NCBI RefSeq assembly: GCF_036373705.1
Contig: NC_089856.1
Coordinates: 5,001-69,000, forward strand
From: Amia ocellicauda
Taxonomy: Eukaryota > Chordata > Actinopteri > Amiiformes > Amiidae
Reading direction: 5' to 3'
DNA length: 64,000 nucleotides
Positions 1-64,000 of the stretch are shown here, in pieces. A program made the translations under genes and the position numbers. The first letter of the stretch is position 1. The number at the start of each line of letters is the position of its first letter. The notes under the pieces are model-generated. The model was not told the origin of the DNA. It did no database searches and saw only the letters and a list, made by a program, of their open reading frames with translations.

Positions 1-984
1 CCTTTAGCCACACTAGAACCCAACCTATCTACACAGAGACCCAAAACTGCTAGATTCTACAGTAATGTGGTAGTTTCGGATTCACAAGGCATTCACTCGT
101 CCCCTATAGAAGAAACTCCTATCCCTACAAGACTATCATATTCTAGTCCCTTGCTCCCACACAATATACCCAACCAAGACCAACCATAATATCAACCCCA
201 ATAGAAGAAAACCCCAGCCTCCCTAGACTACCATATACTAGCCCCTTACCTCCCCGAACCATAGCCAAACCTAGACAAACCACAATACCAGCCCAGATAC
301 ACCACTCTACAACAAATATGATTCCACTGGACAGCCCCATAATAGACACAAGTAATATTGACGCAGATCAGGATAATACTGATGGAACAGATTCACAATT
401 CGAAAACAATGATAGCCTCAATACAACACCACCTCATGAAAATACACGATATACGGTTCATAGACACCCAAACACAGAGAGAAAACTAACAGATTGGCAT
501 TTAACTACAACAAAACCGATAGTAATCATAGGGGATTCCAATTTGGATACCATAGGGCAACATAATAATTCACATATACAAATCGATAGCTACCCAGGAG
601 CCAAATTTATACATGCTGCCAGTATTCTAGAACGCACAGCCCTCAATAAGGAAGTACAACATCTAATCCTTTCATTTGGAATCAATAACAGGGACCAAAA
701 AGTAAAAGAAACCGCAATTAAGCAATTACAGAAAATGGTTCGAACAGCAGAAATAAAATTTCCTCGGGCACAGATACATATCCCTATGATCAACTTTTCA
801 ACTCATCTGGAGGAACATACACAAAACAACATTAGAGAAATAAACTCATACATAATGAACAATTACAATAATATCACGTCAATAGACCCAACAACATAAT
901 AGAACTCTCTCCGATGACATCCACTGGACTACCCAAACAGCACAAACAATCCTATACCACTGGATAAGGCATTTAAACTTATAA
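1..984 (+). pseudogene. PLE ORF1 (SGNH-hydrolase-like), copy 1, frameshifted
   Basis: Same protein as the 487-aa ORF1 of copy 2, lacking roughly the first 160 residues because the window starts inside it. Two single-base differences break the frame. One A is missing at about 173 (cccaacc where copy 2 has cccaaacc). One A is added at about 897 (cataatag where copy 2 has catatag), giving a premature stop at 897-899. The second change removes the C-terminal D-x-x-H block of the SGNH hydrolase. The GDSN block near 533 and the GINN block near 680 remain. Both lesions are one-base length changes, so a sequencing or assembly error is a real alternative to true decay. Confidence 0.85.
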
Positions 985-3247
985 ATCCTGTGAGCACAAA
1001 CATTTCAGTGAACAGGAACACTACAGAATTAATACAACAGGACACACCTAACATATTGAACTTATCCAGAATATTCAGATTAAATATGGAACAGAGGAAT
1101 TTCTTAAACAAAGGGCTTTCCTTTGTCCCGACCCCCGACCTTATTTTTCTACACAGCTTAAAGCAGACATACAAACATATCATCGTAGATTAAAATTAGC
1201 AGATTTCTTTAAGGATACACAACATTCACCTAGACCTTTTATTCCCAAATCAACTTGGGAACCAAAAAATAATCAAATACATCCACATATAAGACAACTA
1301 ATAACAACAGACCAAAATTACAGCTACAATATACAATACAATCAAGATAACCGCTTGGATAACCTAACACAGGGGGAAAGGAGAGCTTTACAACAATTAC
1401 AAAAAAATAAGAACATTATTATAAAACCAGCGGATAAAGGGGGCAGAATAGTAATTATGGACAAAACACAATATCTAACAGAAGCATATAGACAACTAGA
1501 CAATACAGAATATTATCAACAATTAACAGAACCCATTTACTTACAAAATCAAATATACATACGGGACATATTACAGACCCTTAGACATACACAATACATC
1601 AATAACAAACAGGAACAATATTTAAGAGGGACCAATGCACCCAGACCAAGACAATTTTATCTACTTCCAAAAATTCACAAACACCCTTCCACATGGACCA
1701 TTCCCTATCAAATCCCCACTGGTAGACCCATAGTATCAGATTGTAACAGCGAAACATACCACATTGCGGAATACATTGACCATTTCCTTAACCCCATCTC
1801 GCAAAAACACCCCAGTTATATAAAAGACACCTATGACTTCATCAACAAAATAAAATGCATAATAGTACCACATGATGCCTGGCTCTTCTCCATTGATGTC
1901 ACAAATCTCTACACTAACATAGATACAATAACAGGTTTAAACACAGTCTCAAAATGGTTCAAACTGTATCCAGACATCAACAGACCAGACAACCAAATCC
2001 TACAATTATTACAAATTAGCCTAGAAAGAAATGACTTTGAATTCAATAACAAACACTTTTTACAAATAAAGGGCACAGCTATGGGAAAAAGGTTTGCACC
2101 AGCATATGCTAATATCTATATGGCTGACTGGGAACAGACGATACTAGAACAATGTACACTGCTACCTACCCACTACTACAGATTTTTAGATGACATTTGG
2201 GGAATCTGGCCCCATCCTTTAACAGAATTCAACACTTTTATACAGAAACTCAATCACCATCACCCTCACATTAAAGTAACGAGCACCATTCACAAGACCG
2301 AAATTAATTTTCTGGACACTTGCACTTATAAAGGTCCACAATTTTTGAGCACCAACACTTTAGACACAAAAGTTTTTTTTAAAGAAACCGATACACATAC
2401 ACTACTACATAGACACAGTTTCCATCCAAAGCACACCTTTAAAGGTCTTATCAAATCACAGTTATTAAGATTTCACCGCATCTGCACAGAAGACACAGAA
2501 TTCAAGAAGGCCACCAATACACTATTTACAGCACTCTACAAGAGAGGGTACAGTAGAACCTTCCTCAGGAACATTAAAAAAACATTTTTGCAACCTAAAA
2601 TTAAAGACAATAAAACTATTATACCTCTAATCACTACTTATTCCCAATATACAGTTCAAATCAACAACTCCATTAAACTAAACTTTCAAAAACAACAATC
2701 CAGACACCAGATACTCCCAAATCACAAAATTATATCTGCATATCGGAAAAACAAAAGTCTACATAACCTACTAGTCCATAGTAAATGCCAAAACACCAAC
2801 CGAAAACCCAAGTCTAAACCAACCTACTTTCGTCAGCTGGCCTATATCACCAATACAAGCAATAAAACTACATTCAAGTTACAGTCAGGCATCACACATA
2901 AAACAAAAAATGCAATATACCTCATTCAATGTAAAACTTGCAATTTAAAATACATCGGAGAGACTAAAAACCAGATTAGTACTAGAATAGGTCAACACAT
3001 TTATAATATTAACAAACAAAAGGATAGACACACACATTTAGTGCAACACTTCATAGAACATCACACACAACAAATGACAGTTACAGGTCTAGAAACTAAT
3101 CATAATTGGAATACAATGCAACGACAAATAAGAGAGAGACACTGGATTCACAAACTAAATACAATTTACCCATTAGGACTCAATGAAAGATTTAAAACAA
3201 ACACAAAAAAAATCCCAGTAGTTGCCCTTAGACCTACCCACATTTAA
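978..3247 (+). pseudogene. PLE ORF2 (reverse transcriptase + GIY-YIG), copy 1, one frameshift
   Basis: Encodes the PLE reverse transcriptase with a C-terminal GIY-YIG nuclease. The T run near 1,145-1,150 is one base shorter than in copy 2, shifting the frame in the N-terminal region. From 1,355 to the stop at 3,245-3,247 the frame is open for 630 residues, identical to the copy 2 protein, with the FLDD catalytic pair and the GIY-YIG domain. The ORF1 end carries the same slippery heptamer (972-978) as copy 2. The single homopolymer-length change may be an assembly error, in which case this would be a second intact ORF2. Confidence 0.88.
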
Positions 3248-4515
3248 CTTCCTACACCCCAAAAAATTAAACTTCAATTTCAAGCAATTCATTCAGCTCA
3301 ATCACAACCCCCAATTTTACAAGTCAAAAAAATAAATAATAAGTCGAATCCCAAACTTACTCCTTAACCCTAAATACAAAACTACAACCTACCCTCTACC
3401 CCTTAATGTAGTCCCAAAATTTAATCTAAAATTTAAAAACTTAGCCCCAAAACCCAACCCTAACCTAACCTCAGACCCAACCCCAAAAACCCAACAAGGC
3501 CATCAAACTTAATCTCCAACCCAAATTTTAGACCCAATCCCTAAACTTTATCACCTAATTCAATCTCACAATTTAATTAGGCCCTCAAACTTAACCCCGA
3601 AATTTTACTCCTAAAACTCAACCCAAAAATACAATTAGACTAATTAAACTCAACACCTAACCTTAACTTAAGACTCAAACCCCAAACTTAACCCTTAAAC
3701 TCAACCCTAAAATACAATTACCCCACAATTTAACTAGGCACTCAAACCTACCCCTAAACCCAATCCCTAAACCTAACCCTTAAACTCAACCCCCAACCCC
3801 AACCCCAACCCTAACCCCAACCCTAACCCCAACCCTAAATTTAACCCCTAAATTTAACTTCAAATATGAATAACCCATAATTTAATTAGGCCTTCAAGCT
3901 TAAACCTACCCCTGAACCTAAACCCTAAACCTATCCCTTAAACTTAACCCTTAAACTCAACCCTAAAATAACCCCAACCCTAACCCTATCCCTTAAACTT
4001 AACCCTTAAACTCAACCCTAAAATAACCCCAACCCTAACCCTAAAATATAATTAGCCCACAATTTAACTAGGCACTCAAACCAACCTCTAAACCCAATCC
4101 CTAAACCTAACCATTATTCAAATGTAACCCTCAATCCTATCCCCAATAATCAATTTCACAACTTATCCTTAAATTTATTCCCCATAACTTATTCCCCCCC
4201 AAAACAAAACCCAGACTCCCTTAAAAACCTAGGTAATAGACTTCCAGACTCCATAATTAAATTTTAATCCCAATTCCAAACATTCCCCTTACTTTTAAGA
4301 CGTATTCTTGTACATACAAACTTCACATCATTCAATTACACCACATCTCATCCCACTGAATTACCTTAACAAAACAGACTATAGAACGAATACTTTCGGA
4401 TGCATCTTTTAAGGACACAACAATAGCCTCAACACCTGTGAGTGCCAGTGCACTTGAGGATGTCAGAGGAACCAAAGGTTTGATTCACCTGACAACCTCA
4501 ATAACCTATTTTTTT
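3248..4515 (+). other. PLE copy 1 3' UTR made of degenerate telomere-like repeats
   Basis: There is no coding potential. The stretch is C- and A-rich on this strand and dominated by variants of CCCTAA, CCCCAA, CCTTAAA and CTCAACCCTAAA. It ends in a non-telomeric block of about 140 bp (4,378-4,515) that finishes in a T run followed by AACCCTAA. The part 3,826-4,515 is repeated after the telomeric run as the left pseudo-LTR of copy 2. Confidence 0.8.
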
Positions 4516-4720
4516 AACCCTAACCCTAACCCTAACCCTAACCCTAACCCTAACCCTAACCCTAACCCTAACCCTAACCCTAACCCTCACCCTAACCCTA
4601 ACCCTAACCCTAACCCTCACCCTAACCCTAACCCTCACCCTCACCCTAACCCTCACCCTAACCCTCACCCTAACCCTAACCCCTAACCCTAACACTAACC
4701 CTAACCCTAACCCCAACCCT
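4516..4720 (+). repeat. (CCCTAA)n telomeric repeat between PLE copies 1 and 2
   Basis: About 200 bp of vertebrate telomeric repeat in C-strand orientation, with scattered CCCTCA variants in the second half and CCCCAA variants at the right edge. It follows the T run that ends copy 1 and precedes the pseudo-LTR of copy 2. Open frames here on both strands are repeat artefacts (alternating N-P or R-V). Confidence 0.95.
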
Positions 4721-5410
4721 AACCCCAACCCTAAATTTAACCCCTAAATTTAACCTCAAATATGAATAACCCATAATTTAATTAGGCCTTCAAGCTTAAA
4801 CCTACCCCTGAACCTAAACCCTAAACCTATCCCTTAAACTTAACCCTTAAACTCAACCCTAAAATAACCCCAACCCTAACCCTAGCCCTTAAACTCAACC
4901 CTAAAACTCAACCCTAAAATAACCCCAACCCTAACCCTAAAATATAATTAGCCCACAATTTAACTAGGCACTCAAACCAACCTCTAAACCCAATCCCTAA
5001 ACCTAACCATTATTCAAATGTAACCCTCAATCCTATCCCCAATAATCAATTTCACAACTTATCCTTAAATTAATTCCCCATAACTTATTCCCCCCCAAAA
5101 CAAAACCCAGACTCCCTTAAAAACCTAGGTAATAGACTTCCAGACTCCATAATTAAATTTTAATCCCAATTCCAAACATTCCCCTTACTTTTAAGACGTA
5201 TTCTTTTACATACAAACTTCACATCATTCAATTACACCACATCTCATCCCACTGAATTACCTTAACAAAACAGACTATAGAACGAATACTTTCGGATGCA
5301 TCCTTTAAGGACACAACAATAGCCTCAACACCTGTGAGTGCCAGTGCACTTGAGGATGTCAGAGGAACCAAAGGTTTGATTCACCTGACAACCTCAATAA
5401 CCTATTTTTT
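4721..5410 (+). repeat. Left pseudo-LTR of PLE copy 2
   Basis: Matches 3,826-4,515 at the 3' end of copy 1 and about 10,550-11,252 at the 3' end of copy 2, with small differences. It contains decayed telomere-like repeats and then the conserved end block (from about 5,275) that terminates in a T run. After the T run the sequence changes from AACCCTAA (true 3' end) to AAACCTAACCAGCC, the start of the element leader. Confidence 0.75.
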
Positions 5411-5580
5411 TAAACCTAACCAGCCAGTGCCACCAGGTTAGGCTACATGATAAGTCAACAAAATTCAAGAAATGTACAAATGATTGATACAGAAGAATTA
5501 TACAGTTTGTTTCCTTTTGCAGATTATATTAAGATCAGGAGGTCAATTACACCTTTAAAAAGGGAATAAAAAAGACCAAA

Positions 5581-5626
5581 GCACTATGGGTACTTCATTT
5601 ATTCAAAGGAGCCAATCCCATAGTGC
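5581..5626 (+). ncRNA. 10-bp perfect inverted repeat (RNA hairpin) in PLE leader
   Basis: GCACTATGGG (5,581-5,590) is perfectly complementary to CCCATAGTGC (5,617-5,626), separated by 26 nt. In copy 3 the left arm (11,623-11,632) reads GCACAATGGG and the right arm (11,659-11,668) is unchanged, leaving one mismatch. It lies about 77 nt upstream of the hammerhead-like motif. Its role is unknown. Confidence 0.6.
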
Positions 5627-5702
5627 ATTATGAAGACCTAAAACCGCAGGATAATAACTGCAAATCACCAATATACTCACCTTCTATTACGGGAATTATA
5701 TA

Positions 5703-5740
5703 GCACTTGAAAAAGCCTAACAATTGGCGAAACGTCGTGC
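5703..5740 (+). ncRNA. Hammerhead-ribozyme-like motif, PLE copy 2
   Basis: Read in order: GCAC (5,703-5,706, stem I), TTGAAAA (5,707-5,713, in the place of the CUGANGA box), an extra A and GCC (5,714-5,717), loop, GGC (5,726-5,728, stem II), GAAA (5,729-5,732), CGTC (5,733-5,736) and GTGC (5,737-5,740, closing stem I). Stem III is only A-C/G-U with no loop. That matches the minimal hammerheads reported in PLEs, which need dimer formation. Relative to the consensus core, C3 is U and G8 is A, which would keep a Watson-Crick 3-8 pair. The predicted cleavage site is after C5736. Activity is uncertain because of the two core changes and the extra A at the base of stem II. Confidence 0.6.
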
Positions 5741-6256
5741 AAATTCACCAAAAGATCAGGAGGAGAAGATCAACTTCAACCAACCCGGGTTGGAGAACAG
5801 TGGCTGGAGCGCTACGGCCACCAACACATTCATACTGTTATTTTCTGCAAACTCGGATACAGAACGGACAACACACCGGATACTAGGACTTGGAAGACTT
5901 TCAACGGAATTACAAGGGTAGGAATTGGACTTATTTACTCTTGCTTTTAAACCCAAAACCGGAAAAAAGTCATCCTACCTATGTACGATATATTGATGCA
6001 TTTTGTATGACTTTTCTTTTATCTGTATTACTCCTGTATATTTTTGTTTTAAAAGACTGTTTTATGCTCTGTTTGTAGGATATTTTAAGCACATCATACT
6101 GAGGTTTCTTAAAGAACAACAATAGCAGAGCCTTTGTTTTTACTAGCTGGAGCAATTTGTTAATGCTAACTACAACATTATTTTTTCCTTTTTTTTAAAA
6201 ACCATTAATAAATAAATTGTCATACTATATAGTATTGTATCCGATCTACAAACACT

Positions 6257-7720
6257 ATGGACAGAACACAAATGGTTAAACATTTCTACAAAATTATACA
6301 GATTAGTCATCACCTAACAATAACAAATAGTGCTATTTATCAAGACAAATTACCAATAGCCTTCCAAAGACAAACTAAAATACTAGGACAGTACATCAAA
6401 CCTGCTATCCCTACATTTGATACTTTAGAACTACTGACAGCTAACGCAATTAATTGGATGCACACAAATTTACAGATATTGCAAGTACATTATGAAAATG
6501 CATTAAACACATTACTAGAAGACATTCTACAATACAAAGGAACGAACTGGAAAGATAAACTGGACCAAGCTATGACATGGGCAAAACGAAATTATGGAAA
6601 TAGATTAAAGCCAGAAATTCTACATAAAACCAAGCACCGAATTGAAATCCTCCTAACTAATCAAACACAAATCGCATCAACAAACGGATTAATAGACACA
6701 CAGAATGTTAATTCACAACTAAGTAATCAGTTTGCTCCTTTAGCCACACTAGAACCCAACCTATCTACACAGAGACCCAAAACTGCTAGATTCTACAGTA
6801 ATGTGGTAGTTTCGGATTCACAAGGCATTCACTCGTCCCCTATAGAAGAAACTCCTATCCCTACAAGACTATCATATTCTAGTCCCTTGCTCCCACACAA
6901 TATACCCAAACCAAGACCAACCATAATATCAACCCCAATAGAAGAAAACCCCAGCCTCCCTAGACTACCATATACTAGCCCCTTACCTCCCCGAACCATA
7001 GCCAAACCTAGACAAACCACAATACCAGCCCAGATACACCACTCTACAACAAATATGATTCCACTGGACAGCCCCATAATAGACACAAGTAATATTGACG
7101 CAGATCAGGATAATACTGATGGAACAGATTCACAATTCGAAAACAATGATAGCCTCAATACAACACCACCTCATGAAAATACACGATATACGGTTCATAG
7201 ACACCCAAACACAGAGAGAAAACTAACAGATTGGCATTTAACTACAACAAAACCGATAGTAATCATAGGGGATTCCAATTTGGATACCATAGGGCAACAT
7301 AATAATTCACATATACAAATCGATAGCTACCCAGGAGCCAAATTTATACATGCTGCCAGTATTCTAGAACGCACAGCCCTCAATAAGGAAGTACAACATC
7401 TAATCCTTTCATTTGGAATCAATAACAGGGACCAAAAAGTAAAAGAAACCGCAATTAAGCAATTACAGAAAATGGTTCGAACAGCAGAAATAAAATTTCC
7501 TCGGGCACAGATACATATCCCTATGATCAACTTTTCAACTCATCTGGAGGAACATACACAAAACAACATTAGAGAAATAAACTCATACATAATGAACAAT
7601 TACAATAATATCACGTCAATAGACCCAACAACATATAGAACTCTCTCCGATGACATCCACTGGACTACCCAAACAGCACAAACAATCCTATACCACTGGA
7701 TAAGGCATTTAAACTTATAA
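6257..7720 (+). CDS. PLE ORF1: 487-aa SGNH/GDSL-hydrolase-like protein
   Basis: Starts at an ATG 516 nt after the hammerhead-like motif. Residues 1-150 are predicted largely helical with no recognised domain. Residues 150-320 are low-complexity, rich in Pro, Ser and Thr, with two similar segments around IEE-P-L-P-Y-S-P. Residues 330-487 form an SGNH hydrolase-like domain. The nucleophile block is GDSN with Ser340, followed by a Gly block (YPGA), GINN at 387-390, and D465-x-x-H468 in a DDIH context, so all four signature blocks are present. ORF1 esterase domains are known in CR1-type LINEs, and GDSL ORFs occur in rotifer telomeric PLE composites; the substrate here is unknown. The gene ends just past a -1 frameshift site that leads into ORF2. 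Copies 1 and 3 have lost the D-x-x-H block. Confidence 0.85.
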   Translation: MDRTQMVKHFYKIIQISHHLTITNSAIYQDKLPIAFQRQTKILGQYIKPAIPTFDTLELLTANAINWMHTNLQILQVHYENALNTLLEDILQYKGTNWKDKLDQAMTWAKRNYGNRLKPEILHKTKHRIEILLTNQTQIASTNGLIDTQNVNSQLSNQFAPLATLEPNLSTQRPKTARFYSNVVVSDSQGIHSSPIEETPIPTRLSYSSPLLPHNIPKPRPTIISTPIEENPSLPRLPYTSPLPPRTIAKPRQTTIPAQIHHSTTNMIPLDSPIIDTSNIDADQDNTDGTDSQFENNDSLNTTPPHENTRYTVHRHPNTERKLTDWHLTTTKPIVIIGDSNLDTIGQHNNSHIQIDSYPGAKFIHAASILERTALNKEVQHLILSFGINNRDQKVKETAIKQLQKMVRTAEIKFPRAQIHIPMINFSTHLEEHTQNNIREINSYIMNNYNNITSIDPTTYRTLSDDIHWTTQTAQTILYHWIRHLNL

Positions 7721-7752
7721 ATCCTGTGAGCACAAACATTTCAGTGAACAGG
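7708..7752 (+). promoter_or_regulatory. Putative -1 ribosomal frameshift signal joining ORF1 to ORF2
   Basis: In the ORF1 frame the sequence is T TTA AAC (7,708-7,714), the canonical X XXY YYZ heptamer, followed by TTA and the stop TAA at 7,718-7,720. A -1 slip places the ribosome in the frame of ORF2, which is open from 7,654 onward. After an 8-nt spacer, CCTGT (7,723-7,727) pairs with ACAGG (7,748-7,752), and CAC (7,731-7,733) with GTG (7,744-7,746), giving a stem-loop at the usual distance. The first AUG in the ORF2 frame is about 33 residues in, so frameshifting explains ORF2 expression better than its own start. The same heptamer is at 972-978 and 13,749-13,755. Confidence 0.75.
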
Positions 7753-9984
7753 AACACTACAGAATTAATACAACAGGACACACCTAACATATTGAACTTA
7801 TCCAGAATATTCAGATTAAATATGGAACAGAGGAATTTCTTAAACAAAGGGCTTTCCTTTGTCCCGACCCCCGACCTTATTTTTTCTACACAGCTTAAAG
7901 CAGACATACAAACATATCATCGTAGATTAAAATTAGCAGATTTCTTTAAGGATACACAACATTCACCTAGACCTTTTATTCCCAAATCAACTTGGGAACC
8001 AAAAAATAATCAAATACATCCACATATAAGACAACTAATAACAACAGACCAAAATTACAGCTACAATATACAATACAATCAAGATAACCGCTTGGATAAC
8101 CTAACACAGGGGGAAAGGAGAGCTTTACAACAATTACAAAAAAATAAGAACATTATTATAAAACCAGCGGATAAAGGGGGCAGAATAGTAATTATGGACA
8201 AAACACAATATCTAACAGAAGCATATAGACAACTAGACAATACAGAATATTATCAACAATTAACAGAACCCATTTACTTACAAAATCAAATATACATACG
8301 GGACATATTACAGACCCTTAGACATACACAATACATCAATAACAAACAGGAACAATATTTAAGAGGGACCAATGCACCCAGACCAAGACAATTTTATCTA
8401 CTTCCAAAAATTCACAAACACCCTTCCACATGGACCATTCCCTATCAAATCCCCACTGGTAGACCCATAGTATCAGATTGTAACAGCGAAACATACCACA
8501 TTGCGGAATACATTGACCATTTCCTTAACCCCATCTCGCAAAAACACCCCAGTTATATAAAAGACACCTATGACTTCATCAACAAAATAAAATGCATAAT
8601 AGTACCACATGATGCCTGGCTCTTCTCCATTGATGTCACAAATCTCTACACTAACATAGATACAATAACAGGTTTAAACACAGTCTCAAAATGGTTCAAA
8701 CTGTATCCAGACATCAACAGACCAGACAACCAAATCCTACAATTATTACAAATTAGCCTAGAAAGAAATGACTTTGAATTCAATAACAAACACTTTTTAC
8801 AAATAAAGGGCACAGCTATGGGAAAAAGGTTTGCACCAGCATATGCTAATATCTATATGGCTGACTGGGAACAGACGATACTAGAACAATGTACACTGCT
8901 ACCTACCCACTACTACAGATTTTTAGATGACATTTGGGGAATCTGGCCCCATCCTTTAACAGAATTCAACACTTTTATACAGAAACTCAATCACCATCAC
9001 CCTCACATTAAAGTAACGAGCACCATTCACAAGACCGAAATTAATTTTCTGGACACTTGCACTTATAAAGGTCCACAATTTTTGAGCACCAACACTTTAG
9101 ACACAAAAGTTTTTTTTAAAGAAACCGATACACATACACTACTACATAGACACAGTTTCCATCCAAAGCACACCTTTAAAGGTCTTATCAAATCACAGTT
9201 ATTAAGATTTCACCGCATCTGCACAGAAGACACAGAATTCAAGAAGGCCACCAATACACTATTTACAGCACTCTACAAGAGAGGGTACAGTAGAACCTTC
9301 CTCAGGAACATTAAAAAAACATTTTTGCAACCTAAAATTAAAGACAATAAAACTATTATACCTCTAATCACTACTTATTCCCAATATACAGTTCAAATCA
9401 ACAACTCCATTAAACTAAACTTTCAAAAACAACAATCCAGACACCAGATACTCCCAAATCACAAAATTATATCTGCATATCGGAAAAACAAAAGTCTACA
9501 TAACCTACTAGTCCATAGTAAATGCCAAAACACCAACCGAAAACCCAAGTCTAAACCAACCTACTTTCGTCAGCTGGCCTATATCACCAATACAAGCAAT
9601 AAAACTACATTCAAGTTACAGTCAGGCATCACACATAAAACAAAAAATGCAATATACCTCATTCAATGTAAAACTTGCAATTTAAAATACATCGGAGAGA
9701 CTAAAAACCAGATTAGTACTAGAATAGGTCAACACATTTATAATATTAACAAACAAAAGGATAGACACACACATTTAGTGCAACACTTCATAGAACATCA
9801 CACACAACAAATGACAGTTACAGGTCTAGAAACTAATCATAATTGGAATACAATGCAACGACAAATAAGAGAGAGACACTGGATTCACAAACTAAATACA
9901 ATTTACCCATTAGGACTCAATGAAAGATTTAAAACAAACACAAAAAAAATCCCAGTAGTTGCCCTTAGACCTACCCACATTTAA
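7714..9984 (+). CDS. PLE ORF2: reverse transcriptase with GIY-YIG endonuclease
   Basis: Probably made as a -1 fusion with ORF1. The open frame has GTG at 7,726 and no early ATG; residues below count from 7,726. N-terminal K-P-A-D-K-G-G (about 145-152) and LLPKIHK then GRPIVS (about 225-250) are PLE reverse transcriptase blocks. Motif A is SIDVTNLYTNI with Asp303. Motif B is the KGTAMGK block at about 360. Motif C is YYRFLDD with Asp401/Asp402. The C-terminal GIY-YIG nuclease has IYL at 643-645, Y-I-G at 655-657, then Arg666, His670 and Glu690. PLEs use this nuclease for target nicking. Telomere-bound PLE groups such as Athena and Coprina lack it, so its presence in a telomeric array is notable. 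No frame breaks are present. Confidence 0.93.
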   Translation, partial: LINPVSTNISVNRNTTELIQQDTPNILNLSRIFRLNMEQRNFLNKGLSFVPTPDLIFSTQLKADIQTYHRRLKLADFFKDTQHSPRPFIPKSTWEPKNNQIHPHIRQLITTDQNYSYNIQYNQDNRLDNLTQGERRALQQLQKNKNIIIKPADKGGRIVIMDKTQYLTEAYRQLDNTEYYQQLTEPIYLQNQIYIRDILQTLRHTQYINNKQEQYLRGTNAPRPRQFYLLPKIHKHPSTWTIPYQIPTGRPIVSDCNSETYHIAEYIDHFLNPISQKHPSYIKDTYDFINKIKCIIVPHDAWLFSIDVTNLYTNIDTITGLNTVSKWFKLYPDINRPDNQILQLLQISLERNDFEFNNKHFLQIKGTAMGKRFAPAYANIYMADWEQTILEQCTLLPTHYYRFLDDIWGIWPHPLTEFNTFIQKLNHHHPHIKVTSTIHKTEINFLDTCTYKGPQFLSTNTLDTKVFFKETDTHTLLHRHSFHPKHTFKGLIKSQLLRFHRICTEDTEFKKATNTLFTALYKRGYSRTFLRNIKKTFLQPKIKDNKTIIPLITTYSQYTVQINNSIKLNFQKQQSRHQILPNHKIISAYRKNKSLHNLLVHSKCQNTNRKPKSKPTYFRQLAYITNTSNKTTFKLQSGITHKTKNAIYLIQCKTCNLKYIGETKNQISTRIGQHIYNINKQKDRHTHLVQHFIEHHTQQMTVTGLETNHNWNTMQRQIRERHWIHKLNTIYPLGLNERFKTNTKKIPVVALRPTHI

Positions 9985-11252
9985 CTTCCTACACCCCAAA
10001 AAATTAAACTTCAATTTCAAGCAATTCATTCAGCTCAATCACAACCCCCAATTTTACAAGTCAAAAAAATAAATAATAAGTCGAATCCCAAACTTACTCC
10101 TTAACCCTAAATACAAAACTACAACCTACCCTCTACCCCTTAATGTAGTCCCAAAATTTAATCTAAAATTTAAAAACTTAGCCCCAAAACCCAACCCTAA
10201 CCTAACCTCAGACCCAACCCCAAAAACCCAACAAGGCCATCAAACTTAATCTCCAACCCAAATTTTAGACCCAATCCCTAAACTTTATCACCTAATTCAA
10301 TCTCACAATTTAATTAGGACCTCAAACTTAACCCCGAAATTTTACTCCTAAAACTCAACCCAAAAATACAATTAGACTAATTAAACTCAACACCTAACCT
10401 TAACTTAAGACTCAAACCCCAAACTTAACCCTTAAACTCAACCCTAAAATACAATTACCCCACAATTTAACTAGGCACTCAAACCTACCCCTAAACCCAA
10501 TCCCTAAACCTAACCCTTAAACTCAACCCCCAACCCTAACCCCAACCCTAACCCCAACCCTAACCCCAACCCTAAATTTAACCCCTAAATTTAACTTCAA
10601 ATATGAATAACCCATAATTTAATTAGGCCTTCAAGCTTAAACCTACCCCTGAACCTAAACCCTAAACCTATCCCTTAAACTTAACCCTTAAACTCAACCC
10701 TAAAATAACCCCAACCCTAACCCTATCCCTTAAACTTAACCCTTAAACTCAACCCTAAAATAACCCCAACCCTAACCCTAAAATATAATTAGCCCACAAT
10801 TTAACTAGGCACTCAAACCAACCTCTAAACCCAATCCCTAAACCTAACCATTATTCAAATGTAACCCTCAATCCTATCCCCAATAATCAATTTCACAACT
10901 TATCCTTAAATTTATTCCCCATAACTTATTCCCCCCCAAAACAAAACCCAGACTCCCTTAAAAACCTAGGTAATAGACTTCCAGACTCCATAATTAAATT
11001 TTAATCCCAATTCCAAACATTCCCCTTACTTTTAAGACGTATTCTTGTACATACAAACTTCACATCATTCAATTACACCACATCTCATCCCACTGAATTA
11101 CCTTAACAAAACAGACTATAGAACGAATACTTTCGGATGCATCTTTTAAGGACACAACAATAGCCTCAACACCTGTGAGTGCCAGTGCACTTGAGGATGT
11201 CAGAGGAACCAAAGGTTTGATTCACCTGACAACCTCAATAACCTATTTTTTT
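9985..11252 (+). other. PLE copy 2 3' UTR and right pseudo-LTR, telomere-like
   Basis: About 1.27 kb with no gene. Like 3,248-4,515 it consists mostly of decayed CCCTAA-type repeats. The terminal block 11,115-11,252 (CTATAGAACG through CCTATTTTTTTAA) is followed at once by pure telomeric repeats. The same terminal block recurs at 4,378-4,515, 5,275-5,410, 11,317-11,452, 17,015-17,150 and, more diverged, 17,984-18,120. Confidence 0.8.
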
Positions 11253-11318
11253 AACCCTAACCCTAACCCTAACCCTAACCCTAACCCTAACCCTAACCCT
11301 AACCCTAACCCTAACCCT
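11253..11318 (+). repeat. (CCCTAA)n telomeric repeat between PLE copies 2 and 3
   Basis: About 11 uninterrupted CCCTAA units following the T run that ends copy 2. The right end merges into CCCTATAGAACG, the start of the short pseudo-LTR of copy 3. It is purer than the 4,516-4,720 run. Confidence 0.95.
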
Positions 11319-11744
11319 ATAGAACGAATACTATCAGATGCATCTTTTAAGGACACAACAATAGCCTCAACACCTGTGAGTGCCAGTGCACTTGAGGATG
11401 TCAGAGGAACCAAAGGTTTGATTCACCTGACAACCTCAATAACCTATTTTTTTAAACCTAACCAGCCAGTGCCACCAGGTTAGGCTACATGATAAGTCAA
11501 CAAAATTCAAGAAATGTTCAAATGATTGATACAGAAGAATTATACAGTTTGTTTCCTTTTGCAGATTATATTAAGATCAGGAGGTCAATTACACCTTTAA
11601 AAAGGGAATAAGAAAGACCAAAGCACAATGGGTACTTCATTTATTCAAAGGAGCAAATCCCATAGTGCATTATGAAGACCTAAAACTGCAGGATAATAAC
11701 TGCAAATCACCAATATACTCACCTTCTATTACGGGAATTATATA

Positions 11745-11782
11745 GCACTTGAAAAAGCCTAGCAATTGGCGAAACGTCGTGC
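11745..11782 (+). ncRNA. Hammerhead-ribozyme-like motif, PLE copy 3
   Basis: Same arrangement as in copy 2: GCAC, TTGAAAA, GCC with a loop to GGC, GAAA, CGTC, GTGC. The only change is in the stem II loop (TAGCAATT instead of TAACAATT). Both core deviations, U at position 3 and A at position 8, are shared with copy 2, so they predate the split of the copies. Confidence 0.58.
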
Positions 11783-12297
11783 AAATTCACCAAAAGATCA
11801 GGAGAAGAAGATCAACTTCAACCAACCCGGGTTGGAGAACAGTGGCTGGAGCGCTACGGCCACCAACACATTCATACTGTTATTTTCTGCAAACTCGGAT
11901 ACAGAACGGACAACACACCGGATACCAGGACTTGGAAGACTTTCAATGGAATTACAAGGGTAGGAATTGGACTTATTTACTCTTGCTTTTAAACCCAAAA
12001 CCGGAAAAAAGTCATCCTACCTATGTACGATATATTGATGCATTTTGTATGACTTTTCTTTTATCTGTATTACTCCTGTATATTTTTGTTTTAAAAGACT
12101 GTTTTATGCTCTGTTTTTAGGATATTTTAAGCACATCATACTGAGGTTTCTTAAAGAACAACAATAGCAGAGCCTTTGTTTTTACTAGCTGGAGCAATTT
12201 GTTAATGCTAACTACAACATTATTTTTTCCTTTTTTTTATAACCATTAATACATAAATTGTCATACTATATAGTATTGTATCCTATCTACAAACACT

Positions 12298-13761
12298 ATG
12301 GACAGAACACAAATGGTTAAACATTTCTACAAAATTATACAGATTAGTCATCACCTAACAATAACAAATAGTGCTATTTATCAAGACAAATTACCAATAG
12401 CCTTCCAAAGACAAACTAAAATACTAGGACAGTACATCAAACCTGCTATCCCTACATTTGATACTTTAGAACTACTGACAGCTAACGCAATTAATTGGAT
12501 GCACACAAATTTACAGATATTGCAAGTACATTATGAAAATGCATTAAACACATTACTAGAAGACATTCTACAATACAAAGGAACGAACTGGAAAGATAAA
12601 CTGGACCAAGCTATGACATGGGCAAAACGAAATTATGGAAATAGATTAAAGCCAGAAATTCTACATAAAACCAAGCACCGAATTGAAATCCTCCTAACTA
12701 ATCAAACACAAATCGCATCAACAAATGGATTAATAGACACACAGAATGTTCATTCACAACTAAGTAATCAGTTTGCTCCTTTAGCCACACTAGAACCCAA
12801 CCTATCTACACAGAGACCCAAAACTGCTAGATTCTACAGTAATGTGGTAGTCTCGGATTCACAAGGCATTCACTCGTCCCCTATAGAAGAAACTCCTATC
12901 CCTACAAGACTATCATATTCTAGTCCCTTGCTCCCACACAATATACCCAAACCAAGACCAACCATAATATCAACCCCAATAGAAGAAAACCCCAGCCTCC
13001 CTAGACTACCATATACTAGCCCCTTACCTCCCCGAACCATAGCCAAACCTAGACAAACCACAATACCAGCCCAGATACACCACTCTACAACAAATATGAT
13101 TCCACTGGACAGCCTCATAATAGACACAAGTAATATTGACGCAGATCAGGATAATACTGATGGAACAGATTCACAATTCGAAAACAATGATAGCCTCAAT
13201 ACAACACCACCTCATGAAAATACACGATATACGGTTCATAGACACCCAAACACAGAGAGAAAACTAACAGATTGGCATTTAACTACAACAAAACCGATAG
13301 TAATCATAGGGGATTCCAATTTGGATACCATAGGGCAACATAATAATTCACATATACAAATCGATAGCTACCCAGGAGCCAAATTTATACATGCTGCCAG
13401 TATTCTAGAACGCACAGCCCTCAATAAGGAAGTACAACATCTAATCCTTTCATTTGGAATCAATAACAGGGACCAAAAAGTAAAAGAAACCGCAATTAAG
13501 CAATTACAGAAAATGGTTCGAACAGCAGAAATAAAATTTCCTCGGGCACAGATACATATCCCTATGATCAACTTTTCAACTCATCTGGAGGAACATACAC
13601 AAAACAACATTAGAGAAATAAACTCATAAATAATGAACAATTACAATAATATCACGTCAATAGACCCAACAACATATAGAACTCTCTCCGATGACATCCA
13701 CTGGACTACCCAAACAGCACAAACAATCCTATACCACTGGATAAGGCATTTAAACTTATAA
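12298..13761 (+). pseudogene. PLE ORF1 copy 3, premature stop
   Basis: Collinear with ORF1 of copy 2, with a few missense changes (for example N to H near residue 151 and P to L near 275). A C-to-A change at 13,629 turns a Tyr codon into TAA (13,627-13,629), cutting the protein to 443 residues. This removes the D-x-x-H block of the SGNH domain, and translation would stop before the frameshift heptamer at 13,749-13,755. The GDSN and GINN blocks are intact. Confidence 0.88.
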
Positions 13762-15962
13762 ATCCTGTGAGCACAAACATTTCAGTGAACAGGAACACTA
13801 CAGAATTAATACAACAGGACACACCTAACATATTGAACTTATCCAGAATATTCAGATTAAATATGGAACAGAGGAATCTCTTAAACAAAGGGCTTTCCTT
13901 TGTCCCGACCCCCGACCTTATTTTTTCTACACAGCTTAAAGCAGACATACAAAAAAATCATCGTAGATTAAAATTAGCAGATTTCTTTAAGGATACACAA
14001 CATTCACCTAGACCTTTTATTCCCAAATCAACTTGGGAACCAAAAAATAATCAAATACATCCACATATAAGACAACTAATAATAACAGACCAAAATTACA
14101 GCTACAATATACAATACAGTCAAGATAACCGCTTGGATAACCTAACACAGGGGGAAAGGAGAGCTTTACAACAATTACAAAAAAATAAGAACATTATTAT
14201 AAAACCAGTGGATAAAAGGGGCAGAATAGTAATTATGGACAAAACACAATATCTAACAGAAGCATATAGACAACTAGACAATACAGAACATTATCAACAA
14301 TTAACAGAACCCATTTATTTACAAAATCAAATATACATACGGGACATATTACAGACCCTTAGACATACACAATACATCAATAACAAACAGGAACAATATT
14401 TAAGAGGGACCAATGCACCCAGACCAAGACAATTTTATCTACTTCCAAAAATTCACAAACACCCTTCCACATGGACCATTCCCTATCAAATCCCCACTGG
14501 TAGACCCATAGTATCAGATTGTAACAGCGAAACATACCACATTGCGGAATACATTGACCATTTCCTTAACCCCATCTCGCAAAAACACCCCAGTTATATA
14601 AAAGACACCTATGACTTCATCAACAAAATAAAATGCATAATAGTACCACATGATGCCTGGCTCTTCTCCATTGATGTCACAAATCTCTACACTAACATAG
14701 ATACAATAACAGGTTTAAACACAGTCTCAAAATGGTTCAAACTTTATCCAGACATCAACAGACCAGACAACCAAATCCTACAATTATTACAAATTAGCCT
14801 AGAAAGAAATGACTTTGAATTCAATAACAAATACTTTTTACAAATAAAGGGCACAGCTATGGGAAAAAGGTTTGCACCAGCATATGCTAATATCTATATG
14901 GCTGACTGGGAACAGACGATACTAGAACAATGTACACTGCTACCTACCCACTACTACAGATTTTTAGATGACATTTGGGGAATCTGGCCCCATCCTTTAA
15001 CAGAATTCAACCCTTTTATACAGAAACTCAATCACCATCACCCTCACATTAAAGTAACGAGCACCATTCACAAGACCGAAATTAATTTTCTGGACACTTG
15101 CACTTATAAAGGTCCACAATTTTTGACACAGTTTCCATCCAAAGCACACCTTTTAAAGGTCTTATCAAATCACAGTTATTAAGATTTCACCGCATCTGCA
15201 CAGAAGACACAGAATTCAAGAAGGCCACCAATACACTATTTACAGCACTCTACAAGAGAGGGTACAGTAGAACCTTCCTCAGGAACATTAAAAAAAACAT
15301 TTTTGCAACCTAAAATTAAAGACAATAAAACTATTATACCTCTAATCACTACTTATTCCCAATATACAGTTCAAATCAACAACTCCATTAAACTAAACTT
15401 TCAAAAACAACAATCCAGACACCAGATACTCCCAAATCACAAAATAATATCTGCATATCGGAAAAACAAAAGTCTACATAACCTACTAGTCCATAGTAAA
15501 TGCCAAAACACCAACCGAAAACCCAAGTCTAAACCAACCTACTTCCGTCAGCTGGCCTATATCACCAATACAAGCAATAAAACTACATTCAAGTTACAGT
15601 CAGGCATCACACATAAAACAAAAAATGCAATATACCTCATTCAATATAAAACTTGCAATTTAAAATACATCGGAGAGACTAAAAACCAGATTAGTACTAG
15701 AATAGGTCAACACATTTATAATATTAACAAACAAAAGGATAGACACACACATTTAGTGCAACACTTCATAGAACATCACACACAACAAATGACAGTTACA
15801 GGTCTAGAAACTAATCATAATTGGAATACAATGCAACGACAAATAAGAGAGAGACACTGGATTCACAAACTAAATACAATTTACCCATTAGGACTCAATG
15901 AAAGATTTAAAACAAACACACAAAAAATCCCAGTAGTTGCCCTTAGACCTACCCACATTTAA
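13755..15962 (+). pseudogene. PLE ORF2 copy 3, internal deletion and frameshifts
   Basis: The reverse transcriptase part is open to 15,182 and keeps motif A and FLDD. At about 15,125 a 65-bp segment present in copy 2 (9,086-9,150) is missing, with GA at both edges. Two further one-base gains follow, at the T run near 15,153 and the A run near 15,297. The GIY-YIG part is open again from 15,303 to 15,962. One Cys of the nuclease region (codon tgt in copy 2) is Tyr here (tat, near 15,645). This copy cannot make a full-length product. Confidence 0.9.
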
Positions 15963-17150
15963 CTTCCTACACCCCAAAAAATTAAACTTCAATTTCAAGC
16001 AATTCATTCAGCTCAATCACAACCCCCAATTTTATAAGTCAAAAAATAAATAATAAGTCGAATCCCAAACTTACTCCTTAACCCTAAATACAAAACTACA
16101 ACCTACCCTCTACCCCTTAATGTAGTCCCAAAATTTAATCTAAAACTTAAAAACTTAGCCCCAAAACCCAACCCTAACCTAACCTCAGACCCAACCCCAA
16201 AAACCCAACAAGGCCATCAAACTTAATCTCTTACCCAAATTTTAGACCCAATCCCTAAACTTTATCACCTAATTCAATCTCACAATTTAATTAGGCCCTC
16301 AAATTTAACCCCGAAATTTAACTCCTAAAATTCAACCCAAAAATACAATTAGACTAATTAAACTCAACACCTAACCTTAACTTAAGACTCAAACCCCAAA
16401 CTTAACCCTTAAACTCAACCCTAAAATACAATTACCCCACAATTTAACTAGGCACTCAAACCTACCCCTAAACCTAACCCTTAAACTCAACCCCTAACCC
16501 CAACCCTAACCCCAACCCTAACCCTAACCCCAACCCCAACCCCAACCCTAAATTTAACCCCTAAATTTAACCTCAAATATGAATAACCCATAATTTAATT
16601 AGGCCTTCAAGCTTAAACCTACCCCTGAACCTAAACCCTAAACCTATCCCTTAAACTTAACCCTTAAACTCAACCCTAAAATATAATTAGCCCACAATTT
16701 AACTAGGCACTCAAACCAACCTCTAAACCCAATCCCCAAACCTAACCATTATTCAAATGTAACCCTCAATCCTATCCCCAATAATCAATTTCACAACTTA
16801 TCCTTAAATTTATTCCCCATAACTTATTCCCCCCCAAAACAAAACCCAGACTCCCTTAAAAACCTAGGTAATAGACTTCCAGACTCCATAATTAAATTTT
16901 AATCCCAATTCCAAACATTCCCCTTACTTTTAAGACGTATTCTTGTACATACAAACTTCACATCATTCAATTACACCACATCTCATCCCACTGAATTACC
17001 TTAACAAAACAGACTATAGAACGAATACTTTCAGATGCATCTTTTAAGGACACAACAATAGCCTCAACACCTGTGAGTGCCAGTGCACTTGAGGATGTCA
17101 GAGGAACCAAAGGTTTGATTCACCTGACAACCTCAATAACCTATTTTTTT
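15963..17150 (+). other. PLE copy 3 3' UTR, telomere-like
   Basis: About 1.19 kb without genes, the same decayed CCCTAA-type sequence as the other copies but slightly shorter. It ends in the terminal block 17,015-17,150 and the T run. Confidence 0.78.
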
Positions 17151-17200
17151 AACCCTAACCCTAACCCTTACCCTAACTCTAACCCTAACCCCTTACCCTA
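17151..17200 (+). repeat. Short degenerate telomeric repeat right of PLE copy 3
   Basis: About 50 bp of CCCTAA with several changed units (CCCTTA, CTCTAA, CCCCTTA). It is the shortest and most decayed of the three inter-element telomeric runs, in keeping with being the oldest. Confidence 0.8.
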
Positions 17201-18134
17201 GCCCAATAATACAATTAGACCAATTAAACTCAACACCTAACCTTAACTTAAGACTCAAACCCTAAACTTAACCCCTAAACTCAACCCTAAAATACAATTA
17301 GCCCACAATTTAACTAGGCACTCAACCCAACCCCTAAACCCAACCCCTAAACCCAACCCTTAAACTTAACCCCTATACTCAACCCTAAAATACAATTAGA
17401 CCCAATAACTTAACACCTAACCGTAAGACTCAACCCTTAAATTCAACCCCTAAATTTAACCCCTAAAGTTAAGATCAAATATGAATAACCCATAATTTAA
17501 TTAGGCCCTCAAACTTAAACCTACCCCCAAACTTAAACCCTAAACCTAACCCTTAAACTCAACCTTAAAACGCAATTAGACCCTAACATTTAACACCTAA
17601 CCTTAACTTAAGACTCAACCCTAAAATACAACTCCTAAATTCAACCCCACAACTCAACCCTAAACCTAAGCAGGTATTCAAATGCAACCCTCAATCCTAT
17701 CCCCAAAAATCAATTTCACTACTTATCCTTAAAATTAATCCCCATAACTTATTCCCTAGAAACCTACATATAACATCTCAACCTCATTCCCACCCCCCAA
17801 AACGAAACCCAACCTCCCTTAAAAACCTAGGCAATAGACTTCCAGACTCCATAACTAAATTTTACATTTTAATCCCAATTCTTAACATTCCCCCTACTTT
17901 CAAAACGTATTCTTGTACATACAAACTTCACATCATTCAATTACACGACATCTCATCCCACTGAATTACCTTAACAAAACAGACTGTAAAATGAATTCTT
18001 TGGATGCATCTTTTAAGGATACAATAATAGCCTCAACAGCTGTGAGTGCCAGTGCACTTGAGGAAGTCAGAGGAACCAAAGGTTTGATTCACCTGACATC
18101 CTCAAAAACCTATAATTTTAAACCTAACCCTAAC
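17201..18134 (+). mobile_element. PLE copy 4: old 5'-truncated 3' end
   Basis: This parallels the 3' UTR of copy 3 with many differences and contains no ORF1 or ORF2. It ends with a diverged terminal block (about 17,984-18,120) in which the T run reads TATAATTTTAAA. That is followed by AACCTAACCCTAAC and then directly by unit sequence at 18,135. It is best read as a 5'-truncated, older insertion at the base of the array. Confidence 0.75.
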
Positions 18135-18375
18135 GTTTTTATAGAGCTTATTGAAATGTTAATATTGTTTTTCCAGAAACAAGAATTTATAATATGATTT
18201 CAAGGAGGCACCAGCTTACCTTATTCAATGCTTCAAATAACTGAAATCAATGTTGATAGAAAATGTGTGCTTTCCTTACTTTTTACATTAACAATAGAAA
18301 CAACCAAAGTGTTTATAGGCAACATTGAAACATCAATGCCACAGGCTACAGGAGCCACATTATTATTATTATTAT

Positions 18376-20832
18376 CCCTTTCCCTCCCCTCCCTCCCCAC
18401 TCCACCCACTCCCACTGTCACCTTCCACTGTAATCTCCGCTCTGTCTCCCCTCCACCCTTGCCTCCACTGCCCTCACTCTCTTACCTTCCATTGACTGTT
18501 TTTCCCATCTATCTGTCACCTGTGCTACCTCCTCTTTGTTCTCCTCCCTCACCTCCTCCCTTGACTCTCTCTGTCCTCTCACGTCTCGTCCTGCCCGTCT
18601 CTCCCCTCCTCAGCCTTGGCTCTCTGCTGTTCTCCGTGCAACCCGAACTAGTCTGCGTGCCACCGAACAGAAGTGGAAAAGGACCAAACTCCCAGCTGCC
18701 CTCGAACTCTACCGCTCTCTACTGTCCACATTCTCATCCTCTCTCACCTCAGCCAAGAAGTCTTACTTCCAATCTCTCTTCGAATCCACTGTCAACAACC
18801 CCCACAAACTCTTCTCCACCTTCTCCTCCCTCCTTGCCCCCCCTCCCCCTCCTCCTCCCCCATCTCTCACTGCTGATGATTTCGCCTCCTTCTTCTCCTC
18901 CAAGATTGCAGACATCCGCAGGCTCTTCAATACTCCACCCTCATCTCCCATCACACCGAAACCTCCCACCGATCAAGCTTCCTTTTCTTCATTCTCACCT
19001 CTCTCAGATGCTGAAGTTTCTGCTCTCCTCCTACGTCACAAACCTACAACGTGTGCCCTGGACCCTCTCCCTTCTCGTCTCTTCCAAGCAACCGCTCCTG
19101 ATCTTCTCCCCTTCATCTCCTCCCTACTCAACTCCTCACTCCTCTCTGGCTGTTTCCCCTCTGCATTTAAACAAGCTGCTGTCATCCCACAGGTCAAGAA
19201 ACCAACCCTTGATGCCACCTCTACTCAGAACTACTGCCCTGTCTCCCTACTCCCCTTCCTCTCCAAGACTCTCAAACGGGCGGTCCATCGTCAGCTCTCG
19301 GACTTTCTGTCCCAACACTCGCTCCTTGATCCTCTGCAATCCGGCTTCCGCACAGCTCACTCCACTGAGACGGCTCTCCTGGCTGTCACTGACTCCCTCA
19401 GCTGTGTTCGGGTGGCCTCCCTCTCCTCAGTCCTCATCCTCCTTGACCTCTCCGCAGCATTTGACACCGTTGATCACTCCATCCTCCTCTCCTGCCTCGC
19501 TGACCTTGGGATCTCTGGGACTGCTCTCACCTGGTTCTCCTCCTACCTCAGTGAACGGTCCTACCAAGTGACATGGCGAGGCTCCTCATCCACCCCCCAA
19601 CCTCTCCTCACAGGCGTTCCCCAAGGCTCCGTACTGGGCCCGCTCCTGTTCTCTCTCTACACTCTTTGCTTCCCACAGTTTCTCCTACCACTTCTACGCT
19701 GATGATGCCCAGATCTTCCTGACTTCGCCCTCTTCTGACCCTCTCATCCCCTCTCGCATCTCTTCCTGCTTGTCTGCTATTTCCGCCTGGATGCACTCGC
19801 ACCCCCTCAAGCTCAACCTCTCCAAATCGGATCTCCTCTTTTTCCCCCACTCTTCCTCACCTTCTGCTGACCTCCCCATCTCGATCCCCTTGGAATCCAT
19901 CACACTCTCTCCTTCTTCTTCCGATATAAATCTAGGAGTCACCCTCGATCCTGCACTCTCCTACACCCAGCACATCATCACGCTGACACGCACCTGTAGA
20001 TTCTTCCTGAGCAACATACACCGGATCCATCCCTTCCTCAATGACTACTCGACTCAGCTGGTTGTCCTGTCACTGGTCCTCTCCCACCTGGACTACTGCA
20101 ACTCCCTCCTGGCCGGCCTGCCTGCATCTACTACCCGCCCACTCCAGCTCATCCAGAACTCTGCGGCTCGTCTGGTATTCTCTCTGCCACGATTCGCACA
20201 TGGTACTCCACTGCTCCGCTCCCTCCACTGGCTCCAGAAAGCGGCATGCATTCAGTTCAAAACTTTGACCCTGACCTACTGCTGTCTCGACCACACTGTA
20301 CCAAGCTACATTCAGTCACTCGTCTCTCCATACATCCCCTCCAGACCACTGCGTTCCTCCAGTGCCAGAAGACTAACTCTGCCTCCTCTCCACTCTCCTT
20401 CCTCCAGAGCCCGCTCCTTCTCATCCCTTGCCCCTAAATGGTGGAACGACCTGCCCACCAAAGTCAAAACAGCAGAGTCCTTGACCTCATTCCGGCGCTA
20501 ACTCAAGACACATCTTTTCCGACAATACTTGTAATATTAGTCCTCAATCCCTGCTAGATAGCACTTCACAGGTTTTATTATGCTTCTCACGTTCTTGATT
20601 ATTTTCCTCCTTACTCCCTTCCCCGAAGCCCTTGACTGTAACCCTACATCTTGACAGCACTTAGCTTTCACCATCCAGGATGTAGGAAGTCTTTTACTGT
20701 ACTTTGAATTGCTGTTTTAGCTAAATTTAATTTGTAATTCATTGATGCCTTGTACTTCACTGTATTTTTGCACTTTGTTTGCACTTATGTCGTAAGTCCC
20801 CCTGGATAAGGGCATCTGCCAAGAAATAAAAC
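18376..20832 (+). mobile_element. L2-clade LINE, 5'-truncated, inserted in TTA microsatellite
   Basis: Present only in unit 1; other units have just the microsatellite at this place. It starts abruptly after (TTA)n and ends with the fish L2-type tail GTCCCCCTGGATAAGGGCAT followed by AATAAAACTATTAATAAT. It contains the linker and reverse transcriptase but no apurinic endonuclease domain, so it is 5'-truncated. Strong CT bias in the sequence produces spurious long frames. TTA/AAT runs on both sides hide any target duplication. Confidence 0.88.
18536..20501 (+). pseudogene. L2 reverse transcriptase, frameshifted
   Basis: The first part (18,536 to about 19,665) holds a Pro/Ser-rich linker, then [13 protein letters not shown] (motif A) and [13 protein letters not shown] (motif B). 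About 19,665-19,680 the frame shifts, so the catalytic Y-A-D-D (near 19,698) is in a different frame from motif B. The remainder continues as an open frame 19,770-20,501 with the L2 C-terminal region and a WWNDLP motif near its end. The catalytic residues are still encoded, but the product is split, so the copy is dead. Confidence 0.88.
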
Positions 20833-20869
20833 TATTAATAATAATAATAATAATAATTATTATTTATTA

Positions 20870-20919
<50 letters not shown>

Positions 20920-20920
20920 C
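20833..20920. repeat. AAT/TTA microsatellite in unit 1
   Basis: AAT repeats (L2 tail) pass into TTA repeats, interrupted by ATTTATT. The change of phase marks the join between the plus-strand L2 tail and the older microsatellite. Confidence 0.9.
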
Positions 20921-20990
20921 TATTTCTTAGCAGATGGCCTTATCCAGGGCAACAAAAAACAATGTGGGTCCCCAGAAATCAGCAAAGTGA
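20921..20990 (-). mobile_element. Minus-strand L2-type 3' tail, unit 1
   Basis: The segment CTTAGCAGATGGCCTTATCC and following CAGGGCAAC is the reverse complement of the L2 tail (GGATAAGGGC and CTGCCAAGAAATA). It is a short relic of an L2, or an L2-tailed SINE, inserted in the opposite direction. The same relic is in every unit. Confidence 0.7.
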
Positions 20991-22139
20991 GAGAATACAA
21001 TATTCAGTGTGACTTTGACTTTGCTGTACTCCTTAGGGCAGGATCTCTTCTATCAATTTAATGTACTTCCTTTATATCCATGCTAATCTGTTACTGGCCA
21101 AAACACGTAAAATAATGCTCCAAGGGAGGACGTCCTCCATAACCAATCAACAACCAGAATACAATATTGGCATCGTGTTTGTCCAATGATAATTTCCAAA
21201 ATTCATCTTCAGTTCTCTACCACTGTATCATACGTGAGTGTGACGAACTGGTGGTAAAGCGATAGACAGCGATAGATACAGTACCTCATTAGAAAAGAAA
21301 AATTATAAGTGCAAATTGCAAACCACATTTAGACTTTTCAGATTTACGTTTCCCTTTCTTTTATAGTAGCTTGCTAGTGTTGGCTAGCTTGCTAGTGTTG
21401 GCTTTTACTTCTGTTTTGCTCTTGGATGACTGGATGCAACAATAGGCCAGCTATGGAGATAATATCCTAACCTGTAGAGTGAGTGGAACCTTCCCACATG
21501 CAGAAGAACTCATAACACACTTCATCTCTGCTTTGTTTTTGATAATTCCAGATTTTCGTGGTTTTTGCTATTCCTTTTTAAATCAGAGGGTGTTGTGTAA
21601 ACTTCCCACTGTAACGTACTGGGTGCTGTGTCACCGCTAATGGGACTGACAGGCTTCTAGTGACACACGAGGTTCATCCCCATCCAGAGCCCGCAGTGTT
21701 TACATGTGTCTTTCCCTCTCGTTCACCTGGCCCCTTTTTTAAATTCATCCTTTGTGTTGTAATATGATACATGATAATGTGATATTTGTTCCTTAGATGG
21801 GGATAAGATGGGGATAAACTTCGGGTGCATTACCTTATCTTAGTTGTATAGAAAGTCTGCATTAGGTTGCTAGTTGGATTACTGCTACATTTGAACATAA
21901 GAACATAACATAACCGGAACATAAGTAAGTAGAGCTAAGTAGCCAACTAGTGTAAAATAACATGACGCAGTGGGTTGGTTTTCCTCCTGTCCACCCCAAT
22001 TGTTTGAGTCACCAGCCGCCACTGCTGCACAATGTCGTGTGAGCCCAGTTCTATGAGTGTACAGTGACACAACATTGTCAACACCCTTCCTTACAGACAC
22101 AAGATGGTCTCAGCACTGGTAATGACAGACAGGAACACA
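20991..22139. other. Unassigned unit sequence (unit 1)
   Basis: I recognise no gene. It contains a short duplication of TAGCTTGCTAGTGTTGGC (from about 21,366) and an inverted-looking GGGAGGACGTCCTCC palindrome near 21,124. It also has a GATGGGGATAA direct repeat near 21,795 and, near 21,893, AACATAAGAACATAA, which is the reverse complement of the 3' tail of the unit's jockey-like LINE. The part 21,380-21,580 is shared with unit 5 but absent from units 2-4. Confidence 0.6.
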
Positions 22140-23180
22140 GCTTTGTGGATAGGGATTTTATTTAGTCTAACAGCCTTCTCACTGATTCTAGTATACAGGC
22201 GATTACACAGTTTCTTGGTTCAATAGAGCACGGCTGGAATGGTCTTGATTACTGCAGCCTCCGATGAACTCTAGAAAAAGAACGGCAAAGACAAATCAGT
22301 TATAATAATAATAAAACTCAAGGTCCCTGAAACACCCGTGACCCTCTCTCTTTCTCCTCCTTAAAAAGATTACTGAGAACTAATTTCCAACTCTGAACAT
22401 GATCTCTTAAAAACGCCTATGCAGTTCATGGGGACTCTGTGTAAAGAACATGTTGTTGTATATTTAGTATTTATTACATATAACAACAGCAAAAAGACAG
22501 CTTATTCTGTGAAATTGAGAATTGTGGTTAAGGGTTTCTTGGATACTCCTTCAGGAACCACTGTTAAAGGCGTATGATGCAGATAAAGCATACAAATATT
22601 ATTAATTATAATAATAATAATAATGAAACTTTTCAGTCTACTTACCTCATTACACGCCTGAATAAAATCTGAAGATTGGATTATTTTTTGGCTGCATTTC
22701 ATCAAAGGCTAGTACACCTACAGCTGAAACTGAAAACAAGAGCATTTAAAGCAGATTAGTGTGGAATCAATACAGCACTTGACTGACACAGACACAATGG
22801 GTGGCTTTCTTTATGCTGGAGTCTGTACAGAGTTTCCGAAAAACTACATAAACCATAGCTTCAACTTTTTAAACAATTTTTAAGACATTGTATATTTTTA
22901 GGGCTGCCTGTTACAAGAGCTCTTGATAATTTCTGTTTACAATGTTATCTTCACATTGATGGCTGTTATTTAGGACAAGTCTACGTTTACTTCTCAGTTC
23001 AATATTCCACTGTCAATCAATCCATTTAGGCCCAATACAGAGTTATTGACGATGATTTGTCATAGGTCTCACTTACTGCTGTAGAGCACGCCAACGATGA
23101 ACAGGATGGTCATAGTCTTCATGGTGTCTCTGGGTGGGTCAGTGTTGTCGTGCTGAGGAGCAGAGTCTCTCTCTTTATGC
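22140..23180 (-). pseudogene. Putative small secreted-protein gene or gene remnant, unit 1
   Basis: Exon 1 (23,077-23,122) encodes a 15-residue start beginning MKTMTILFIVGVLYS and ends at a consensus donor (GTAAGT in minus orientation). An acceptor (TTTTCAG) opens exon 2 (22,646-22,729), which continues the frame with SAVGVLA. Together these make a convincing signal peptide. After it come about 18 residues and a TAA eight bases before the next GTAAGT donor. A last exon is suggested at about 22,270 (TTTTTCTAG acceptor), with AATAAA at about 22,157-22,162. A TATA-like CATAAA (23,174-23,179) and a CRE-like TGACGTAA (23,227-23,234) lie upstream. I do not recognise the family. The early stop means either a tiny secreted peptide or a decayed gene. 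In this unit one residue after the signal peptide is Phe; it is Cys in units 2-4. Confidence 0.45.
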
Positions 23181-23239
23181 AGGAGAACTCACACCTCACT
23201 CCCTCATCCTGTAGCCACAGGGGTTGTGACGTAATAGTT

Positions 23240-25689
23240 TGCATAATTCTGAAGCAAAGCAGCTGAGACGTGGCATGTTGTTAAAGTGGGATCATTTCTC
23301 ATCTTTCAGCAGAGTTCATCAAACATCACAAAACATACAGGACATTCCAATGAGGAAGACCATTACACCAGTGTCACATTGTTTGTGTATAAACACACTC
23401 CCATACACTAAAAGATGGCTTTCAAGTTCTTCTCAGACTCCGTTAAAAATAACATCACTCACAGATTTATTAGGTTTAATGAATGATGGTAATTAAAGAA
23501 TACCTATTTATCAAGAATATGTATGAACACTCTGTAGGAATCTGGGTCCTGTAGGATACTCCTTACAAACAAAATCACAATATTGGGTGGAAGCTAAAGC
23601 ATTATTACAGTTGGAGATTAATGCTTCATTGGCTCTTTCCCATCCTGAGAATGTTAAGAGGTGAATTGAATGTTCCAATACACCTCAAGAAAATATGATA
23701 ATTTTAAAGATGCTTTTATGAAAATGATTAGGAAGATAAGGATTAGGATTAACATATTAATTTTTAATTTCTTGTAATGTTGTCCTGTCTTTTTTGAGAC
23801 CATGCTATACCTATTATTGACTTTTCCTGTCAGGTGGCTAATACACAACCCTCATGTGTACCAACCAACCCGAATGTCAATATTATCTCCCCAAAGGGCT
23901 ACCTATGGATGTACATTTGGGCGGAGACATGATAGACTACTTTAGTTGTCACATTTATGTAACCAAATGTTGTTCAAATTACTTTGCTCCTCAGGAAGCA
24001 AAAGGCTGTATTTTTGTGACACGTTGTACCTGCCCTGAAGATAACATCAATCAAATGTATTATATTTGAAAGAGCAAAAACTGTATAATGTTGCTATGCT
24101 GGTGAGAGCACAGCTTTAAGGCAGGGGTTCTCGAGCTTTGTCAAAGTGAGCCTCCTGGAGCAATGACAGAAAATGGTCAAACACATTGCTCTTTTGTTTT
24201 AGTAAACTATGGGGAGGCACAGTCACCTATGCAAAATAACGTAATTATTTCAATGTTTAAAACGTGGAAATGTGCTCTCCCAAAAAACAAATGTTCATTA
24301 GATCACTTTTATTGTTGACTTTTACAACTGGAAGGAAAATCGATGCAAAACATTGAGGAGTTTGGTCCAGAGTTCCAGAACCTACAGGATCTCTGTAGCA
24401 GATTGTTCTTCAGCGAATGAACTCTTGCAGTACAGCTGTCTGTACCAATTCCCAAGAATAAGCACTGTATCCCCTCAAATGTATACTTGAGTTATCTGGG
24501 GTAGTCCATATTAAGTTTATACAGTACAGGAGTCCTATTACGATGGCGAATGTATTTGGAGAGTCACCAAGGTCATGCATGATCACCTGCTCTCCATCAG
24601 CAGGGCTCTGTCGATTTCATTGGGTGGTCGTGGTTGCTCCTCGGGATCAGCTGGCAACGTATACACAGTGCAAGAGGACTCATTAGAAGAGGTATAATAG
24701 CCCCGAATTGTTGTAATTTAGAAGAAGTTCTATTAGCTCTGCATCTTCTAGTTCTGTCAATGAATAGCTACCCAATCCGCAGTGCTCGTTACACATTTGA
24801 ATGTAGCAACTACGGTGTTCCTAAATCTCCAGGTGCAGCACATCTGGTCCAAATACTCAAAATGAATTACAGCACATCCAAATGCAGATGTTGAGGAGCC
24901 ACTAGAACAGAGTGGCAGTTAAGTTACTATCCTTTGAGTGTAAATTGTAGAGGGATGATGTACTTTCATTATTTTCTTTATATTATTAATGATTTACAAA
25001 CAATCCAACAAGGAGAAATCCAGAAGGCAAAAACAGGAACAGTCCAAGGGTCAATCGATTGAGCAAACAGGCTAGACAAGGAGATCCCAGAGAGGTAGTC
25101 AAGAACGAGAAGGCAATGGTCAAAACACCGGTAAGCTACAAAGATAGGGTAAATGCTCAGAAATGCTGCTAAAGAGAATGCAAGACTTCGGAAAGTGCCT
25201 GAGGAACAGAGGGGAATATATACTGTGTGGAGGGGAGCAGATAACAGGAGAGGAGAAAGATGGAACAAGTGCACATGGGTGAAAGGAATGTTAAGTGGAT
25301 GATTGATCCTGGTGCTAGGGAATGTGAGAGACAGGGTTTAGTATTCGGGAGAGAGGGACCTCTGGTGGTGAACTAAGGTAGGATCAGGTGAAGCTGTGAC
25401 ATATGGCCTTTACATTAATTAATTCAGCCAGTGCCTTCTAGGATATTCAATCAGCTAAAACAGTTACATAGTATAAAGGTTGTGTGTTTTGGGGCACAGG
25501 TATTTGATTAAGGACTTACATCAATGTCTTTGATAAACATCTGCTGCCTGAAGAATGCTGACCATCACCCATCAACACATCAAACAGTTCAACATCAGCA
25601 ACAAACCTAGCTCTCTAAAAAGATACTTCACAAGCCCATATTTTAATTAGTTACGAGTTGGAAGTATAATATTCTGGCATTCTGCATGT
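23240..25689. other. Unassigned unit sequence (unit 1)
   Basis: About 2.4 kb with no recognised gene. A 71-codon open frame (23,854-24,069) with many Cys recurs in other units but cannot be judged, because the units are young duplicates. At about 24,123 the sequence CAGGGGTTCTCGAGC resembles a hAT (Charlie-type) terminus, with no partner found. From about 25,000 an AG-rich, dispersed-repeat-like segment begins. In units 3 and 4 its start TGTAACGACCTC is preserved (44,497 and 54,327); here that start is deleted. Confidence 0.55.
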
Positions 25690-27698
25690 GTTTGTACCAA
25701 AACTTAGGAAATTGAGGACCAAACAACATTGGCCAAAATGGTTTAATAGAGGTATGCAAAAAAATATCAAGAGAAAGAAAATGTTGTATAGCGCAAACAA
25801 AAGGGATGGAGACGAAACAAAATACATAGAATATGTTGACCTTGAAAGAGATATTAAGAAAGGGATCAAAGAGGGAAATAGAAAGAAACCTAGCTCTTGG
25901 AGCTAAAGCTAATGGAAAGAGCTTTTATTCAATACTACAACAGCAAGAGGTCAATAAAGGAGGAAGTGAAACAGATAAAAGGCAAGAAATGAAGTATCTT
26001 ATAAAATGCACAAGATGTGGGAAATGTTCTAAATGAGAATTTCACAGAGGTTTTTACAAAAGAAAAGACAGATAACATGCCACAGTCAACAATAATTCCA
26101 GGCAAATCCTAAGAGACATCAGGATAAATGAGGAGAAGGTACTAAAGGGACTAGCAGAATTAAAAACCAACAAATCTCCTGGGCCGGATGGTATATTTCC
26201 AACAGTACTTAAAGAAATGTGGGAATTTATTTATAGGTCGCTAAGTCAATTATTCCAAATTACACTTAGAACAGGGGATGTGTGAACGGACCTGAAGACA
26301 GCAAATGTCATACCAATCCACAAGAAAGGGGACAAAACTGAGCCAGGAAATTACTGACCAATCAGTCTCACCTGCATCACCTGTAAAATGTTGGAAAAAA
26401 TGATTAGACAGAAAATAGAGGAGCATCTTAATGAAAACCATTCTTGGTATTCTTGGAGATAGTCAACATGGGTTTGGAAGAGGCAGATCATGTCTTACTA
26501 ATTTATTAGAATTTTTTGAACATGCAACTGCAGCTGTAGATCATGTGAAAGCATGTGATATGATATACTTAGATTTTCAAAAAGCTTTTGATAAGGTTCC
26601 ACACCAAAGACTGGTACTCAAATTGGAAGCTGTAGGCATTCAGGGTAATGTAAGTAGATGGATTATGAACTGGTTGATGTATAGGAAACAGAGGGTGTTG
26701 ATTAGAGGAGTTGCTTCTAACTGGAGTGAGGTTGTTAGTGGAGTTCCCCAGGGATCAGTAATAGGGCCTTTGCTGTTTCTAATTTATATTAATGATCTGT
26801 ACTCTGGGATAGTTAGCAAACTTGTCAAATTTGCAGATGATACTAAAATAGGTGGCTCAGCAGATACAATCTCGGCAGCACAGGCTATTCAGAGGAACTT
26901 GGATAATATTCAGTTGTGGGCCGACACCTGGCAGATGAAATTCAATGTGGACAAGTGCAAGGTAATACATGCAGGCAATAAAAATGTCCACTGTAATTAC
27001 ACTATACAAATAGGAATTATAGGAATTGAACTGGAAGAAGTAACGCATGAGAAAGACTTAGGAGTCTACGTGGACTCCTCATTTTCCCAATCCAAACAAT
27101 GTGGGGAAGCAATACAAAAGGCAAACAAAACGTTAGGGTATATTGTCAAAAGTGTAGGGCAGTAATGTTCAGACTGTACAATGCACTAGTTAGAGCTCAT
27201 CTGGAATACTGTGTACAGTTCTGGGCTCCACACTTCAAGAAAGATGTTGCTGCTCTAGAGGCAGTTCAGAGGAGAGCAACCAGACTTATTCCAGGTCTGA
27301 AGGGAATGTCCAACTGAGAGACTGAGGGAAGTGAACCTTTTCACCCTGGAACAGAGGAGACTACGTGGGGACTTGATTCAAGTCTTCAATATCATGAAGG
27401 GCATCGACCACATCTAACCAGAGGAGCTTTTCCAGATCTGCAGGGACACACGCACCCGGGAACACAAATGGAAATTGGGCTTCAAGGCATTCAAGACAGA
27501 AAACAGGAGACACTTCTTCACACAGAGTTGTCACAATCTGGAACAAACTCCCCAGCAATGTGGTTGAAGCTGGATACTTGGGCACATTCGAAATGAGACT
27601 GGATAGGATCCTTGGATCACTTAGTCACTAATGGACACCAAACGAGCACAATGGGGCGAATGGCCTCCTCTCGATTGGACACCTTCTCATGTTCTTAT
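25690..27698 (+). mobile_element. Decayed jockey/CR1-like LINE, unit 1
   Basis: This is the 3' part of a non-LTR retrotransposon without its endonuclease. Pre-RT residues appear from 25,690 (PKWFNRG), the NKSPGPDG block at about 26,170, and HKKGDKTEPGNY at about 26,325 followed by an in-frame stop. The longest frame is 26,431-27,165, with LDFQKAFDKVPH (motif A), GVPQGSVIGPLLF (motif B) and F-A-D-D (motif C, near 26,838). C-terminal [15 protein letters not shown] continues in another frame at 27,099-27,317. The 3' end is GCGAATGGCCTCCTCTCG followed by TTCTTATGTTATG, a widespread fish LINE end. The clade is inferred from motifs only. Confidence 0.85.
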
Positions 27699-27706
27699 GT
27701 TATGAT

Positions 27707-29713
27707 TAGGGCCCTACCAAATTCACGGTGGTTTGCCATACATTTCACGGTCATACCCCTGGAAAAATCTTAACTTTCACGGTCTCGCATATTTAAATCA
27801 TACATTTCACGGTGTTGTAACAAAGTAATTAAAATACATATAGGCCTGTATGTATTGAGAAAAATAATTAATAGCCTATATAAAGAGCCCTTAATATAAC
27901 ATAAGCACGTGTTATTAATTATACTTACAGTATATAAAGAAAGTGTGAAAACGGTGAATGTACAGAAGTCAGTGAGCATGGAGCATCCTGCAACTGTCTC
28001 TTTCTTCATTCCCTGTCTCTGTGCTGCAAACACCTGTCCGTGTTTAGACAGAGCTCTCTCTGCATCCACGGAGTTTGTTGGAATTAATAGACAGTGCCGA
28101 GCCAGCCTTGCCAGGTGGGGGATTATGCTTTCAGCTGAGTTCCAAAACTGGAGCACAGGCAAACTACAGTCGGCTTCTTTAGCAATGTTTTTATAAGCAG
28201 GAATCTATAGCCTACAGTTCTTGTCAAAGCCAGGAATTGTATTAAGCCATGGGAAATCCACCCACAACACTTGTATTTGTGCGGTCAAAAATATGCACAG
28301 CTTTTAGGATCTGTGATGCAAGTTGTTGAAACCATTCAGATTTGTTTTCTGTATCACTTGACTCTTTGCCGTAGCATTAATAGTTTATTTCTTTAGTTTC
28401 TTTACCATGCCCCAAAACACCTGCTGAGCACTGACATTTTATTCAGCATTGTTGGAGTGATTGTCGCTTGACTGTGCTTCAGCCCAGGACAGCAGATCCA
28501 TTGCTTTGTTGTAAGCTTCATGGATCGTGACATGGCAAAATTCGAACCAAGTGATTAAGTCCATCAGTCGTGTGGCATGTGTTGCAACAAACTGAATTTC
28601 CTCGTTCAGGAGAGCATTGTTTAGAAGGGTTGAAAGTTCTGTTAAAATCTATGTTTTCGGGGTGAGCACTAGCTCTTCTGAGACAAACTCAGATTAGTAC
28701 TTCAGGTGAGCTGCATGGTACTGTACAGCTCGAAACCACGAATCCCAAGTAATTACTGGCGAGTGCAACTTCTTGATCCCCCCGATTTCATTTGTACATT
28801 TTCAGTCCTGTCACAAATACAATCAAACAGAACATGCAGAACGTAGTTCAATCGTCAGTGGACTCGTCATTAACTATTCCAAAAGACTCGCATAAATTAA
28901 TTAGAGACTTAATTTCCTCAAAATGTGCACGAAAAACTTTAGGAAGGTAATCCTGTCGTAGTTTCTTTGCTCATGGTAAACAACCTGCATTTTGAATGAA
29001 ATTCAATGACATTGAATGACATTCTTTTGAATGAATTCACGCAGTTGTGGGTGACCAAGTTTTTCCAACGGTATATTAGCACTTGCAAATGCATCCACAA
29101 GTTCCATTGTAGCGAGATGACGGCTGTCAGAGCTGTGTGTCGTCTTCTTAAAAAGTTATGAAATAGTTTCTTGTTTTCTTACCTTGACATTTGCCAATGC
29201 ATTGCAATCTGCTGGCCTCTTTGTGCTTCGATGACTTTCTGAATCTAAGTGGCGCCGAATCGATGCCCGTCGCGTGTGATCCAACGAAACATTGCAGCTT
29301 GTACAAAACGGTATACCACCATCGGCATGTAGAATCTGACTTCCAAATTCTTTGACACGATCTGCTGCAGTAATCACTGTAGAGGTTTTTGACTTGCTTT
29401 GGACACTCATTTTGAAATAATTTCACTTTTTTTACGGTAGACTACGAATTGAAATTACTATGATATAAACCCACCCCAGATGCCCATATCTACCAATCAG
29501 TGAGTTGAGAGCTGAGTGTTATTTGCATCTAAAAACTGTCAATTAATTAATCACCTATCTTTTTTTCTACTTAACGAAACAGAATATGAATCGCGTCTGG
29601 AACATGTAACACTACTACATTGGATTTCATGTTTTTTTTAACATTTCACGGATGAGACCATATTTCACGGTCCGTGACACGTTTTTCATGGTCTTGAATT
29701 TGGTAGGGCCTTA
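27707..29713 (-). mobile_element. hAT DNA transposon, unit 1 (2,007 bp) with 8-bp target duplication
   Basis: Termini are TAGGGCCCTACCAAATTCAC on the left and, inverted, TTGAATTTGGTAGGGCCTTA on the right. Flanking GTTATGAT (27,699-27,706 and 29,714-29,721) is a perfect 8-bp target duplication, the hallmark of hAT. It sits inside the 3' tail of the jockey-like LINE, so it inserted later than the LINE. TTTCACGG motifs recur near both ends, as subterminal repeats. The transposase is on the minus strand and broken. Confidence 0.92.
27770..29410 (-). pseudogene. hAT transposase remnant (CGGBP1-like N-terminus, hATC end), unit 1
   Basis: The N-terminal 84 codons (29,410 down to 29,156) are open and contain a BED-type zinc finger: FCTSCNV then HLDSESH. 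They closely resemble the hAT family from which CGGBP1 was domesticated. The C-terminal dimerisation region (about 28,160-27,990) has IPHLARLARHCLLIPTNSV and then AERALSKHG, the hATC signature. Between 28,200 and 29,150 the frame is riddled with stops. The N-terminal frame is also open in units 2 and 3. In unit 4 and the 63,112 fragment an extra A at the finger breaks it. Confidence 0.85.
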
Positions 29714-30014
29714 GTTATGATTGTAATAATGAACATTTTGAAATGCCCTGTGATGAAGCAAGAGTAGATCCGGAGATGTTTTTCTATTCGTTTTTATAGA
29801 GCTTATTGAAATGTTAATATTGTTTTTCCACAAACAAGAATTTATAATATGATTTCAAGGAGGCACCAGCTAAGCTTATTCAATGCTTCAAATAACTGAA
29901 ATCAATGTTGATAGCAAATGTGTGCTTTCCTTACTTTTTACATTAACAATAGAAACATCCAAAGTGTTTATAGGCAACATTGAAAACTCAATGCCACAGA
30001 CTACAGGAGCCACA

Positions 30015-30260
<246 letters not shown>

Positions 30261-31539
30261 GAATACAATATTCAGTGTGACTTTGACAAAGTACACCTAT
30301 GACGTCAAATTGGCCAGAGTTTCTTCATGAATCGTACAGCGAAGTTCTTGTTTGATTTTGAAAAGGCTGCACACAGAAGAGGCTGGTCTACAGAGGCAGA
30401 GGAGGTTGCTCCTCCTCTATTTGTGAGAGGCAAGAGGGAGATCAAGCTATAAAAAAGAGTTATTGGTTGAAATAAACCATTACCAAATCTCAGTATCATT
30501 TATAAAATAATTTTTCTCTTCCTTGGAAAAAAACCTTATTGACATTCTGATTAAAATGCTTCATTTGTGTGAAGTGGTGGTGGGGGGCAGAGGAGGACGG
30601 GCTCCTGCTGTCCTCCTTAGGGTGGGATCTCTTCTATCAATTTAATGTACTTTATTTCCATGCTAATCTGTTATTGGCCAAAACACGTAAAATGATGCTC
30701 CAAGGGAGGACGTCCTCCATAACCAATCAACAACCAGAATACAATATTGACATCGTGTTCGTCCAATGATAATTTCCAAATTTCATCTTCAGTTCTCTAC
30801 CATTGTATCGTACGTGAGTGTGACGAACTGGTGGTAAAGCGATAGACAGCGATAGATACCACATTAGAAAATAAAAATTATAAGTGCAAATTGCGAACCA
30901 CATTTAGACTTTTCAGATTTACGTTTCCCTTTCTTTTATAGTAGCTTGCTAGTGTTGGCTTTTTAAATCAGAGGGTGTTGTGAAAACTTCCCACTGTAAC
31001 GTACTAGGTGCTGTGTCACCGCTAATGGGACTGACAGGCTTTTAGTGACACACGAGGTTCATCCCCATCCAGAGCCCGCAGTGTTTACATGTGTCTTCCC
31101 CTCTCGTTATCCTGGCCCCTTTTTTATATTCATCCTTTGTGTTGTAATATGATACATGATAATGTGATATTTGTTCCTTAGATGGGGATAAGATGGGGAT
31201 AATCTTTGGGTGCATTACCTTATCTTAGTTGTATAGTAAGTCTGCATTAGGTTGCTAGTTGGATTATTGCTACATTTGAACATAAGAACATAACACAACC
31301 GGAACATAAGAAAGTAGAGCTAAGTAGCCAACTAGTATTAAATAACATGACGCAGTGTATTGGTTCTCCTCCTGTCCACCCCAATTGTTTGAGTCACCAG
31401 CCGCCACTGCTGCACAATGTCGTGTGAGCCCAGTTCTATGAGTATACAGTGACACAACATTGTCAACACCCTTCCTTACAGACACAGGATGGACTCAGCA
31501 CTGGTAATGACAGACAGGAACACAGTTTTGTGGACAGGG
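30261..31539. other. Unassigned unit sequence (unit 2)
   Basis: Counterpart of 20,991-22,139. No gene recognised. It contains the GGGAGGACGTCCTCC palindrome near 30,705 and the AACATAAGAACATAA relic near 31,278. Confidence 0.55.
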
Positions 31540-32550
31540 ATTTTATTTAGTCATACAGCCTTCTCACTGATTCTAGTATACAGGCGATTACACAGTTTCT
31601 TGGTTCAATAGAGCACAGCTGGAATGGTCTTGATTACTGCAGCCTCCGATGAACTCTAGAAAAAGAACGGCACAGACAAATCAGTTATAATAATAATAAA
31701 ACTCAAGGTCCCTGAACCACCCGTGACCCTCTCTCTTTCTCCTCCTTAAAAAGATTACTGAGAACTAATTTCCAACTCTGAACATGATCTCTTAAAAACG
31801 CCTATGCAGTTCATGGGGACTCTGTGTAAAGAACATGTTGTTGTTTATTTAGTATTTATTACATATAACAACAGCAAACAGACAGCTTTTTCTTTAAAAT
31901 TGAGAATTGTGGTTAAGGGTTTCTTGTATACACCTGCAGGAACCACTGTAAAAGGCGTCTGATGCAGATAAAGCATACAAATATTATTAATTATAATAAT
32001 AATAATAATGAAACTTTTCAGTCTACTTACCTCATTACACGCCTGAATAAAATCTGAAGATTGGATTATTTTTTGGCTGCATTTCATCACAGGCCAGTAC
32101 ACCTACAGCTGAAACTGAAAAGAAGAGCATTTAAAGCAGATTAGTGTGGAATCAATACAGCACTTGACTGACACAGACACAATGGGTGGCTTTCTTTATG
32201 CTGGAGTCTGTACAGAGTTTCCGAAAAACTACACAAACCATAGCTTCAACTTTTTAAACAATTTTTAAGACATTGTATATTTTTAGGGCTGCCTGTTACA
32301 AGAGCTCTTGATAATTTCTGTTTACAATGTTATCTTCATATTGATGGCTGTTATTTTGGACAAGTCTACATTGCCTTCTCAGTTCAATATTCCACTGTCA
32401 ATCAATCCATTTAGGCCCAATACAGAGTTATTGACGATGATTTGTCATAGGTTTCACTTACTGCTGTAGAGCACGCCAACGATGAACAGGATGGTCATAG
32501 TCTTCATGGTGTCTCTGGGTGGGTCACTGTTGTCCTGCTGAGGAGCAGAG
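31540..32550 (-). pseudogene. Putative small secreted-protein gene or remnant, unit 2
   Basis: Exon 1 is 32,462-32,507 with identical signal-peptide start and GTAAGT donor. Exon 2 is 32,031-32,114, where the residue after the signal peptide is Cys (LACDEM). A last exon is suggested from 31,655 with AATAAA at about 31,553. The TAA just before the exon 2 donor is conserved. The CRE-like TGACGTAA and CATAAA boxes are present upstream. Confidence 0.42.
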
Positions 32551-32619
32551 TCTCTCTCTTTATGCAGGAGAACTCACACCTCACTCCCTCATCCTGCAGC
32601 CACAGGGGTTGTGACGTAA

Positions 32620-35128
32620 TAGTTTGCATAATTCTGAAGCAAAGCAGCTGAGACGTGGCGTGTTGTCAAAGTGGGATCATTTCTCATCTTTCAGCAGAGT
32701 TTCATCAAACATCACAAAACATACAGGATATTCCAATGAGGAAGACCATTACACCAGTGTCACATTGTTTGTGCATAAACACACTCCCATACACTAAAAG
32801 ATGGCTTTCAAGTTATTCTCACACTCCGTCACTCACAGATTTATTAGGTTTAATGAATGATGGTAATTAAAGAATACCTATTTATCAAGAATATGTATGA
32901 ACACTCTGTAGGAATCTGGGTCCTGTAGGAAACTCCTTACAAACAAAATCACAATATTGGGTGGAAGCTAAAGCATTATTACAGTTAGAGATTAATGCTT
33001 CATTGGCTCTTTCCCATCCTGAGAATGTTAAGAGGTGAATTGAATGTTCCAATACAACTCAAGAAAATATGATAATTTTAAAGATGCTTTAATGAAAATG
33101 ATTAGGAGGATAAGGATTAGGATTAACATATTAATTTTTAATATCTTGTAATGTTGTCCTGTCTTTTTTGAGACCATGCTATAGCTATTATTGACTTTTC
33201 CTGTCAGGTGGCTAATACACAACCCTCATGTGTACCAACCAACCCGAATGTCAATATTATCTCCCCAAAGGGCTACCTATGGATGTACATTTGGGCGGAG
33301 ACATGATAGACTACTTTAGTTGTCACATTTATGTAACCAAATGTTGTTCAAATTACTTTGCTCCTCAGGAAGCAAAAGGCTGTATTTGTGTGACACGTTG
33401 TACCTGCCCTGAAGATAACATCAATCAATTGTATTATATTTGAAAGAGCAAAAACTGTATGATGTTGCTATGCTGGTGAGAGCACAGCTTTAAGGCGGGG
33501 GTTCTCGAGCTTTGTCAAAGTGAGCCTCCTGGAGCAATGACAGAAAATTGTCAAACACATTGCTCTTTTGTTTTAGTAAACTATGGGGAGGCACAGTCAC
33601 CTATGCAAAATAACGTAATTATTTCAATGTTTAAAACGTGGAAATGTGCTCTCCCAAAAAACAAATGTTCATTAGATCACTTTTATTGTTGACTTTTACA
33701 ACTGGAAGGAAAATCGATGCAAAACATTGAGGAATTTGGTCCAGAGTTCCAGAACCTACAGGATCTCTGTAGCAGATTGTTCTTCAGCGAATGAACTCTT
33801 GCAGTACAGCTGTCTGTACCAATTCCCAAGAATAAGCACTGTATCCCCTCAAATGTATACTTGAGTTATCTGGGGTAGTCCATATTAAGTTTATACAGTA
33901 CAGGAGTCCTATTACGATGGCGAATGTATTTGGAGAGTCACCAAGGTCATGCATGATCACCTGCTCTCCATCAGCAGGGCTCTGTCGATTTCATTGGGTG
34001 GTCGTGGTTGCTCCTCGTCCTCAGTAACAGTGAGTATGCCAGTCTTCACTTCCTTGACATCAGCATCCTCAGGATCAGCTGGCAACGTATACACAGTGCA
34101 AGAGGACTCATTAGAAGAGGTATAATAGCCCAGAATTGTTGTAATTTAGAAGAAGTTCTATTAGCTCTGCATCTTCTAGTTCTGTCAATGAATAGCTACA
34201 AAACATGACCCAATCCACAGTGCTCATTACACATTTGAATGTAGCAACTACGGTGTTCCTAAATCTCCAGGTGCAGCACATCTGGTCCAAATACTCAAAA
34301 TGAATTACAGCACATCCAAATGCAGATGTTGAGGAGCCACTAGAACAGAGTGGCAGTTAAGTTACTATCCTTTGAGTGTAAATTGTAGAGGGATGATGTA
34401 CTTTCATTATTTTCTTTATATTATTAATGATTTACAAACAATCCAACAAGGGGAAATCCAGAAGGCAAAAACAGGAGCAGTCCAAGGGTCAATCGATTGA
34501 GCAAACAGGCTAGACAAGGAGATCCAAGAGAGGTAGTCAAGAACGAGAAGGCAATGGTCAAAACACCGGTAAGCTACAAAGATAGGGTAAATGCTCAGAA
34601 ATGCTGCTAAAGAGAATGCAAGACTTCGGAGAGTGCCTGAGGAACAGAGGGGAATATATACTCTGTGGAGGGGAGCAGATAACAGGAGAGGAGAAAGATG
34701 GAACAAGTGCACATGGGTGAAAGGAATGTTAAGTGGATGATTGATCCTGGTGCTAGGGAATGTGAGAGACAGGGTTTAGTATTCAGGAGAGAGGTTCCTC
34801 TGGTGGTGAACTAAGGTAGGATCAGGTGAAGCTGTGACATATGGCCTTTACATTAATTAATTCAGCCAGTGCCTTCTAGGATATTCAATCAGCTAAAACA
34901 GTTACATAGTATAAAGGTTGTGTGTTTTGGGGCACAGGTATTTGATTAAGGACTTACATCAATGTCTTTGATAAACATCTGCTGCCTGAAGAATGCTGAC
35001 CATCACCCATCAACACATCAAACAGTTCAACATCAGCAACAAACCTAGCTCTCTAAAAAGATACTTCACAAGCCCATATTTTAATTAGTTACGAGTTGGA
35101 AGTATAATATTCTGGCATTCTGCATGTG
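32620..35128. other. Unassigned unit sequence (unit 2)
   Basis: Counterpart of 23,240-25,689 with the same 71-codon Cys-rich frame (33,228-33,443) and AG-rich repeat from about 34,440. No gene recognised. Confidence 0.5.
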
Positions 35129-37137
35129 TTTGTACCAAAACTTAGGAAATTGAGGACCAAACAACATTGGCCAAAATGGTTTAATAGAGGTATGCAAAAA
35201 AATATCAAGAGAAAGAAAATGTTGTATAGCGCAAACAAAAGGGATGGAGACGAAACAAAATACATAGAATATGTATGACCTTGAAAGAGATATTAAGAAA
35301 GGGATCAAAGAGGGAAATAGAAAGAAACCTAGCTCTTGGAGCTAAAGCTAATGGAAAGAGCTTTTATTCAATACTACAACAGCAAGAGGTCAATAAAGGA
35401 GGAAGTGAAACAGATAAAAGGCAAGAAATGAAGTATCTTATAAAATGCACAAGATGTGGGAAATGTTCTAAATGAGAATTTCACAGAGGTTTTTACAAAA
35501 GAAAAGACAGATGACATGCCACAGTCAACAATAATTCCAGGCAAATCCTAAGAGACATCAGGATAAATGAGGAGAAGGTACTAAAGGGACTAGCAGAATT
35601 AAAAACCAACAAATCTCCTGGGCCGGATGGTATATTTCCAACAGTACTTAAAGAAATGTGGGAATTTATTTATAGGTCGCTAAGTCAATTATTTCAAATT
35701 ACACTTAGAACAGGGGATGTGCGAACGGACCTGAAGACAGCAAATGTCATACCAATCCACAAGAAAGGGGACAAAACTGAGCCAGGAAATTACTGACCAG
35801 TCAGTCTCACCTGCATCACCTGTAAAATGTTGGAAAAAATGATTAGACAGAAAATAGAGGAGCATCTTAATGAAAACCATTCTTGGTATTCTTGGAGGTA
35901 GTCAACATGGGTTTGGAAGAGGCAGATCATGTCTTACTAATTTATTAGAATTTTTTGAACATGCAACTGCAGCTGTAGATCATGTGAAAGCATGTGGTAT
36001 GATATACTTAGATTTTCAAAAAGCTTTTGATAAGGTTCCACACCAAAGACTGGTCCTCAAATTGGAAGCTGTAGGCATTCAGAGTAATGTAAGTAGATGG
36101 ATTATGAACTGGTTGATGTATAGGAAACAGAGGGTGTTGATTAGAGGAGTTGCTTCTAACTGGAGTGAGGTTGTTAGTGGAGTTCCCCAGGGATCAGTAA
36201 TAGGGCCTTTGCTGTTTCTAATTTATATTAATGATCTGTACTCTGGGATAGTTAGCAAACTTGTCAAATTTGCAGATGATACTAAAATAGGTGGCTCAGC
36301 AGATACAATCTCGGCAGCACAGGCTATTCAGAGGAACTTGGATAATATTCAGTTGTGGGCCGACACCTGGCAGATGAAATTCAATGTGGACAAGTGCAAG
36401 GTAATACATGCAGGCAATAAAAATGTCCACTGTAATTACACTATACAAATAGGAATTATAGGAATTGAACTGGAAGAAGTAACGCATGAGAAAGACTTAG
36501 GAGTCTACGTGGACTCCTCATTTTCCCAATCCAAACAATGTGGGGAAGCAATACAAAAGGCAAACAAAACGTTAGGGTATATTGTCAAAAGTGTAGGGCA
36601 GTAATGTTCAGACTGTACAATGCACTAGTTAGAGCTCATCTGGAATACTGTGTACAGTTCTGGGCTCCACACTTCAAGAAAGATGTTGCTGCTCTAGAGG
36701 CAGTTCAGAGGAGAGCAACCAGACTTATTCCAGGTCTGAAGGGAATGTCCAACTGAGAGACTGAGGGAAGTGAACCTTTTCACCCTGGAACAGAGGAGAC
36801 TACCTGGGGACTTGATTCAAGTCTTCAATATCATGAAGGGCATCGACCACATCTAACCAGAGGAGCTTTTCCAGATCTGCAGGGACACACGCACCCGGGA
36901 ACACAAATGGAAATTGGGCTTCAAGGCATTCAAGACAGAAAACAGGAGACACTTCTTCACACAGAGTTGTCACAATCTGGAACAAACTCCCCAGCAATGT
37001 GGTTGAAGCTAGATACTTGGGCACATTCGAAATGAGACTGGATAGGATCCTTGGATCACTTAGTCACTAATGGACACCAAACGAGCACAATGGGGCAAAT
37101 GGCCTCCTCTCGATTGGACACCTTCTCATGTTCTTAT
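35129..37137 (+). mobile_element. Decayed jockey/CR1-like LINE, unit 2
   Basis: Near-identical to the unit 1 copy. The main open frame is 35,870-36,604 with motifs A, B and F-A-D-D, with a few missense differences such as D to G before motif A. The stop after EPGNY at about 35,795 and the frame change near 36,600 are shared with unit 1, so the LINE was dead before the units were duplicated. Confidence 0.85.
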
Positions 37138-37145
37138 GTTATGAT

Positions 37146-39152
37146 TAGGGCCCTACCAAATTCACGGTGGTTTGCCATACATTTCACGGTCATACCCCTG
37201 GAAAAATCTTAACTTTCACGGTCTCGCATATTTAAATCATACATTTCACGGTGTTGTAACAAAGTAATTAAAATACATATAGGCCTGTATGTATTGAGAA
37301 AAAAATAATTAATAGCCTATATAAAGAGCCCTTAATATAACATAAGCACGTGTTATTAATTATACTTACAGTATATAAAGAAAGTGTGAAAACGGTGAAT
37401 GTACAGAAGTCAGTGAGCATGGAGCATCCTGCAACTGTCTCTTTCTTCATTCCCTGTCTCTGTGCTGCAAACACCTGTCCGTGTTTAGACAGAGCTCTCT
37501 CTGCATCCACGGAGTTTGTTGGAATTAATAGACAGTGCCGAGCCAGCCTTGCCAGGTGGGGGATTATGCTTTCAGCTGAGTTCCAAAACTGGAGCACAGG
37601 CAAACTACAGTCGGCTTCTTTAGCAATGTTTTTATAAGCAGGAATCTATAGCCTACAGTTCTTGTCAAAGCCAGGAATTGTATTAAGCCATGGGAAATCC
37701 ACCCACAACACTTGTATTTGTGCGGTCAAAAATACGCACAGCTTTTAGGATCTGTGATGCAAGTTGTTGAAACCATTCAGATTTGTATTCTGTATCACTT
37801 GACTCTTTGCCGTAGCATTAATAGTTTATTTCTTTAGTTTCTTTACCATGCCCCAAAACACCTGCTGAGCACTGACATTTTATTCAGCATTGTTGGAGTG
37901 ATTGTCGCTTGACTGTGCTTCAGCCCAGGACAGCAGATCCATTGCTTTGTTGTAAGCTTCATGGATCGTGACATGGCAAAATTCGAACCAAGTGATTAAG
38001 TCCATCAGTCGTGTGGCATGTGTTGCAACAAACTGAATTTCCTCGTTCAGGAGAGCATTGTTTAGAAGGGTTGAAAGTTCTGTTAAAATCTATGTTTTCG
38101 GGGTGAGCGCTAGCTCTTCTGAGACAAACTCAGATTAGTACTTCAGGTGAGCTGCATGGTACTGTACAGCTCGAAACCACGAATCCCAAGTAATTACTGG
38201 CGAGTGCAACTTCTTGATCCCCCCGATTTCATTTGTACATTTTCAGTCCTGTCACAAATACAATCAAACAGAACATGCAGAACGTAGTTCAATCGTCAGT
38301 GGACTCGTCATTAACTATTCCAAAAGACTCGCATAAATTAATTAGAGACTTAATTTCCTCAAAATGTTCACGAAAAACTTTAGGAAGGTAATCCTGTCGT
38401 AGTTTCTTTGCTCATGGTAAACAACCTGCATTTTGAATGAAATTCAATGACATTGAATGACATTCTTTTGAATGAATTCACGCAGTTGTGGGTGACCAAG
38501 TTTTTCCAACTGTATATTAGCACTTGCAAATGCATCCACAAGTTCCATTGTAGCGAGATGACGGCTGTCAGAGCTGTGTGTCGTCTTCTTAAAAAGTTAT
38601 GAAATAGTTTCTTGTTTTCTTACCTTGACATTTGCCAATGCATTGCAATCTGCTGGCCTCTTTGTGCTTCGATGACTTTCTGAATCTAAGTGGCGCCGAA
38701 TCGATGCCCGTCGCGTGTGATCCAACGAAACATTGCAGCTTGTACAAAACGGTATACCACCATCGGCATGTAGAATCTGACTTCCAAATTCTTTGACACG
38801 ATCTGCTGCAGTAATCACTGTAGAGGTTTTTGACTTGCTTTGGACACTCATTTTGAAATAATTTCACTTTTTTTACGGTAGACTACGAATTGAAATTACT
38901 ATGATATAAACCCACCCCAGATGCCCATATCTACCAATCAGTGAGTTGAGAGCTGAGTGTTATTTGCATCTAAAAACTGTCAATTAATTAATCACCTTTC
39001 TTTCTTCTACTTAACGAAACAGAATATGAATCGCGTCTGGAACATGTAACACTACTACATTGGATTTCATGTTTTTTTTAACATTTCACGGATGAGATCA
39101 TATTTCACGGTCCGTGACACGTTTTCATGGTCTTGAATTTGGTAGGGCCTTA
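37146..39152 (-). mobile_element. hAT DNA transposon, unit 2 (2,007 bp)
   Basis: Same insertion as in unit 1, with GTTATGAT at 37,138-37,145 and 39,153-39,160. The zinc-finger N-terminal frame (38,851-38,597) is open and unchanged. The hATC region is near 37,600-37,430. Copies in the units descend from one insertion before unit amplification, because the site is identical. Confidence 0.9.
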
Positions 39153-39559
39153 GTTATGATTGTAATAATGAACATTTTGAAATGCCCTGTGATGAAGCAA
39201 GAGTAGATCCGGAGATGTTTTTCTATTCGTTTTTATAGAGCTTATTGAAATGTTAATATTGTTTTTCCACAAACAAGAATTTATAATATGATTTCAAGGA
39301 GGCACCAGCTAAGCTTATTCAATGCTTCAAATAATTGAAATCAATGTTGATAGCAAATGTGTGCTTTCCTTACTTTTTACATTAACAATAAAAACATCCA
39401 AAGTGTTTATAGGCAACATTGAAAACTCAATGCCACAGACTACAGGAGCCACTTTTTTATTATTATTATTATTATTTATATTTCTTGGCAGACGCCCTTA
39501 TCCAGGGCAACAAAAAACAATGTGGGTCTCCAGAAATCAGTAAAGTGAGAGAATACAAT

Positions 39560-40789
39560 ATTTAGTGTGACTTTGACAAAGTACACCTATGACGTCAAAT
39601 TGGCCAGAGTTTCTTCAAGAATCGTACAGCGAAGTTCTTGTTTGATTTTGAAAAGGCTGCACACAGAAGAGGCTGGTCTACAGAGGCAGAGGAGGTTGCT
39701 CCTCCTCCATTTGTGAGAGGCAAGAGTGAAATCAAGCTATAAAAAAGAGTAATTGGTTGAATTAAACCATTACCAAATCTCAGTATCATTTATAAAATAA
39801 TTTTTCTCTTCCTTGGAAAAAAACCTTATTGACATTCTGATTAAAATGCTTCATTTGTGTGAAGTGGTGGTGGGGGGCAGAGGAGGACGGGCTCCTGCTG
39901 TCCTCCTTAGGGTGGGATCTCTTCTATCAATTTAATGCCAAAACACGTAAAATGATGCTCCAAGGGAGGACGTCCTCCATAACCAATCAACAACCAGAAT
40001 ACAATATTGACATCGTGTTCATCCAATGATAATTTCCAAATTTCATCTTCAGTTCTCTACCATTGTATCGTACGTGAGTGTGACGAACTGGTGGTAAAGC
40101 GATAGACAGCGATAGATACAGTACCACATTAGAAAATAAAAATTATAAGTGCAAATTGCGAACCACATTTAGACTTTTCAGATTTACGTTTCCCTTTCTT
40201 TTATAGTAGCTTGCTAGTGTTGGCTTTTTAAATCAGAGGGTGTTGTGAAAACTTCCCACTGTAACGTACTGGGTGCTGTGTCACCGCTAATGGGACTGAC
40301 AGGCCTCTAGTGACACACGAGGTTCATCCCCATCCAGAGCCCGCAGTGTTTACATGTGTCTTTCCCTCTCGTTATCCTGGCCCCTTTTTTATATTCATCC
40401 TTTGTGTTGTAATATGATACATGATAATGTGATATTTGTTCCTTAGATGGGGATAAGATGGGGATAATCTTTGGGTGCATTACCTTATCTTAGTTGTATA
40501 GTAAGTCTGCATTAGGTTGCTAGTTGGATTATTGCTACATTTGAACATAAGAACATAACACAACCGGAACATAAGAAAGTAGAGCTAAGTAGCCAACTAG
40601 TATTAAATAACATGACGCAGTGTATTGGTTCTCCTCCTGTCCACCCCAATTGTTTGAGTCACCAGCCGCCACTGCTGCACAATGTCGTGTGAGCCCAGTT
40701 CTATGAGTGTACAGTGACACAACATTGTCAACACCCTTCCTTACAGACACAGGATGGTCTCAGCACTGGAAATGACAGACAGGAACACA
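39560..40789. other. Unassigned unit sequence with minus-strand L2 tail at its left (unit 3)
   Basis: Counterpart of 30,261-31,539; the inverted L2 tail precedes it at 39,478-39,540. About 25 bp around TACTTCCTTTATTTCCATGC seen in other units are deleted near 39,938. No gene recognised. Confidence 0.5.
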
Positions 40790-41830
40790 GTTCTGTGGAC
40801 AGGGATTTTATTTAGTCAAACAGCCTTCTCACTGATTCTTGTATACAGGCGATTACACAGTTTCTTGGTTCAATAGAGCATGGCTGGAATGGTCTTGATT
40901 ACTGCAGCCTCCGATGAACTCTAGAAAAAGAACGGCACAGACAAATCAGTTATAATAATAATAAAACTCAAGGTCCCTGAACCACCCGTGACCCTCTCTC
41001 TTTCTCCTCCTTAAAAAGATTACTGAGAACTAATTTCCAACTCTGAACATGATCTCTTAAAAACGCCTATGCAGTTCATGGGGACTATGTGTAAAGAACA
41101 TGTTGTTGTTTATTTAGTATTTATTACATATAACAACAGCAAACAGACAGCTTTTTCTTTGAAATTGAGAATTGTGGTTAAGGGTTTCTTGTATACACCT
41201 GCAGGAACCACTGTTAAAGGCATATGATGCAGATAAAGCATACAAATATTATTAATTATAATAATAATAATAATGAATCTTTTCAGTCTACTTACCTCAT
41301 TACACGCCTGAATAAAATCTGAAGATTGGATTATTTTTTGGCTGCATTTCACCACAGGCCAGTACACCTATAGCTGAAACTGAAAAGAAGAGCATTTAAA
41401 GCAGATTAGTGTGGAATCAATACAGCACTTGACTGACACAGACACAATGGGTGGCTTTCTTTATGCTGGAGTCTGTACAGAGTTTCCGAAAAACTACATA
41501 AACCATAGCTTCAACTTTTTAAACAATTTTTAAGACATTGTATAATTTTAGGGCTGCCTGTTACAAGAGCTCTTGATAATTTCTGTTTACAATGTTATCT
41601 TCACATTGATGGCTGTTATTTTGGACAAGTCTACATTGCCTTCTCAGTTCAATATTCCACTGTCAATCAATCCATTTAGGCCCAATACAGAGTTATTGAC
41701 GATGATTTGTCATAGGTTTCACTTACTGCTGTAGAGCACGCCAACGATGAACAGGATGGTCATAGTCTTCATGGTGTCTCTGGGTGGGTCAGTATTGTCG
41801 TGCTGAGCAGCAGAGTCTCTCTCTTTATGC
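40790..41830 (-). pseudogene. Putative small secreted-protein gene or remnant, unit 3
   Basis: Exon 1 is 41,727-41,772 with the GTAAGT donor at 41,726-41,721. Exon 2 follows at about 41,295-41,380 and the last exon at about 40,920 with AATAAA near 40,807. Sequence is the same as unit 2 apart from scattered substitutions, one of them in the leader (GAGGAG to GAGCAG). Confidence 0.42.
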
Positions 41831-41899
41831 AGGAGAACTCACACCTCACTCCCTCATCCTGCAGCCACAGGGGTTGTGACGTAATAGTTTGCATAATTC

Positions 41900-42420
41900 T
41901 GAAGCAAAGCAGCTGAGACGTGGCGTGTTGTCAAAGTGGGATCATTTCTCATCTTTCAGCAGAGTTTCATCAAACATCACAAAACATACAGGATATTCCA
42001 ATGAGGAAGACCATTACACCAGTGTCACATTGTTTGTGCATAAACACACTCCCATACACTAAAAGATGGCTTTCAAGTTATTCTCACACTCCGTTAAAAA
42101 TAACATCACTCACAGATTTATTAGGTTTAATGAATGATGGTAATGAAAGAATACCTATTTATCAAGAATATGTATGAACACTCTGTAGGAATCTGGGTCC
42201 TGTAGGAAACTCCTTACAAACAAAATCACAATATTGGGTGGAAGCTAAAGCATTATTACAGTTGGAGATTAATACTTCATTGGCTCTTTCCCATCCTGAG
42301 AATGTTAAGAGGTGAATTGAATGTTCCAATACCCCTCAAGAAAATATGATAATTTTAAAGATGCTTTTATGAAAATGATTAGGAGGAAACTAAGCTATTC
42401 AAGACTGTCATCCTTAGATA

Positions 42421-42471
<51 letters not shown>

Positions 42472-45256
42472 TATATATGATATATTCCTATTATGCTTAT
42501 ATAAGCTCCTATTATGGTTAAAATGATGTACATAGTACATCACAAACGTTTTCTTGCATTTAATATAAAAGCTCATACATTCTGGAAAAATGTTGAAAGT
42601 TAATGTAGATTAACTAAATTGCTAAATGAATGCTCAATTCATTGTGAAATATTGAATAGTTTCAGTTTTACGCTTCAAAAAGGCTATGACGGTTCTTTGG
42701 AAAGAAAAAGTAATTTGATAAAATCATTAGAAAACTCAGCAATGGATGTCATTCTATCACAACAAGCACACTTAGTTTAGAAGGAATTCAAAGAGAATAT
42801 ACAATCCTTTGGTGTGAAGTTAGTTCAGAATCATCACCACACTCCCTTTCTTTCTTCATTTCTCTGCATCACAGATGGCTAGTTAACTGTGATAGTATGT
42901 GGTCATATTTTGAAATAGTGAGCTGATGATGTGCAGTGTATTTATTGCAGTACTAGTGTTATTTTGCACATGATTTGCTCCTATTACTAAGCTTATTTAA
43001 ATGAGCAGAATATATTAATTTTTAATTTCTTGTAATGTTGTCCTGTCTTTTTTGAGACCATGCTATACCTATTATTGACTTTTCCTGTCAGGTGGCTAAT
43101 ACACAACCCTCATGTGTACCAACCAACCCGAATGTCAATATTATCTCCCCAAAGGGCTACCTATGGATGTACATTTGGGCGGAGACATGATAGACTACTT
43201 TAGTTGTCACATTTATGTAACCAAATGTTGTTCAAATTACTTTGCTCCTCAGGAAGCAAAAGGCTGTATTTGTGTGACACGTTGTACCTGCCCTGAAGAT
43301 AACATCAATCAATTGTATTATATTTGAAAGAGCAAAAACTGTATGATGTTGCTATGCTGGTGAGAGCACAGCTTTAAGGCAGGGGTTCTCGAGCTTTGTC
43401 AAAGTGAGCCTCCTGGAGCAATGACAGAAAATTGTCAAACACATTGCTCTTTTGTTTTAGTAAACTATGGGGAGGCACAGTCACCTTTGCAAAATAATGT
43501 AATTATTTCAATGTTTAAAACGTGGAAATGTGCTCTCCCAAAAAACAAATGTTCATTAGATCACTTTTATTGTTGACTTTTACAACTGGAAGGAAAATCG
43601 ATGCAAAACATTGAGGAGTTTGGTCCAGAGTTCCAGAACCTGCAGGATCTCTGTAGCAGCTTGTTCTTCAGCGAATGAACTCTTGCAGTACAGCTGTCTG
43701 TACCAATTCCCAAGAATAAGCACTGTATCCCCTCAAATGTATACTTGAGTTATCTGGGGTTGTCCATATTAAGTTTGTACAGTACAGGAGTCCTATTACG
43801 ATGGCGAATGCATTTGGCAAGTCACCAAGGTCATGCATGATCACCTGCTCTCCATCAGCAGGGCTCTGTCGATTTCATTGGGTGGTCGTGGTTGCTCCTC
43901 GTCCTCAGTAACAGTGAGTATGCCAGTCTTCACTTCCTTGACAGCAGCATCCTCAGGATCAGCTGGCAACGTATACACAGTGCAAGAGGACTCATTAGAA
44001 GAGGTATAATAGCCCCGAATTGTTGTAATTTAGAAGAAGTTCTATTAGCTCTGCATCTTCTAGTTCTGTCAATGAATAGCTACAAAACATGACCCAATCC
44101 ACAGTGCTCGTTACACATTTGAATGTAGCAACTACGGTGTTCCTAAATCTCCAGGTGCAGCACATCTGGTCCAAATACTCAAAATGAATTACAGCAAATC
44201 CAAATGCAGATGTTGAGGAGCCACTAGAACAGAGTGGCAGTTAAGTTACTATCCTTTGAGTGTAAATTGTAGAGGGAAGATGTACTTTCTTTATTTTCTT
44301 TATATTATTAATGATTTAATGTTGCTAATTCAGTTTTGTCTGTTAAGCAATCATTAGCTTGTATTTACCCTCTTCTGGGGGCTACTTTAATTATTAGTTC
44401 CTAATGCATTTCTGTCTTGGAGGTTATTTCAATCAGTGATTGTCTTTTGGTTATTTAAATCGACTACTGTCTTTAGAATTATTCAATCAGCTATGGTGTA
44501 ACGACCTCAGGGACAAGGATAGTGGATCCAATTGCAGGCTCACTAATAAGATGGAAGACAGGCAAACAATCCAACAAGGGGAAATCCAGAAGGCAAAAAC
44601 AGGAACAGTCCAAGGGTCAATCGATTGAGCAAACAGGCTAGACAAGGAGATCCAAGAGAGGTAGTCAAGAACGAGAAGGCAATGGTCAAAACACCGGTAA
44701 GCTACAAAGATAGGGTAAATGCTCAGAAATGCTGCTAAAGAGAATGCAAGACTTCGGAAAGTGCCTGAGGAACAGAGGGGAATATATACTCTGTGGAGGG
44801 GAGCAGATAACAGGAGAGGAGAAAGATGGAACAAGTGCACATGGGTGAAAGGAATGTTAAGTGGATGATTGATCCTGGTGCTAGGGAATGTGAGAGACAG
44901 GGTTTAGTATTCGGGAGAGAGGGACCTCTGGTGGTGAACTAAGGTAGGATCAGGTGAAGCTGTGACATATGGCCTTTACATTAATTAATTCAGCCAGTGC
45001 CTTCTAGGATATTCAATCAGCTAAAACAGTTACATAGTATAAAGGTTGTGTGTTTTGGGGCACAGGTATTTGATTAAGGACTTACATCAATGTCTTTGAT
45101 AAACATCTGCTGCCTGAAGAATGCTGACCATCACCCATCAACACATCAAACAGTTCAACATCAGCAACAAACCTAGCTCTCTAAAAAGATACTTCACAAG
45201 CCCATATTTTAATTAGTTACGAGTTGGAAGTATAATATTCTGGCATTCTGCATGTG
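41900..45256. other. Unassigned unit sequence (unit 3), with extra segments
   Basis: Contains a (TA)n run at about 42,424-42,470 and a segment of about 620 bp (42,385-43,008) where units 1 and 2 have only about 25 bp. It also holds the 71-codon Cys-rich frame (43,112-43,327). At 44,318-44,563 it includes the preserved start TGTAACGACCTC of a dispersed repeat. No gene recognised. Confidence 0.5.
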
Positions 45257-46943
45257 TTTGTACCAAAACTTAGGAAATTGAGGACCAAACAACATTGGCC
45301 AAAATGGTTTAATAGAGGTATGCAAAAAAATATCAAGAGAAAGAAAATGTTGTATAGCGCAAACAAAAGGGATGGAGACGAAACAAAATACATAGAATAT
45401 GTATGACCTTGAAAGAGATATTAAGAAAGGGATCAAAGAGGGAAATAGAAAGAAACCTAGCTCTTGGAGCTAAAGCTAATGGAAAGAGCTTTTATTCAAT
45501 ACTACAACAGCAATAGGTCAATAAAGGAGGAAGTGAAACAGATAAAAGGCAAGAAATGAAGTATCTTATAAAATGCACAAGATGTGGGAAATGTTCTAAA
45601 TGAGAATTTCACAGAGGTTTTTACAAAAGAAAAGACAGATAACATGCCACAGTCAACAATAATTCCAGGCAAATCCTAAGAGACATCAGGATAAATGAGG
45701 AGAAGGTACTAAAGGGACTAGCAGAATTAAAAACCAACAAATCTCCTGGGCCGGATGGTATATTTCCAACAGTACTTAATGAAATGTGGGAATTTATTTA
45801 TAGGTCGCTAAGTCAATTATTTCAAATTACACTTAGAACAGGGGATGTGCGAACGGACCTGAAGACAGCAAATGTCATACCAATCCACAAGAAAGGGGAC
45901 AAAACTGAGCCAGGAAATTACTGACCAGTCAGTCTCACCTGCATCACCTGTAAAATGTTGGAAAAAATGATTAGACAGAAAATAGAGGAGCATCTTAATG
46001 AAAACCATTCTTGGTATTCTTGGAGATTGTCAACATGGGTTTGGAAGAGGCAGATCATGTCTTACTAATTTATTAGAATTTTTTGAACATGCAACTGCAG
46101 CTGTAGATCATGTGAAAGCATGTGATATGATATACTTAGATTTTCAAAAAGCTTTTGATAAGGTTCCACACCAAAGACTGGTCCTCAGATTGGAAGCTGT
46201 AGGCATTCAGGGTAATGTAAGTAGATGGATTATGAACTGGTTGATGTATAGGAAACAGAGGGTGTTGATTAGAGGAGTTGCTTCTAACTGGAGTGAAGTT
46301 GTTAGTGGAGTTCCCCAGGGATCAGTAATAGGACCTTTGCTGTTTCTAATTTATATTAATGATCTGTACTTTGGGATAGTTAGCAAACTTGTCAAATTTG
46401 CAGATGATACTAAAATAGGTGGCTCAGCAGATACAATCTCGGCAGCACAGGCTATTCAGAGGAACTTGGATAATATTCAGTTGTGGGCCGACACCTGGCA
46501 GATGAAATTCAATGTGGACAAGTGCAAGGTAATACATGCAGGCAATAAAAATGTCCACTGTAATTACACTATGGGAGGAATTGAACTGGAAGAAGTAACA
46601 CATGAGAAAGACTTAGGAGTCTACGTGGACTCCTCATTTTCCCAATCCAAACAATGTGGGGAAGCAATACAAAAGGCAAACAAAACGTTAGGGTATATTG
46701 TCAAAAGTGTAGGGCAGTAATGTTCAGACTGTACAATGCACTAGTTAGAGTTAGACACTTCTTCACACAGAGTTGTCACAATCTGGAACAAACTCCCCAG
46801 CAATGTGGTTGAAGCTGGATACTTGGGCACATTCGAAATGAGACTGGATAGGATCCTTGGATCACTTAGTCACTAATGGACACCAAACGAGCACAATGGG
46901 GCGAATGGCCTCCTCTCGATTGGACACCTTCTCATGTTCTTAT
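45257..46943 (+). mobile_element. Decayed jockey/CR1-like LINE, unit 3, internally deleted
   Basis: Main frame 45,998-46,720 with motifs A, B and F-A-D-D. A four-codon deletion near 46,573 (CTATGGGAGG where unit 1 has CTATACAAATAGG) is shared with unit 4. After 46,750 the C-terminal region ([10 protein letters not shown]) is deleted and the sequence jumps to ACACTTCTTCACACAG. Confidence 0.85.
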
Positions 46944-46951
46944 GTTATGAT

Positions 46952-48974
46952 TAGGGCCCTACCAAATTCACGGTGGTATGCCATACATTTCACGGTCATA
47001 CCCCTGGAAAAATCTTAACTTTCACGGTCTCGCATATTTAATTCATACATTTCACGGTGTTGTAACAAAGTAATTAAAATACATATAGGCCTGTATGTAT
47101 TGAGAAAAAAATAATTAATAGCCTATATAAAGAGCCCTTAATATAACATAAGCACGTGTTATTAATTATACTTACAGTATATAAAGAAAGTGTGAAAACG
47201 GTGAATGTACAGAAGTCAGTGAGCATGGAGCATCCTGCAACTGTCTCTTTCTTCATTCCCTGTCTCTGTGCTGCAAACACCTGTCCGTGTTTAGACAGAG
47301 CTCTCTCTGCATCCACGGAGTTTGTTGGAATTAATAGACAGTGCCGAGCCAGCCTTGCCAGGTGGGGGATTATGCTTTCAGCTGAGTTCCAAAACTGGAG
47401 CACAGGCAAACTACAGTCGGCTTCTTTAGCAATGTTTTTATAAGCAGGAATCTATAGCCTACAGTTCTTGTCAAAGCCAGGAATTGTATTAAGCCATGGG
47501 AAATCCACCCACAACACTTGTATTTGTGCGGTCAAAAATATGCACAGCTTTTAGGATCTGTGATGCAAGTTGTTGAAACCATTCAGATTTGTTTTCTGTA
47601 TCACTTGACTCTTTGCCGTAGCATTAATAGTTTATTTCTTTAGTTTCTTTACCATGCCCCAAAACACCTGCTGAGCACTGACATTTTATTCAGCATTGTT
47701 GGAGTGATTGTCGCTTGACTGTGCTTCAGCCCAGGACAGCAGATCCATTGCTTTGTTGTAAGCTTCATGGATCGTGACATGGCAAAATTCGAACCAAGTG
47801 ATTAAGTCCATCAGTCGTGTGGCATGTGTTGCAACAAACTGAATTTCCTCGTTCAGGAGAGCATTGTTTAGAAGGGTTGAAAGTTCTGTTAAAATCTATG
47901 TTTTCGGGGTGAGCACTAGCTCTTCTGAGACAAACTCAGATTAGTACTTCAGGTGAGCTGCATGGTACTGTACAGCTCGAAACCACGAATCCCAAGTAAT
48001 TACTGGCGAGTGCAACTTCTTGATCCCCCCGATTTCATTTGTACATTTTCAGTCCTGTCAGAAATACAATCAAACAGAACATGCAGAACGTAGTTCAATC
48101 GTCAGAGGACTCGTCATTAACTATTCCAAAAGACTCGCATAAATTAATTAGAGACTTAATTTCCTCAAAATGTGCACGAAAAACTTTAGGAAGGTAATCC
48201 TGTCGTAGTTTCTTTGCTCATGGTAAACAACCTGCATTTTGAATGAAATTCAATGACATTGAATGACATTCTTTTGAATGAATTCACGCAGTTGTGGGTG
48301 ACCAAGTTTTTCCAACGGTATATTAGCACTTGCAAATGCATCCACAAGTTCCATTGTAGCGAGATGACGGCTGTCAGAGCTGTGTGTCGTCTTCTTAAAA
48401 AGTTATGAAATAGTTTCTTGTTTTCTTACCTTGACATTTGCCAATGCATTGCAATCTGCTGGCCTCTTTGTGCTTCGATGACTTTCTGAATCTAAGTGGC
48501 GCCGAATCGATGCCCGTCGCGTGTGATCCAACGAAACATTGCAGCTTGTACAAAACGGTATACCACCATCGGCATGTAGAATCTGACTTCCAAATTCTTT
48601 GACACGATCTGCTGCAGTAATCACTGTAGAGGTTTTTGACTTGCTTTGGACACTCATTTTGAAATAATTTCACTTTTTTTACAGTAGACTACGAATTGAA
48701 ATTACTATGATATAAACCCACCCCAGATGCCCATATCTACCAATCAGTGAGTTGAGCCCTGAGTGTTATTTGCATCTAAGAACTGTCAATCAATTAATCC
48801 TGTCCAATTAATCACCTTTCTTTTTTTCTACTTAACGAAACAGAATATGAATCGCGTCTGGAACATGTAACACTACTACATTGGATTTCATGTTATTTTT
48901 AACATTTCACGGATGAGACCATATTTCACGGTCCGTGACACGTTTTTCATGGTCTTGAATTTGGTAGGGCCTTA
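46952..48974 (-). mobile_element. hAT DNA transposon, unit 3 (2,023 bp)
   Basis: Target duplication GTTATGAT at 46,944-46,951 and 48,975-48,982. The N-terminal zinc-finger frame (48,657-48,403) is open. It carries an extra CAATTAATCCTGTC-type segment near 48,790 that is shared with unit 4 but absent from units 1 and 2. Confidence 0.9.
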
Positions 48975-49259
48975 GTTATGATTGTAATAATGAACATTTT
49001 GAAATGCCCTGTGATGAAGCAAGAGTAGATCCGGAGATGTTTTTCTATTCGTTTTTATAGAGCTTATTGAAATGTTAATATTGTTTTTCCACAAACAAGA
49101 ATTTATAATATGATTTCAAGGAGGCACCAGCTAAGCTTATTTAATGCTTCAAATAACTGAAATCAATGTTGATAGCAAATGTGTGCTTTCCTTACAATAG
49201 AAACATCCAAAGTGTTTATAGGCAACATTGAAAACTCAATGCCACAGACTACAGGAGCA

Positions 49260-49319
<60 letters not shown>

Positions 49320-49399
49320 TATATTTCTTGGCAGATGCCCTTATCCAGGGCAACAAAAAACAATGTGGGTCTCCAGAAATCAGTAAAGTGAGAGAATAC

Positions 49400-50669
49400 A
49401 ATATTCAGTGTGACTTTGACAAAGTACACCTATGACGTCAAATTGGCCAGAGTTTCTTCAAGAATCGTACAGCGAAGTTCTTGTTTGATTTTGAAAAGGC
49501 TGCACACAGAAGAGGCTGGTCTACAGAGGCAGAGGAGGTTGCTCCTCCTCCATTTGTGAGAGGCAAGAGTGAAATCAAGCTATAAAAAAGAGTAATTGGT
49601 TGAAATAAACCATTACCAAATCTCAGTATCATTTATAAAATAATTTTTCTCTTCCTTGGAAAAAAACCTTATTGACATTCTGATTAAAATGCTTCATTTG
49701 TGTGAAGTGGTGGTGGGGGGCAGAGGAGGACGGGCTCCTGCTGTCCTCCTTAGGGTGGGATCTCTTCTATCAATTTAATGTACTTCCTTTATTTCCATGC
49801 TAATCTGTTATTGGCCAAGACACGTAAAATGATGCTCCAAGGGAGGACGTCCTCCATAACCAATCAACAACCAGAATACAATATTGACATCGTGTTCATC
49901 CAATGATAATTTCCAAATTTCATCTTCAGTTCTCTACCATTGTATCGTACGTGAGTGTGACGAACTGGTGGTAAAGCGATAGATAGCGATAGATACAGTA
50001 CCACATTAGAAAATAAAAATTATAAGTGCAAAATGCGAACCACATTTAAACTTTTCAGATTTACGTTTCCCTTTCTTTTATAGTAGCTTGCTAGTGTTGG
50101 CTTTTTAAATCAGAGGGTGTTGTGAAAACTTCCCACTGTAACGTACTGGGTGCTGTGTCACCGCTAATGGGACTGACAGGCTTCTAGTGACACACGAGGT
50201 TCATCCCCATCCAGAGCCCGCAGTGTTTACATGTGTCTTTCCCTCTCGTTATCCTGGCCCCTTTTTTATATTCATCCTTTGTGTTGTAATATGATACATG
50301 ATAATGTGATATTTGTTCCTTAGATGGGGATAAAATGGGGATAATCTTTGGGTGCATTACCTTATCTTAGTTGTATAGTAAGTCTGCATTAGGTTGCTAG
50401 TTGGATTATTGCTACATTTGAACATAAGAACATAACACAACCGGAACATAAGAAAGTAGAGCTAAGTAGCCAACTAGTATTAAATAACATGACGCAGTGT
50501 ATTGGTTCTCCTCTTGTCCACCCAAATTGTTTGAGTCACCAGCCGCCACTGCTGCACAATGTTGTGTGAGCCCAGTTCTATGAGTGTACAGTGACACAAC
50601 ATTGTCAACACCCTTCCTAACAGACACAGGATGGTCTCATCACTGGTAATGACAGACAGGAACACAGTT
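49400..50669. other. Unassigned unit sequence (unit 4)
   Basis: Counterpart of 30,261-31,539, with only scattered substitutions. The inverted L2 tail is at 49,322-49,385. No gene recognised. Confidence 0.5.
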
Positions 50670-51690
50670 TTGTGGACAGGGATTTTATTTAGTCAAACAG
50701 CCTTCTCACTGATTCTAGTATACAGGCGATTACACAGTTTCTTGGTTCAATAGAGCACGGCTGGAATGGTCTTGATTACTGCAGCCTCCGATGAACTCTA
50801 GAAAAAGAACGGCACAGACAAATCAGTTATAATAATAATAAAACTCAAGGTCCCTGAACCACCCGTGACCCTCTCTCTTTCTCCTTAAAAAGATTACTGA
50901 GAACTAATTTCCAACTCTGAACATGATCTCTTAAAAACGCCTATGCAGTTCATGGGGACTCTGTGTAAAGAACATGTTGTTGTTTATTTAGTATTTATTA
51001 CATATAAGAACAGCAAACAGACAGCTTCTTCTTTGAAATTGAGAATTGTGGTTAAGGGTTTCTTGTATACACCTGCAGGAACCACTGTAAAAGGCGTCTG
51101 ATGCAGATAAAGCATACAAATATTATTAATTATAATAATAATAATAATGAAACTTTTCAGTCTACTTACCTCATTACACGCCTGAATAAAATCTGAAGAT
51201 TGGATTATTTTTTGGCTGCATTTCACCACAGGCCAGTACACCTACAGCTGAAACTGAAAAGAAGAGCATTTAAAGCAGATTAGTGTGGAATCAATACAGC
51301 ACTTGACTGACACAGACACAATGGGTGGCTTTCTTTATGCTGGAGTCTGTATAGAGTTTCCGAAAAGCTACATAAACCATAGCTTCAACTTTTTAAACAA
51401 TTTTAAAGACATTGTATATTTTTAGGGCTGCCTGTTACAAGAGCTCTTGATAATTTCTGTTTACAATGTTATCTTCACATTGATGGCTGTTATTTTGGAC
51501 AAGTCTACATTGCCTTCTCAGTTCAATATTCCACTGTCAATCAATCCATTTAGGCCCAATACAGAGTTATTGACGATGATTTGTCATAGGTTTCACTTAC
51601 TGCTGTAGAGCACGCCAACGATGAACAGGATGGTCATAGTCTTCATGGTGTCTCTGGGTGGGTCAGTGTTGTCGTGCTGAGGAGCAGAGT
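50670..51690 (-). pseudogene. Putative small secreted-protein gene or remnant, unit 4
   Basis: Exon 1 is 51,601-51,646 with the GTAAGT donor at 51,600-51,595. Exon 2 lies at about 51,170-51,255 and the last exon from about 50,800. The upstream CRE-like box is changed to TGATGTAA at about 51,751. Confidence 0.42.
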
Positions 51691-51769
51691 CTCTCTCTTT
51701 ATGCAGGAGAACTCACACCTCACTCCCTCATCCTGCAGCCACAGGGGTTGTGATGTAATAGTTTGCATA

Positions 51770-54700
51770 ATTCTGAAGCAAAGCAGCTGAGACGTGGCGT
51801 GTTGTCAAAGTGGGATCATTTCTCATCTTTCAGCAGAGTTTCATCAAACATCACAAAACATACAGGATATTCCAATGAGGAAGACCATTACACCAGTGTC
51901 ACATTGTTTGTGCATAAACACACTCCCATACACTAAAAGATGGCTTTCAAATTATTCTCACACTCCATTAAAAATAACATCACTCACAGATTTATTAGGT
52001 TTAATGAATGATGGTAATTAAAGAATACCTATTTATCAAGAATATGTATGAACACTCTGTAGGAATCTGGGTCCTGTAGGAAACTCCTTACAAACAAAAT
52101 CACAATATTGGGTGGAAGCTAAAGCATTATTACAGTTGGAGATTAATACTTCATTGGCTCTTTCCCATCCTGAGAATGTTAAGAGGTGAATTGAATGTTC
52201 CAATACCCCTCAAGAAAATATGATAATTTTAAAGATGCTTTTATGAAAATGATTAGGAGGAAACTAAGCTATTCAAGACTGTCATCCTTATATATATAGT
52301 ATATATATAATATAATCCTATTATGCTAATATAAGCTCCTATTATGGTTAAAATGACGTACATATTACATCACAAACGTTTTCTTGCATTTGATATAAAA
52401 GCTCATACATTCTGGAAAAATGTTGAAAGTTAATGTAGATTATCTAAATTGCTAAATGAATTCTCAATTCATTGTGAAATATTGAATAGTTTCAGTTTTA
52501 CGCTTCAAAAAGGCTATGACGATTCTTTGGAAAGAAAAAGTAATTTGATAAAATCATTAGAAAACTCAGCAATGGATGTCATTCTATCACAACAAGCACA
52601 CTTTGTTTAGAAGGAATTCAAAGAGAATATACAATCCTTTGGTGTGAAGTTAGTTCTGAATCATCACCACACTCCCTTTCTTTCTTCATTTCTCTGCATC
52701 ACAGATGGCGAGTTAACTCTGATAGTATGTGGTCATATTTTGAAATAGTGAGCTGATGATGTGCAGTGTATTTATTGCAGTACTAGTGTTATTTTGCACA
52801 GGATTTGCTCCTATTACTAAGCTTATTTAAATGAGCAGAATATATTAATTTTTAATTTCTTGTAATGTTGTCCTGTCTTTTTTGAGACCATGCTATACCT
52901 ATTATTGACTTTTCCTGTCAGGTGGCTAATACACAACCCTCATGTGTACCAACCAACCCGAATGTCAATATTATCTCCCCAAAGGGCTACCTATGGATGT
53001 ACATTTGGGCGGAGACATGATAGACTACTTTAGTTGTCACATTTATGTAACCAAATGTTGTTCAAATTACTTTGCTCCTCAGGAAGCAAAAGGCTGTATT
53101 TGTGTGACACGTTGTACCTGCCCTGAAGATAACATCAATCAAATGTATTATATTTGAAAGAGCAAAAACTGTATGATGTTGCTATGCTGGTGAGAGCACA
53201 GCTTTAAGGCAGGGGTTCTCGAGCTTTGTCAAAGTGAGCCTCCTGGAGCAATGACAGAAAATGGTCAAACACATTGTTCTTTTGTTTTAGTAAACTATGG
53301 GGAGGCACAGTCACCTATGCAAAATAACGTAATTATTTCAATGTTTAAAACGTGGAAATGTGCTCTCCCAAAAAACAAATGTTCATTAGATCACTTTTAT
53401 TGTTGACTTTTACAACTGGAAGGAAAATCGATGCAAAACATTGAGGAGTTTGGTCCAGAGTTCCAGAACCTGCAGGATCTCTGTAGCAGATTGTTCTTCA
53501 GCGAATGAACTCTTGCAGTACAGCTGTCTGTACCTATTTCCAAGAATAAGCACTGTATCCCCTCAAATGTATACTTGAGTTATCTGGGGTTGTCCATATT
53601 AAGTTTGTACAGTACAGGAGTCCTATTACGATGGCGAATGTATTTGGAGAGTCACCAAGGTCATGCATGATCACCTGCTCTCCATCAGCAGGGCTCTGTC
53701 GATTTCATTGGGTGGTCGTGGTTGCTCCTCGTCCTCAGTAACAGTGAGTATGCCAGTCTTCACTTCCTTGACAGCAGCATCCTCAGGATCAGCTGGCAAC
53801 GTATACACAGTGCAAGAGGACTCATTAGAAGAGGTATAATAGCCCCGAATTGTTGTAATTTAGAAGAAGTTCTATTAGCTCTGCATCTTCTAGTTCTGTC
53901 AATGAATAGCTACAAAACATGACCCAATCCACAGTGCTCGTTACACATTTGAATGAAGCAACTACGGTGTTCCTAAATCTCCAGGTGCAGCACATCTGGT
54001 CCAAATACTCAAAATGAATTACAGCAAATCCAAATGCAGATGTTGAGGAGCCACTAGAACAGAGTGGCAGTTAAGTTACTATCCTTTGAGTGTAAATTGT
54101 AGAGGGAAGATGTACTTTCATTATTTTCTTTATATTATTAATGATTTAATGTTGCTAATTCAGTTTTGTCTGTTAAGCAATCATTAGCTTGTATTTACCC
54201 TCTTCTGGGGGCTACTTTAATTATTAGTTCCTAATGCATTTCTGTCTTGGAGGTTATTTCAATCAGTGATTGTCTTTTGGTTATTTAAATCGACTACTGT
54301 CTTTAGAATTATTCAATCAGCTATGGTGTAACAACCTCAGGGACAAGGATAGTGGATCCAATTGCAGGCTCACTAATAAGATGGAAGACAGGCAAACAAT
54401 CCAACAAGGGGAAATCCAGAAGGCAAAAACAGGAACAGTCCAAGGGTCAATCGATTGAGCAAACAGGCTAGACAAGGAGATCCAAGAGAGGTAGTCAAGA
54501 ACGAGAAGGCAATGGTCAAAACACCGGTAAGCTACAAAGATAGGGTAAATGCTCAGAAATGCTGCTAAAGAGAATGCAAGACTTCGGAAAGTGCCTGAGG
54601 AACAGAGGGGAATATATACTCTGTGGAGGGGAGCAGATAACAGGAGAGGAGAAAGATGGAACAAGTGCACATGGGTGAAAGGAATGTTAAGTGGATGATT

Positions 54701-55086
54701 GATCCTGGTGCTAGGGAATGTGAGAGACAGGGTTTAGTATTCGGGAGAGAGGGACCTCTGGTGGTGAACTAAGGTAGGATCAGGTGAAGCTGTGACATAT
54801 GGCCTTTACATTAATTAATTCAGCCAGTGCCTTCTAGGATATTCAATCAGCTAAAACAGTTACATAGTATAAAGGTTGTGTGTTTTGGGGCACAGGTATT
54901 TGATTAAGGACTTACATCAATGTCTTTGATAAACATCTGCTGCCTGAAGAATGCTGACCATCACCCATCAACACATCAAACAGTTCAACATCAGCAACAA
55001 ACCTAGCTCTCTAAAAAGATACTTCACAAGCCCATATTTTAATTAGTTACGAGTTGGAAGTATAATATTCTGGCATTCTGCATGTG
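51770..55086. other. Unassigned unit sequence (unit 4)
   Basis: Counterpart of 41,900-45,256. The (TA)n run of unit 3 is much shorter here (near 52,290). Contains the 71-codon Cys-rich frame (52,942-53,157). No gene recognised. Confidence 0.5.
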
Positions 55087-57083
55087 TTTGTACCAAAACT
55101 TAGGAAATTGAGGACCAAACAACATTGGCCAAAATGGTTTAATAGAGGTATGCAAAAAAATATCAAGAGAAAGAAAATGTTGTATAGCGCAAACAAAAGG
55201 GATGGAGACGAAACAAAATACATAGAATATGTATGACCTTGAAAGAGATATTAAGAAAGGGATCAAAGAGGGAAATAGAAAGAAACCTATCTCTTGGAGC
55301 TAAAGCTAATGGAAAGAGCTTTTATTCAATACAACAACAGCAATAGGTCAATAAAGGAGGAAGTGAAACAGATAAAAGGCAAGAAATGAAGTATCTTATA
55401 AAATGCACAAGATGTGGGAAATGTTCTAAATGAGAATTTCACAGAGGTTTTTACAAAAGAAAAGACAGATAACATGCCACAGTCAACAATAATTCCAGGC
55501 AAATCCTAAGAGACATCAGGGTAAATGAGGAGAAGGTACTAAAGGGACTAGCAGAATTAAAAACCAACAAATCTCCTGGGCCGGATGGTATATTTTCAAC
55601 AGTACTTAAAGAAATGTGGGAATTTATTTATAGGTCGCTAAGTCAATTATTCCAAATTACACTTAGAACAGGGGATGTGCGAACGGACCTGAAGACAGCA
55701 AATGTCATACCAATCCACAAGAAAGGGGACAAAACTGAGCCAGGAAATTACTGACCAATCACTCTCACCTGCATCACCTGTAAAATGTTGGAAAAAATGA
55801 TTAGACAGAAAATAGAGGAGCATCTTAATGAAAACCATTCTTGGTATTCTTGGAGATAGTCAACATGGGTTTGGAAGAGGCAGATCATGTCTTACTAATT
55901 TATTAGAATTTTTTGAACATGCAACTGCAGCTGTAGATCATGTGAAAGCATGTGATATGATATACTTAGATTTTCAAAAAGCTTTTGATAAGGTTCCACA
56001 CCAAAGACTGGTCCTCAAATTGGAAGCTGTAGGCATTCAGGGTAATGTAAGTAGATGGATTATGAACTGGTTGATGTATAGGAAACAGAGGGTGTTGATT
56101 AGAGGAGTTGCTTCTAACTGGAGTGAGGTTGTTAGTGGAGTTCCCCAGGGATCAGTAATAGGGCCTTTGCTGTTTCTAATTTATATTAATGATCTGTACT
56201 TTGGGATAGTTAGCAAACTTGTCAAATTTGCAGATGATACTAAAATAGGTGGCTCAGCAGATACAATCTCGGCAGCACAGGCTATTCAGAGGAACTTGGA
56301 TAATATTCAGTTGTGGGCCGACACCTGGCAGATGAAATTCAATGTGGACAAGTGCAAGGTAATACATGCAGGCAATAAAAATGTCCACTGTAATTACACT
56401 ATGGGAGGAATTGAACTGGAAGAAGTAACGCATGAGAAAGACTTAGGAGTCTACGTGGACTCCTCATTTTCCCAATCCAAACAATGTGGGGAAGCAATAC
56501 AAAAGGCAAACAAAACGTTAGGGTATATTGTCAAAAGTGTAGGGCAGTAATGTTCAGACTGTACAATGCACTAGTTAGAGCTCATCTGGAATACTGTGTA
56601 CAGTTCTGGGCTCCACACTTCAAGAAAGATGTTGCTGCTCTAGAGGCAGTTCAGAGGAGAGCAACCAGACTTATTCCAGGTCTGAAGGGAATGTCCAACT
56701 GAGAGACTGAGGGAAGTGAACCTTTTCACCCTGGAACAGAGGAGACTATGTGGGGACTTGATTCAAGTCTTCAATATCATGAAGGGCATCGACCACATCT
56801 AACCAGAGGAGCTTTTCCAGATCTGCAGGGACACACGCACCCGGAAACACAAATGGAAATTGGGCTTCAAGGCATTCAAGACAGAAAACAGGAGACACTT
56901 CTTCACACAGAGTTGTCACAATCTGGAACAAACTCCCCAGCAATGTGGTTGAAGCTGGATACTTGGGCACATTCGAAATGAGACTGGATAGGATCCTTGG
57001 ATCACTTAGTCACTAATGGACACCAAACGAGCACAATGGGGCGAATGGCCTCCTCTCGATTGGACACCTTCTCATGTTCATAT
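55087..57083 (+). mobile_element. Decayed jockey/CR1-like LINE, unit 4
   Basis: Main frame 55,828-56,550 with motifs A, B and F-A-D-D. Shares the four-codon deletion near 56,403 with unit 3, but retains the C-terminal region (56,484-56,702) and the full 3' tail. Confidence 0.85.
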
Positions 57084-57091
57084 GTTATGAT

Positions 57092-59084
57092 TAGGGCCCT
57101 ACCAAATTCACGGTGGTTTGCCTTACATTTCACGGTCATACCCCTGGAAAAATCTTAACTTTCACGGTCTCGCATATTTAATTCATACATTTCACGGTGT
57201 TGTAACAAAGTAATTAAAATACATATAGGCCTGTATGTATTGAGAAAAAAAAATAGCCTATAAAGCCTATAGCCTATATAAAGAGCCCTTAATATAACAT
57301 AAGCACGTGTTATTAATTATACTTACAGTATATAAAGAAAGTGTGAAAACGGTGAATGTACAGAAGTCAGTGAGCATGGAGCATCCTGCAACTGTCTCTT
57401 TCTTCATTCCCTGTCTCTGTGCTGCAAACACCTGTCCGTGTTTAGACAGAGCTCTCTCTGCATCCACGGAGTTTGTTGGAATTAATAGACAGTGCCGAGC
57501 CAGCCTTGCCAGGTGGGGGATTATGCTTTCAAAACTGGAGCACAGGCAAACTACAGTCGGCTTCTTTAGCAATGTTTTTATAAGCAGGAATCTATAGCCT
57601 ACAGTTCTTGTCAAAGCCAGGAATTGCATTAAGCCATGGGAAATCCACCCGCAACACATGTATTTGTGCGGTCAAAAATATGCACAGCTTTTAGGATCTG
57701 TGATGCAAGTTGTTGAAACCATTCAGATTTGTTTTCTGTATCACTTGACTCTTTGCCGTAGCAGTAATAGTTTCATTCTTTAGTTTCTTTACCATGCCCC
57801 AAAACACCTGCTGAGCACTGACATTTTATTCAGCGTTGTCGGAGTGATTTTCACTTGACTGTGCTTCAGCCCAGGACAGCAGATCCATTGCTTTGTTGTA
57901 AGCTTCATGGATCGTGCCAAGTGATTAAGTCCATCAGTCATGTAGCATGTGTTGCAACAAACTGAATTTCCTCGTTCAGGAGAGCATTGTTTAGAAGGGT
58001 TGAAAGTTCTGTTAAAATCTTTGTTTTTGGGGTGAGCGCTAGCTCTTCTGAGACAAACTCAGATTAGTACTTCAGGTGAGCTGCATGGTACTGTACAGCT
58101 CGAAACCACGAATCCCAAGTAATTACTGGCGAGTGCAACTTCTTGATCCCCCGATTTAATTTGTACATTTTCAGTCTTGTCAGAAATACAATCAAACAGA
58201 ACATGCAGAACGTAGTTCAATCGTCAGTGGACTCGTCATTAACAATTCCAAACGACTCGCATAAATTAATTAGAGACTTAATTTCCTCAAAATGTGCACG
58301 AAAAACTTTAGGAAGGTAATCCTGTCGTAGTTTCTTTGCTCATGGTAAACAACCTGCATTTTGAATGCAATTCAATGACATTGAATGACATTCTTTTGAA
58401 TGAATTCACGCAGTTGTGGGTGACCAAGTTTTCCCAACGGTATATTAGCACTTGCAAATGCATCCACAAGTTCCATTCTAGCGAGATGACGGCTGTCAGA
58501 GCTGTGTGTCGTCTTCTTAAAAAGTCTTGTTTTCTTACCTTGTCATTTACCAATGCATTGCAATCTGCTGGCCTCTTTGTGCTTCGATGACTTTCTGAAT
58601 CTAAGTGGCGCCGAATCGATGCCCGTCGCGTGTGATCCAACGAAAACATTGCAGCTTGTACAAAACGGTATACCACCATCGGCATGTAGAATCTGACTTC
58701 CAAATTCTTTGACACGATCTGCTGCAGTAATCACTGTAGAGGTTTTTGACTTGCTTTGGACACTCATTTTGAAATAATTTCACTTTTTTTACAGTAGACT
58801 ACGAATTGAAATTACTATGATATAAACCCACCCCAGATGCCCATATCTACCAATCAGTGAGTTGAGCCCTGAGTGTTATTTGCATCTAAGAACTGTCAAT
58901 CAATTAATCCTGTCCAATTAATCACCTTTCTTTTTTTCTACTTAACGAAACAGAATATGAATCGCGTCTGGAACATGTAACACTACTACATTGGATTTCA
59001 TGTTATTTTTAACATTTCACGGATGAGACCATATTTCACGGTCCGTGACACGTTTTTCATGGTCTTGAATTTGGTAGGGCCTTA
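57092..59084 (-). mobile_element. hAT DNA transposon, unit 4 (1,993 bp)
   Basis: Target duplication GTTATGAT at 57,084-57,091 and 59,085-59,092. Private changes include loss of GCTGAGTTCC at about 57,531, loss of the segment around ACATGGCAAAATTCG near 57,915, and loss of TATGAAATAG near 58,525. An extra A in the zinc-finger codons near 58,645 breaks the N-terminal frame. The fragment at 63,112-64,000 shares these changes. Confidence 0.9.
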
Positions 59085-59160
59085 GTTATGATTGTAATAA
59101 TGAACATTTTGAAATGCCCTGTTATGAAGCAAGAGTAGATCCGGAGATGTTTTTTTATTC

Positions 59161-59369
59161 GTTTTTATAGAGCTTATTGAAATGTTAATATTGTTTTTCC
59201 ACAAACAAGAATTTATAATATGATTTCAAGGAGGCACCAGCTAAGCTTATTCAATGCTTCAAATAACTGAAATCAATGTTGATAGCAAATGTGTGCTTTC
59301 CTTACAATAGAAACATCCAAAGTGTTTATAGGCAACATTGAAAACTCAATGCCACAGACTACAGGAGCA

Positions 59370-59408
<39 letters not shown>

Positions 59409-61402
59409 TATATTTCTTGGCAGACGCCCTTATCCAGGGCAACAAAAAACAATGTGGGTCTCCAGAAATCAGTAAAGTGAGAGAATACAATATTCAGTGT
59501 GACTTTGACAAAGTACACCTATGACGTCAAATTGGCCAGAGTTTCTTCAAGAATCGTACAGCGAAGTTCTTGTTTGATTTTGAAAAGGCTGCACACAGAA
59601 GAGGCTGGTCTACAGAGGTAGAGGAGGTTGCTCCTCCTCCATTTGTGAGAGGCAAGAGTGAAATCAAGCTATAAAAAAGAGTAATTGGTTGAAATAAACC
59701 ATTACCAAATCTCAGGAAAATTTATAAAATAATTTCTCTCTTCTTTGGAATAAACCTTATTGAAATTCTGATTTAAATGCTTCATTTGTGTGAAGTGGTG
59801 GTGGGGGGCAGAGGATGACGGGCTCCTGCTGTCCTCCTTAGGGCGGGATCTCTTCTATCAATTTAATGTACTTCCTTTTTTTCATGCTAATCTGTTATTG
59901 GCCAAGACACGTAAAATGATGCTCCAAGGGAGGACGTCCTCCATAACCAATCAACAACCAGAATACAATATTGACATCGTGTTCGTCCAATGATAATTTC
60001 CAAATTTCATCTTCAATTCTCTACCACTGTATCGTATGTGAGTGTGACAAACTCGTGGTAAAGCGATAGACAGCGATAGATACAGTACCACATTAGAAAA
60101 TAAAAATTATAAGTGCAAATTGCAAACCACATTTAGACTTTTCAGATTTACATTTCCCTTTCTTTTATAGTAGCTTGCTAGTGTTGGCTAGCTTGCTGGT
60201 GTTGGCTTTGACTTCTGTCTTGCTCTTGGATGCAACAATAGGCCAGCTATGGAGATAGTTTCCCAACCTGTAAAGTGAGTGGAACCCTCCCACATGCAGA
60301 CGAACTCATAACACACTTCATCTCTGCTTTGTTTTTGATAATTCCAGATTTTCGTGGTTTTTGCTTTTCCTTTTTAAATCAGAGGGTGTTGTGTAAACTT
60401 CCTACTGTAACGTACTGGGTGCTGTGTCACCGCTAATGGGACTGACTTCTGGCTTCTAGTGACACACGAGGTTCATCCACATCCAGAGCACGCAGTGTTT
60501 ACATGTGTCTTTCCCTCTCGTTCACCTGGCCCCTTTTTTATATTCATCCTTTGTGTTGTAATATGATACATGATAATGTGATATTTGTTCCTTAGATGGG
60601 GATAAGATGGGGATAAACTTCGGGTGCATTACCTTATCTTAGTTGTATAGTAAGTCTGCATTAGGTTGCTAGTTGGATTACTGCTACATTTGAACATAAG
60701 AACATAACACAACCGGAACATAAGTAAGTAGAGCTAAGTAGCCAACTAGTGTAAAATAACATGACGCAGTGGATTGGTTTTCCTCCTGTCCACCCCAATT
60801 GTTTGAGTCACCAGCCGCCACTTCTGCACAATGTCGTGTGAGCCCAGTTCTATGAGTGTACAGTTACACAACATTGTCAACACCCTTCCTTACAGACACA
60901 GGATGGTCTCAGCACTGGTAATGACAGACAGGAACACAGCTTTGTGGACAGGGATTTTATTTAGTCTAACAGCCTTCTCACTGTTTCTAGTATACAGGCG
61001 ATTACACAGTTTCTTGGTTCAATAGAGCATGGCTGGAATGGTCTTGATTACTGCAGCCTCCGATGAACTCTAGAAAAAGAACGGCACAGACAAATCAGTT
61101 ATAATAATAATAAAACTCAAGGTCCCTGAACCACCCGTGACCCTCTCTCTTTCTCCTCCTTAAAAAGATTACTGAGAACTAATTTCCAACTCTGAACATG
61201 GTCTCTTAAAAACGCCTATGCAGTTCATGGGGACTCTGTGTAAAGAACATGTTGTTGTATATTTAGTATTTATTACATATAACAACAGCAAAATTGTGAA
61301 ACTGAGAATTGTGGTTAAGGGTTTCTTGTATACACCTGCAGGAACCACTGTAAAAGGCGTCTGATGCAGATAAAGCATACAAATATTATTATTATTATTA
61401 TT

Positions 61403-61458
<56 letters not shown>

Positions 61459-61696
61459 AACTTTTCAGTCTACTTACCTCATTACACGCCTGAATAAAAT
61501 CTGAAGATTGGATTATTCTTTGGCTGCATTTCATCACAGGCCAGTACACCTACAGCTGAAACTGAAAAGAAGAGCATTTAAAGCAGATTAGTGTGGGATC
61601 AATACAGCACTTGACTGACACAGACACAATGGGTGGCTTTCTTTATGCTGGAGTCTGTATAGAGTTTCCGAAAAACTACATAAACCATAGCTTCAT
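59161..61696 (+). repeat. Complex tandem unit 5, left part only
   Basis: Collinear with other units from the shared start to just before exon 1 of the small gene, then replaced by foreign sequence. The TTA run (59,371-59,408) is followed by the minus-strand L2 tail. It shares with unit 1 the 200-bp segment near 60,180-60,380 missing from units 2-4. The stretch 59,480-60,940 holds no recognised gene. Confidence 0.88.
60940..61696 (-). pseudogene. Small secreted-protein gene remnant lacking exon 1, unit 5
   Basis: The exon 2 equivalent (about 61,473-61,560) and the terminal exon (from about 61,071) are present, but the signal-peptide exon has been lost at the 61,697 breakpoint. The intron contains an expanded AAT microsatellite (61,387-61,455). 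Confidence 0.45.
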
Positions 61697-63111
61697 ATCA
61701 TGTTTTTTCCTATAAAGTTTACAAACATGAGTACAACTTTATAGGAAAAAATTACGTAACATCTTATGGCCGTTCATCCAATCAGAAGATACAGGTCCGG
61801 GTCCGTTTTACGATCTGTCCTCCCGTGAAGAGGTGATGGATCCAAAGCAGATGTCCGTCTTTGATGTGCACTAGGAAGATGCGATCCCACGGTCGTCATT
61901 TACCTAGTGTCAATCATTCTTTAACAGAAGCAATTCCTGCCTATCTGGAGAAACAATTAAGTCATAAACAAATTTTCAGCAGACAGCTGTAGGCTATTTC
62001 GGCACTGTGTAATCTTTCATTACTGACAGGAGTTTCTAACAAATCGACCTTGTTGACCCTTTACTTGTCCTGCTAAATCGAATCTGCTCTGTATACAAAA
62101 CTACTTCTAATGCTAGTATTAATATAAAACATTATATAATAATCACAAAAACACTTTCTTTAACTTCTTATACAGAGTCTTCATTCCCTGCTGTTTTGCA
62201 ATAGAGCAAAGTGGAAAGAAGCCAAAAAGTTATGTTTATCAGTTACAAGCAAATCCCCTTAGGGGTTAGGAAGATTTGACGCTGCGTTTTCAGCTCCTTC
62301 ATCCCAACCCTTCCCCGTGGGGTGTATATGTGTGTACGGTGAGTGTAAGGGTGTCCCTGCTGTCGGGGAGAGCGATAAGTGTGTGTCCCTAAATGTGAAT
62401 GTACAGAATGTCCTGAAGGCGTCTCATGGAGCAGAGTGACTTTTGTAATAGTATCTTTCCATTGCATCCTTTGGTTTTCCTTGAGTCATGAGGTTTATTG
62501 CCTTTGATACTAAATCCATTTGTCCTCAGTCACATGGAGCCTCCAGAACCAAGGGGATAGAATAAGATTTGTGTCAATGGGTGTGTGAGTTTTGCTCCTC
62601 CCGAGTGAGGAACGGTGTCGTTTAGTAGAAATTTAGAGAAAGTCTGCCAACGAGGGTGTTTTAATTGCAGCTGTAACCATAGTAGATACATTATGAGGTT
62701 TACAAAGTTGTTGAGATGCTCTTTGAACAGTGTATTTAAGACATAAAAAAGAAACATACAGACATAGCAGAATAGTAACTACCGATATCAATCCTTGTAA
62801 CACAATCATACCCAGATTACCAAAGGAATCAGCAAGCCATCCCCAGAGGGTTTTTCCTCCAGAGGACTGGTGTATCTTTGTAGTTGCTTTCCTAATGTGC
62901 TCTATAAGATTATCAATGTGTTCAGAGTTATCTGGTATGTAAGTACAGCATTCCTGCCCTATAATGGCACATGTCCCTCCTTGTGCTGCTAGAAAGAAAT
63001 CTAGAGCTAGCCTGTTCTGGAGGGCAACAGTTCGCATAGCCACTATTTCAGTTGTTAAATTGCTGAGAACTTCAGTTGTAGAAATACTTAATGTTTCTAA
63101 TATACCAGCTA
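61697..63111 (-). mobile_element. Foreign segment with endogenous retrovirus fragment
   Basis: 1,415 bp not found elsewhere in the window, replacing the middle of unit 5. It includes an env transmembrane-subunit fragment (62,633-63,111, minus strand) and about 900 bp downstream of env without a recognised gene. A 17-bp perfect inverted repeat lies at its left edge (61,703-61,719 and 61,735-61,751). No LTR, primer-binding site or polypurine tract could be assigned with confidence. Confidence 0.65.
62633..63111 (-). pseudogene. Endogenous gammaretrovirus-like env TM fragment
   Basis: Minus-strand open frame covering part of a retroviral transmembrane envelope subunit. In order it has a heptad-repeat-like helix, the region in the place of the immunosuppressive domain, a C-x6-CC motif (CAIIGQECC) typical of gammaretrovirus-type TM, a second helix, a hydrophobic membrane span of about 25 residues, and a short cytoplasmic tail ending at the stop at 62,633. 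The surface subunit, cleavage site and fusion peptide are absent. The open frame runs on upstream for about 37 codons through hAT DNA to a TTG at 63,223, which is chance fusion. This is a broken relic. Confidence 0.82.
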
Positions 63112-64000
63112 CGAATCCCAAGTAATTACTGGCGAGTGCAACTTCTTGATCCCCCGATTTAATTTGTACATTTTCAGTCTTGTCAGAAATACAATCAAAC
63201 AGAACATGCAGAACGTAGTTCAATCGTCAGTGGACTCGTCATTAACAATTCCAAACGACTCGCATAAATTAATTAGAGACTTAATTTCCTCAAAATGTGC
63301 ACGAAAAACTTTAGGAAGGTAATCCTGTCGTAGTTTCTTTGCTCATGGTAAACAACCTGCATTTTGAATGCAATTCAATGACATTGAATGACATTCTTTT
63401 GAATGAATTCACGCAGTTGTGGGTGACCAAGTTTTCCCAACGGTATATTAGCACTTGCAAATGCATCCACAAGTTCCATTGTAGCGAGATGACGGCTGTC
63501 AGAGCTGTGTGTCGTCTTCTTAAAAAGTCTTGTTTTCTTACCTTGTCATTTACCAATGCATTGCAATCTGCTGGCCTCTTTGTGCTTCGATGACTTTCTG
63601 AATCTAAGTGGCGCCGAATCGATGCCCGTCGCGTGTGATCCAACGAAAACATTGCAGCTTGTACAAAACGGTATACCACCATCGGCATGTAGAATCTGAC
63701 TTCCAAATTCTTCGACACGATCTGCTGCAGTAATCACTGTAGAGGTTTTTGACTTGCTTTGGACACTCATTTTGAAATAATTTCACTTTTTTTACAGTAG
63801 ACTACGAATTGAAATTACTATGATATAAACCCACCCCAGATGCCCATATCTACCAATCAGTGAGTTGAGCCCTGAGTGTTATTTGCATCTAAGAACTGTC
63901 AATCAATTAATCCTGTCCAATTAATCACCTTTCTTTTTTTCTACTTAACGAAACAGAATATGAATCGCGTCTGGAACATGTAACACTACTACATTGGATT
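63112..64000 (-). mobile_element. hAT transposon fragment (transposase N-terminal half)
   Basis: Matches 58,113 to about 59,000 of unit 4 with very few differences (for example TGTAGCG for TCTAGCG, and TTCTTCGACA for TTCTTTGACA). It carries the same extra A in the zinc-finger codons. It starts inside the transposon at ACGAATCCCAAG, directly after the env fragment, and runs past the window end. Confidence 0.9.

Follow-up and report, generated by a model that had tools for sequence, protein, structure and literature searches.

A probable telomere-specialised Penelope-like element with a GIY-YIG endonuclease at chromosome ends of Amia ocellicauda

Overview

A 5.8-kb Penelope-like element (PLE) formed arrays at many of the 20 chromosome ends of Amia ocellicauda where it was observed, and at 20/20 of these ends its sense strand was the telomeric C strand, as predicted (two-sided p=2e-6). 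Judged from sequence, it is probably an endonuclease-bearing PLE specialised for telomeres, which would prime on the telomeric G strand and then be amplified by recombination. The stretch analysed (the window: 64,000 nucleotides, NC_089856.1 positions 5,001 to 69,000) began at the left end of the 49-Mb chromosome contig C7, directly after a 5-kb run of N, in agreement with the claim of the first-pass annotation that a chromosome end lay to the left.

Organization of the array at the left end of C7

Window positions 1 to 18134 contained copies of the PLE, all on the plus strand, with 3′ ends inward and telomeric spacers between them (Table 1); copy 2 (5842 bp) was the reference for copy comparison. 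The first-pass annotation had described full copies in one orientation separated by (CCCTAA)n runs: the orientation and the tracts were found as described, but no full copy had a tract directly at its 5′ end. Copy 2 was a complete unit; copy 1 was not visible as a whole because its 5′ part fell in the N run C7:1-5000, and copy 4 was a 3′ fragment. J1 and J2 each led into a 5′-truncated 3′ fragment and then, head-to-tail via TTTTTTTAAACCTAACC|AGCC, into a full copy, while J3 led into the old 3′ fragment alone. This layout of a 5′-truncated 3′ fragment plus full unit was the PLE pseudo-LTR arrangement; the left edge of the fragment upstream of copy 2 was ambiguous because the 3′ UTR was itself telomere-like. 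Copies 1, 2, and 3 and both young 3′ fragments each contained the 46-base hairpin sequence, making five occurrences across the window, and the three antisense G4 motifs of the unit all lay inside the 3′ UTR.

Near-identity of the most distal pair and the broken, more diverged state of copy 3 were borne out by the comparison with copy 2. The proposed age gradient was right for element divergence (99.9, 96-99, and 80% identity to copy 2 for copies 1, 3, and 4, respectively) but not for the spacers: the distal tract, with variants in 10/35 repeats, was more degenerate than the middle tract (0/10).

Table 1. Features of the element array in the window
Feature	Position	Strand	Remarks
PLE copy 1	1..4514	+	99.9% identity to copy 2; small indels disrupt frames
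Telomeric spacer J1	4515..4734	+	~35 repeats; variants mostly proximal; pattern resembles two C2 spacers
5′-truncated 3′ fragment (upstream pseudo-LTR)	4735..5409 (about)	+	Fused directly to copy 2
Head-to-tail junction TTTTTTTAAACCTAACC|AGCC	5400..5425	+	~1.5 built-in C-rich telomere repeats
PLE copy 2	5410..11251	+	Complete 5842-bp unit
ORF1	6257..7720	+	487 aa; N-terminal helical region plus putative C-terminal SGNH (GDSL-like) hydrolase-type domain
ORF2	7726..9984	+	752 aa (GTG start) or 720 aa (ATG start); PLE reverse transcriptase (RT) plus C-terminal GIY-YIG
3′ UTR of copy 2	9985..11251	+	Sense strand 5% G; CCCTAA n=18 vs 4.2 expected
Hairpin just upstream of copy 2 3′ end	11192..11237	+	z -2.4 for 131-nt region
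Telomeric spacer J2	11252..11316 (tract extends to 11319)	+	Ten pure repeats
5′-truncated 3′ fragment, ~135 bp	11317..11451 (about)	+	Fused directly to copy 3
PLE copy 3	11452..17149	+	96-99% identity by segment; deletion near 15125; both ORFs shortened
Telomeric spacer J3	17150..17204	+	Degenerate
Old 3′ fragment ("copy 4")	17202..18113	+	80% identity to copy 2
Two-repeat telomeric stub closing the old 3′ fragment	End near 18134	+	Inner boundary of element array

Encoded proteins and classification

The RT of ORF2 had 48-54% identity to 17 aligned homologues, with conserved DKG and FLDD motifs, which we take to be those of PLE-type RTs. The C-terminal domain of ORF2 matched PF01541 (GIY-YIG; E=2.2e-7, above the curated cut-off), and residues R666, E716, C648, C651, H687, and H691, which we regard as GIY-YIG signature residues, were invariant across the 18 aligned sequences; the endonuclease thus appears intact. 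The ORF1 product was predicted as an SGNH-hydrolase-like protein; sequence searches of PDB with it (single and profile) gave no credible match. No relatives were confirmed in bacterial/archaeal and viral contig collections. Both ORFs were open in 6/7 complete units examined, which suggests recent activity. The tandem or partial-tandem layout with pseudo-LTRs was as in endonuclease-bearing PLEs, and by its predicted products the element is a two-ORF member of that class. No Rfam match to a hammerhead ribozyme was found in window 3200-6300, where matches to other families were weak and not credible; a stretch near 5705-5750, spotted by eye, may be a hammerhead-like remnant.

Distribution across the genome

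The matches to the element were not due to chance, because the backwards-read control pattern of each search gave 0 matches. Among the chromosome-placed, telomere-joined 3′ ends with at most one mismatch, 39/57 lay within 130 kb of an end (0.65% of the length). With up to three mismatches per pattern, the flank-free 3′-end pattern gave 190 sites and the pattern with telomere-like flank gave 175; telomere-joined 3′ ends accounted for 71 of the 175, 14 of these 71 being C2 duplicates. Direct head-to-tail joins without telomeric repeats were commoner (108 exact matches). Neither an internal position of the window nor a lack of association between similar copies and telomeric repeats, each of which would have told against the first-pass reading, was found.

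Six clusters lay away from contig tips, and four of them had an assembly gap at or near the distal side: (i) exactly at the array on C8 (gap end at 100,000) and C5; (ii) within ~1.4 kb of the distal side on C6; and (iii) at 70,000 on C1, with at most 0.8 kb of other DNA before the array. These N gaps weakened the inner arrays on C1, C5, C6, and C8 as evidence against location at chromosome ends. An older array at C9:40.5 Mb, with no gap seen nearby, looks genuinely interstitial. C2:52.8-60.7 Mb held 14 interior sites on both strands; independent internal insertion was rejected for the three that were read, which were 98-99.7% alike including flanks and had a telomeric stub and flank in common with the innermost C8-left copy. 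Unit spacing was regular within arrays (5814 bp ten times on C188; 5869 bp three times and then 5828 bp three times on C9) and of higher order on C5, and copies on different chromosomes were near-identical.

Fixed 3′ end, telomeric junctions, and spacers

A single fixed 3′ position connected the element to either telomeric (CCCTAA)n or the following unit. T7-AA was the stopping point in each of the 32 telomere-joined 3′ ends that were compared; 24 of them had been picked by a pattern containing telomeric flank and eight had not. The head-to-tail junction, at the 108 exact sites, encoded AAACCTAACC, a built-in telomere match, and no hammerhead was found beside it. The 3′ UTR contained perfect telomere matches longer than AAACCTAACC, and therefore pairing by itself cannot set where synthesis starts. 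Truncated 5′ ends carried telomeric repeats, and clear 5′ joins displayed short matches (for example, CCCTA|TAGAACG and CCCTAAC|TTAGCC). About 25 distinct telomere junctions were present in 30 tracts by our own grouping, with different spacer patterns and 5′ truncation points.

Variant repeats lay on the centromere side in 13/15 usable tracts (p=0.0005), as at telomere bases. The spacers were short (median 97 bp) compared to the telomeric runs of 1.4 to 7 kb at three contig tips, and so they fit poorly with addition at ordinary telomere tips, unless tracts later shrink.

Exchange between chromosome ends

Copy 2 was a mosaic, partly C2-like and partly C8/C10-like in sequence, and the variant pattern of the distal spacer J1, compared by eye, recurred on chromosome C2, which indicates that chromosome ends have exchanged blocks. 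The near-identity of copies 1 and 2 was therefore rejected as proof of successive insertion, and the distal block does not simply record events at the C7 end. The innermost copies compared were more diverged at C7-left and C1-left; at C6-left, neighbouring copies were identical in the segments compared, with no gradient. The first-pass idea of a record of alternating telomerase and PLE additions thus kept the polar tracts and diverged inner copies on its side, but it was at odds with the commoner head-to-tail joins, the mosaic copy 2, and the J1 pattern on C2.

Discussion

The proposed mechanism would proceed as follows. Array transcripts would carry AAACCUAACC just beyond the 3′ hairpin and U7 run, and this could pair with the telomeric G strand, the 3′ end of which, free or made by the GIY-YIG nuclease, would prime reverse transcription. 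Such priming would make the 3′ end of every insert face inward, and the first-pass proposal of priming on the G strand by an element with its sense strand on the C strand fits the orientation at 20/20 ends. The cDNA would stop at variable places within the 3′ UTR of the upstream unit, telomerase or annealing would then attach it to telomeric repeats at short matches, and the following insert would land distally. Blocks, telomeric spacers included, would afterwards be multiplied and reshuffled by unequal exchange, both within one chromosome end and from end to end.

Whether the G-strand end is free or nicked separates two of the alternatives. Strict terminal addition, by which the element extends a free end that telomerase then caps, with the window faithfully preserving the history of this one end, seems doubtful: it accounts for the concordant orientation and the diverged innermost copies at C7-left and C1-left, and the short matches at 5′ joins fit telomerase priming, but it sits badly with the mosaic copy 2, the spacer pattern that recurs on C2, a distal spacer more degenerate than the next one inward, the lack of a gradient at C6-left, and the retained endonuclease. 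Since the endonuclease is kept, insertion at an internal nick in telomeric DNA is just as possible as genuine extension of the end. Endonuclease-dependent internal insertion, in which GIY-YIG would nick repeats near the telomere base and leave most of the telomere distal, like SART/TRAS LINEs, falls somewhat short of an even chance; it is favored by the intact signature residues, by short, variant-rich spacers resembling the repeats at a telomere base, and by telomeric stubs on both sides of a C2 fragment (L050, read at both edges), against which stand the preference of a PLE nuclease for AT-rich DNA in vitro, as given in the available text of PMC11167929, and the fact that a target-site duplication is unrecognisable inside repeats.

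An ancient PLE trapped in subtelomeric DNA and spread solely by recombination, as a satellite, would produce the regular and higher-order spacing, the near-identity across chromosomes, and the C8-left junction of the C2 interior copies; the ~25 distinct telomere junctions, the varied spacers and truncation points, and the ORFs open in 6/7 units make this improbable. Collapsed or misjoined repeats piled at contig tips are highly improbable, given consistent strand at 20/20 ends and distinct spacer patterns and inner flanks, even with contigs breaking in or beside arrays and N gaps adjoining several. A telomere-specialised PLE amplified by recombination is the reading we prefer.

HeT-A, TART, and TAHRE of Drosophila form oriented head-to-tail arrays at chromosome ends and replace telomerase, whereas in Amia TTAGGG-type repeats persisted. 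As described in the available parts of PMC3846280 and PMC6431247, transposition of Athena/Coprina/Terminon PLEs (bdelloid rotifers, fungi, and others) is largely restricted to chromosome ends, their truncated 5′ ends are capped by telomeric repeats, and Terminons form head-to-tail arrays with a short encoded telomere-complementary 3′ stretch, GDSL esterase ORFs, and possibly separate accessory GIY-YIG-like ORFs. The Amia element shared with them inward 3′ ends at chromosome ends (20/20), telomeric repeats at truncated 5′ ends, and an encoded telomere-complementary 3′ stretch (AAACCTAACC). The likeness to Athena/Coprina drawn in the first-pass annotation was nevertheless loose: their RT ORF, in those accounts, has no endonuclease, whereas GIY-YIG is fused to the RT in Amia, and with this intact-looking domain and an SGNH-hydrolase-like ORF1 the element is not of Athena/Coprina type. 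A further apparent difference was that no hammerhead match was found in window 3200-6300.

The Poseidon PLE of Anolis (PAc), in the accessible portion of PMC11167929, has an AT-rich target and a working hammerhead; the Amia element resembled it in having a single ORF for RT and GIY-YIG, pseudo-LTRs within tandem arrays, and, as proposed here, reverse transcription starting inside an array transcript, and was unlike it in joining telomeric repeats and having a second ORF. GIY-YIG PLE fragments bounded by telomere-like repeats occur in lake sturgeon contigs with integrated herpesvirus and are described as a degraded, randomly inserting type; the available sections of that report (PMC12031113) note the PLE-telomere adjacency with neither an orientation or chromosome-end analysis nor a claim of a telomere-specialised PLE. 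SART/TRAS of silkworm and Tx1-1_ACar of anole, as far as the parts seen of PMC7265360 and PMC10088271 describe them, are retroelements in telomeric repeats, and telomere-like SART1 RNA may anneal to the target; these are non-LTR LINEs, not PLEs, whereas the Amia endonuclease is GIY-YIG.

Searches of the open-licence PMC literature turned up no vertebrate PLE described as specialised for telomeres. The telomere-bound PLEs described in the accounts available have no endonuclease in the RT ORF, a lack invoked to explain their telomere attachment; an endonuclease-retaining element at many chromosome ends of one vertebrate genome loosens this link. A bolder and tentative view, less likely than its opposite, is that an endonuclease-bearing PLE, from the lineage that is sister to telomerase, came independently to work in a telomerase-like way, using 10 nt of its RNA that match the telomere to extend telomeric DNA, and became a regular builder of chromosome ends beside telomerase and recombination. 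The arrays offer a system where telomerase and a relative of it may act on the same ends, and their oriented telomere stubs show how chromosome ends exchange DNA.

Chromosomal position and organization of the array

Chromosome-scale contigs numbered 23 among those looked up (923 Mb in total) in a genome of 988 Mb and 385 contigs; C7, which carried the window at its bases 5001-69000, was 49.35 Mb in length, and its bases 1-5000 were all N. The left chromosome end guessed for the Penelope-like element (PLE) locus in the first-pass annotation was borne out, the locus being located at the left tip of chromosome-scale contig C7. The array was composed of PLE copies, 3′ fragments, and telomeric spacers (see table), and the combination of a fragment with a full unit was the pseudo-LTR arrangement known from PLEs, as described in passages of PMC11167929 and PMC3846280. 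Just inside the array boundary, window 18400-20000 was C- and T-rich and resembled, by eye, a LINE reverse-transcriptase fragment; the subtelomere at window 21000-64000 was a ~9.8-kb tandem repeat in about four copies (95-99% identity), with which most TTAGGG hexamers of that interval recurred.

PLE features in the window and PLE clusters away from contig tips
Feature	Order from tip	Location	Description
Copy 1	1		5′ part lost in N run
Spacer J1	2	window 4515-4734	telomeric
3′ fragment	3		truncated
Copy 2	4	window 5410-11251	complete unit, 5842 bp
ORF1 of copy 2		window 6257-7720	487 aa; N-terminal helical region, C-terminal SGNH-signature domain
ORF2 of copy 2			752 aa from GTG, 720 from ATG; PLE reverse transcriptase plus GIY-YIG endonuclease
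Spacer J2	5	window 11252-11316	telomeric
3′ fragment	6		short
Copy 3	7		deleted
Spacer J3	8	window 17150-17204	telomeric
Old 3′ fragment	9		80% identity
Stub	10		two repeats
Non-telomeric DNA	11		inward of stub
C8 cluster		100-117 kb	starts exactly where N gap ends
C5 cluster		51.625-51.685 Mb	starts exactly where short N gap ends
C6 cluster		50.20-50.22 Mb	minus strand; N within about 1.4 kb beyond
C1 cluster		near 71 kb	N to base 70,000; ≤0.8 kb other DNA between gap and element
C2 sites		52.8-60.7 Mb	14 sites, both strands
C9 array		40.5 Mb	older, 96-98%

Coding capacity and 3′ UTR

The SGNH signatures GDSN, GxN, and DxxHW of the ORF1 C-terminal domain were largely conserved in a 21-sequence alignment; 7/21 aligned ORF1 proteins matched the GDSL family at E≤0.01, and the window ORF1 itself (E=0.033) fell short of the cut-off. 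The AlphaFold2 model of ORF1 (mean pLDDT 73.6, pTM 0.43, middle third disordered) matched SGNH hydrolases of known structure, with E=1.1e-6 for the best of them, as well as the ZfL2-1 ORF1 esterase domain of zebrafish (E=2.9e-4). The GIY-YIG endonuclease of ORF2 exceeded the Pfam cut-off, and the ORF2 signature residues were invariant across 18 sequences; among the matches listed, most of them without a name, the named protein relatives of ORF2 came from fishes. The 3′ UTR had 5% G in its sense strand, contained 18 CCCTAA (4.2 expected), and harbored all G-quadruplex motifs of the unit (three antisense, none sense); the hairpin just upstream of the PLE 3′ end had its 46 bases unchanged at five places in the window. 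An ORF1-like protein, P0161, was filed under fish-gut Cetobacterium and was probably host DNA inside a bacterial assembly.

Genome-wide distribution and strand

Genome pattern searches recovered (i) the exact head-to-tail junction (PLE 3′ end directly against the next unit) at 108 sites, (ii) the 3′ end flanked by telomere-like sequence at 175 sites with ≤3 mismatches, and (iii) the flank-free 3′-end pattern at 190 sites; distributions by contig position were counted among the matches listed. For the telomere-like flank, 71 of the 175 sites were listed with ≤1 mismatch (57 on chromosome contigs and 14 on unplaced contigs), and the 29 two-mismatch rows listed were head-to-tail joins. Of the 57 chromosome rows listed, 39 lay ≤130 kb from a contig end, a zone representing 0.65% of length; the terminal rows listed covered 20/46 ends (13 left and 7 right), every left end being + and every right end - (two-sided sign test 1.9e-6). 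The 61 head-to-tail rows listed on chromosomes comprised 50 terminal ones at 14 ends, with discordant strand in 0/50, and 11 interior ones, while the 100 exact flank-free rows listed of 190 comprised 66 located ≤130 kb from an end and 34 at four interior places. No row was present at 26/46 ends among the matches listed; examples are C2, C6, and C7 on the right, whose final 3 kb had none, and C4, C11, C18, and C19, whose first 10 kb likewise had none. Telomeric repeats ran for 1.4 to about 7 kb at the contig tips of C3 (L013), C10 (L019), and C18 (L027); they lay directly distal to a PLE in C10 and were followed by LINE-like sequence (by eye) in C18.

Six PLE clusters were located off contig tips, and those of C1 and C8, being within 130 kb, were counted as terminal. 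For each of the C8, C5, C6, and C1 clusters the gap lay distally, the layout to be expected if a contig stopped within the array and was later scaffolded inward; C5 was the sole cluster near a right end with left-end strand. The three C2 interior sites read were near-identical, flanks included, and had a telomeric stub plus flank in common with the innermost C8-left copy, so that these three seem to have come from a single insertion by segmental duplication. The C9 array looks truly interior; beside it, at L052 1040-1250 (C9:40.545 Mb), telomeric repeats were broken by a repeated ACAATTGCACACA..GATTA spacer, and this site is possibly a former chromosome end. PLE units at C5:51626563-51678133 displayed a higher-order pattern of ~19.1 kb, and one spacer read in the C5 array (L102) was long and rich in CCCTGA (TCAGGG). 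Scattered four-repeat CCCTAA runs were found deep in C1 over at least about 55 kb (C1:3649392-3704328) and did not obviously form a PLE array.

Junctions and telomeric spacers

Scanning of fetched loci for a T run followed by ≥2 A identified 24 3′ ends, 12 telomeric (against telomeric repeats) and 12 head-to-tail; five of the 24 loci were picked by flank patterns (four telomeric and one head-to-tail), the other 19 being 8 telomeric and 11 head-to-tail. Twenty further 3′ ends came from the telomere-flank pattern and were hence telomeric by selection. T7-AA was the stop point in 32/32 telomeric 3′ ends compared; outside this set, one C5 end had an eighth T, the C3 end had six T, and the T run of the old fragment (window 18113) was diverged. 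Past T7-AA, telomeric ends read CCCTAACCC or ACCTAACCC; the latter retained AAACCTAACC, which was also present at head-to-tail joins and would be the pairing site of the telomeric G strand with the RNA.

The spacer variant repeats (CCCTGA, CCCTCA, CCCCAA, and CCCCTAA) were shifted toward the centromere in 13/15 usable tracts (sign-flip p=0.00045), the 15 being what remained of 28 coded once two related C2 tracts and short or invariant ones were dropped. Spacer length had a median of 97 bp (17-326, n=19), as counted by a tokeniser halting at the first unknown unit, with C25_63 and C4-right excluded and C22 included although the element after its spacer was not displayed. The spacers resemble the base of a telomere. 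At three clear 5′ joins (window J2, L011, and L019), about two or three bases agreed with the telomeric phase; such short matches fit telomerase priming or annealing alike and do not separate the two.

Age gradient and exchange between ends

The array had been read in the first-pass annotation as serial additions with an age gradient. Nearest neighbours of PLE copies on different chromosomes were 0-0.5% apart in most segments compared, whereas the innermost C7-left and C1-left copies diverged more in the 5′ region (1.0% and 0.7%, respectively), in support of outward growth. A simple record of additions was not supported: C6-left neighbouring copies were identical in the segments compared, and two C10-left copies were identical over the first 1.3 kb; two C2-left copies were identical in one segment and 0.2-2.6% apart in other segments; copy 2 was a mosaic, its first kilobase having private alleles in common with a C2 copy and its later part with copy 1, C8-right, and C10; the J1 variant pattern resembled, by eye, two C2 spacers; and unit lengths were constant within an array and different between arrays. 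These features argue that the ends were shaped not by fresh insertion alone but also by exchange of blocks and duplication in tandem. At element positions 1601-2400 in L012 (C2-left), one C2 copy was 2.6% from most others and 0.17% from a C1-right copy, a block pattern that points once more to exchange or else to an old subtype.

Comparison with known telomeric elements

Rotifer telomere-attached PLEs, in the parts of PMC6431247 that describe them, resemble this element in having a 3′ end that encodes the telomere complement, 5′ ends that are truncated and capped with telomeric repeats, head-to-tail arrays, and a hydrolase ORF. Unlike the endonuclease-deficient telomeric PLEs, this element is an endonuclease-bearing PLE and thus not a member of that group; it might act either by extension of free ends or by nicking of telomeric DNA. 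A passage of PMC10088271 cites a telomeric LINE from a vertebrate, the anole, and the nearest published hint is the lake sturgeon, for which PMC12031113 describes, in the relevant part, GIY-YIG PLEs with telomere-like repeats on their flanks.
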